Source: an uncultured Clostridia bacterium | GTDB lineage: Bacteria > Bacillota > Clostridia > Christensenellales > Borkfalkiaceae | Length of the DNA stretch: 36,367 bases | Assembly (NCBI GenBank): GCA_947630245.1 | Contig: CANRGR010000008.1 | Coordinates: forward strand, 1 to 36,367 | Direction of reading: 5' to 3' | Shown: piece after piece, positions 1-36,367 of the stretch | Position numbering within the stretch: the first letter of the stretch is position 1 | Layout: every line of letters begins with the position of its first letter | Position numbers and translations under genes: made by a program | The notes under the pieces: model-generated | The model's input: the letters and a program-made list of their open reading frames with translations, nothing else | Database searches by the model: none | What the model was told of the DNA's origin: nothing

Positions 1-197
1 CGCCCTGCGTGCCGCCGCCTTGCGTGCCGCCGCCCTGCGTGCCGCCGCCTTGTGTGCCGCCGCCCTGCGTTCCGCCGCCTTGCGTGCCGCCGCCTTGCGT
101 GCCGCCGCCCTGCGTGCCGCCGGGTTGCTCATTCCCGCCCTGTGTTCCGCCGCCTTGCGTGCCGCCGGGTTGCTCATTCCCTCCCTGCGTGCCGCCG
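1..197. repeat. Tandem 15-bp coding repeat (GGTQG linker)
   Basis: About ten near-perfect copies of a 15-nt unit (gccgccgccctgcgt on the plus strand), later interspersed with a variant carrying gggttgctcattccc. All units are multiples of three and keep the minus-strand frame open, so this is a protein linker rather than a CRISPR or a VNTR in non-coding DNA. Copy number may vary between strains or be misassembled. Confidence 0.85.
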
Positions 198-310
198 GGC
201 GTTTCGGGAGCGGAGTTGCGGGTGAAGATCACCGCAAGCACGACGCCCACTGCGATCAGCGCCGCGAGCACGATCGCAAGAATGATGAAAAGCCGTTTTT
301 TCTTCGTCAT
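1..310 (-). CDS. Membrane-anchored Gly/Thr/Gln-rich repeat protein (partial, runs off left edge)
   Basis: This ORF is missing from the supplied track because it has no stop inside the window. Reading the minus strand from an ATG at 310 gives a short basic N-terminus (MTKKKR), one hydrophobic helix of about 22 residues (roughly residues 7-29), then a low-complexity tail built from GGTQGG and GGNEQPGG units. A good SD (GAAAGGAG) lies about 8 nt upstream of the ATG. The shape is that of a type II membrane-anchored or lipobox-less secreted protein whose functional domain would lie beyond the window, after the linker. The plus-strand ORFs over this stretch (PPPCVPPPC repeats) are shadows of the repeat. 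Function unknown. The linker type is like those of the lipoproteins at the right end of the window. Confidence 0.7.
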   Translation of the reverse strand, partial: MTKKKRLFIILAIVLAALIAVGVVLAVIFTRNSAPETPGGTQGGNEQPGGTQGGGTQGGNEQPGGTQGGGTQGGGTQGGGTQGGGTQGGGTQGGGTQGGGTQG

Positions 311-355
311 AAGTTTTCTCCTTTCTCAATTTTTTATGGACGAATAAGGACGCCC

Positions 356-391
356 CAATACGGAGCGCCCGCAATGAGTATCCCCGTATTG
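356..391. other. Inverted repeat (8-bp arms) upstream of edge gene
   Basis: CAATACGG (356-363) and CCGTATTG (384-391) form a perfect 8-bp stem with a 20-nt loop. It lies just upstream of the minus-strand edge gene and could be a leader hairpin or an operator. No T-run follows on either strand, so it is not an obvious terminator. Confidence 0.4.
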
Positions 392-395
392 TTTT

Positions 396-483
396 GCGTC
401 ACAATTCTTTTACACACATGGAAAAAGAAGGATACACCAACTGCCGATTGTAATCCAGTGTGTATAGTATGAAATTGTGACGC
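396..483. promoter_or_regulatory. Long-range inverted repeat GCGTCACAATT...AATTGTGACGC
   Basis: A perfect 11-bp inverted pair (396-406 and 473-483), 66 bp apart, with a weaker inner symmetry TACACACATGG / CCAGTGTGTATA. It sits in the 472-nt gene-free stretch between the divergent edge gene and the small membrane protein gene. The stretch otherwise holds the 356-391 hairpin and the promoter at 554-582. It may be a paired operator serving both directions or a remnant of a small mobile element. No function can be assigned. Confidence 0.45.
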
Positions 484-553
484 AGTTTTATTTTACCATA
501 CGAGATGGAAAAATGCAAGCATTGTGGATAATTTTTTCAAAAATATCGCTCGC

Positions 554-582
554 TTGACAGATCCCGCCGCGCGTGATATAAT
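554..582 (+). promoter_or_regulatory. Sigma-A promoter for the membrane protein/XRE pair
   Basis: TTGACA at 554-559 and TATAAT at 577-582 with a 17-bp spacer, a perfect consensus. A TG two bases before the -10 (tgaTATAAT) makes it an extended -10 too. The next plus-strand gene starts at 783, leaving a leader of about 190 nt with no convincing ORF. Confidence 0.8.
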
Positions 583-782
583 CAATCCCGATGGGGTACA
601 TATGACAAAATTCAAAGTTGCGGCGGGAAGCGGCGCGGCAAAAAATCATCGCGGCGTCCCTTGCGGCGCGGCGGGCGCGGGTCATTTGGCGGAATTGACA
701 AAGATCTTTGCCGAATTGCAAAACTTGTTTTCTTGATTTTCGGCTTGCGGCATGCGAGAATCAAAGAAAAAAGGGGTTTGCC

Positions 783-1268
783 ATGAAAAAATGTTCGCGT
801 CTTTCCGTGACTTTTCTTCTGCTCGGCGTCGCGGTGCTCGCGGCGGGACTGTTGCACACGGGGATCGCCTACGGGCTCGAAATCGTCCGCCAGCAAAGGG
901 AGCCCTTTGCGACGAGTTTTCCGCCCGAAGTCATGCTCTTCCTCTTCGTGCCGTACGCGCTCGCGCTCTGCCTCCTGTCTGCGGTTTGGTTCTGCCTGTA
1001 TGAGCGGCGGCGGGGGATCGGCAGGCTCGACGTTGCGATCTGCACCTGCGGTCTCTTCGCCGCTCTGACCGCATGCGGCGGCATTGTCACCGTCCTCTTT
1101 GTCGCGGTGAATGGGGGAGGAATGGACGCCGCGTCGTTCTTCGGTGTTCTGACGCCCTTTCTTGCCGTGCTCGCGCCGCTTCTCACCGTGACGACGGTTT
1201 GCTCGGTTTGGAAGGATCGCCGCGCGGCAAAGGCACGGAAAAAGGAGAGAAGAGAGGAGGAATTATGA
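783..1268 (+). CDS. Small four-helix integral membrane protein
   Basis: 161 aa from the ATG at 783, chosen over the upstream 708 start because an AAGGGG SD lies just before it and the hydrophobic N-terminus begins here. Four predicted membrane segments lie at about residues 9-31, 49-72, 83-108 and 117-140. The C-terminal tail (WKDRRAAKARKKERREEEL) is strongly charged, so it is probably cytoplasmic. The stop overlaps the ATG of the next gene (ATGA), which indicates translational coupling to the XRE regulator. No family is recognised. Pairing with a membrane-anchored XRE protein suggests a small sensing or envelope-stress unit, but that is inference only. Confidence 0.75.
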   Translation: MKKCSRLSVTFLLLGVAVLAAGLLHTGIAYGLEIVRQQREPFATSFPPEVMLFLFVPYALALCLLSAVWFCLYERRRGIGRLDVAICTCGLFAALTACGGIVTVLFVAVNGGGMDAASFFGVLTPFLAVLAPLLTVTTVCSVWKDRRAAKARKKERREEEL

Positions 1269-1726
1269 CGCTCGGCGATAAGATCCGTCAACTGCGCGAA
1301 GAGCGTGGGCTCTCGCAAGAGGAACTTGCGGAACGGCTCGACGTCTCGCGGCAGACCGTTTCGAATTGGGAAAACGACAAGGCGACGCCCGACGCAATCA
1401 AACTCGGCGTGCTGTGCCGGACGTTCGGTGTGAGCGCCGACGAACTGCTCGCGCTGCCCGTCTCTGCGGAGGAGCGGGAAAGCGGGACAAAGGGCGCGGG
1501 CGGGAAGAGCGGGCTCTCAAAATGGGCGGTGCCGCTCATTGCTGCGGCGGTGTTTGCCGTGATCGCGGTCGTCGGGCTCATTCTCTGCGCGACGGGAGTG
1601 ATCCCCGCGCGCGACGTGGGCTCTTCTGTCGTCATTTTCACGAATACGACCGTCTTTTATCTCTTTCTCATCATCGGCGCGGGCTGTGCGATCGCCGCTC
1701 TCGTGCTTTTTCTCAAAAGGAAATAG
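1265..1726 (+). CDS. XRE-family transcriptional regulator with C-terminal membrane helices
   Basis: 153 aa. The start is the ATG at 1265 (AGAGAGGAGG SD), overlapping the previous stop by ATGA; the track's 1073 start is too early. Residues 5-60 form a Cro/C1-type helix-turn-helix with the typical LSQEELAERLDVSRQTVSNWE motif. A Gly/Ser/Lys linker follows, then two hydrophobic helices at about residues 87-110 and 126-150. XRE proteins with membrane helices are common in Clostridia and probably bind DNA at the membrane. The targets are not evident. Its own promoter at 554 is a natural candidate. No link to the sugar genes downstream is seen. Confidence 0.88.
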   Translation: MTLGDKIRQLREERGLSQEELAERLDVSRQTVSNWENDKATPDAIKLGVLCRTFGVSADELLALPVSAEERESGTKGAGGKSGLSKWAVPLIAAAVFAVIAVVGLILCATGVIPARDVGSSVVIFTNTTVFYLFLIIGAGCAIAALVLFLKRK

Positions 1727-1746
1727 AGATTTTTCCCATTAAGACA

Positions 1747-1776
1747 GGCGCGGCGGCTCTTTCGAGCCGCCGCGCC
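1747..1776. terminator. Hairpin between convergent genes
   Basis: Perfect 13-bp GC-rich stem GGCGCGGCGGCTC / GAGCCGCCGCGCC with a 4-nt loop, lying between the convergent XRE and degV genes. T-runs are weak on both sides, so termination is probable from position and stem strength rather than from a classic U-tract. Confidence 0.6.
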
Positions 1777-1804
1777 GTATGTTCAGCCGTATGTTCATAG
1801 ATTG

Positions 1805-2749
1805 TTAAATGCGTTCCGTCACGGGTTTTCCCGCTCTCTGTTTTTCTTCCGAGGGGGAAAAAGCGCCGCGGCGATCCTTGCCGTAGAAGAAGAGCGCAAC
1901 CGTTCCGGGTCCCACATGCGAGCCCGTGCAGAGATCGTAGTATTCGATGATGATCTCTTTTGCGCCGATTTCGCGGATCATATCGGCAAGAGCGAGGGCG
2001 TCCTCTTCGCAGTCGCCGTGGCAGATGGCAACGGTCTGCGTCTGCGGATCAATTGCGCGCTCCCGGTACGCCTCCGCAAGCGCGGAGAGCGCCTTTTTCC
2101 TGCCGCGCTCCTTTCCATAAAAGACGATTTTCGCATTTGCGCCGCCGTCTGCGCGCAAGACGGGTTTGATGTTCAAAATCGTGCCCGCGATCGCGAGCGT
2201 AGCGGAGATCCGCCCCGTCCGTTTGAGATATTTGAGATCGCCGACCGTGAGATAGCTGTTGATCTTGTAGGCGTTTTCCTTCACCCACTGCGCGCACGTC
2301 TCGACGCTCTCGCCGAGATCGCCGAGATCGGCCACTTTCAGCGCCTGCAATCCTTCGCCCATCGAGGCGTTTGCGCTGTCAAAGACATAGATTTTCCGCT
2401 CCGGGAACTCCTTCCTCAGCGCCGCTCCCGCGTCCTGCGCCTGTTTGTTCGTTCCGCTGATCCCGGAGGAGATGGTGAAGAGCATGACGTCCTTTCCCGC
2501 TTCGAGGGAGGGACGCATCGCCTCCTCAAAGACATGGGCGGGAAGGAGGGACGTCTTGACGTCCGCACCCGCACGCATCTTGTTGTAGAACGCCTTCGCC
2601 GTCTGCTCAAAGGGGACGTCCTCTTCGAAGCAGGGCTGTTCCGTGCCGTCCACGGTGAGCGAATAGGGGATCACGCGGATCCCCCGCTCGCGTTGCAGAA
2701 GGTGGGGAATGTTTGCGCCGGAATCCACGATTATATCAAATGTTCTCAT
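1805..2749 (-). CDS. DegV family fatty-acid-binding protein
   Basis: 314 aa from the ATG at 2749, which has a GGAGGA SD about 9 nt upstream; the track's longer start (2800) adds 17 residues with no SD. DegV hallmarks are visible: N-terminal IIVDSGANIP, the TSLLPAHVFEE region, SSGISGTNKQAQDA, and the GDLKYLKRTGRIS segment, followed by a C-terminal alpha/beta domain ending in GPGTVALFF. DegV proteins bind a fatty acid between two domains; the FakB members hand it to the FakA kinase for phospholipid synthesis. No fakA is visible here. It is divergent from rhaBA and convergent with the XRE gene, so probably monocistronic and unrelated to the rhamnose pathway. Confidence 0.92.
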   Translation of the reverse strand: MRTFDIIVDSGANIPHLLQRERGIRVIPYSLTVDGTEQPCFEEDVPFEQTAKAFYNKMRAGADVKTSLLPAHVFEEAMRPSLEAGKDVMLFTISSGISGTNKQAQDAGAALRKEFPERKIYVFDSANASMGEGLQALKVADLGDLGESVETCAQWVKENAYKINSYLTVGDLKYLKRTGRISATLAIAGTILNIKPVLRADGGANAKIVFYGKERGRKKALSALAEAYRERAIDPQTQTVAICHGDCEEDALALADMIREIGAKEIIIEYYDLCTGSHVGPGTVALFFYGKDRRGAFSPSEEKQRAGKPVTERI

Positions 2750-2883
2750 CCGATTTTTCCTCCGCACGGCGGACAGTTGCCCGCCTTGCATTTTCAGCAT
2801 AATGCAAAACCCGCCGATCTACAACCTATTTTTGCGATTTTACCCTCTATGCTTTCCGATTTATCCTCCATTTTGCTGCAAAA

Positions 2884-2924
2884 CGGCTCTACGATGCGTA
2901 AAATCGGCTCTACTCACAGTAGAG
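2884..2924. promoter_or_regulatory. Candidate operator: 21-bp-spaced direct repeats plus 17-bp palindrome
   Basis: CGGCTCTAC occurs at 2884-2892 and 2905-2913, exactly 21 bp apart, which is two helical turns. The second copy runs into a perfect palindrome CTCTACT-CAC-AGTAGAG (2908-2924). It lies in the 312-nt degV/rhaB divergent region, about 84 bp upstream of the rhaB -35. Direct half-sites at 21-bp spacing are typical of AraC-type activators, so a rhamnose-responsive activator is possible but not shown. Confidence 0.45.
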
Positions 2925-3007
2925 TTCACTGTTTTCTGCTTGTTTTTGCAATATTTTGTTCAAAAGCGAAAGGGAAAAAGTTATTGCGTCAATCTGATGA
3001 ACAGATA

Positions 3008-3036
3008 TAGACAAATTCAACGAGTTGTGATATAAT
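3008..3036 (+). promoter_or_regulatory. rhaBA promoter
   Basis: TAGACA at 3008-3013, 17-bp spacer, TATAAT at 3031-3036, with an extended -10 TG (TGATATAAT). The start codon of rhaB is 26 nt beyond the -10, and AAGGAG at 3048-3053 is its SD. Confidence 0.8.
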
Positions 3037-3061
3037 ATATCGGATATAAGGAGAGAACCTC

Positions 3062-4360
3062 ATGAAGTATTTTCTTGCGATAGATATCGGCGCTTCGAGC
3101 GGGCGGCACATCGTCGGTTGGAACGAAAACGGCGAAATCCGCACGGACGAAGTGTTCCGCTTCCCGAACGGAGCGAAGGAGGAGGACGGACATCTCGTCT
3201 GGGACGTCGTCGCGCTTCTCGGCAGCGTGAAGGCGGGGATTGCGGCGGCGTTTGCGAAATATCCGCAAATCGAGAGCCTCGCCATCGACACCTGGGGCGT
3301 CGACTATGTTCTTCTTTCCGGGGACAGGGAGATTCTGCCCTGTTACTGTTACCGCGACAGCCGCACCGAGCGGGTCATCGGAGAAGTGCATGAAAAGATT
3401 CCCTTCGAACAGCTCTATGCCCGCACGGGGATCCAGTTCCAGCCCTTCAATACAATCTACCAACTCTACGACGATCTGAAAGAGGGCAGGCTCTCGAAGG
3501 CGACGGATTTTCTGCTCCTGCCCGAATATTTGTCCTATAAACTGACGGGTGTGAAACTGCATGAGTTCACCAATGCGACGACGACGGGACTTCTGAATGC
3601 GGAGGGGAAGTACGACGGCGAGATTATCCGCCGGCTGAAATTCCCCGGGAAACTGTTCGGAACCATCTCCGCGCCGGGGACGCCCGTCGGCGCACTCAAA
3701 GCGGAAATCGCGGCGGAAGTGGGCGGAAACTGCACCGTCCGCCTCTGCGCCTCGCACGACACGGGCAGTGCGGTGGAGGGGATCCCGATGGAGGACGACG
3801 CGCTCTATATCTCGTCCGGGACATGGTCTCTCCTCGGCGCAAAGGTTCCCTCGATGGTCTCCGACGAACGGAGCCGCAAGGCGAACTATTCCAACGAGGG
3901 CGGCGTGGGGTATATCCGCTATCAGAAGAACATCATGGGGCAGTGGGTCGTCAACCGCCTGCGGGAGGAACTCTGTCCCGGGAAGCCGTTCGACGAGATC
4001 GTCCGCGAGGCGCGCGGCAGCGAGTTTCACGAATTTGTCGACGTCAACGACGAACGCTTTCTCGCACCCCGCAGCATGGTGGACGCCTTCGACAGTTGGT
4101 TCAAGGGCGAGGAGAAGCCCTCGGCGCCGTGCGACTATTTTAATTGCGCCTTTCTGAGCCTCGCGGTGAGCTACATGAATGCCATCGAGGAGCTCGAAGA
4201 GAATCTCGGCAGAAAGTATTCGCGGCTCTATATCGTCGGCGGGGGCGCGAAGAACGGGTATCTCAACGAATTGACGCGCGCCGCGTGCAAGATCGAGGTC
4301 ATCGCCATCCCGATTGAGGCGACGGCGATCGGTAATCTGAAAATCCAAATGGAGAAATGA
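3062..4360 (+). CDS. rhaB: Rhamnulokinase
   Basis: 432 aa, FGGY carbohydrate kinase: phosphorylates L-rhamnulose with ATP to L-rhamnulose-1-phosphate in the cytoplasm. The N-terminal phosphate-binding motif AIDIGASSGRHIVG, the sugar-site region IDTWGVDYVLL, TGIQFQPFNTIYQL, the SHDTGSAV and ISSGTWSLLG motifs and the C-terminal YIVGGGAKNGYLN loop are all present and in RhaB order. AAGGAG lies 8 nt before the ATG. Odd point: it stops five residues after the conserved EATAIGNL motif, whereas RhaB proteins I know usually continue for some 30-40 residues. The stop codon is fused to the rhaA leader, so the tail may have been lost. It forms a two-gene operon with rhaA. Confidence 0.93.
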   Translation: MKYFLAIDIGASSGRHIVGWNENGEIRTDEVFRFPNGAKEEDGHLVWDVVALLGSVKAGIAAAFAKYPQIESLAIDTWGVDYVLLSGDREILPCYCYRDSRTERVIGEVHEKIPFEQLYARTGIQFQPFNTIYQLYDDLKEGRLSKATDFLLLPEYLSYKLTGVKLHEFTNATTTGLLNAEGKYDGEIIRRLKFPGKLFGTISAPGTPVGALKAEIAAEVGGNCTVRLCASHDTGSAVEGIPMEDDALYISSGTWSLLGAKVPSMVSDERSRKANYSNEGGVGYIRYQKNIMGQWVVNRLREELCPGKPFDEIVREARGSEFHEFVDVNDERFLAPRSMVDAFDSWFKGEEKPSAPCDYFNCAFLSLAVSYMNAIEELEENLGRKYSRLYIVGGGAKNGYLNELTRAACKIEVIAIPIEATAIGNLKIQMEK

Positions 4361-4362
4361 CC

Positions 4363-5613
4363 ATGAAAGAATATTTTGAAATCGCAAAGAAACTGTACGC
4401 CGCTTACGGCGTAGACGCCGAACAGGCGATCGAACGGCTCGCGGAGATTCCCGTATCCATCCATTGCTGGCAGGGCGATGACGTCATCGGCTTCGACGGA
4501 TCGGATTCGCTCAGCGGCGGGATTCAGACGACGGGCAACTATCCCGGCAGGGCGCGCACGCCCGAGGAGCTCATGGCGGATATCCGCTTCGCGTTCGGGC
4601 TCATCCCCGGGAAGAAGCGCCTCAACCTGCACGCGAGCTACGCCATTCTCGGCGCGGATCGGGGCAAAGTGGACCGCGACGGCTACACCTATCGGCACTT
4701 CGAGCCGTGGGTGAAGTTTGCAAAGGAGATCGGGCTCGACGGCATCGACTTCAATCCGACCTTCTTCGGACATCCCAAGATGAAGGACGGGCTCTCCCTG
4801 TCCTCGCCCGACGAGCCGACCCGCCGCTTCTGGGTGGAGCACGGCAAGCGCTGCATGGAGATTGCGGCGGAGCTCGGCAAGGCGTTCAACAAGCCCTGCC
4901 TCGTCAACATCTGGATCCCGGACGGCTATAAGGACGTTCCCGCAGACCGCCTCGGACCCCGTCTCCGCCTCAAAAAGTCTCTCGACGAGATTCTGGAACA
5001 TTACGACAGAGAGTGGGTGATTCCCGCCGTGGAGAGCAAGGTGTTCGGGATCGGGCTCGAAAGCTATACGGTCGGATCCAACGAGTTCTACCAGAACTAC
5101 GCCGCAAAGAAGAATATCTGCTGCCTGCTCGACAACGGGCACTATCATCCCCTCGAATACGTCAGCGACAAGATCCCCGCGCTTCTCGCCTTCTACGATA
5201 AGGTCGCGCTCCATGTCACGCGCGGCGTGCGCTGGGATTCGGATCACGTCGTTCTCTTGGAGGATGAGCTCAAAGAGATCGCAAAAGAGATCGTGCGCAA
5301 CGACGCGACAGAAAAGGTTCTGATCGGGCTCGACTACTTCGACGCGAGCATCAACCGGATTGCGGCATGGGTCACGGGCGCGCGCAACATGCAGAAGGCG
5401 CTCCTCTATGCGCTCCTCCTTCCCAACGCGAGAATGAAGGAACTCCAAGACAATGCGGACTTCACGGCGCTCATGAATCTCGGCGAAGAGGTCAAGACGC
5501 TTCCGCTCGGTGGGGTGTGGGACGAATATCTCGCGCGGACGCATACGGCGGGTTCGGATTGGTACAACGAAGTACGGAAATACGAGGAAAACGTGCTGAG
5601 TAAGAGAAATTGA
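4363..5613 (+). CDS. rhaA: L-rhamnose isomerase
   Basis: 416 aa, very close to the usual length of about 419. Converts L-rhamnose to L-rhamnulose, a Mn/Zn-dependent TIM-barrel enzyme of the cytoplasm. Diagnostic stretches are IHCWQGDDVIGFDG near the N-terminus, the LNLHASYAIL strand, HGKRCMEIAAELG, VNIWIPDGYKD, and the metal-site regions GLESYTVGSNEFYQNYA and LLDNGHYHP. The ATG at 4363 is preferred over 4357: GGAG (4351-4354) is 8 nt from 4363 but only 2 nt from 4357. It directly follows rhaB and feeds the kinase and the aldolase of the downstream microcompartment operon. An intrinsic terminator closes the operon. Confidence 0.96.
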   Translation: MKEYFEIAKKLYAAYGVDAEQAIERLAEIPVSIHCWQGDDVIGFDGSDSLSGGIQTTGNYPGRARTPEELMADIRFAFGLIPGKKRLNLHASYAILGADRGKVDRDGYTYRHFEPWVKFAKEIGLDGIDFNPTFFGHPKMKDGLSLSSPDEPTRRFWVEHGKRCMEIAAELGKAFNKPCLVNIWIPDGYKDVPADRLGPRLRLKKSLDEILEHYDREWVIPAVESKVFGIGLESYTVGSNEFYQNYAAKKNICCLLDNGHYHPLEYVSDKIPALLAFYDKVALHVTRGVRWDSDHVVLLEDELKEIAKEIVRNDATEKVLIGLDYFDASINRIAAWVTGARNMQKALLYALLLPNARMKELQDNADFTALMNLGEEVKTLPLGGVWDEYLARTHTAGSDWYNEVRKYEENVLSKRN

Positions 5614-5627
5614 GATTTTGTGTGCGA

Positions 5628-5665
5628 TGCGCCTCTTTCCATGCGGAAAGGGGCGCAAATTTTTT
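5628..5665 (+). terminator. rhaBA intrinsic terminator
   Basis: A 13-bp stem TGCGCCTCTTTCC / GGAAAGGGGCGCA (one G-U pair) with a 4-nt loop, followed by AATTTTTT. It lies 14 nt after the rhaA stop. Confidence 0.88.
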
Positions 5666-5692
5666 GAAAAATCGGATTTAACATAGTATTAT
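5664..5692 (+). promoter_or_regulatory. Candidate orphan promoter overlapping the palindromes
   Basis: TTGAAA (5664-5669), 17-bp spacer, TATTAT (5687-5692). The -10 overlaps the first palindrome of the tandem operator. A transcript from here would run antisense into the 3' end of the PHP gene; no convincing ORF lies downstream. The match is decent, but the -35 sits in the rhaA terminator tail, so this could be fortuitous. Confidence 0.35.
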
Positions 5693-5725
5693 GTCAGACA
5701 TAAACAGTACTATGTCAGACATAGT
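5687..5725. promoter_or_regulatory. Tandem palindromic operator (TATGTCAGACATA x2)
   Basis: Two identical 13-bp palindromes TATGTCAGACATA at 5690-5702 and 5711-5723, centres 21 bp apart; the second extends to the 17-bp ACTATGTCAGACATAGT. An 18-nt version with one mismatch (AGTACTATGTCAcACATA) occurs upstream of the alpha-galactosidase at 20956. Repeated dyads on one face of the helix are typical of a dimeric repressor. It lies between convergent genes, which is unusual for an operator. Confidence 0.65.
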
Positions 5726-5761
5726 ATATGGATTTTTGCGGAAAAATCCTCAAAAACCGTC

Positions 5762-5785
5762 AAAAAACCCCGCCGAGGGGCGGGG
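5762..5785 (-). terminator. Terminator of the PHP gene
   Basis: Stem CCCCGCC / GGCGGGG (5768-5774 / 5779-5785) with a 4-nt loop. On the minus strand it is followed by TTTTTT (5767-5762). It lies 19 nt beyond the PHP stop codon. Confidence 0.85.
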
Positions 5786-5803
5786 CTTCAAAAAACCGAA
5801 GTA

Positions 5804-6553
5804 TCAAATTCCGTCGAACGCGAGGCGGATGCCCATGTCGCGGATGAGCTTATTGGCGGTTTTGACGCGGTCGGGCTTGTACTCGCGGATGATGTGGCTG
5901 TCGAATCCGACGCTCAGCTTCGCGCCCGATTGGCGTACGATCTCCTGCTGCTGCTTGTTGCGGAAAAACTCCGTGACGTAGTCGAAGGTGCGGAATCCGT
6001 GGATGCTGTCGAAATTGACGTTGATCTCCCAGAAGATGTTTTCCTCCGCCATTCTGCGGAAATATTTCGCGGGGGATTCGCCTCGCTTTGCGAGGAAGGA
6101 GAAGAGGTCGGTGTGGGCGATTCCCGTGGGGCAGCCGCACCGCTTGGCAAAGGAAAAGATGTCGCCGCGGGCGATCGAGCGGTCGGGAACGTCGAGATTC
6201 TCCACGATCACATAGTCGAAGAAAGACACGTCCGCCGAGTCCGGCAGGGCGTATGCGTCGCGGCTCACAAGCGTGCAGACTTCGAGCCCGCTCAATACCT
6301 TGATCTTGTTGCGGTACTTCTCCGCCGCCGTCAAAACATGGTCGTGATAGCGCAGGAGCATGCCGCCGTAATTCGCCTCGGGCGCGGGACCCTTGTCGTA
6401 GCAGACGTCCGTTCGCCCGCAGCCGACCCCGTAGCTGTGATCGGTGATGCCGAGCAGTCCGACGCCGCCCGCGATCGCCGCTTCGATCACGCGCTCGATC
6501 CGATCCGTCGAATCGAAGGAATAATAGGTGTGAGTGTGCAGATCCTGTATCAT
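5804..6553 (-). CDS. PHP-domain metal-dependent phosphoesterase
   Basis: 249 aa from the ATG at 6553. The track's 6637 start and an ATG at 6583 are rejected because the latter lies inside the -10 box of the gene's promoter; AGGA precedes 6553. PHP motifs in order: DLHTHTYYSFDS (first metal site), GITDHS, the central GLEV, IAHTDLFS, and C-terminal SVGFDSHI. This set is found in histidinol-phosphatase-like and YcdX-like hydrolases that cleave phosphomonoesters with a multinuclear metal centre. The substrate cannot be named. It has its own promoter and terminator and lies between rhaBA and the microcompartment operon. A sugar phosphate of that pathway is conceivable but unproven. Confidence 0.85.
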   Translation of the reverse strand: MIQDLHTHTYYSFDSTDRIERVIEAAIAGGVGLLGITDHSYGVGCGRTDVCYDKGPAPEANYGGMLLRYHDHVLTAAEKYRNKIKVLSGLEVCTLVSRDAYALPDSADVSFFDYVIVENLDVPDRSIARGDIFSFAKRCGCPTGIAHTDLFSFLAKRGESPAKYFRRMAEENIFWEINVNFDSIHGFRTFDYVTEFFRNKQQQEIVRQSGAKLSVGFDSHIIREYKPDRVKTANKLIRDMGIRLAFDGI

Positions 6554-6581
6554 CGCTTGTTTTCCTGCCTTCTTTGCCTTC

Positions 6582-6610
6582 ATTATAGTACACGCTCGGC
6601 GCGATTGCAA
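6582..6610 (-). promoter_or_regulatory. Promoter of the PHP gene
   Basis: On the minus strand TTGCAA (6610-6605), 17-bp spacer, TATAAT (6587-6582). The start codon at 6553 is 28 nt beyond the -10. This promoter decides the start call for the PHP gene. Confidence 0.7.
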
Positions 6611-6732
6611 GCGTTTTTCGGCAGGTCGGTTTGTCATTATATTGAATATTTTGACTTCTTTTGCTCATTTTAGTTTGTTTTTGATTATTTCATTCTAATA
6701 AAATATTTTTTTGCCATTATTATAAACAAATA

Positions 6733-6761
6733 TGGACAACAAAGAAATTGTGTGATAAAAT
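6733..6761 (+). promoter_or_regulatory. Promoter of the microcompartment operon
   Basis: TGGACA (6733-6738), 17-bp spacer, TAAAAT (6756-6761) with an extended -10 TG (TGATAAAAT). The upstream 120 bp is AT-rich and could act as an UP region. The leader to ackA is about 70 nt and can fold a weak hairpin (CGGGA...TCCCG, 6781-6809). No TATGTCASACATA element was seen here. Confidence 0.7.
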
Positions 6762-6837
6762 TGATAGCGGAATGAGAGTGCGGGAGTGGATTCTTGCATT
6801 CCGTTCCCGGAAAAAAGTCGGAAACCGGAGCGTGAAT

Positions 6838-8034
6838 ATGAAAATTCTTGTGGTCAACGCCGGAAGCTCGTCGCTGAAATACCAGCTCTTCGACATGGAT
6901 ACGGGATCCGTGCTTGCGAAGGGCAACTGCGAGCGCATCGGCATCGACGGAATGATCACCCATAAGTGTCCCGGGCGGGAGGACTTCCATGCAACGCCTG
7001 CCTTCCCGGATCACAGGGCGGCGATCGGATATGTGCTCGGACTGCTCACCGATCCCGAACGCGGCGTCATTGCGGACGTCGGGGAGATCGCGGCGGTCGG
7101 ACACCGCTTTGCCCACGGCGGGGAGAAGCTCAAAGCGTCCACCGTCCTCGGCGAGAAGGAGATCGCCTATCTCGAAAGCATTGTGGGGATCAACCCGCTG
7201 CACGGTCCGCCTGCGATCAGCGGGCTCAAAGCGTGCAGGGAAGTGATGCCGGATATCCCGCATGTCGGCGTGTTCGACACGTCGTACTACTCGGGGTTGG
7301 AGGAATACGCCTATCTCTATCCCATTCCCTACGAGCTGTACGAGAAATACCGCGTGAGAAAATACGGCTTCCACGGGACGTCCCACAGATACGTTGCGGG
7401 AAGAGCGGCGGAACTGCTCGGGAATCCCGGCGCGAAGATCATCACCTGCCATCTCGGGAACGGTTCGTCCATCACGGCGACGGTGAACGGCAGGGCGGTG
7501 GATACGTCGATGGGCTTCACCCCGCAGGACGGCGTGCCGATGGGGACGAGGAGCGGCGCGGTCGACCCGACCGTCGTCACCTACCTCATGAAGGAGGAAC
7601 ATCTGACGGCGGAGGAGACCGAAAAACTCCTCAATTCGAAATCGGGACTTTTGGGGATTTCGGGCGTTTCGAGCGACTGCCGCGACATCCGCGAAGCCGC
7701 CGCCGCGGGAAACCGCCGCGCACAGCTTGCGATGAAGATGCTCGTGCAAAGCGTGAAGAAGATCATCGGATCCTTCTATGCCGTCATGGACGGCGCGGAC
7801 GCGCTCGTGTTCACGGCGGGAATCGGCGAGAACGACAGGGAGCTGCGCTCCGAAGTCTGCTCGGGGCTCTCCGCACTCGGCATCGAAATCGACGAAACGG
7901 TCAATGCGACCTGCCCGCGCGGCGCGGTCGCGGAACTCACCCGGAAGGGGGCGCGCGTCAGAACGTTCGTCATTCCCACCAATGAGGAATACATGATCGC
8001 GCTCGACACCCAATCGCTTTCCAAGTCAAAATAA
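6838..8034 (+). CDS. ackA: Acetate/propionate kinase
   Basis: 398 aa, ASKHA kinase: converts propionyl-phosphate (or acetyl-phosphate) and ADP to the acid and ATP. The start at 6838 gives the canonical MKILVVNAGSSSLKYQLFD; GGAG lies 7 nt upstream. Other hallmarks: GHRFAHGG, KYGFHGTSHRYV, CHLGNGSSITA, DTSMGFTPQDGVPMGTRSG, and the C-terminal FTAGIGEND. It is the first gene of the microcompartment operon and is the substrate-level phosphorylation step after PduL. There is no amphipathic targeting helix at either end, consistent with a cytosolic location, as expected since ADP and ATP are outside the shell. Acetate versus propionate preference cannot be read from the sequence. Confidence 0.95.
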   Translation: MKILVVNAGSSSLKYQLFDMDTGSVLAKGNCERIGIDGMITHKCPGREDFHATPAFPDHRAAIGYVLGLLTDPERGVIADVGEIAAVGHRFAHGGEKLKASTVLGEKEIAYLESIVGINPLHGPPAISGLKACREVMPDIPHVGVFDTSYYSGLEEYAYLYPIPYELYEKYRVRKYGFHGTSHRYVAGRAAELLGNPGAKIITCHLGNGSSITATVNGRAVDTSMGFTPQDGVPMGTRSGAVDPTVVTYLMKEEHLTAEETEKLLNSKSGLLGISGVSSDCRDIREAAAAGNRRAQLAMKMLVQSVKKIIGSFYAVMDGADALVFTAGIGENDRELRSEVCSGLSALGIEIDETVNATCPRGAVAELTRKGARVRTFVIPTNEEYMIALDTQSLSKSK

Positions 8035-8066
8035 ATCATCGAAAATAGAAAAAAGGAAGAAACAAC

Positions 8067-8816
8067 ATGAAATCTCCGTTTGAAATCAAAAAAGAAATCT
8101 GCGAAGTCGGTCACAAACTCTACGCGAAGAATTTCGTTGCGGCAAACGACGGCAACATCTCCGTGAAGATCAACGACAACGAGTTCTATTGCACGCCCAC
8201 GGGCGTGTCGAAGGGCTCGCTCACCCCGGATATGATCATCAAGGTCGACCGGGATGGGAACAAGATCGAGGGCAAGCTCAATCCCTCCTCCGAAATCAAG
8301 ATGCACATGCGCGTCTACCGCGACCGTCCCGACGTCAACGCGGTCGTCCATGCGCATCCGCCCGTTGCGACGGCGTTTACGGTTGCGGACATCAATCTCG
8401 ACCAGTACATTCTGCCCGAGGCGGTTCTCACGATCGGCGAAGTGCCCACCTGCGACTACGGCACGCCTTCGACGATGGAGATTCCCGATTCCCTCGAACC
8501 CTACATCCAGACGCACGACGCATTCCTGCTCCGCAACCACGGCGCGCTGACGGTCGGCTGCGACCTGACAAAGGCGTTCTTCATCATGGAAGAAGTGGAA
8601 TTCAACGCGATCATCTGCAAGCACGCGATGGAGCTCGGCGCGGTGCACGAGATTCCCAACAGCCAGCTCAAAAAACTCATGGAACTGCGCGAAAAACTGC
8701 ATCTTACGGGGCGTCATCCCGGACTCGAAATTGAGGAAGAACATCCCGCACAGCCCACGCAGGAAGCGCTCGTCGAGGCGATCACAAAGAGAGTTCTTGC
8801 CGCGCTCGGCAAGTGA
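8067..8816 (+). CDS. Class II aldolase (L-rhamnulose/L-fuculose-phosphate type) with encapsulation peptide
   Basis: 249 aa, aldolase class II/adducin family: Zn-dependent cleavage of a 1-phospho-ketose to DHAP and L-lactaldehyde. Family features are NDGNISVKI, TPTGVSKG, the catalytic-Glu region NPSSEIKMH, the Zn-site VVHAHPPVAT and LLRNHGALTVG. After the catalytic domain comes a linker and a C-terminal amphipathic helix (EALVEAITKRVLAALGK) that closely matches microcompartment encapsulation peptides. This is known for the GRM5-type loci that break down fucose and rhamnose. With rhaBA immediately upstream, rhamnulose-1-phosphate is the most likely substrate; the family resembles FucA more than RhaD, so both may be used. 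Confidence 0.92.
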   Translation: MKSPFEIKKEICEVGHKLYAKNFVAANDGNISVKINDNEFYCTPTGVSKGSLTPDMIIKVDRDGNKIEGKLNPSSEIKMHMRVYRDRPDVNAVVHAHPPVATAFTVADINLDQYILPEAVLTIGEVPTCDYGTPSTMEIPDSLEPYIQTHDAFLLRNHGALTVGCDLTKAFFIMEEVEFNAIICKHAMELGAVHEIPNSQLKKLMELREKLHLTGRHPGLEIEEEHPAQPTQEALVEAITKRVLAALGK

Positions 8817-8840
8817 GAACGGAACGGAAAGGAGGATACG

Positions 8841-10292
8841 ATGGCAATTAACTGGACGGACGCGCAGATCGAGGAAGTGGTGGCAACGGTCATCAAGAGC
8901 CTCGGCGCCGCCTCCGAGACCGGAAGCTGGGACGCCACGCAGTACCACGGCAGAAAGCTCATCGGTATTTTCGAGGACATGAACGACGCGATCGACGCGG
9001 CAACGGCGGGCTACAAGGCAATCCGCGCGATGTCGCTCGAAGAGCGGGAAAAAGTGATCGGCGCAATCCGCGATCTCTGCCGCAAGGAAGCGGCGGCAAT
9101 GGCGGAACTCGGCGTTGCCGAGACCAAGATGGGGCGCGTCGAGCACAAGACGGCAAAGCACATTCTTGTGGCGGATAAGACGCCCGGCACGGCGGACATC
9201 GTCGCGCAGGTCAAGACGGGGGACTACGGTCTCACGCTCACCGAAATGGCTCCCTTCGGGGTCGTGGGCAGCATCACGCCGAGCACGAACCCCTCGGAGA
9301 CCGTCCTCTGCAACAGCATCGGCATGGTTGCGGCGGGCAACGGCGTCGTGTTCAATCCCCACCCGAACGCGATTGCAACTTCCAACTATGCGGTGGACCT
9401 TGTCAACCGCGCCAGCGCTTCGGCGGGCGGACCGAAGGTGCTCGTCGCCTCTGTGGTGAAGCCCACGCTCGACACGGCGCAGATCATGTATCAGCATCCC
9501 GCGATCCGTCTCCTCGTCTGTACGGGCGGTCCCGGCGTGGTGAAGAGCGTGCTTTCGAGCGGCAAAAAGGCGATCGGCGCGGGCGCGGGGAACCCTCCCG
9601 TCATCGTCGACGACACGGCGGACGTGAGAAAGGCGGGCAAGGACATCATCGACGGTTGCAGTTTCGACAACAACCTGCCCTGCATTGCGGAGAAGGAAGT
9701 GTTTGCGTTCCGCAACATCGCGGACGAACTCATCGACTCCATGCTCCACAGCGGCGCGTACATGATTACGCACGAACAGGCGGACGCGCTGGCGAAGATC
9801 GTGCTTGTGGAATCCAAAAATCCCAAGACGGGAATCGTCAAAAAGATCGTCAGCCGCGAATGCGTCGGCAGAGACGCAAAGGTGCTCCTTGCGAAGATCG
9901 GCGTGACCGTCGGCGACGAGGTGCGCTGCATTATCTGCGAGACGGAATTTGAGCATCCCTTCGTGCAGAACGAGCTCATGATGCCGATTCTTCCCATCGT
10001 GCGGGTGAACGACATCGACGAGGCGATCGACCTTGCGGTCAAAGCGGAACACGGGTGCCGCCACACCGCGCACATGCACTCCAAGAACATCGACCATCTC
10101 ACGCGCTTTGCGCGGGCGGTCGAGACGACGATCTTCGTCAAGAACGCGCCCTCCTATGCGGGGATCGGGTTCGGCGGCGAGGGACATACGACGTTCACGA
10201 TCGCAGGTCCCACGGGCGAAGGACTGACGAGCGCGCGCAGCTTTACGAGATACCGCAGATGCGTGATGTCGGACAGCTTCCGCATTATATAA
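8841..10292 (+). CDS. pduP: CoA-acylating propionaldehyde dehydrogenase (PduP-like)
   Basis: 483 aa: oxidises propionaldehyde with CoA and NAD+ to propionyl-CoA inside the microcompartment. The ALDH fold is evident: SITPSTNPSETV, FNPHPNA, cofactor-loop region LLVCTGGPGVVKS, GAGNPPVIVDDTAD, and the catalytic Cys281 in NNLPCIAEKEV. The C-terminus carries TFTIAGPTGEG and SFTRYRRCV typical of PduP/EutE. The N-terminal 20 residues (TDAQIEEVVATVIKSLG) form an amphipathic helix, an encapsulation peptide, separated from the domain by a short linker. A strong SD (AAGGAGG) precedes it. Confidence 0.95.
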   Translation: MAINWTDAQIEEVVATVIKSLGAASETGSWDATQYHGRKLIGIFEDMNDAIDAATAGYKAIRAMSLEEREKVIGAIRDLCRKEAAAMAELGVAETKMGRVEHKTAKHILVADKTPGTADIVAQVKTGDYGLTLTEMAPFGVVGSITPSTNPSETVLCNSIGMVAAGNGVVFNPHPNAIATSNYAVDLVNRASASAGGPKVLVASVVKPTLDTAQIMYQHPAIRLLVCTGGPGVVKSVLSSGKKAIGAGAGNPPVIVDDTADVRKAGKDIIDGCSFDNNLPCIAEKEVFAFRNIADELIDSMLHSGAYMITHEQADALAKIVLVESKNPKTGIVKKIVSRECVGRDAKVLLAKIGVTVGDEVRCIICETEFEHPFVQNELMMPILPIVRVNDIDEAIDLAVKAEHGCRHTAHMHSKNIDHLTRFARAVETTIFVKNAPSYAGIGFGGEGHTTFTIAGPTGEGLTSARSFTRYRRCVMSDSFRII

Positions 10293-10311
10293 GAAAGGAA
10301 AGGAGGAATCT

Positions 10312-11505
10312 ATGGATATTTCGGCTTCTCAGGTGGAAAACATCGTCAGAAAAATCCTCGGCGAGATGGGAACGGGCGCGAAGAGCACGGACATTCCCAA
10401 GACGGCGAAGGTCGCGATGCTGACCGCCCCCAAGCATATCGAAGTCAAGGAATTCGAAATTCCCGCGCTTCGGGACGACGATATTCTCGTCAGAGTAGAA
10501 GGCTGCGGCGTCTGCGGAACCGACGTGCACGAATGGAAGGGCGATCCCTTCGGGATCATCCCCGTCACGCTCGGACACGAGGGCACGGGCGAGATCATCT
10601 ATCTCGGCAAGAACATCAAGACGGACACGGCGGGCAATCCCATTAAAGTTGGGGATAAGCTCGTCACCAGCGTCATCAGCTGCGGCGAGTGCTACATCTG
10701 CCGCAACCATCCCGCGAACACGAATCTCTGCGACAAACAGGGCGTGTTCGGGCTCATTCCCCACAGCGACGCACAGCCGCTCACGGGTTGGTTCTCCACC
10801 CATCTTCTCATCCGCGGGAAGGGAGCGACTTACTTCGTCGTCAACGATCTCGACCTTCAAGAGAGAATGCTCCTCGAACTTGCGTGCGTGTGCGTGCATG
10901 CGTTGAAGCGCGCGAACGGGACGGGATTGCTGAATTTCAACTCCAAAGTGCTCGTGCAGGGGCTCGGTCCCGTCGGGCTCGTCATGATCAGCGTGCTCCG
11001 CGCGGCGGGCATCAACCACATCATCGCGATCGACGGAACGCCCAAGCGGCTCGAAATGGCAAAGAAACTCGGCGTCAAGACCGTGATCAACTTCCGCGAA
11101 GTGACGACGCTCGAAGAGCGCGTGAAGCTCGTCAAGAGCGTGGCGAACGGCGTCGGAGCGGACTTTGCGTTCCAGTGCACGGGCGCGCCCGCTGCCGCCA
11201 AAGACATCTATGAGTACATCCGCCGCGGCGGCGGTCTCTGCGAGATGGGCTTCTTCGTCAACAACGGAGAGTACAACGTCAATCCCCATTTCGCAATGTG
11301 CAACAAGGAGATCAATCTCGTCGGCTCGTGGGACTATTCCGCGGACGACTATCCAACGACGATGGCGTTCCTCCGTCAGGCGCGCGAGATGAACATTCCC
11401 ATCAAGGATCTCATCACGCACACCTTCCCGCTCGACAAACTCAACGAGGCGATGGAAGTCAACGTGGCGCAGGCGGGGATCAAGATCTGCTACGTCGCGC
11501 AGTAA
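10312..11505 (+). CDS. Zn-dependent medium-chain alcohol dehydrogenase with encapsulation peptide
   Basis: 397 aa MDR-family dehydrogenase. Residues 1-19 (ISASQVENIVRKILGEM) form an N-terminal targeting helix like those on PduP and PduL. The catalytic zinc motif GCGVCGTDVHEW (Cys68) and GHEGTGEI follow; the structural zinc loop is CGECYICRNHPANTNLC. The Rossmann region is VQGLGPVGLVMISVL. The expected role is to regenerate NAD+ by reducing propionaldehyde to propanol. No fucO-type lactaldehyde reductase is present in the window, so this enzyme may also reduce lactaldehyde to 1,2-propanediol (inference). In B12-dependent pdu operons the corresponding PduQ is an iron-type ADH; the zinc MDR type is found in several glycyl-radical loci. 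Confidence 0.92.
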   Translation: MDISASQVENIVRKILGEMGTGAKSTDIPKTAKVAMLTAPKHIEVKEFEIPALRDDDILVRVEGCGVCGTDVHEWKGDPFGIIPVTLGHEGTGEIIYLGKNIKTDTAGNPIKVGDKLVTSVISCGECYICRNHPANTNLCDKQGVFGLIPHSDAQPLTGWFSTHLLIRGKGATYFVVNDLDLQERMLLELACVCVHALKRANGTGLLNFNSKVLVQGLGPVGLVMISVLRAAGINHIIAIDGTPKRLEMAKKLGVKTVINFREVTTLEERVKLVKSVANGVGADFAFQCTGAPAAAKDIYEYIRRGGGLCEMGFFVNNGEYNVNPHFAMCNKEINLVGSWDYSADDYPTTMAFLRQAREMNIPIKDLITHTFPLDKLNEAMEVNVAQAGIKICYVAQ

Positions 11506-11539
11506 AGGAAACGGCGAAAGACGCCCGTAAGGAGAAAAC

Positions 11540-11875
11540 ATGGCGCTTGGCATGATAGAAGTTTTCGGATTCGCGACGGCGATCGTCGTGGCGGATGCGA
11601 TGGTCAAGGCGGCGGACGTCGAGCTCGTTGCGATTGATAAAAACAAACCCGCGGCGGGGGACGCGGCAAGAGTGCCCCTCGTCATGGTGGTGAAGGTGGA
11701 AGGGTCGGCGGCGGCAGTGGAAGCGTCGATCGCGGCGGGGAAAGCCGAAGCCGAAAAACGGGAGCTCTACATCACCCACAAGGTGATCGCAAGGCAGAGC
11801 GAGGACATCGAGTGGTTTGCCCATCTCAACGCCCTCGGAAGAGACAAACTCAGAAATAATGAAAATCAAAAATAA
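11540..11875 (+). CDS. BMC-H shell protein with extended pore loop
   Basis: 111 aa, one BMC domain: [30 protein letters not shown] is the usual first half of the fold, and [20 protein letters not shown] the second. It differs from the other shell proteins in the pore-facing loop: the short KIGSG turn of PduA is replaced by a long [16 protein letters not shown] loop. The C-terminus extends past the domain ([17 protein letters not shown]). Hexamer-forming proteins line shell facets and their loop sets pore size and charge. The first of four consecutive BMC-H genes; SD AAGGAG. Confidence 0.93.
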
Positions 11876-11892
11876 TTAAGGAGATTAAAATT

Positions 11893-12168
11893 ATGTTGGA
11901 AGCATTGGGTATGGTTGAGACCAGAGGTCTCGTGGCGGCGATCGAAGCGGCAGATGCGATGGTCAAGGCGGCGAACGTCGTTTTGATCGGCAGCGAGAAG
12001 ATCGGCAGCGGGCTCGTGAGCGTCATGGTGCGCGGCGATGTCGGCGCGGTGAAAGCGGCGGTCGAAGCGGGCGGCGCGGCAGCGACGGCGCTCGGCGAAG
12101 TCGTGGCGACGCACGTCATTCCCCGTCCTCATTCCGACGTCGAAAAACTTCTTCCCACGATCAAGTAA
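11893..12168 (+). CDS. pduA: BMC-H shell protein, PduA-like (copy 1)
   Basis: 91 aa single BMC-domain hexamer protein. The core [20 protein letters not shown], the pore loop SEKIGSGLV and the tail [16 protein letters not shown] are nearly those of PduA/PduJ, whose small polar pore admits 1,2-propanediol and retains aldehyde. Start at 11893 (AAGGAG about 9 nt upstream); the paralogue at 12521 lacks the extra Leu2. It differs from that paralogue at four positions over 90 residues. Confidence 0.96.
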
Positions 12169-12185
12169 TTTTCGCGCGAGGGTTT

Positions 12186-12458
12186 ATGAACGCAATCGCA
12201 TTACTGGAAGTGCAAGCTATGGTTGCCGCAATCACCGGGCTTGACGCGATGGTAAAGGCGGCGGACGTGAAGCTGATCCACGTCGAAAAGCGCCTCGGCG
12301 GCAGACTTGTCACGGTCGTCGTCGAAGGCGAGGTTTCGGCTGTGACGGCGGCGGTTCAGGCCGGTGCCGCCGCCGCGGCAAAGGTAGGCAAGGTCAAATC
12401 GTGCGAGGTGATTGCGCGCCCGCACCCCGACGTCATGAGATTTCTGACGACGGGCTGA
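12186..12458 (+). CDS. BMC-H shell protein, divergent pore
   Basis: 90 aa single BMC domain ([28 protein letters not shown]). The pore region reads VEKRLGGRLVTVVVEG instead of KIGSGLV, and the C-terminal segment is SCEVIARPHPDVMRFLTTG. It is inserted between the two almost identical PduA-like copies. The SD is weak (GAGGG, 4 nt from the ATG), suggesting a lower dose than its neighbours. The distinct pore may pass another substrate or cofactor; this is inference from the loop only. Confidence 0.94.
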   Translation: MNAIALLEVQAMVAAITGLDAMVKAADVKLIHVEKRLGGRLVTVVVEGEVSAVTAAVQAGAAAAAKVGKVKSCEVIARPHPDVMRFLTTG

Positions 12459-12467
12459 CGGATTCAG

Positions 12468-12483
12468 CGGAGCGGTCGCTCCG
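12468..12483 (+). other. Small intercistronic palindrome
   Basis: CGGAGCG-GT-CGCTCCG, a compact hairpin in the 62-nt gap between the third and fourth BMC-H genes. No T-run follows. It may stabilise or process the mRNA of the highly expressed fourth gene. Confidence 0.4.
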
Positions 12484-12520
12484 ATGACGAAATAAGAAAA
12501 TAATACAGGAGGAACATGTC

Positions 12521-12793
12521 ATGGAAGCATTGGGTATGGTTGAGACCAGAGGTCTCGTCGCGGCGATTGAGGCGGCGGATGCAATGGTCAAGGCGGCGAA
12601 TGTCATTCTGATCGGCAGCGAGAAGATCGGCAGCGGACTCGTGAGCGTCATGGTGCGCGGCGATGTCGGCGCGGTGAAAGCGGCAGTCGAGGCAGGCGGC
12701 AGAGCAGCGACCGCGCTCGGCGAAGTCATTGCGACGCACGTCATTCCCCGTCCTCACGCAGACGTTGAAAAACTTCTTCCCACGATCAAGTAA
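12521..12793 (+). CDS. pduA: BMC-H shell protein, PduA-like (copy 2)
   Basis: 90 aa, a near-duplicate of the 11893 gene: same [20 protein letters not shown] core and KIGSG pore loop. Differences are Val to Ile twice, Ala to Arg in [10 protein letters not shown], and Ser to Ala before DVEKLLP. A strong AGGAGG SD lies 8 nt upstream. Duplicated major facet proteins (like PduA/PduJ) are normal for microcompartments; here the nucleotide similarity is high enough to suggest recent duplication or gene conversion. Confidence 0.96.
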
Positions 12794-12819
12794 GAGGACA
12801 GGATCCGTCGGGAAACAAT

Positions 12820-12849
12820 CGCGGTGCCCGAGCGTTTTCGGGTACCGCG
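12820..12849 (+). other. Intra-operon stem-loop between shell genes and pduL
   Basis: Stem CGCGGTGCCCGA / TCGGGTACCGCG (12 bp, one G-U pair), 6-nt loop, followed by GAGGTTTTT. It looks like a leaky terminator or RNA processing site and falls in the 99-nt gap after the abundant BMC-H genes, where reduced downstream expression would suit stoichiometry. Confidence 0.6.
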
Positions 12850-12892
12850 GAGGTTTTTCGCGGCAAATTTATCGAAAAAAAGGACGAAAAAT

Positions 12893-13546
12893 ATGGAAAT
12901 CACAAGTGCACAGATCACGGAAATCGTCAAGAAAGTGCTTGCGGGCATGGAGGACGGCGCAGGTTGCGAGGACAATCTCGTCCCCGTCGGCGTCTCCAAC
13001 CGCCATATCCATCTGAACAAGGCGGATCTTGCGACGCTCTTCGGAGAGGGTTACGAACTCACGCCCCTCAAAGATCTGTCGCAGCCCGGGCAATACGCCT
13101 GCAAGGAACTTCTGACTCTGATCGGTCCCTCCCTGCGTCCCATTGAGAACGTGCGCGTGCTCGGTCCGGTGAGAAGCAAATCTCAGGTGGAGATCTCGGC
13201 GACCGATTCCTATGTGCTCAAAGTGAAACCGCCCGTGCGCGAATCGGGCAATATCGCGGATTCCGCGGGGATCACAATCGTCGGTCCACGGGGAGTCGTC
13301 ACTCTGAAAGAGGGATGTATCATTGCAAACAGGCACATCCACATGTCGCCTGCGGACGCCGCGCGGTTCGGCGTGAAGGACGGGGACACGGTCACGGTGG
13401 ATGTCGACGGAAAGCGGCGCACGCGCTGGTACGACGTGCAGATCCGCGTCAGTCCCGACTTCCGTCTTGAAATGCATGTCGATACCGACGACGCGAACGC
13501 GGCGGGGATCGGCAACGGCTTCAAAGTGAGGGTCGTGAAGGAGTAA
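12893..13546 (+). CDS. pduL: Phosphate propanoyltransferase PduL
   Basis: 217 aa from the ATG at 12893 (AAGGA SD); the track's 12824 start would run through the stem-loop. It transfers the propionyl group from CoA to phosphate, recycling CoA inside the shell. Two beta-barrel halves each carry the zinc-binding signature: VGVSNRHIHLNKADL and IIANRHIHMSPADA. Residues 1-18 (ITSAQITEIVKKVLAGM) form an encapsulation peptide joined by an acidic linker. It works between PduP (propionyl-CoA) and AckA (propionyl-phosphate). Confidence 0.95.
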   Translation: MEITSAQITEIVKKVLAGMEDGAGCEDNLVPVGVSNRHIHLNKADLATLFGEGYELTPLKDLSQPGQYACKELLTLIGPSLRPIENVRVLGPVRSKSQVEISATDSYVLKVKPPVRESGNIADSAGITIVGPRGVVTLKEGCIIANRHIHMSPADAARFGVKDGDTVTVDVDGKRRTRWYDVQIRVSPDFRLEMHVDTDDANAAGIGNGFKVRVVKE

Positions 13547-13549
13547 GCG

Positions 13550-13798
13550 ATGCTGAGAGGAATCATCAGAGGAAACATCGTCTCTACGAGGAAGCAGGAA
13601 TCGCTTGTGGGCGCGAAGTTCATGGAAGTGGAAATCATGGAAAACGGCGAATTGACGGGGAAATACATCATCGCCATCGACAGCGTCGGCGCGGGCATCG
13701 GCGAAACGGTGCTCATCACCGTGGGGAGCCCCGCGCGCCTCGCACTGCACAACAGGGATGTTCCCACGGACGCGGTCATCGTGGGTATTGTGGATTGA
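13550..13798 (+). CDS. eutN: BMC-P vertex pentamer protein (EutN/CcmL family)
   Basis: 82 aa, the usual length for the family. Features are the N-terminal RGNIVSTRKQESLVGAKFMEVE, the VGAGIGETVLITVGSPARLAL core, and VPTDAVIVGIVD at the end. Pentamers close the twelve vertices of the shell. It is the only BMC-P gene in the window, so it must supply all vertices unless others lie elsewhere. AAGGAG inside the end of pduL serves as SD; three bases separate the two genes. Confidence 0.95.
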   Translation: MLRGIIRGNIVSTRKQESLVGAKFMEVEIMENGELTGKYIIAIDSVGAGIGETVLITVGSPARLALHNRDVPTDAVIVGIVD

Positions 13799-13838
13799 GG
13801 AAGGACCGCATACCGGACGCCGCTTGGAGCGTTAATTT

Positions 13839-15158
13839 ATGGAAATCGACAAACTCGGAAAATTGATGAAGGATTGCGGGGTCGTAGGCGCGGGCGGCGC
13901 AGGATTTCCCTCCTACGCCAAACTTGCCGGCGGGGCGGACACGCTTCTCGTGAACGGCTCGGAGTGCGAGCCTCTGCTCTATACCGACTATTACCTTCTC
14001 AAAACCGGAATGCCCGAAGTGCTCGCGGGCATCCGTGAACTGCTCGAAGCTCTCGGGATTTCCCGTGCGTTTCTGTGCATCAAAGAGCATACCGCAAAGC
14101 GGTTGCGGCTTTCGGACGGCGAAACACTCGCCGAAAAGGTCGCGGTAAAGACGCTTCCCGACGTCTATCCGATGGGGGACGAGATCAGTCTCATCTATCA
14201 GGCGACGGGGAGAATCGTAAAGCCGGGGTGTCTCCCCATCACCGCGGGCGTGATCGTCTACAACGTCGAGACGGTCTGCAATATCGCCGCGGCGTGCAAC
14301 GGGACGCCCGTCACAATGAAATGGCTGACGGTCGGAGGGGACATCCCCGAGGCGATCGTCGTGCGCGTGCCGGTGGGAACGCCGGTCACGGATCTGTTTG
14401 AAAAATACGGAATCACTGTCCCCGAGGACCACACCGTGCTCGACGGCGGTCCCTCGATGGGAAAGATTATAGACGAACGGGCGGTCGTCACCAAGACGAC
14501 GAAGGGAATCCTCATCCTGCCCGACGAGACGGAGGCGATCCAGTCCAAACTGCTCGACGCAAAGCGTTCGGTTGCGCGGGCGGAGACCGCCTGCTGTCAA
14601 TGCACGCACTGCACGGACATGTGTCCGCGCGCCCTGCTCGGATATCCGATCGAGCCGCACAAGCTCGTGCGCACGGCGCGGCAGGCGGTGGAGATCACGC
14701 CCGAAATGGCGATTACCGCGAGCCTGTGCTGCGGTTGCGGCGTCTGTACGAGCGTCGCCTGCTGCCAGGAGATCTCGCCCAAAGCGGTCATCGACTATTA
14801 CAAGGGCATTCTTGCAAAGAACAAACTCAAATACATCTCGAAAGAGGAGCCGAAGGCGGAACCCGAGCGGGAATACCGCATGATTCCCTCCGAGCGGTGG
14901 GCGAAGTCGCTCGGCGTGGGACGGTTCGACCGCGTGCCCGTCTTTCGCGGCGAGGACAGAGAGTTTTCCCGCGTGGAGGTCAGGCTCTCCCAGCATATCG
15001 GCGCGCCGAGCAAGGCGATCGTCGGGGCGGGGGAGATGGTCGAAGCGGGACAGCGGATCGCCGATAGCGCCGAGGGACTCTCTCTTCCGCAGTATGCGCC
15101 GATCGCGGGTCAGGTGAAACTCGTCACCGAAAAAAAGATCGTCATCGACAGGGGGTAA
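13839..15158 (+). CDS. pduS: PduS-like electron-transfer flavoprotein (RnfC-like)
   Basis: 439 aa. N-terminal NADH/FMN-binding Rnf-type domain with GVVGAGGAGFPSYAKL and NGSECEPLLYTD, then an SLBB-like region, then two 4Fe-4S sites: CCQCTHCTDMCP and CCGCGVCTSVAC. A C-terminal barrel-like domain ends near VTEKKIVIDRG. PduS of B12-dependent operons is a corrin reductase, but here there is no cobalamin enzyme. A role in moving electrons across the shell or oxidising NADH is more likely, perhaps together with the PduT homologue encoded just after it. GGAG lies 9 nt before the start. Confidence 0.92.
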   Translation: MEIDKLGKLMKDCGVVGAGGAGFPSYAKLAGGADTLLVNGSECEPLLYTDYYLLKTGMPEVLAGIRELLEALGISRAFLCIKEHTAKRLRLSDGETLAEKVAVKTLPDVYPMGDEISLIYQATGRIVKPGCLPITAGVIVYNVETVCNIAAACNGTPVTMKWLTVGGDIPEAIVVRVPVGTPVTDLFEKYGITVPEDHTVLDGGPSMGKIIDERAVVTKTTKGILILPDETEAIQSKLLDAKRSVARAETACCQCTHCTDMCPRALLGYPIEPHKLVRTARQAVEITPEMAITASLCCGCGVCTSVACCQEISPKAVIDYYKGILAKNKLKYISKEEPKAEPEREYRMIPSERWAKSLGVGRFDRVPVFRGEDREFSRVEVRLSQHIGAPSKAIVGAGEMVEAGQRIADSAEGLSLPQYAPIAGQVKLVTEKKIVIDRG

Positions 15159-15161
15159 GCA

Positions 15162-15707
15162 ATGTTCAGATCAGTCGGAGTCATCGAACTGAAAAATGTA
15201 CCGAAGGGCGTGGAGGCGACGGACGACGCGCTCAAAAGCGCGGGCGTGGAGCTTGTCTCCGCCCATCCTTCCTGTCCCGGGAAGTATGAAATCATCCTCA
15301 CGGGCTCGATCTCCAATGTCACCGCGTCCGTCAATCACGTCACGGAAAAATTCGAAAACTATGTGATTGATTCCTCCGTCATGGGCAGAATCGACGAACA
15401 GGTCATCACGGCGCTGTTCGGGACACAGAAAGAGGCAAAGAAGGGTGCGCTCGGGCTCATCGAGACGTTCTCGGCGGCGAGCTGCATCAAGGCGTCCGAC
15501 CTTGCGGTCAAGACGGCGCGCGTGGAGATCTTCGATCTCCGCGTCTCGCGCGGGCTCGGCGGCAAAGGCGTCGTGCTCCTCACGGGCGAAGTGGGGGACG
15601 TCACGGCGGCGGTCGAAGCGGGCGCAAATTACGCAAAGGGGCTCGGAATGCTCTCGGCAAGTTCGGTCATTCCCGCGCCGCATGCCGATCTTTGGGATCA
15701 GCTTTAA
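15162..15707 (+). CDS. pduT: BMC-T shell protein, PduT-like, with pore Fe-S cysteine
   Basis: 181 aa with two BMC domains (about 1-90 and 95-181), forming a trimeric pseudohexamer. Cys38 in the loop HPSCPGKYEI occupies the place of the cysteine that holds a 4Fe-4S cluster at the three-fold axis of PduT. This supports electron passage through the shell, and the preceding gene is the pduS homologue that would be its partner. The second domain (GLIETFSAASCIKASDLAVK...GGKGVVLLTGEVGDV) is typical. It starts three bases after the pduS stop, so translation is likely coupled. Confidence 0.93.
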   Translation: MFRSVGVIELKNVPKGVEATDDALKSAGVELVSAHPSCPGKYEIILTGSISNVTASVNHVTEKFENYVIDSSVMGRIDEQVITALFGTQKEAKKGALGLIETFSAASCIKASDLAVKTARVEIFDLRVSRGLGGKGVVLLTGEVGDVTAAVEAGANYAKGLGMLSASSVIPAPHADLWDQL

Positions 15708-15730
15708 TCACGAAAAAGGGGACGGATACT

Positions 15731-18262
15731 ATGGAACAAATCAAATTTGTGATTCAGAAGAGCGCGCGGATCGGCAAGCTCATCGACGATCTCTACGCCA
15801 AGATGCCGGAGATCGAGTCCGCACGCGGGATCCTCGTCACGGAGAGCTACCGGAGCACGGAGGATCTTCCCATCATCCGCCGCAGAAGCGCGGCGTTTGC
15901 GCACATTCTCAAAAATATTCCGATCATCATCCGCGACGGCGAACTCATCGTCGGAAGCGCGACCATCGCGCCGCGCGGCTGTCAGGTCTTTCCCGAATAT
16001 TCCTATGAATGGCTGGAAGCGGAATTCGATACGGTTGCGACCCGCGCCCCCGACCCGTTCTACATCAGCGAAAAGACAAAACAGGAGCTCCGCGCCGTCT
16101 ATCCCTATTGGAAGGGAAAGACGTGCAGTGACCTTGCCCGGACGAACATGTCCCCCGAGGCGTATGCGGCGTTCACCGTGCACGGCATGTACACGCCCGG
16201 GAACTACTTCTACAACGGAATCGGGCATGTCAACGTGGACTATGCAAAGGTGCTCCGCGTCGGATACCGCGGGATCATCGACGAGGCGAAGGAAGCGCTC
16301 GCCTCGCTCACCGTCTGCAATCCCGAATATGTGCGCCGCCACAATTTCCTCACGGCGGTCGTCGAGAGCTGCGAAGCCGTGATCGGCTATGCCAATCGCT
16401 ACGCCGTTCTCGCGCGCGACATGGCGAGAAAGGAAGCGAACGCAACGCGGCGGGCGGAACTCAAAGAGATTGCCTCCGTCTGCGCCCGCGTGCCGGAGAA
16501 TCCCGCGCGCAACTTCCGCGAGGCATGCCAGAGCTTCTGGTTCATCCAGCTTTTGCTCCAAATCGAATCGAGCGGACATTCCATCTCGCCCGGCAGATTC
16601 GACCAATACATGTATCCCTATTATAAAAAGGATATGGACGAGGGTAAGATCACGCGGGAACAGGCGCAGGAACTGCTCGACTGTATCTGGGTCAAACTCA
16701 ACGACATCAACAAGTGCCGTGACGCGGCGTCTGCGGACGGATTCGCGGGCTACGGCATGTTCCAGAATCTCATCGTCGGCGGTCAGGACGTCCACGGCAT
16801 GGACGCGACCAACGATCTGTCTTTTATGTGTATCGAAGCGGCGATGCACGTCCCGCTTCCCCAACCGTCGCTCTCCATCCGCGTCTGGAACGGCTCCCCG
16901 CAGGATCTTCTCCTCAAAGCGGCGGCTCTGACGCGCATCGGCACGGGACTGCCCGCCTATTACAACGACGAGATCATCATTCCTTCGATTATGGCGCGCG
17001 GGCTCACGCTCGAGGACGCGCGGGATTATTGCATTATCGGCTGCGTCGAGCCGCAGAAGGGCGGCAAGACGGACGGCTGGCACGACGCCGCGTTCTTCAA
17101 CATGTGCCGCGCGATGGAGATGGTTTTCACAAACGGCATGGACAGGGGCGTCAGAATCGGACCGGAGACGGGCGACGTCACAAAGATGACGACCTTCGAA
17201 GAAGTGTTCGAGGCGTACAAGACCCAGCAGACGCATTTTATCCGTCTCCTCGTCAATGCGAACAACGCGATCGACGCCGCGCATGCGGTGCGCTGTCCGC
17301 TTCCTTTCGAATCCTGTATGGTGCAGGACTGCATCGGGCGCGGAATGTCTCTCCAAGAGGGCGGCGCGATCTATAATTTCACGGGACCTCAGGGCTTCGG
17401 TATCGCGAACAACACCGACGGACTTCTTGCGATCAAACAACTTGTCTTTGAAGAGAAGAAGGTGACGATGGCGGAATTCCGCGACGCGATGGCGGCGAAC
17501 TTCGGCTACGGATTGAAGGGCGCCGCGGCGGAGCGGGTGACGGGCGAGATCGCCGCACAGCTCCGCAAACAGGGCGTGAACGTGGACGAGAAGGTCGTCA
17601 AGGTCATCTATGACGAAGTCACGTCGGCGGGCGGGCTCGATCCCAAGTTGAAGGCGAGGTATCGCGAGATCAAACGTCTCATCGACGAGACCTGTCCCAA
17701 ATACGGCAACGACATCCACGACGTCGACATGTTCGCCCGCGAAGTGGGCAACACCTACACGAAGGAGATGGAAAAATACCGCAATGTGCGCGGCGGCACC
17801 TTCCAGGCGGGGCTCTATCCCGTCTCGGCGAACGTCCCGCTCGGCGCGCAGACGGGCGCAACGCCCGACGGCAGGCTCGCATACACCCCGATCGCGGACG
17901 GCATCGGTCCCGCTTCGGGCAGAGACGTGAAGGGTCCGACCGCGACGGTCAACTCCGTTGCGAAGCTCGAACAGGGAATCGCCTCCAACGGGACACTGCT
18001 CAACCAGAAATTCCATCCTTCCGCACTGGCGGGGATGGCGGGACTTACCAAGTTCGTCGCGCTCATCCGCTCCTATTTCGATCAAAAGGGCATGCACATG
18101 CAGTTCAACGTCGTCACGCGCGAAACGTTGCTCGACGCGCAGAAGCATCCCGAAAAATACAAGACGCTCGTCGTGCGCGTGGCGGGATACAGCGCGCTCT
18201 TCACAACGCTCTCCCGCTCTCTCCAAGACGACATCATCAACCGCACGCAGCAGGGATTCTGA
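15731..18262 (+). CDS. B12-independent propanediol dehydratase (glycyl radical enzyme)
   Basis: 843 aa from the ATG at 15731 (AAGGGG SD); the 15692 start in the track overlaps the pduT end. PFL-like ten-strand barrel: dehydrates 1,2-propanediol to propionaldehyde by radical chemistry without cobalamin. The thiyl site is Cys438 with Glu440 in IIGCVEPQKGG; the glycyl radical is Gly819 in VRVAGYSALFTTLSRSL near the C-terminus. Aldolase, rhamnose genes and PduP/PduL around it favour propanediol over glycerol or choline. No extra targeting helix is seen at either end, so it may be encapsulated through partners. It is the largest gene of the operon and the one that defines the pathway. Confidence 0.95.
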   Translation: MEQIKFVIQKSARIGKLIDDLYAKMPEIESARGILVTESYRSTEDLPIIRRRSAAFAHILKNIPIIIRDGELIVGSATIAPRGCQVFPEYSYEWLEAEFDTVATRAPDPFYISEKTKQELRAVYPYWKGKTCSDLARTNMSPEAYAAFTVHGMYTPGNYFYNGIGHVNVDYAKVLRVGYRGIIDEAKEALASLTVCNPEYVRRHNFLTAVVESCEAVIGYANRYAVLARDMARKEANATRRAELKEIASVCARVPENPARNFREACQSFWFIQLLLQIESSGHSISPGRFDQYMYPYYKKDMDEGKITREQAQELLDCIWVKLNDINKCRDAASADGFAGYGMFQNLIVGGQDVHGMDATNDLSFMCIEAAMHVPLPQPSLSIRVWNGSPQDLLLKAAALTRIGTGLPAYYNDEIIIPSIMARGLTLEDARDYCIIGCVEPQKGGKTDGWHDAAFFNMCRAMEMVFTNGMDRGVRIGPETGDVTKMTTFEEVFEAYKTQQTHFIRLLVNANNAIDAAHAVRCPLPFESCMVQDCIGRGMSLQEGGAIYNFTGPQGFGIANNTDGLLAIKQLVFEEKKVTMAEFRDAMAANFGYGLKGAAAERVTGEIAAQLRKQGVNVDEKVVKVIYDEVTSAGGLDPKLKARYREIKRLIDETCPKYGNDIHDVDMFAREVGNTYTKEMEKYRNVRGGTFQAGLYPVSANVPLGAQTGATPDGRLAYTPIADGIGPASGRDVKGPTATVNSVAKLEQGIASNGTLLNQKFHPSALAGMAGLTKFVALIRSYFDQKGMHMQFNVVTRETLLDAQKHPEKYKTLVVRVAGYSALFTTLSRSLQDDIINRTQQGF

Positions 18263-18273
18263 TCCGAGGGATT

Positions 18274-19056
18274 ATGGCATATCAAGGCAAAGGCAGAATT
18301 TTCAATATTCAGCGCTTCTCGATCCACGACGGTCCGGGAATCCGTACCATCGTGTTTTTCAAGGGCTGTTATATGCGCTGTGCCTGGTGCTGCAACCCCG
18401 AATCGCAGGAATACGGGATCGAGACGATCGTCGAAAACGGAAAGGAAAAGACGGTGGGGCGGGACGTGACCGTGGAGGAGATCATGCCCGAATTGCTTTC
18501 GGACGCGATCTTTTACCGCCGTTCCGGGGGCGGGATTACGCTCTCGGGCGGGGAATGCCTTGCCCAGCACGAGTTTGCGCGCGATCTGCTCGAAGCCTGT
18601 AAAAACGAGGGACTGCATACGGCGGTCGAATCGACGGCGAACGCGCCCTTCGAAAAAATCCGTGCGATTCTTCCCTTTCTCGATCTCTATCTCATGGACG
18701 TCAAGCACATGGACAGCGCGAAGCACCGCGAATATACGGGGGTCGGAAACGAACTCATCCTCGCAAACGCGCGGAAGATCGCGGAGAGCGGGGTGGAGCT
18801 CATCATCCGCACGCCCGTGATCCCGGGCTTCAACGATACCGAGGGAGAGATCCGCGCGATTTCCCGCTTTGCGGCGTCCCTTCCGGGCGTGAAGGAGCAC
18901 CACTTGCTCCCGTATCACCGCCTCGGACAGGACAAATATGCGGGGCTCGGAAGATCGTATGCGCTCGACGGCGTGGAACCGCCCACAAAAGAACGGATGG
19001 AGTACTTACTTTCATGCGCCGAGACGAGCGGGCTGCGATGCCAGATCGGCGGATAA
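18274..19056 (+). CDS. Glycyl radical enzyme activating enzyme (radical SAM)
   Basis: 260 aa. Generates the glycyl radical on the dehydratase using SAM and a 4Fe-4S cluster bound by C32, C36 and C39 (GCYMRCAWC), preceded by the family signature IHDGPGIRTIVFF. The SAM-contact motif SGGGITLSGGE and the DVKHMD strand are present. The Cys-rich ferredoxin-like insert found in many dehydratase activases (two extra clusters) is absent: NPESQEYG passes straight to the next helix. It is therefore a compact, PFL-activase-like type. Directly downstream of its substrate gene, as usual. Confidence 0.95.
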   Translation: MAYQGKGRIFNIQRFSIHDGPGIRTIVFFKGCYMRCAWCCNPESQEYGIETIVENGKEKTVGRDVTVEEIMPELLSDAIFYRRSGGGITLSGGECLAQHEFARDLLEACKNEGLHTAVESTANAPFEKIRAILPFLDLYLMDVKHMDSAKHREYTGVGNELILANARKIAESGVELIIRTPVIPGFNDTEGEIRAISRFAASLPGVKEHHLLPYHRLGQDKYAGLGRSYALDGVEPPTKERMEYLLSCAETSGLRCQIGG

Positions 19057-19067
19057 GGGAGGATTCA

Positions 19068-19427
19068 ATGGAACTCAAAGAAAAAATGCGCATCATACAG
19101 GAGCTCGTCCCCGGCAAGCAGGTCACGCTCTGCCACATCATCGCCAACCCCGACGACGTGCTCTATACCAAGCTCGGGCTCGATCCCAAGACCGACTATT
19201 CGCGCAGTGCGATCGGCGTGCTTACGATCAGCCCCTGCGAGAGCGCGGTCATCGCGGCGGACATCGCCTTGAAGGCGTCCAACGCCGAAGTCGGATTTGT
19301 GGACAGATTCACGGGCACGCTCATCATCTCGGGCTCGGTCTCGGCAGTCGAAGCCGCGTTTACGGCGATCCGCGAATATGTGATCAATAAGCTCGGCTAC
19401 ACCTGCTGCGAACTGACAAGAACCTGA
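19068..19427 (+). CDS. pduU: PduU/EutS-type circularly permuted BMC-H shell protein
   Basis: 119 aa from the ATG at 19068 (GGGAGGA SD); the track start 19014 overlaps the activase. N-terminal RIIQELVPGKQVTLCHIIANP is the signature of the permuted BMC-H group, whose N-terminal strands form a beta-barrel capping the hexamer pore. It continues AIGVLTISPCESAVIAADIALKAS and GFVDRFTGTLIISGSVSAVEAA. Minor facet protein that may contact cargo or the GTPase encoded next. Confidence 0.94.
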   Translation: MELKEKMRIIQELVPGKQVTLCHIIANPDDVLYTKLGLDPKTDYSRSAIGVLTISPCESAVIAADIALKASNAEVGFVDRFTGTLIISGSVSAVEAAFTAIREYVINKLGYTCCELTRT

Positions 19428-19459
19428 GCGACGGGGCAGTTCACGGACGGGGTACCGAC

Positions 19460-19897
19460 ATGAAGAAGATCATTCTGATCGGCCGCGTTGCGGCGGGCAA
19501 GACCACGCTCACGCAGGCGTTGCGCGGCGAGGAGATCCACTACTTCAAGACGCAGTACATCAATTATCTCGATACGATCATCGACACGCCGGGCGAGTAC
19601 ACCGAGCTTCGGCAGACGAGCGGAGCGCTGGCGCTCTATGCCTATGAGGCGGACGTCGTCGGGCTCGTGCTCTCCGCAAACGAACCGTATTCCATCTTTT
19701 CGCCCTGCATCACGAGCCTCGTCAACCGCGAGGTGATCGGGATCGTGGCGGGGATTGACAAACCCGACGCCAACGTCGAACGCGTTTCCCGTTGGTTGCG
19801 GCTTGCGGGGTGCAAGAAGATCTTCCCCGTGAGCGCGGTGACGGGCGAGGGACTTTCGGATATCATTGCCTATCTCGAAGAGGAGGGCAAAAGATGA
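19460..19897 (+). CDS. pduV: EutP/PduV-like small GTPase
   Basis: 145 aa P-loop GTPase. P-loop GRVAAGKTT (residues 8-16), switch II DTPGEY, and GIDKPD in place of the NKxD base-recognition motif; PVSAVTGEGL is the G5-like segment. PduV has been reported to associate with the microcompartment surface and to influence its movement; the EutP group has been described as having acetate kinase-like activity. The stop overlaps the ParA start by ATGA, so the GTPase and the ATPase are translationally coupled. Confidence 0.92.
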   Translation: MKKIILIGRVAAGKTTLTQALRGEEIHYFKTQYINYLDTIIDTPGEYTELRQTSGALALYAYEADVVGLVLSANEPYSIFSPCITSLVNREVIGIVAGIDKPDANVERVSRWLRLAGCKKIFPVSAVTGEGLSDIIAYLEEEGKR

Positions 19898-20685
19898 GCC
19901 TTACAAAAGTGATCTCCTTTGCCAACAACAAGGGCGGAAGCGGAAAGACGACGACATGTTCCAACGTCGGCTGTGCGCTCTCCATGCTCGGCAAGCGCGT
20001 GCTCATGATCGACGGGGATATGCAGCTCAATCTCACCATCTCTTACTTCGACGAGGACACCGCGCTCGGATTTGCCAAGAGCGGAAAAAACATTCTCGCC
20101 GCGGTCAAGGAGGAGCGCGATCTCGGGGAATATGTCGTTCCCACGAGATTCGAGGGACTCGATATGGTCACGTCGTCCTCCCTCATGAGCGGGATCGAGT
20201 TCGAACTCTTTCCCAAATGGCAGCGCGAATTTGTGCTTTCCAAGTGCCTCGAACCCGTCAAGGCGCGGGGGACGTACGACTACATCCTCATCGACGCGCC
20301 GCCCACGCTCGGCGGCTGGGTGATGAATATCCTCTGTGCGTCGGACGACGTCGTCATTCCCGTCGAAGCCAGCCCGTGGGGGCTCTTCGGACTTGCCAAT
20401 ATGTTTGACTTCATCTCGCAGGCAAAGCGGCTCGCGCCGCGGATGGAGATCCTCGGGATCGCCGTCACGAAGGCGGACGAGCGGAAAAAATATTTCAAGC
20501 AGACCCTCGAAACGCTGAAAGGGTTGGAGCAGACGCGGATGTTCGAGAACTATATCCGCGTGGACAGCGCGATCGAATGGTCGCAGGACAGCAGCTGTCC
20601 CGTTGTCGCCTATAAAAAGACGAGCCGTAGCGCCGTCGAATATAGTAATCTTACAAAGGAGATCATGAAGTATGCCGATCGGTAA
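19894..20685 (+). CDS. ParA/McdA-like P-loop ATPase in the microcompartment operon
   Basis: 263 aa from the ATG at 19894 (GAGGAGG SD), overlapping pduV by ATGA; the track's 19792 start lies inside pduV. A deviant Walker A with the signature lysine, NNKGGSGKTTT (K13), the Walker A' LMIDGDMQLNLT and the Walker B YILIDAPPTLGG identify the ParA/Soj/McdA branch. Dimers of such ATPases bind DNA non-specifically and move or space plasmids, chromosomes, chemoreceptors or carboxysomes. No parB, parS or replication gene is near. Position inside the operon before the terminator, and a tiny partner gene overlapping its 3' end, suggest a role in placing the microcompartment, by analogy with McdA. Confidence 0.9.
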   Translation: MSLTKVISFANNKGGSGKTTTCSNVGCALSMLGKRVLMIDGDMQLNLTISYFDEDTALGFAKSGKNILAAVKEERDLGEYVVPTRFEGLDMVTSSSLMSGIEFELFPKWQREFVLSKCLEPVKARGTYDYILIDAPPTLGGWVMNILCASDDVVIPVEASPWGLFGLANMFDFISQAKRLAPRMEILGIAVTKADERKKYFKQTLETLKGLEQTRMFENYIRVDSAIEWSQDSSCPVVAYKKTSRSAVEYSNLTKEIMKYADR

Positions 20686-20899
20686 AAATGCAATCAAGAG
20701 AGTGGAGAACAACGGCTATTCCAACGTGCAGACGTCCGCGCCCGACATGGAGAACAGCGTTGTTCTTGCGGAAGGGGAACGCCCCGCAAAGCGCGCGCCC
20801 GCAGCCAAAAAGCCCGCAACCGAGAAGAAAGTCGGCGGCGGAAAGAACGGCTTCGAACGCGTGGAGTTTGGCGACGAAATGCCGTATTGGCTCCTTTAA
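20672..20899 (+). CDS. Small basic low-complexity protein, candidate ParA partner (McdB-like)
   Basis: 75 aa, overlapping the ParA-like gene by 14 nt; AAAGGAG in the end of that gene lies about 10 nt upstream of the ATG. The N-terminus MPIGKNAIKRVENNGYSNVQ is lysine/arginine-bearing and may be the ATPase-contacting part, as in ParB and McdB proteins where basic N-termini stimulate the ATPase. The middle (RPAKRAPAAKKPATEKK) is Ala/Pro/Lys-rich and disordered. The end (GFERVEFGDEMPYWLL) is a short hydrophobic, acidic tail that could dock on a shell. No family is assigned from sequence. Last gene before the operon terminator. Similar small partners may also accompany ParA proteins outside microcompartment loci, which I cannot check here. 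Confidence 0.8.
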   Translation: MPIGKNAIKRVENNGYSNVQTSAPDMENSVVLAEGERPAKRAPAAKKPATEKKVGGGKNGFERVEFGDEMPYWLL

Positions 20900-20907
20900 C
20901 CGGACGG

Positions 20908-20943
20908 TCCACCCGAAAATCGGGTGGATTCTTCGCGTTTTTT
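20908..20943 (+). terminator. Terminator of the microcompartment operon
   Basis: Stem TCCACCCGA / TCGGGTGGA with an AAA loop, followed by TTCTTCGCGTTTTTT. It lies 9 nt after the last stop codon, separating the operon from the alpha-galactosidase gene. Confidence 0.85.
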
Positions 20944-20955
20944 GCCATTTTGCAT

Positions 20956-20973
20956 AGTACTATGTCACACATA
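20956..20973. promoter_or_regulatory. Operator-like AGTACTATGTCACACATA before the alpha-galactosidase
   Basis: Matches 17 of 18 bases of 5706-5723 (AGTACTATGTCAgACATA). The dyad is TATGTCACACATA with one broken pair. It is 35 nt upstream of the GTG start. A promoter is not obvious: TACTAT (20958-20963) could be a -10 but lacks a good -35, so an activator or sigma-independent clue is needed. Confidence 0.55.
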
Positions 20974-20974
20974 A

Positions 20975-20994
20975 CCGCGCGTTTTTGCGCGCGG
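20975..20994 (+). other. Leader hairpin abutting the SD of the alpha-galactosidase
   Basis: CCGCGCG / CGCGCGG 7-bp stem with a TTTTTG loop, ending one base before the AGGGGG SD (20995-21000). It could limit ribosome access or protect the 5' end of the message. Confidence 0.5.
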
Positions 20995-21008
20995 AGGGGG
21001 TTGATTTT

Positions 21009-23072
21009 GTGAAAAACGCTTTTTTATATCTGGAGGACGGAAACGGCCGCGTCCTCTACATCGACCTTTCGGAGCGGGAATTGCCGCGCGGAAACGAGTA
21101 TGCGGAGCTTCCCTTCCTTGCGGAGTATTCCTGCGAGGCGGAGGGGGAATTGCACGGGGAGACGTCGAATTTCCGCCTCGTTTCGGAGCGGGAGCGGGGT
21201 GCGGTGAAAGAGAGCGTCTACCGCTCGGACGACGGCGCGGCGGAAGTTACCGTTATGCGGAAATTCCTGCGCGGCGTGCTCACGCAGTCCTGCGAAATCA
21301 AAAATCTCTCCTCGGGGCGCCTCTGCGTCAAGAAACTCTTTAACCGCTTCCCGGGGATCTGCACGGACGCGCTCTCGGGAGACTATCTCCGCGACGTCGA
21401 GATCGGCGTCGTGCGCGGCGAATGGGGCGGCGAGGGACAGCTGTTCTGGCAGAACGCCGAGGAGCTCGGGCTCTACCGCGCTACGGGACACCGCACGTCG
21501 TGCACGGCACAGCTCTGTTCGCCCGCCGCCTACACGACGAGAAAATTCGCGCCGCTTCTCTTTTTCCGCCACAAAAAGACGGGAACGGTCTGGGCGATCC
21601 AACATCTTCCCGAGGGACCCTATGTGCTCGAAATCGGGCTGACGGATCTCGAAAATATTCCCGGGAGTTTCTATTCCGCCGCCTGCGGCGCGGGCGACAG
21701 CGAGCGGCAGGGGTTCCGCTACTATCTCGGCAGAAACAAGAGCTACCGCAACGCGGAGACCCTCTTCACCTGCATGCCCTCCTTCGGAGAGGCGGTTATG
21801 CGGCTCGCGGAATACCGCCGCACGTTGCGCCGCCGTCCCGCCCCGCCCATCATGTTCAACGACTACATGAACTGCCTCTGGTGCAGGCAGGGGGAGCGGG
21901 AGTGTCTCGATCTGATCGAAGCCGCGCAGAGCGTGGGAGCGGAGGGCTATTGTTTCGACGACGGCTGGTACCGCGCGCCCGACGAGGACGGTTCTCTCCG
22001 TTTGGGGGACTGGATTCCCTGCGATTCGCGCTTCGGCGGGCATACCTTCGCCGAGATGGTGGAGGAGGTCACCTGCCGCGGGATGATCGCGGGCGTCTGG
22101 ACGGAGCTCGAAGTGTGCGCCTCGCGCGCCGCGGCGAGCAAATTCCCCAAGTCGTGGTTCCTCCGCAACGAGGGAGAGCGGATCTTCCGCTGCGGACGGT
22201 ACTATTTCGATCTCACGCGTAAGGATGTGCAGGACTATCTGATCGGAAGGGTGCGCGCGCTCTATGATCTCGGCGTCCGCTACATCAAGAACGACTACAA
22301 CGGGCACCCCGGCTGCGGCTGCGACCACAGGAATGCGTCGCCCTATGCGGGGCTCGAAGTGCATTGCCGCGCCGTGAACGCCTTTTACGAGCGGCTGGGA
22401 CGGATTTTCCCCGATCTCATCCTCGAAAACTGCGCTTCGGGAGCGATGCGGGCGGACGCGCGCACGATGCGCAACTTCAACACGCAGAGCATCTCCGACT
22501 GCGAAGAGTATGAAAAGATGCCCTCCATCCTCAACGGCACGCTCCTGTCCCTCCTGCCCGAACAGATTTCGGTGTGGGTCTATCCCTATCCGCGCATCTT
22601 CTGGGAGATGAACGGCGAGGGGTATCTCACGCGGGAGTACATCGCGTCCCAGGCGGACGGAAGGCAGACCGCGTTCAATTTGGTCAGCGGCTTCATGGGA
22701 ACGCCGCTCCTCTCGGGCAAGATCGACCGCGCCGACGAAAAGAACTTCGAACTCATTGCGCGCGGGATCGCCCTCTACAAGGAAAAGCGCGATTTCATCT
22801 CCACAGCGCTGCCCGTGTATCCGCTCGGCTGCGCCCGTCTCACCGATCCGCTCCGTCCCATCGCGCAGGGGTTGAAGCGCGGAAAGCGGATCCTGCTTGC
22901 CGTGTGGAGAAGGGAAGGGGAGGCGCGCGTGCACATCCCGATCGAGGGGATCGCGGGCGCGGAAGTCTGTTTCCCGCGGGGCGGCTGCGGCATCGACCGC
23001 CGCGAAAACGCCGTCGACGTCGTGTTCTTCGAAAAGAATCAGGCGGTTCTCCTCGACATCACGCTCGGCTGA
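21009..23072 (+). CDS. Alpha-galactosidase, GH36 family (cytoplasmic)
   Basis: 687 aa. The GTG at 21009 is chosen: AGGGGG is 8 nt upstream and the protein then begins at the usual beta-sandwich; the track's 20985 start lies in the leader hairpin. An N-terminal super-sandwich (1-280), then a TIM barrel with GYCFDDGWYRAP and LGDW, the nucleophile region YIKNDYNGHPG, and ENCASGAMRADARTMRNFNTQSISDCE bearing the acid/base Asp. A C-terminal beta domain ends the protein. Removes terminal alpha-galactose from oligosaccharides; no signal peptide, so it acts after import. The nucleophile motif (KNDYN rather than KWDMN) is off the best-known subgroup, so the specificity may differ. Confidence 0.85.
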   Translation: MKNAFLYLEDGNGRVLYIDLSERELPRGNEYAELPFLAEYSCEAEGELHGETSNFRLVSERERGAVKESVYRSDDGAAEVTVMRKFLRGVLTQSCEIKNLSSGRLCVKKLFNRFPGICTDALSGDYLRDVEIGVVRGEWGGEGQLFWQNAEELGLYRATGHRTSCTAQLCSPAAYTTRKFAPLLFFRHKKTGTVWAIQHLPEGPYVLEIGLTDLENIPGSFYSAACGAGDSERQGFRYYLGRNKSYRNAETLFTCMPSFGEAVMRLAEYRRTLRRRPAPPIMFNDYMNCLWCRQGERECLDLIEAAQSVGAEGYCFDDGWYRAPDEDGSLRLGDWIPCDSRFGGHTFAEMVEEVTCRGMIAGVWTELEVCASRAAASKFPKSWFLRNEGERIFRCGRYYFDLTRKDVQDYLIGRVRALYDLGVRYIKNDYNGHPGCGCDHRNASPYAGLEVHCRAVNAFYERLGRIFPDLILENCASGAMRADARTMRNFNTQSISDCEEYEKMPSILNGTLLSLLPEQISVWVYPYPRIFWEMNGEGYLTREYIASQADGRQTAFNLVSGFMGTPLLSGKIDRADEKNFELIARGIALYKEKRDFISTALPVYPLGCARLTDPLRPIAQGLKRGKRILLAVWRREGEARVHIPIEGIAGAEVCFPRGGCGIDRRENAVDVVFFEKNQAVLLDITLG

Positions 23073-23099
23073 AACCGCAATATCGCCTGAATTTTCCGG

Positions 23100-23128
23100 A
23101 AATCTCCTTCAAAAAAGGAGATTTTTTT
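23100..23128 (+). terminator. Alpha-galactosidase terminator
   Basis: Stem AAATCTCCTT / AAGGAGATTT with a 5-nt A-rich loop, running into a T7 tract. It is 27 nt beyond the stop. Confidence 0.9.
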
Positions 23129-23188
23129 CATTTGCAAACCGCTTGAAAAAATTTTTGTCGAAATTGATAAATTTTTTCAGAAAACCCC

Positions 23189-23217
23189 TTGACAAAAAGT
23201 TCGAAGCGTGATATGAT
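23189..23217 (+). promoter_or_regulatory. Alpha-L-rhamnosidase promoter
   Basis: TTGACA (23189-23194), 17-bp spacer, TATGAT (23212-23217): near consensus. The leader to the ATG at 23329 is about 105 nt and contains the palindrome at 23268-23302, plus a smaller GTTA...TAAC dyad at 23225-23238, close to the predicted start site. Confidence 0.82.
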
Positions 23218-23267
23218 TTAATCGGTTACGCGAATAACTGAAATAATTTGTTAATTCATTGACGATC

Positions 23268-23302
23268 ATGTTTGTCATTTGTCAGTCAAATTTGACAAAC
23301 AT
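23268..23302. promoter_or_regulatory. Nested palindromic operator in the rhamnosidase leader
   Basis: Outer arms ATGTTTGTCA / TGACAAACAT (10 bp, perfect) enclose ATTTG-TCAGT-CAAAT. TTTGTCA is also directly repeated (23271-23277 and 23278-23284). It lies about 50 nt downstream of the promoter, where a bound repressor would block elongation; as RNA it would also form a strong hairpin. It is distinct from the TATGTCASACATA element. Confidence 0.6.
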
Positions 23303-23328
23303 TCGGTCGGATAGAGAGGGTAATAGAA

Positions 23329-24930
23329 ATGGATCGACGCGTGAGAGAGGTGTTGTTCCCCGTCGGGGTAACGGATGTCTGCGGCGAGATTGACAACGCC
23401 GCGGTTCTGACGAAGCAGTGCGATCTTCAAATCGGGCTCAACGAAGATCATCTCGTTACGGTGCACGGGAAGGGGTATCTCGTCCTCGATTTCGGAAAGG
23501 AGATCAACGGCTGCGTGCGGATTCTGACGCAGCTTTCGGACGGCGGGAGCTGTCTTGTCCGCGTCAGAACGGGGGAATCTCTCTCCGAGGCGTGCGCCGA
23601 GCTTGCCGAGCGGAATGCGGGGAACCATCATTCCCTGCGCGATTTCACGGCGGCGCTTCCCATCTATTCCGATCTCGAATTTTCCGAGACGGGCTTCCGC
23701 TTTGTGCGGATCGACTTCTGCGAGAACAAGACCGTCACGATCAAAGCGGTGCTGGCGATGTACATTCACCGCGATCTGCACCCGACGGGCGGCTTTGTCT
23801 GCAACGACGAGCGGGTCAACCGCATCTTCGAGGTCGCGTCGAGAACCCTCTTCCTCAATATGCAGAATTACATCTGGGACGGAATCAAGCGGGACCGTCT
23901 CGTCTGGATCGGGGATATGCATCCCGAGACGTCGGCGATCATCTGTCTGTTCGGCGCCGATCCGTCGGTGGAGGAGTCCCTCACCTATACGAAGGAGCAC
24001 ACGCCGCTTCCGACGTGGATGAACAACGCTCCGACCTACACGGCATGGTGGTTTGTCATCCTGCACGACTACTATCTGCAAAATGCCGACCGCGCCTATC
24101 TGGAAGAACAGAGAGAGTATCTCCGCGGCGCGCTCGAACTGATGGACGGCGAGATCAAAGAGGACGGCAGTTTCTCTTCGCTGAGCGAGTCGAGCCTGTT
24201 CGACTGGCCGAGCCACTGTTCGGAGGACGAGAAAGTCGGCGTGTTCGCGCTGTGGACGCTGGCGGCGAAGTGCGCGGAATATCTCTTCCGCGAAGTGGGG
24301 CTCGATCCCGCTCCCGCGCGGAACCTTTTGAGTAAGCTCTCCAAAAAGCGGGATCTTACCGTCAAAAAATTCAAACAATGCGAGGCGTTCCTCGTCTATG
24401 CGGGCATCCGCAGCGCCGAGGACGCATACGACTTCCTTACGGAGAGAGGCGCGCACGGATTCAGCACGTTCATGAGCTATTACATCCTGAGCGCGATTGC
24501 CGACGGCGGTCATCCCGACCGCGCGCTCGGACTGATGAAAGAGTACTACGGCGGAATGCTCGATCTCGGTGCGACGAGTTTCTGGGAGGACTTCAACATT
24601 GACTGGATCGAGGGGAGCGCCCCGATCGACCGTCATCCCCGCGAGGGAGAACACGATATCCACGGCGACTTCGGCGATCATTGCTATGTCGGGTTCCGCC
24701 ACAGTCTCTGCCACGGCTGGTCGTGCGGTCCCGTCACCTTCCTCATCCGTAAACTCGGCGGGATCGAGGTGCTCGAAGCGGGATGCAGGCGCGTGCGCGT
24801 CCGTCCGCAGCTTGCGGGGCTCGAATGGATGAAGATCGACTATCCCACGCCGTTCGGCGTCATTCATATCGAATGCGGCAAGGACGGGTGCACGGTCACG
24901 GCTCCGGAAGAGGTCGCGATCGAGCGGTAA
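23329..24930 (+). CDS. Alpha-L-rhamnosidase, GH78-like (cytoplasmic)
   Basis: 533 aa, shorter than many GH78 enzymes (often 700-1000) because N-terminal beta domains are reduced: about 140 residues of beta structure (VLDFGKEINGCVRI is the usual jelly-roll strand) precede the (alpha/alpha)6 barrel. The catalytic-acid motif DGIKRDRLVWIGD and the general-base region GATSFWEDF are both present; HGWSCGPVTFL and the C-terminal beta domain (RPQLAGLEWMKIDYPTPFG) complete the family pattern. No signal peptide. It releases L-rhamnose from imported glycosides to feed RhaA. Own promoter and operator. Confidence 0.9.
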   Translation: MDRRVREVLFPVGVTDVCGEIDNAAVLTKQCDLQIGLNEDHLVTVHGKGYLVLDFGKEINGCVRILTQLSDGGSCLVRVRTGESLSEACAELAERNAGNHHSLRDFTAALPIYSDLEFSETGFRFVRIDFCENKTVTIKAVLAMYIHRDLHPTGGFVCNDERVNRIFEVASRTLFLNMQNYIWDGIKRDRLVWIGDMHPETSAIICLFGADPSVEESLTYTKEHTPLPTWMNNAPTYTAWWFVILHDYYLQNADRAYLEEQREYLRGALELMDGEIKEDGSFSSLSESSLFDWPSHCSEDEKVGVFALWTLAAKCAEYLFREVGLDPAPARNLLSKLSKKRDLTVKKFKQCEAFLVYAGIRSAEDAYDFLTERGAHGFSTFMSYYILSAIADGGHPDRALGLMKEYYGGMLDLGATSFWEDFNIDWIEGSAPIDRHPREGEHDIHGDFGDHCYVGFRHSLCHGWSCGPVTFLIRKLGGIEVLEAGCRRVRVRPQLAGLEWMKIDYPTPFGVIHIECGKDGCTVTAPEEVAIER

Positions 24931-24947
24931 AAAAATTTCGGGCGGTT

Positions 24948-24991
24948 GAGCAGCCGCGGCTGCTCTTTCTGTGTTCCGCTGGAACACAGAA
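24948..24991 (+). terminator. Two consecutive perfect hairpins after the rhamnosidase
   Basis: First GAGCAGCCGCGGCTGCTC (18-bp palindrome, 24948-24965) followed by TTTCT; second TTCTGTGTTCC / GGAACACAGAA (11-bp stem, 3-nt loop, 24967-24991). The second is followed by an A-run, not a T-run. No promoter is visible between them and the gene at 25020, so they may be a leaky terminator giving read-through into the transport cluster, or RNA-protecting leaders. Confidence 0.55.
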
Positions 24992-25019
24992 ATAAAAAAA
25001 ACTTTAATTGGAGGAACAA

Positions 25020-26327
25020 ATGGGCAAAAAAATTCTGAGTCTTGCAGTTGCGGCGGTGTGTCTGTGCGGCGCAGTTGCGATCCCCGCGTTCGTTCCGGAC
25101 GACGGGACGCCGACGGCGGTTGCCGAGACACCGCAGGGACAGGAAGCGATCTTTTTGCAGTCTGTGACCCTTACGAAGCCGAACGGGAACGATTATGTCT
25201 TTACCTATCACTTCGATAAGGAAGTCTCCAAGACGGCGGCATCGCTTGACGGCAAAAAATCGTTCTTCACGGTCGGCGGGAAGGCGCTCACGGAGATCTC
25301 CGGGGCGACGCTTTCCTATTCCGACAACAAGAACGAGATCACGGCGACCGTTCCCGCCTCGTCGGGCGCGGTCAAGGAGGGGGAGACGACCCGCGTCACG
25401 GTGCTCGGCGGTTTCATCAGCGAAACCGACCGTGTGACGACCGTGCGCTACATCTACGATTTCAACAATCCCGGACAAGGAGAGCGCATCTATCGCAGCG
25501 ACAACATGGACGACTACGAAGAAGTGACGGTGACGTCCATCTCCGTGCCCTCGGGGGAATCGCAGAACGGATGTATCTACATCTATTTCTCCGACGTCGT
25601 CACGCCGAAGAAATATCAGGATCTCCAATGGACGAAAACCTGGCTCAGATCGGCATACGGAGAAGGAACCAAACTTTCGCTTTACAGCGATTCCGTGCTC
25701 GATCTGCTCTATAACTATCAGGTGTTCGATCCCTATTGGGAGAACAGCCTCTCGCATCTTCTTCTGTTCGGCTGCGAGGATTACAACGGACTCAAAGCCT
25801 TCCCCACGAACACGGGCGGGATCGACATGACCCCCAAGATGACGGTGGACGGCGTCGAGCTCTTCTCGGTGCGCCAATTCCAGGAATCGGTCGCCGAGAA
25901 CGGCACGAAATATATCGACAAAGCGGGGCAGACGCAATCGTTCAACGGACAGCAGTGCTTTGCCGTTCAGGTCCATTTCGATCAGAACTGGATTCAATTC
26001 ATTCTGAAAGGCGACTCCTCCAACGACACGCAGCTCTCCAAAGTCCTCGACGCGGACGGGAAGGAGATCCCGGGCGTGACGTCCTTCCATGAAAATCTCC
26101 GTCCCGAGAGTTTCAAGCAGAAGATGGCGATCGGCGTGCGCAAGGGACTTCTCATGCCCAACGGAAAGATGGTCAAGCAGGACTTTATCTTCACCTACGA
26201 CTACATGAAGAAGCAGTGGAGCATTGCCGGCGAGGCGAAGGGCGAGACCCGTGAGGACGAAACGCTCTCCAACCAGGAAGGCTACACCGACGCGGAACTT
26301 GCCCAAATCGAGAAAAACAAGGCATAA
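25020..26327 (+). CDS. Secreted protein of unknown function in the transport cluster
   Basis: 435 aa from the ATG at 25020 (GGAGG SD, 5 nt spacing); the TTG-initiated 25008 start is less likely. N-terminal signal peptide (KKILSLAVAAVCLCGAVAIPAF), without a clean lipobox. Residues about 45-150 read like an all-beta, Ig-like domain (VTLTKPNGNDYVFTYHFDKEVSK, VTVLGGFISETDRV). The central and C-terminal parts (VTSISVPSGESQNGCIYIYFSD; QVHFDQNWIQFILKGDSSND; FHENLRPESFKQ) suggest further beta domains. No catalytic motif is recognised. Sixteen bases separate it from the next lipoprotein gene, so they are probably cotranscribed and it may bind or present the oligosaccharide at the surface. Confidence 0.8.
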   Translation: MGKKILSLAVAAVCLCGAVAIPAFVPDDGTPTAVAETPQGQEAIFLQSVTLTKPNGNDYVFTYHFDKEVSKTAASLDGKKSFFTVGGKALTEISGATLSYSDNKNEITATVPASSGAVKEGETTRVTVLGGFISETDRVTTVRYIYDFNNPGQGERIYRSDNMDDYEEVTVTSISVPSGESQNGCIYIYFSDVVTPKKYQDLQWTKTWLRSAYGEGTKLSLYSDSVLDLLYNYQVFDPYWENSLSHLLLFGCEDYNGLKAFPTNTGGIDMTPKMTVDGVELFSVRQFQESVAENGTKYIDKAGQTQSFNGQQCFAVQVHFDQNWIQFILKGDSSNDTQLSKVLDADGKEIPGVTSFHENLRPESFKQKMAIGVRKGLLMPNGKMVKQDFIFTYDYMKKQWSIAGEAKGETREDETLSNQEGYTDAELAQIEKNKA

Positions 26328-26342
26328 GGCGAGGAGAATGAG

Positions 26343-29084
26343 ATGAAAAAGAAATGGTTAAAAGGCTTTGCTTTGACGCTTGCAATGCTCGTCGGGACAA
26401 GTGTGTTCGCGGCTTGCGGCACGGAACCGGACAATCCCGGTGGAACGACTCCCGGCGGAACGACTCCGGGCGGGACAACCTCGGGCGGAACGACCCCCGG
26501 TGGAACGACTCCGGGCGGCGAGACCCCTGGCGGAACAACTCCCGGCGGAACGACTCCGGGCGGAACAACTCCCGGCGGCGAGACTCCGGGCGAGGACGTG
26601 GACGTTCCCGATCTCAACAACGGCTACACCTATCATAAGGAGAACAACGAGGGGCTCATGCAGTTTTACAGCTCCGACGAGGATCTCGACTTCTTCCTCA
26701 ACGACTACATGCGCCGCCATCTCCGCTATGACGATGACGCGATCGGCGCGCTGAAAATCGGCGAGGGCAACAGCGTCTGGAAGGAATGGGAGACGATGTC
26801 CGTCGCGTGGATGAACACGGCGGGAATCGGTTACAGCCCCAAAGACAACGTCAAGAACTGGTTCTCGAATATCTATCAGGACGCATTCGGCTACATCTGG
26901 TTCGACGCCGGCACCACGACGACGAACTGGGGACAGAGCTGGGAGTTCCCGAGCTGGGCGCACTCGTACTACTACGAGGGCGGGCACAAGATGTTCCTCA
27001 ACACCAACTATTTCGACGGGCTCAACAATCTCAGCGACAACGGAAATCCCAAGAACGGGAACAACATGCTCACTTCCATCTGGAAGGGGGTTTCGGACAA
27101 GGGCATTGAGGGCGTGTTCGGCAAGAATACGACGGAGTACTACGACTACATGTCGATCACCGGAAACGACATCCGTTCGATCACCTACACCTACGAGACG
27201 CCCGTGAACAACATCAACGAGCTCGGACAGGAAGTGAAACCGTTCATGGGAACGCCGTTCTGCTCCCCGTTCCTCGAACTCGACTTCTCCATCACCGACT
27301 ACGATTCCCTCGGGCTCACCGATCAGGTGCAGGACATCGTCGTATGGTGGAAGGGCGGCAGCGGCGAGAGGAACGAGACCTGGGACGAACGGCACATGGT
27401 CAAGTACAGCGAATTCTCGACGAACTACCGCGAACGCTTCGCTTCCACGTCGCACATCGTATTCCCGATGTATGCGCATGAGAATTGGGGAATGTCCGAC
27501 GACATCGAGGACGCGATCACCGACATGAAGATCGAAGTCATCTTCAAAAACGGGATCAACGCGGAAATCCGCCTCGAAGAAGTCACGCTCGCCTTCGACG
27601 GGCGCCAGATGAACAACAACAGCGTCTTTATCGCGGCGGCGGCATACTACTATCAGTTCACGCAGGACGACGCATGGCTTCAAAAGAACATCGGAAAGCT
27701 CCGCCGCGCGATGCAGTTCCTCATCACCTACTGCGGATCGGAAGAGGAAGCGACGAACGCGCTCGTCACGACCGAACGCTTCATCGGGCACGACGGCTCC
27801 TCCAACTACGACTATTTCACGGGCACCGAGGACAATCCCGGCAAGTACAATGCGGGCAACGTCACCAACTATAAGTCGGTGGGACACGGCATCGGCGACG
27901 GCTATTGGGACGCCGTCAACAACCCCTGCATCAATCTCTATACGAACACCTATTTCTATAAGGCGCTCAAAGGGATGGAATATCTCGAAAGAATGATGGA
28001 CGCGAGCGGCGCGAAGGACAGCGAGACCGTGAAAGTCCGCCCCGCGGATATGGGCACGGAAGTGACCTATTCCGAGACGCCCGAGACGCTCCGTGCGAGA
28101 ATCGAGGCATTCGTTCCCCAATTCCGCGACTACTTCTGGAACAAGGAAACGGGCAGGTTTGTGCTCGGCTACCTTTCGGAGGACGATCCCGGCGTCAAGG
28201 CGGGCGTGATCGACAGAACCGTCGACTACGGCTTTACGACCTACAACCAGGAAGTCATCGAGCTCGGGCTCGCAACCGAGGAGCAGACCCGCTCCATCAC
28301 CGATTGGATCAACGGCGTGAGAACGGTCGAGGGCGACGACGCGGATAATTCGACCGACAAGAAAACGACGCAGATCTATGCGTTCGAATTTGCGCCCCGC
28401 TGGACGACGAAGGCAAACCGCTACCAGTTCTGGTTCCGCTTCAACGGAATCAGCTCGGGCACTTACGGCTGGAACAAGCAGGTTCAGAACGGCGGCACTG
28501 CGCTCCACTGCGCTTATTACGATATGGTCGCGGAGAAGGTCGCCCACGGCACCGAGGCAAGTTTCGCAAAACTGAGAAACGTGCAGGCTTGGTACGAAAA
28601 GGTCTACGACGCGGAGGGCTACGGCACCGACTTCTATTACGAGTATTACAGAAAGGCGGGCATCAAACTGCAAGGGACGAGAGGCTCGGGCGTCATCGGT
28701 GTGGACAGTGAGTTCATCGAGGCGACCATGCTCTACACGGCGGTTCCCGTTGCGTTCTTCGGGCTCGGCTCCACCGAGTACAAGACGCTCAACATCACGC
28801 CCGACCTTCCCGCGGAGCTCACCTTCTGGAAGATGGAAAACCTCAGTTTCGCCGATCTTGACTACGATCTCACGATCGGGGATAACTGGATCCAGATCAA
28901 CAGCGTGCAGGGCGACCTCACGGGCAAGAAGGTCCGCGTCACGCTCGACGCGCCCGAAGGCAGCTTCGAAGTCCGCCAGCACAACGTCATTCTCAAAAAC
29001 GGCACGGATTACGTCGTCGAAAACGGAAAGGTGATCATCACCGCTCCCTTCCGCAACGGCAGAATCCAGATTGTGAATCGCTGA
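26343..29084 (+). CDS. Large lipoprotein, putative (alpha/alpha)6 glycosidase-like (paralogue 1)
   Basis: 913 aa; GAGGAG SD. Signal peptide with lipobox SVFAAC (Cys28), a PGGTT-repeat linker (about residues 34-84), then a large extracellular region. It shares blocks with the 32567 protein: YSSDEDLDFFLNDYMRRHLR, WKEWETM, GYIWFD, WEFP, a helical barrel (FIAAAAYYYQFTQDDAWL, FLITYCGS), FRDYFWNKETGRF, TYNQEVIELGLATEEQ, WINGVRTVEGDD, VQNGGTALHCAYYD and a final beta domain with LTFWKMENLSFADLDYDLTIG. Helical repeats plus that C-terminal strand set recall six-hairpin glycosidases (GH78/GH63/GH65 style). Catalytic residues cannot be named and no known family is assigned. Confidence 0.75.
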   Translation: MKKKWLKGFALTLAMLVGTSVFAACGTEPDNPGGTTPGGTTPGGTTSGGTTPGGTTPGGETPGGTTPGGTTPGGTTPGGETPGEDVDVPDLNNGYTYHKENNEGLMQFYSSDEDLDFFLNDYMRRHLRYDDDAIGALKIGEGNSVWKEWETMSVAWMNTAGIGYSPKDNVKNWFSNIYQDAFGYIWFDAGTTTTNWGQSWEFPSWAHSYYYEGGHKMFLNTNYFDGLNNLSDNGNPKNGNNMLTSIWKGVSDKGIEGVFGKNTTEYYDYMSITGNDIRSITYTYETPVNNINELGQEVKPFMGTPFCSPFLELDFSITDYDSLGLTDQVQDIVVWWKGGSGERNETWDERHMVKYSEFSTNYRERFASTSHIVFPMYAHENWGMSDDIEDAITDMKIEVIFKNGINAEIRLEEVTLAFDGRQMNNNSVFIAAAAYYYQFTQDDAWLQKNIGKLRRAMQFLITYCGSEEEATNALVTTERFIGHDGSSNYDYFTGTEDNPGKYNAGNVTNYKSVGHGIGDGYWDAVNNPCINLYTNTYFYKALKGMEYLERMMDASGAKDSETVKVRPADMGTEVTYSETPETLRARIEAFVPQFRDYFWNKETGRFVLGYLSEDDPGVKAGVIDRTVDYGFTTYNQEVIELGLATEEQTRSITDWINGVRTVEGDDADNSTDKKTTQIYAFEFAPRWTTKANRYQFWFRFNGISSGTYGWNKQVQNGGTALHCAYYDMVAEKVAHGTEASFAKLRNVQAWYEKVYDAEGYGTDFYYEYYRKAGIKLQGTRGSGVIGVDSEFIEATMLYTAVPVAFFGLGSTEYKTLNITPDLPAELTFWKMENLSFADLDYDLTIGDNWIQINSVQGDLTGKKVRVTLDAPEGSFEVRQHNVILKNGTDYVVENGKVIITAPFRNGRIQIVNR
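26435..26592 (+). repeat. PGGTT coding repeat in lipoprotein linker
   Basis: About ten copies of a 15-nt unit encoding GGTTP with third-base variation (ggaacgactcccggc type). Flexible linker between the membrane anchor and the extracellular domain. Analogous linkers occur at 29232-29345, 32680-32770 and 35151-35251 and in the edge gene at 1-197. Confidence 0.8.
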
Positions 29085-29095
29085 TAAAAGCTCAG

Positions 29096-29122
29096 CCCCT
29101 GCCGCGGCGAACGCGGCAGGGG
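29096..29122 (+). other. Intercistronic stem-loop before the solute-binding protein gene
   Basis: CCCCTGCCGCG / CGCGGCAGGGG (11 bp, 5-nt loop) directly after the previous stop and 9 nt before the AAGGAG SD. No T-run follows, so this is more likely an mRNA stabiliser or processing site raising expression of the binding protein. Confidence 0.6.
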
Positions 29123-29142
29123 GAACAAAAAAGGAGACATCT

Positions 29143-30612
29143 ATGAAAAAGATTTTATCAATCGCGCTCGCCGCACTCCTGTCCGCAACGCTTGCGATTT
29201 CCTGCGTCGGCTGTAACATCGACACGGGAACTCCGAACACCCCGGGCGGCAATCAGGGCAACACTCCCGGCGGGCAAACCCCGGGCGGGAGCACTTCCGG
29301 CGGCGAAACCCCCGGCGGCGAAACCCCCGGCGGCAACCAGGAGGATCCTCCCGTCACCAATCCCGACGCGGTCACGGTCACGGTTGCGACGCTCGGCAAA
29401 CAGGATGAAATCGCACTGATGCGCCGCTGGACGAACGCGTACAATAAGGCGCATCCCGAAGTGAATATTCAGATCGTCAAGCAGATGCAGGGCATGCCCG
29501 ACACCACGCTTTGGATGTCGTCCAATGAAATGCCCGACATCATCTGGACGGCGGGGGATCAGCATTCTCCCTATTCGGGATACTACAAATACTTCCAGGA
29601 TCTCTCGGATGAAAGCAAATTCGAGGGCAGCAAGGAATTTTTCGCGGACTTCTACGACTCGCTGATTGATACCACGCATGCGACGACGGAGGACACGGGC
29701 ATCTGGTTCGTCCCGCGCGATTATAACCGTCTCGTCGTCTATCTCAACAAGACCGCGTTCGAGGCGGCGGGGATTCCGCTTCCCGAGAACGATTGGACCT
29801 TCGAAGAATTCATCGGCATCTGCAACGCGCTCATGGACAAGGGCGCAAAGAAGGGCGTCGAATGGATGGTCTGGCGTCCCATCTTCACGACAATGCTGCA
29901 AAACTTCGGCGGGAAGTATGTCGAAAACGGCAAGCTCGCGCTCGAAAGCAAGGAGACCGAGGCGTGCGTGGACTTCTTCCGCAAGATCTACGAGCGCGGT
30001 CGCAGCGAATCCGATCCTTACCTCGGCATCGCAATGAAAACGACGACCGCGGGCGAGTTCTTCACGAACTATCCCGACGACATTACGGACAGCATTCCCA
30101 TGACGATCAACGTCCGTCCCCAGCTTCCGAGCTTCATTTCGATGGCGGACGCGGGCGGATGGGAGCTCGAAGTGCGCGCCTTCCCGAACTTCAAACAGGC
30201 GGACGGCTCCGACGGATACGTCGGCGCGGGTTGCTCGGGCTACGGCATCACGACCGCCTGCACCGATCCCGCCAAGATCTCCTGGGCATGGAAGTTCCTC
30301 AAATGGTGCATGTCCGAAGAGGGCTACAACGAAGTGGCGGATCTCGGAAACATCGTCCCCGCGCTCAAATCCATGAGATCGAAGGGCGCATGGCGGGACT
30401 ATGAGTACTACGGAGCGTCCGTCGACGCGGACGCGTTCGTCTATGAAAACACCCGCGACATCTTCCTCAACTATCAGAACGGTCTGCCCGTCTCCAAGCA
30501 TGACGACTTCATCGCGCGGATCGACGATTTCTGGACGAACATTCTCACCGGCGGATACAGGGGCGCGATCGACCGGTTGAAAGAGGACTGCAAGGCGCTC
30601 GGAATCGACTAA
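29143..30612 (+). CDS. ABC transporter sugar-binding lipoprotein (family 1)
   Basis: 489 aa. Signal peptide and lipobox (ISCVGC), then an N/PGG-rich linker (about residues 30-66), then a two-lobed solute-binding fold: VTVTVATLGKQDEIALMRRW, YNKAHPEVNIQIV, MPDIIWTAGDQ, FVPRDYNRLVVYLNKTAFEAAGI, WTFEEFIGICNALMDKG, and the late WKFLKWCMSEEGYNEVADLGNIVPALKS. These are hallmarks of extracellular solute-binding family 1 for oligosaccharides. The two permease genes follow directly. The substrate is not fixed by sequence; GH78 and GH36 next door suggest rhamnose- and/or alpha-galactose-containing oligosaccharides. A stem-loop and a strong SD precede it. Confidence 0.92.
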   Translation: MKKILSIALAALLSATLAISCVGCNIDTGTPNTPGGNQGNTPGGQTPGGSTSGGETPGGETPGGNQEDPPVTNPDAVTVTVATLGKQDEIALMRRWTNAYNKAHPEVNIQIVKQMQGMPDTTLWMSSNEMPDIIWTAGDQHSPYSGYYKYFQDLSDESKFEGSKEFFADFYDSLIDTTHATTEDTGIWFVPRDYNRLVVYLNKTAFEAAGIPLPENDWTFEEFIGICNALMDKGAKKGVEWMVWRPIFTTMLQNFGGKYVENGKLALESKETEACVDFFRKIYERGRSESDPYLGIAMKTTTAGEFFTNYPDDITDSIPMTINVRPQLPSFISMADAGGWELEVRAFPNFKQADGSDGYVGAGCSGYGITTACTDPAKISWAWKFLKWCMSEEGYNEVADLGNIVPALKSMRSKGAWRDYEYYGASVDADAFVYENTRDIFLNYQNGLPVSKHDDFIARIDDFWTNILTGGYRGAIDRLKEDCKALGID

Positions 30613-30628
30613 CACAAAGGAGGACAAC

Positions 30629-31630
30629 ATGCCGGATATGGTTTCGGAACAAGAACTCTCGAAGAGCTCCTCAAACGCAGTCGCTGCGGCGGAGACGAAG
30701 GGGACCTCAGTCCGCAAATCTCCCGAATACCGTAAGCGGAAGATCAGGGAAAATCTCGTCGGATATCTCTACATCATGCCCGTCATACTCGGCGTGCTCA
30801 TCTTCACGGCGTTTCCCGTCGTCTATGCGTTCATCGAGAGCTTCTTCGAAACGCGGCTCATGCCGCTCGGCGAATCGCTCGGCGAGTTCGTGTGGTTCGA
30901 CAATTACATCAAAAACTTCACAAATTCCTTTTACCGGAGGCAGTTTTTCCAATCGCTCGGCGTCACGTTCCTCTATGCGGTGACCTATATCCCGCTCAGC
31001 CTCGTGCTCTCCTTCCTGCTCGCCGTCCTGCTCAACCAGGACATCAAGGGAATGAAGTTCTTCCGGGTGCTCTACTATCTGCCCGTGCTCATTCCCGCGG
31101 TTTGCAGCGGCATGCTCTGGAACAGAATCACCGACCCCGAATACGGGATCATCAACAAGGCGCTGGAAAACATCGGGCTCGGAGGGCTGCCGTGGTTTAC
31201 CACCGCGGCGTCGAGTATGCCGTCCTTCATCTTCATCAACTTGTTCACGCTCGGCGGCAGTATGATCCTGTGGCTCGCGCAGCTCAAAAACGTCCCCAAG
31301 ACGCTCTATGAGAGCGCGCGGCTCGACGGCGCGGGAAAGTTCCGGCAGCTCATCAGCATCACCATTCCCGTCTGTACGCCGATGATCCTCTACAACTTCA
31401 TCATGAGCGTCATCGGCGTCATGCAGACCTATTCGCAGGTCATCACGCTGACGGGCAACTCGGGCGTGGACAACAGCTTGCTCTTCTATGTCTTTAATAT
31501 CTACGGCAACCGCGTCTCGCACTTCGGCTATGCCTGCGCGCTGAGTTTCATCCTGTTCGGGATCATCGGCGTTCTGACGGCGGTTACGATGAAGACGAGC
31601 AAGTGGGTCTATTACACGGAGGAGGGCTGA
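30629..31630 (+). CDS. ABC sugar permease (MalF/LplB/UgpA type)
   Basis: 333 aa. A long cytoplasmic N-terminus, then six predicted membrane segments starting at GYLYIMPVILGVLIFTAFPVVYAF. The EAA loop that docks on the ATPase reads TLYESARLDGAGKFRQLISITIP, with the conserved Gly. It pairs with the downstream permease; the stop is 2 bases before the next ATG, so assembly is probably coupled. No ATP-binding subunit gene lies in the window, as is common for oligosaccharide importers that share MsmK. Confidence 0.95.
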   Translation: MPDMVSEQELSKSSSNAVAAAETKGTSVRKSPEYRKRKIRENLVGYLYIMPVILGVLIFTAFPVVYAFIESFFETRLMPLGESLGEFVWFDNYIKNFTNSFYRRQFFQSLGVTFLYAVTYIPLSLVLSFLLAVLLNQDIKGMKFFRVLYYLPVLIPAVCSGMLWNRITDPEYGIINKALENIGLGGLPWFTTAASSMPSFIFINLFTLGGSMILWLAQLKNVPKTLYESARLDGAGKFRQLISITIPVCTPMILYNFIMSVIGVMQTYSQVITLTGNSGVDNSLLFYVFNIYGNRVSHFGYACALSFILFGIIGVLTAVTMKTSKWVYYTEEG

Positions 31631-31632
31631 TC

Positions 31633-32559
31633 ATGGAACATGAAGCGTTGAATCCCGTTTTGGAACCGGTTGCGGAGGACCCGATGGTCATCGAGGGGAG
31701 AAAGCGCAGAAAGCGCGCGAAGGCGATGCGGATCGTCGGAAAGACGGGAAGCTATCTCTTCCTCACCGCGCTGTCGCTGTTTTTCCTCTTCCCGTTCCTC
31801 GTCATGATCTGTCTGAGCATCCTCTCCAACAAGGAGATCTTACAGCAGGTGCTCTTTTCCCCGACGGGAACCATCTATCTCGGAACATACCGCGCCCTCT
31901 TTTCAAGCGGATCGACTTATCTGCGCTATCTTCTGAACACCCTTTACGTCGCGGCGATCACGACGGTCGGAATCCCGCTCGTCTCCTCGCTCTGCGCCTA
32001 CGGATTTGCGAAGCTCGAATTCAAGGGGAGGGACGTCATATTCGGGATCGTGCTCGGCACGATGATGATCCCCGCGGTCATCAGTATTGTCCCGCTCTAC
32101 ACCCTCTACGCAAAGCTCGGGTGGATCAACACGCTGTTCCCGATGTGGGTTCCGTCCCTCTTCGGCGGCGGCGCGACGAACATCTTCCTCATGCGCCAAT
32201 TCATGCGGGGGATTCCGAACGACATGCTCAAAGCCGCCAAACTCGACGGCGCGAACTCCTTCGTGATCTATCTCCGCATCATGATCCCGCTGTGCCTTCC
32301 CATCATGCTGTTTGTGGCGGTGCAGTCCTTTATGGGAGCGTGGAACGACTTCATGACGCCCTTCACCTATCTCAATTACGGATCGGAGAGCGTGACGCTC
32401 GCGCTGGGCATCTATTGGGACTACGGTCCCGGGAGCATCAAATTTGCAAACGAGGCGATGGCGGCGGGCGTCGTCATGACGCTTCCCTGCGCGGTGATCT
32501 TCTTCTGTTTCCAGAAGTATCTGATCGACGGCGTGGCAGTCACGGGCATGAAGGACTGA
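31633..32559 (+). CDS. ABC sugar permease (MalG/LplC/UgpE type)
   Basis: 308 aa from the ATG at 31633 (GGAGGG SD); the 31603 start overlaps the first permease. Cytoplasmic basic stretch (EGRKRRKRAKAMR), then six membrane segments. The EAA loop is NDMLKAAKLDGANSFVIYLRIMIP. The second permease of the heterodimer. Only seven bases separate it from the following lipoprotein gene, whose SD overlaps its stop region. Confidence 0.95.
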   Translation: MEHEALNPVLEPVAEDPMVIEGRKRRKRAKAMRIVGKTGSYLFLTALSLFFLFPFLVMICLSILSNKEILQQVLFSPTGTIYLGTYRALFSSGSTYLRYLLNTLYVAAITTVGIPLVSSLCAYGFAKLEFKGRDVIFGIVLGTMMIPAVISIVPLYTLYAKLGWINTLFPMWVPSLFGGGATNIFLMRQFMRGIPNDMLKAAKLDGANSFVIYLRIMIPLCLPIMLFVAVQSFMGAWNDFMTPFTYLNYGSESVTLALGIYWDYGPGSIKFANEAMAAGVVMTLPCAVIFFCFQKYLIDGVAVTGMKD

Positions 32560-32566
32560 GGTGAGT

Positions 32567-34984
32567 ATGAAAACGTTATTCAAGAAAATCTTTCGTATCG
32601 TTTGTTTGTCCCTCGCGGCGGCGATGCTTCTCGGCGCGTTTGCGGGTTGCGGCGGAAATACGGAACAGCCCGGTCCGGACAATCCCTCGGGGGGCAACCC
32701 CTCGGGGAACAACCCTTCGGGCAACGATCCTTCCAAAGAGGATCCTTCCAAAGAGGATCCCGCGGAGAAGTATGAGCCCTACGACTATCAGGTGGCGCAC
32801 ACGAGCGCCGACCGCTATGTGAGTTTTTACAGCTCCGACGCGGATCTCGACACGTTCCTGAACGAATACCGTGAGCGGCACATGCGCGCGACGGAGAACC
32901 GCATCCATTCCCATCCCGTAGGCGCCGGCGGCACGGCGTGGAAGGAATGGGAGGCGATGACGGGGTCGTGGTGGGACGCTTCGGCGAAGTACGGCACGAT
33001 GCCCGAATTCTATGCGACGAAGGATTACGTCGAGAATTGGCTCATCGCGCCCGTGCAGGATCGCGAAGGCTACATCTGGCGGGACGAGGGCAAGAATCTC
33101 TCCGACTGGTCGATGGGCTGGGAGTTCCCCGATTACAGAACGGGCGGCATCGGCTGGACGTTCGGCGACGGCGACGAGGGTTGGACGGTAAACGGCGGCG
33201 AGCTGTCGGTTGCGAACGCCGTTCTCTCCGTCTCCCTGCGCGGCGCGCAGGAAGCCGAGCTCGTCTCGCCCGACTTTTCCACTGCGTCCACGAGCACGCC
33301 GTTCTTCCGCGCCTGCTTCTCGTATGAGGCGGCGGGCGGCGAAGTGGAGGACATCTGGCTCTACTATCAGACCGAGAAAAACAGCGGTTGGTCGGACAGC
33401 CGCAGGGTCTCGTTTTCCGAGTTCTGCACGCGCGGTTTCCCGATCGGAGAGGGGAACGTGGGGAAGAACGGCTATTTCTTCCCGATGTATCTCTGCGACG
33501 ATTGGGGCTGGGACGTCGGCATGAGCGCGAACGTGATCACAAAGGTCAAGTTCGTCATCAAGGCGAAAGAGGGGAGTACGATCTCGGGGACGTGGAATTT
33601 CGACTATCTCGCGACCGAGTACGACGACCGTCAGCCGCTCAACGTCACGAATTATCTCATTGCGGCGAAGGAGATTTTGTCCTATTCGCAGGACAGGGCA
33701 TTGCTTGAAGCGGTGATGCCGTACGCCCGCAGGGCGATGAACTTCCTGCTCGATCAGCTCGGCGGCAGAGAGGGGCTCATCTCCACGGCGTATCTCAAAG
33801 GACACTTCAACGACCGCTACAAGGCGATGGGCACGGGCATGGGCAACGGCTATTGGGATGTTCTTGCCTTCCCCGAAGTCAATCTCTACTGCAACATCGG
33901 CTACTATGACGCGCTCCGTGCGATGCTCTTCCTCGAAGAGATGTGCGAAGTACTCGGCGTTACGCCCGAGCGGGCGGTGACGGTCGGGCGCGGCATGGTC
34001 GGCGAGACGGAATACGCCGAGAGCGTCGATTCCTTGAAAGAGCTGTTGAGCCTCTGCGGCGAGAAGATCCGCACCTACTTCTGGAATGAAAAGACGGGGA
34101 GATTCCACGTCGGATTCATCGACGGCGGGAGCGGAAAGACCGTTCAGGACAAAGGCTATGTGATGTTCAACGAGCAGGTGATCGCGAGCGGAATCGCGAG
34201 CGAGGAGCAGATCGCGTCCGTGATGAGCTGGATCAACGGCGAACGCACGGTGGCGGGCGACAGGAGCTCGGGCGAGGACATCTATTTCTATGAATTTGCG
34301 CCGCGGTTCAACACGGGGGAGATCGCGCCCGATTTCTACTTCGGATACGGCGCGTCGTTCGGCGACAACGTACAGGACGGCGGCACCGCGCTCCAAAATG
34401 CGTATTACGACGTCGTGGCGCAGTCCGCGCTCGGCAGCGAAGCGGCATACAAGCGGATGGAAGCGATCAAGGCGTGGTATCTCAAAGTGCGCGCGGCGGG
34501 CGGCGAAGGCTGGAACTTCTACCGCGAATACTATAAAACCACCGACATCAGCGTGCAGGGCGGCGGCACGGGCGGCACGGTCGGGCTCGATTACGAGTTC
34601 CTCGAAGCCGCGCTCCTCATCCGTTCCGTTCCCGAGGCGTTCTTCGGGCTGGGTGCGGACAGTGCGGGCGTACTGCATGTCACCCCCGCGCTTCCCGAAA
34701 AGCTCGACTATTGGCGGCTTGAAAATCTTACGTTTGCGGGATACTATTACGATCTGTCGATCGGGAAGTATTTCGTTCAGATCAGCGGCGCGGAGGACTG
34801 CCGCGAAGGCTCGGGAAAGAGCGGAAAGAAGGTGGAGATCACCTTTGAAAAGCCCTCATTTGAATTCGGAATTTATCTCGACGGAGTGAAAACGGACGAC
34901 TATCGCACCGAAGGCGGGAAATTGATCGTCACCGTGCCGTTCCAAAACGGTAAAGTGGAGATCAAGGGAACGAAAGAGGCGTGA
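32567..34984 (+). CDS. Large lipoprotein, putative (alpha/alpha)6 glycosidase-like (paralogue 2)
   Basis: 805 aa from the ATG at 32567 with GAGG five nt upstream; a GTG at 32561 is possible. Lipobox LGAFAGC (Cys27), linker of NPSGN and DPSKE units, then the same order of blocks as the 26343 protein: YSSDADLDTFLNEYRERHMR, WKEWEAM, GYIWRDEGK, WEFPDY, a helical barrel with VMPYARRAMNFLLDQLGG, YFWNEKTGRFHVGF, MFNEQVIASGIASEEQ, WINGERTVAGD, QDGGTALQNAYYD, GLDYEFLEAALLIRSVPEAFFGLG and YWRLENLTFAGYYYDLSIG. It carries an extra jelly-roll-like region (GWTFGDGDEGWTVNGGELS) suggesting a carbohydrate-binding module. The two paralogues flank the transporter genes. Confidence 0.75.
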   Translation: MKTLFKKIFRIVCLSLAAAMLLGAFAGCGGNTEQPGPDNPSGGNPSGNNPSGNDPSKEDPSKEDPAEKYEPYDYQVAHTSADRYVSFYSSDADLDTFLNEYRERHMRATENRIHSHPVGAGGTAWKEWEAMTGSWWDASAKYGTMPEFYATKDYVENWLIAPVQDREGYIWRDEGKNLSDWSMGWEFPDYRTGGIGWTFGDGDEGWTVNGGELSVANAVLSVSLRGAQEAELVSPDFSTASTSTPFFRACFSYEAAGGEVEDIWLYYQTEKNSGWSDSRRVSFSEFCTRGFPIGEGNVGKNGYFFPMYLCDDWGWDVGMSANVITKVKFVIKAKEGSTISGTWNFDYLATEYDDRQPLNVTNYLIAAKEILSYSQDRALLEAVMPYARRAMNFLLDQLGGREGLISTAYLKGHFNDRYKAMGTGMGNGYWDVLAFPEVNLYCNIGYYDALRAMLFLEEMCEVLGVTPERAVTVGRGMVGETEYAESVDSLKELLSLCGEKIRTYFWNEKTGRFHVGFIDGGSGKTVQDKGYVMFNEQVIASGIASEEQIASVMSWINGERTVAGDRSSGEDIYFYEFAPRFNTGEIAPDFYFGYGASFGDNVQDGGTALQNAYYDVVAQSALGSEAAYKRMEAIKAWYLKVRAAGGEGWNFYREYYKTTDISVQGGGTGGTVGLDYEFLEAALLIRSVPEAFFGLGADSAGVLHVTPALPEKLDYWRLENLTFAGYYYDLSIGKYFVQISGAEDCREGSGKSGKKVEITFEKPSFEFGIYLDGVKTDDYRTEGGKLIVTVPFQNGKVEIKGTKEA

Positions 34985-35036
34985 TCGGAAGCGGAAATTC
35001 CCGAGAGAAAAAGAAAAAAAAGGAGAAGGAAGGAAA

Positions 35037-36367
35037 ATGAACAAAAAATTTATTGCGATCCCCCTTGCGATTGCGATGGCGTTCGGTTTGGTCGGCTGCG
35101 GCGAAACCACGAGTGGCAACAACAGCGGCACGAGCGGCGGACAGCAACAAGAACAGCCCGGCGGACAGCAGCAGCCCGGCGGCGGACAGCAGCAGCCCGG
35201 CGGACAGGAACAACCCGGCGGACAGGAACAGCCCGGCGGACAGGAACAGCCCGCGGCAAAGACGATGTATGACGTCACGGTCACGGACGGCTTCATCAAG
35301 GGCACGGCGAATTGGAACCACCAGTCCGTCGAGGAGAACACGAGTGTGACGGTCGTTGCGCTCGAAGAGAACAAGGCGCGCGGCGCATTCCTGAATTGGG
35401 AAGTGAACGGCGAGAACGTTTCCCAGACGAAGGAATACACCTTCAATGTGACGGGGAACATCACCGTCACGGCGAAATACGGCGATCCCGCAACGGAGCC
35501 CGTGAAGGAATATGTCTCCCTCACCGTGCTCGGCGGCGGCGTGATTACGGGCAACGAGAACAACATCAACCACGAGACGTATGAGAAGGGCACGCAGGTC
35601 TCCGTCACCGCGCCCGACAAGTCTCCCTCGGCGTTCGTCGAATGGCAGATTGACGGCGAGAGAGTGGACGGCGGCAGTACCTATTCGTTCAAGCTCGAAG
35701 AGACGACGATCATCACCGCGGTCTACGACGGTTCCACTTACAGCGTGTGGGACGGCGAGTATCCCGAAGCGGCGCCCGCAGGCTTCGTCGAGGACACCGA
35801 GACCAAGACGTGGCACATCACTTCGGCGAGCGGGCTCGCTTATTGGGCAAGCCTCGTCACTTGCAGTTTGGACGGCACCGATAAGAACGTCCACAAGTAC
35901 AGCGCATTCGACGGTTCGACCGACGCAGTCGGGCACGACTTTAATGCGCACTATCATCCCGAGAACGCCTGGACGCTCTATCTCGACACCGACGTCGACC
36001 TCGCGGGGTACAAGTGGGATCCCATCAACTCGCTTCAATGGAGCTTCTGCGGTCTGACCTTTAACGGCAACGGACACACCATCAAGAATCTCTATGTCGA
36101 ATGCAAGCAAATGTTCCCCGGTGCGGACAGTTCGACTGCCGGCTTCTTCGGCTATGTGCTCAAAGACGACATCACCATCAAGGACGTCACCTTCGACGGC
36201 GCGAGAGTTGTTCATGATCCCAGAGTGGATCTTCATGATCCAAATGATACCCAAGACAAACGTTCGAGTACCGGATGCGGCGCAACTGCGATTGTCATCG
36301 GCTATGTCAATCCCAGCCATCACTGGCGGGACGCTACGATGGGATATGACTATTTCGGGACCCCTCA
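35037..36367 (+). CDS. Surface lipoprotein with InlB-type repeats and beta-helix (partial, runs off right edge)
   Basis: 443 residues visible; absent from the track since no stop is reached. SD AAGGAAGG. Lipobox FGLVGC (Cys21), a QQQPGG/QEQPGG linker (about residues 37-73), then two divergent beta-grasp repeats of the Listeria-Bacteroides (InlB B-repeat) kind: FLNWEVNGENVSQTKEYTFNV...ITVTAKYGD and FVEWQIDGERVDGGSTYSFKL...ITAVYD. After that comes the start of a parallel beta-helix: LYLDTDVDLAGYKWDPIN, LTFNGNGHTIKNLYV, GFFGYVLKDDITIKDVTFDGA. Such proteins attach to or degrade polysaccharides. Catalysis cannot be judged from the fragment. Near 36205-36260 the composition becomes less GC-rich and encodes a loop VHDPRVDLHDPND. 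Confidence 0.8.
   Translation, partial: MNKKFIAIPLAIAMAFGLVGCGETTSGNNSGTSGGQQQEQPGGQQQPGGGQQQPGGQEQPGGQEQPGGQEQPAAKTMYDVTVTDGFIKGTANWNHQSVEENTSVTVVALEENKARGAFLNWEVNGENVSQTKEYTFNVTGNITVTAKYGDPATEPVKEYVSLTVLGGGVITGNENNINHETYEKGTQVSVTAPDKSPSAFVEWQIDGERVDGGSTYSFKLEETTIITAVYDGSTYSVWDGEYPEAAPAGFVEDTETKTWHITSASGLAYWASLVTCSLDGTDKNVHKYSAFDGSTDAVGHDFNAHYHPENAWTLYLDTDVDLAGYKWDPINSLQWSFCGLTFNGNGHTIKNLYVECKQMFPGADSSTAGFFGYVLKDDITIKDVTFDGARVVHDPRVDLHDPNDTQDKRSSTGCGATAIVIGYVNPSHHWRDATMGYDYFGTP
35151..35251 (+). repeat. QPGG coding repeat in lipoprotein linker
   Basis: Tandem units of ggcggacag(gaa/cag)cagccc encoding GGQ(E/Q)QP, about six copies, between lipid anchor and repeat domains. Confidence 0.85.

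Follow-up and report, generated by a model that had tools for sequence, protein, structure and literature searches.

A PduS/PduT pair conserved in microcompartment loci with and without a glycyl radical enzyme, and its possible role in the oxidation of luminal NADH

What the corrin reductase PduS does in B12-free microcompartments has been a question since 2014. The same question is raised by a 36,367-nucleotide stretch of DNA (hereafter, the window) from an uncultured clostridial lineage, in which a PduS-like and a PduT-like ORF occupy positions 13839–15707, exactly as originally predicted, next to a glycyl radical enzyme (GRE). For this pair, the original prediction offered two roles, namely oxidation of NADH across the shell or supply of electrons to the GRE activase. 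The genes of the locus are given below in the order in which they occur.

3062–5613, + strand: rhamnulokinase and L-rhamnose isomerase, substrate supply
6748–8034, + strand: acetate/propionate kinase
8067–8816, + strand: class II aldolase of the fuculose/rhamnulose-phosphate type (PF00596, 165 bits)
8841–10292, + strand: CoA-acylating aldehyde dehydrogenase (AldDH), predicted producer of NADH in the lumen (NF011927, 669 bits, over the cut-off)
10312–11505, + strand: Zn-type alcohol dehydrogenase, putative lactaldehyde reductase (sub-cut-off matches to Zn-dependent MDR families)
11540–12793, + strand: four BMC-H shell proteins (11540–11875, 11893–12168, 12186–12458 and 12521–12793), none with the GrpU motif
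12893–13546, + strand: PduL phosphotransacylase
13550–13798, + strand: BMC-P vertex protein
13839–15158, + strand: PduS-like flavoprotein (Nuo51/FMN domain, weak SLBB, 4Fe-4S dicluster C252/255/258/262 and C297/300/303/308, C-terminal RnfC_N barrel)
15162–15707, + strand: PduT-like tandem BMC-T shell protein with Cys38 in SCPGKY (profile and structure matches, alignment)
15734–18262, + strand: glycyl radical 1,2-propanediol dehydratase of the GRM5 type (structure matches, motifs; extra stretch at about 591–650)
18274–19056, + strand: GRE activase, a radical SAM protein of 260 aa without a ferredoxin insert (alignment)
19014–19897, + strand: EutS-like BMC-H and EutP/PduV-like protein
19759–20682, + strand: ParA-like ATPase (stop-to-stop frame; same place in relatives)

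The PduS-like ORF encodes 439 aa and is separated from the PduT-like ORF by 3 bases. Matches to PF01512 (118 bits), Fer4_17 (34 bits) and a C-terminal RnfC_N domain (42 bits) lie above their cut-offs, and an SLBB match placed between the FMN and dicluster domains is weak (E-value, 0.035) and under its cut-off; this is the domain order expected of PduS, with SLBB only weakly represented. Both 4Fe-4S motifs that had been claimed for the protein were found, as C252-x2-C255-x2-C258-x3-C262 and C297-x2-C300-x2-C303-x4-C308, the two tetracysteine motifs of PduS, and all eight ligand positions are Cys in 83 of the 83 aligned homologues. Besides these ligands, Cys43 is also invariant (83/83), and Cys253 is found in 79/83. 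The protein shares an FMN/NADH domain, a dicluster ferredoxin domain and a barrel-sandwich domain with RnfC of the Rnf complex, and matches RnfC structures with an E-value of 2.5e-38 (7zc6_C). However, its barrel-sandwich domain is C-terminal, whereas that of RnfC is N-terminal, so that the RnfC_N part aligns out of order (a permutation), and its score is below the rnfC cut-off.

The PduT-like ORF (181 aa) contains two BMC domains, and the PDB entries that it matches best are those of tandem BMC shell proteins, PduT among them (E-values, 2e-36 to 1e-30). Cys38, the residue proposed to hold the cluster, pairs without gaps with the cysteine of the PduT-like chain 3pac that corresponds to the PduT pore cysteine, as expected of a PduT-type tandem BMC-T protein. 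It is Cys in 81/81 homologues, while the neighbouring position 37 is variable; the conservation of this residue and of the PduS ligand cysteines is well above chance. Judged by its profile score, which is under the NCBIfam TIGR02526 equivalog cut-off (107.8 vs. 250.3 bits), the protein is PduT-like and not a strict PduT equivalog.

The adjacent dehydratase is indeed a GRE, as had been stated. Its nearest structures, 5i2a and 5i2g, belong to the diol dehydratase of Roseburia inulinivorans and are matched over the full length (1205 bits), and the motifs GCVEP and RVAGYSA are located at positions 436 and 815, respectively. The alignment to glycerol dehydratase 1r8w breaks at 590, and the insertion at about 591–650 is a predicted encapsulation insert. 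The activase aligns with PFL-AE from end to end and lacks the ferredoxin insert of about 70 aa. Among the activases compared, the insert region of those from GRM5 loci is 47 aa long with 2–3 Cys, versus about 90 aa with 8–9 Cys in other GRE activases. The activase of L066, an otherwise GRM5-like PduS/PduT locus, differs from all the other GRM5 activases compared in that it carries a ferredoxin insert, of 90 aa with 9 Cys.

By its gene content, the locus is assigned to GRM5, a published type of rhamnose microcompartment. The window combines an insertion-bearing diol-dehydratase GRE, an insert-less activase, a PF00596 aldolase, a putative lactaldehyde-reductase-type Zn-alcohol dehydrogenase, PduS and PduT, and the G-x-C-P-Q-N/H (GrpU) motif is absent from its shell proteins. 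The same class II aldolase, AldDH, Zn-alcohol dehydrogenase, PduL, PduS, PduT, diol-dehydratase GRE and insert-less activase, and the same lack of the GrpU motif, are described for the GRM5 systems of Roseburia inulinivorans and Clostridium phytofermentans (Ferlez 2019; Axen 2014). No difference in kind was found between them and the window, which adds an uncultured clostridial host, rhamnose genes and a ParA-like ATPase. Ferlez, Sutter and Kerfeld found PduS and PduT in 57/57 GRM5 loci and GrpU in none, and activases without the insert only in GRM5; the same authors suggested that electrons leave through PduT and also that NADH drives the reduction of the activase (PMC6325248). The export idea has been repeated for Bilophila (PMC8667426) and Listeria (PMC8547011). 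The pduS gene of Clostridium ljungdahlii has been deleted as a demonstration of gene editing, and the accessible portion of that paper gives no redox phenotype (PMC12016505). The pair is a standard module of the GRM5 rhamnose microcompartment, of which the window holds a new instance, and both roles proposed for it were already in print.

Searches of the source genome (99 contigs, about 94% complete) gave no match to the B12 diol dehydratase family PF02286 or to EutB, no BMC domain genes beyond the locus, no further strong match to RnfC and no clear case of a free-standing flavodoxin; no PduO is found in the window. The premise that PduS/PduT occur here without a cobalamin-dependent dehydratase thus holds, although it is not new. 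The locus is accessory, with a PduS of this level of similarity found in 6/103 genomes of the genus, while GREs that are 81–83% identical occur both within the family and in a second one; together, these sequence data suggest horizontal spread. Compared with the B12-dependent Pdu systems of Citrobacter, Salmonella and E. coli, the pair of the window has the same domain order, both tetracysteine motifs, Cys38 and adjacent genes (E. coli locus L112). The x4 spacing of the second PduS motif is also common to the window and the E. coli Pdu homologue, and the identity between the two pairs is 36.8% for PduS and 35.4% for PduT. Unlike those systems, the window has a PduT under the equivalog cut-off and neither a cobalamin enzyme nor PduO.

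The contribution of the present analysis is a comparison of the same pair in company with a GRE, a B12 dehydratase or neither, which asks whether PduS/PduT follow the radical enzyme; the collected loci provide a clean comparative handle on the role of the pair. Of 61 PduS-keyed loci, four (L027, L029, L068 and L071) are cut off and could not be judged, and a GRE lies beside PduS/PduT in 46 of the remaining 57. In L067 and L070 (Clostridium methylpentosum), PduCDE, PduG and PduO are encoded in cis with the pair. In L057, L064 and L065, EutS and EutP directly follow PduT in place of the GRE and activase, and PduC is encoded in trans; the genomes of L057 and L064 have no GRE match at an E-value of 1e-50. 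Four Moorella loci contain aldolase, AldDH, PduS and PduT; no GRE, PduC or EutB was found in these loci, two of whose stretches stop just past PduT, and no PduC in the three genomes searched.

A GRE-keyed search of 396 genomes of the order detected PduS in all of the 14 genomes positive for a GRM5 GRE, and in 32/396 genomes overall. Among the 18 PduS genomes without such a GRE, PduC is found in one and EutB in three, in two of which it lies beside the PduS locus and in the third on a different contig; a further genome has EutB fragments, again on a contig other than that of PduS, and neither PduC nor EutB was matched in the remainder. Their loci follow the order PduL, BMC-P, AldDH, PduS, PduT, BMC-H, and no GRE was matched within the stretch. 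In the group formed by L133–L146 (except L135), L149 and L150, no GRE, PduC or EutB was found, and a DeoC-type aldolase is present in at least nine. L146 carries DeoC twice and RpiB, the signature of SPU microcompartments; it is the only locus without a radical enzyme that was scanned gene by gene, and the rest may hold other signature enzymes. The SPU (DeoC/RpiB) microcompartments served as a natural control, since they have the PduS–PduT pair with AldDH and PduL, as in the window, but no GRE and no lactaldehyde pathway. L147 and L148, labelled "none" in the PduS tree, are EUT loci by EutB search, and the pair is present in both. In that tree, a quick one with long branches flagged, the B12 loci are nested inside a GRM5-like clade of 57 rows, within which the dehydratase type was exchanged several times; counted across the entire tree, no fewer than four changes in B12 status are required by the starred branches.

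Four contexts thus retain the pair with its full set of ligand cysteines: with a GRE, with a B12 diol dehydratase in cis or in trans, with EutB, and where no radical enzyme was found, a gene absence in a draft genome being weak evidence for any single case. Wherever a locus is sufficiently complete to be judged, the NAD-dependent CoA-acylating AldDH accompanies the pair. In loci without a radical enzyme, the AldDH gene immediately precedes that of PduS, and in nearly all of these loci no alcohol dehydrogenase that could recycle NADH is found in the stretch. Since the pair is unchanged with a GRE, a B12 dehydratase or no dehydratase, it is unlikely to exist for the dehydratase. The SLBB match, a possible signal of a cobalamin site, was found in 12/18 GRE loci and 19/21 other loci, a difference too weak to be read further.

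Independence from the dehydratase, AldDH as the partner, and published potentials that run downhill favour the first of the two roles originally proposed, and it is reasonably, if not strongly, likely that PduS/PduT oxidise luminal NADH and export the electrons across the shell. PduS would be anchored through PduT at the luminal face of the shell and would oxidise the NADH made by the encapsulated AldDH, passing electrons through FMN and two 4Fe-4S clusters to a 4Fe-4S cluster held by the three Cys38 residues in the pore of the PduT trimer. From there, they may reach a cytosolic acceptor, with NAD+ being regenerated in the lumen whenever lactaldehyde reduction and propionaldehyde oxidation fall out of step. 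The genes, motifs, conservation, context and independence from dehydratase chemistry are observed here; FMN, the two clusters, NADH oxidation, PduS–PduT binding and the potentials are carried over by analogy from papers on Pdu homologues. Cluster occupancy in the proteins of the window, the direction of flow and the acceptor are inferred. The potentials descend towards the shell (NADH, −320 mV; PduS, −150 mV; PduT, +99 mV); those of PduS and PduT come from the Citrobacter Pdu homologues, the E. coli pair being 35–37% identical to that of the window (PMC2982820, PMC6325248). Within GRM5, lactaldehyde reductase and AldDH should already balance luminal NADH, so a vent is not stoichiometrically required and would serve mismatch, not the main flux.

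The second role originally proposed, in which PduS, with or without PduT, uses NADH to reduce the activase within the shell, either directly or via flavodoxin or ferredoxin, and so replaces the missing insert, is unlikely but has some chance of being correct. This published hypothesis (PMC6325248) agrees with the insert-less GRM5 activases, with the lack of a clear stand-alone flavodoxin in the source genome, and with the presence of PduS in 14/14 GRM5-GRE genomes against 32/396 overall (P about 2e-17; by genera, 7/7, P about 4e-7; both uncorrected for relatedness). However, this association, complete in the sample, rests on few lineages. Insert-less activases coincide with PduS in every genome checked, yet they are essentially one group, and the coincidence therefore does not show dependence. 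The radical-SAM cluster has a potential of about −450 to −550 mV, for the reduction of which the PduS flavin at −150 mV and PduT at +99 mV are far too high. Moreover, the pair is equally conserved in loci without GRE or activase, the GRE microcompartment locus L131 has no PduS (its genome, G071, has only an RnfC-like match), L066 combines PduS/PduT with an insert-bearing activase, and GRE and activase pairs lie away from PduS in L103, L105, L107, L118 and L120. A combined proposal appears rather doubtful: as a general module of aldehyde microcompartments, PduS/PduT would vent NADH whatever the radical enzyme, and in GRM5 it would also have become the reductant of an activase that has no ferredoxin domain.

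It is improbable that the pair works in reverse and imports cytosolic electrons into the lumen (PduT to PduS to NAD+) for the reduction of lactaldehyde or propionaldehyde. RnfC relatives have an NAD(H) site in their complexes, RnfC-containing complexes can run in either direction, and the lactaldehyde reductase of the GRM5 lumen needs NADH. That NADH is already made by AldDH, the published +99 mV of PduT disfavours uphill transfer to NAD+, and the pair is kept in loci where no alcohol dehydrogenase was found. NADH venting is best separated from service to a GRE or to a B12 enzyme in those loci that have neither a radical enzyme nor an alcohol dehydrogenase close by.

The possibility that the pair is a relic of a B12-type ancestor was raised by Axen in 2014 (PMC4207490), and, since PduT tiles the shell regardless, the pair could also be mainly a structural anchor without a redox role; with Cys38 kept in 81/81 and the PduS ligands in 83/83 homologues, which is unexpected for a relic or a tile, and with PduS in every GRM5-GRE genome, both are quite improbable. 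PduS of Pdu systems is a cobalamin reductase (PMC2982820), but it is very improbable that the one in the window still provides reduced corrinoid to a B12 enzyme whose gene lies elsewhere, given the lack of PF02286 and EutB matches in the source genome and of PduO in the window.

Several minor observations were made in the course of the comparison. Full-length PduO (adenosyltransferase and HbpS-like domain) occurs in the GRE-bearing or GRM5-like loci L066, L072, L081 and L069; in the L069 genome, no match to a B12 diol dehydratase was obtained. A conserved protein of about 220 aa is encoded between PduL and BMC-P in nine PduS loci without a radical enzyme (L133, L137, L138, L139, L141, L142, L144, L146 and L149). 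Its tested members have no Pfam match, and its identification as the DeoC aldolase, which is encoded elsewhere in the locus, was rejected. In L103, L105, L107, L110, L118 and L120, GRE and activase are encoded as a two-gene satellite at a distance from the shell genes, and PduS lies elsewhere in the genome. Finally, the ParA-like ATPase gene that follows EutP in the window (19759–20682) is conserved in relatives, and its product possibly positions the microcompartment.
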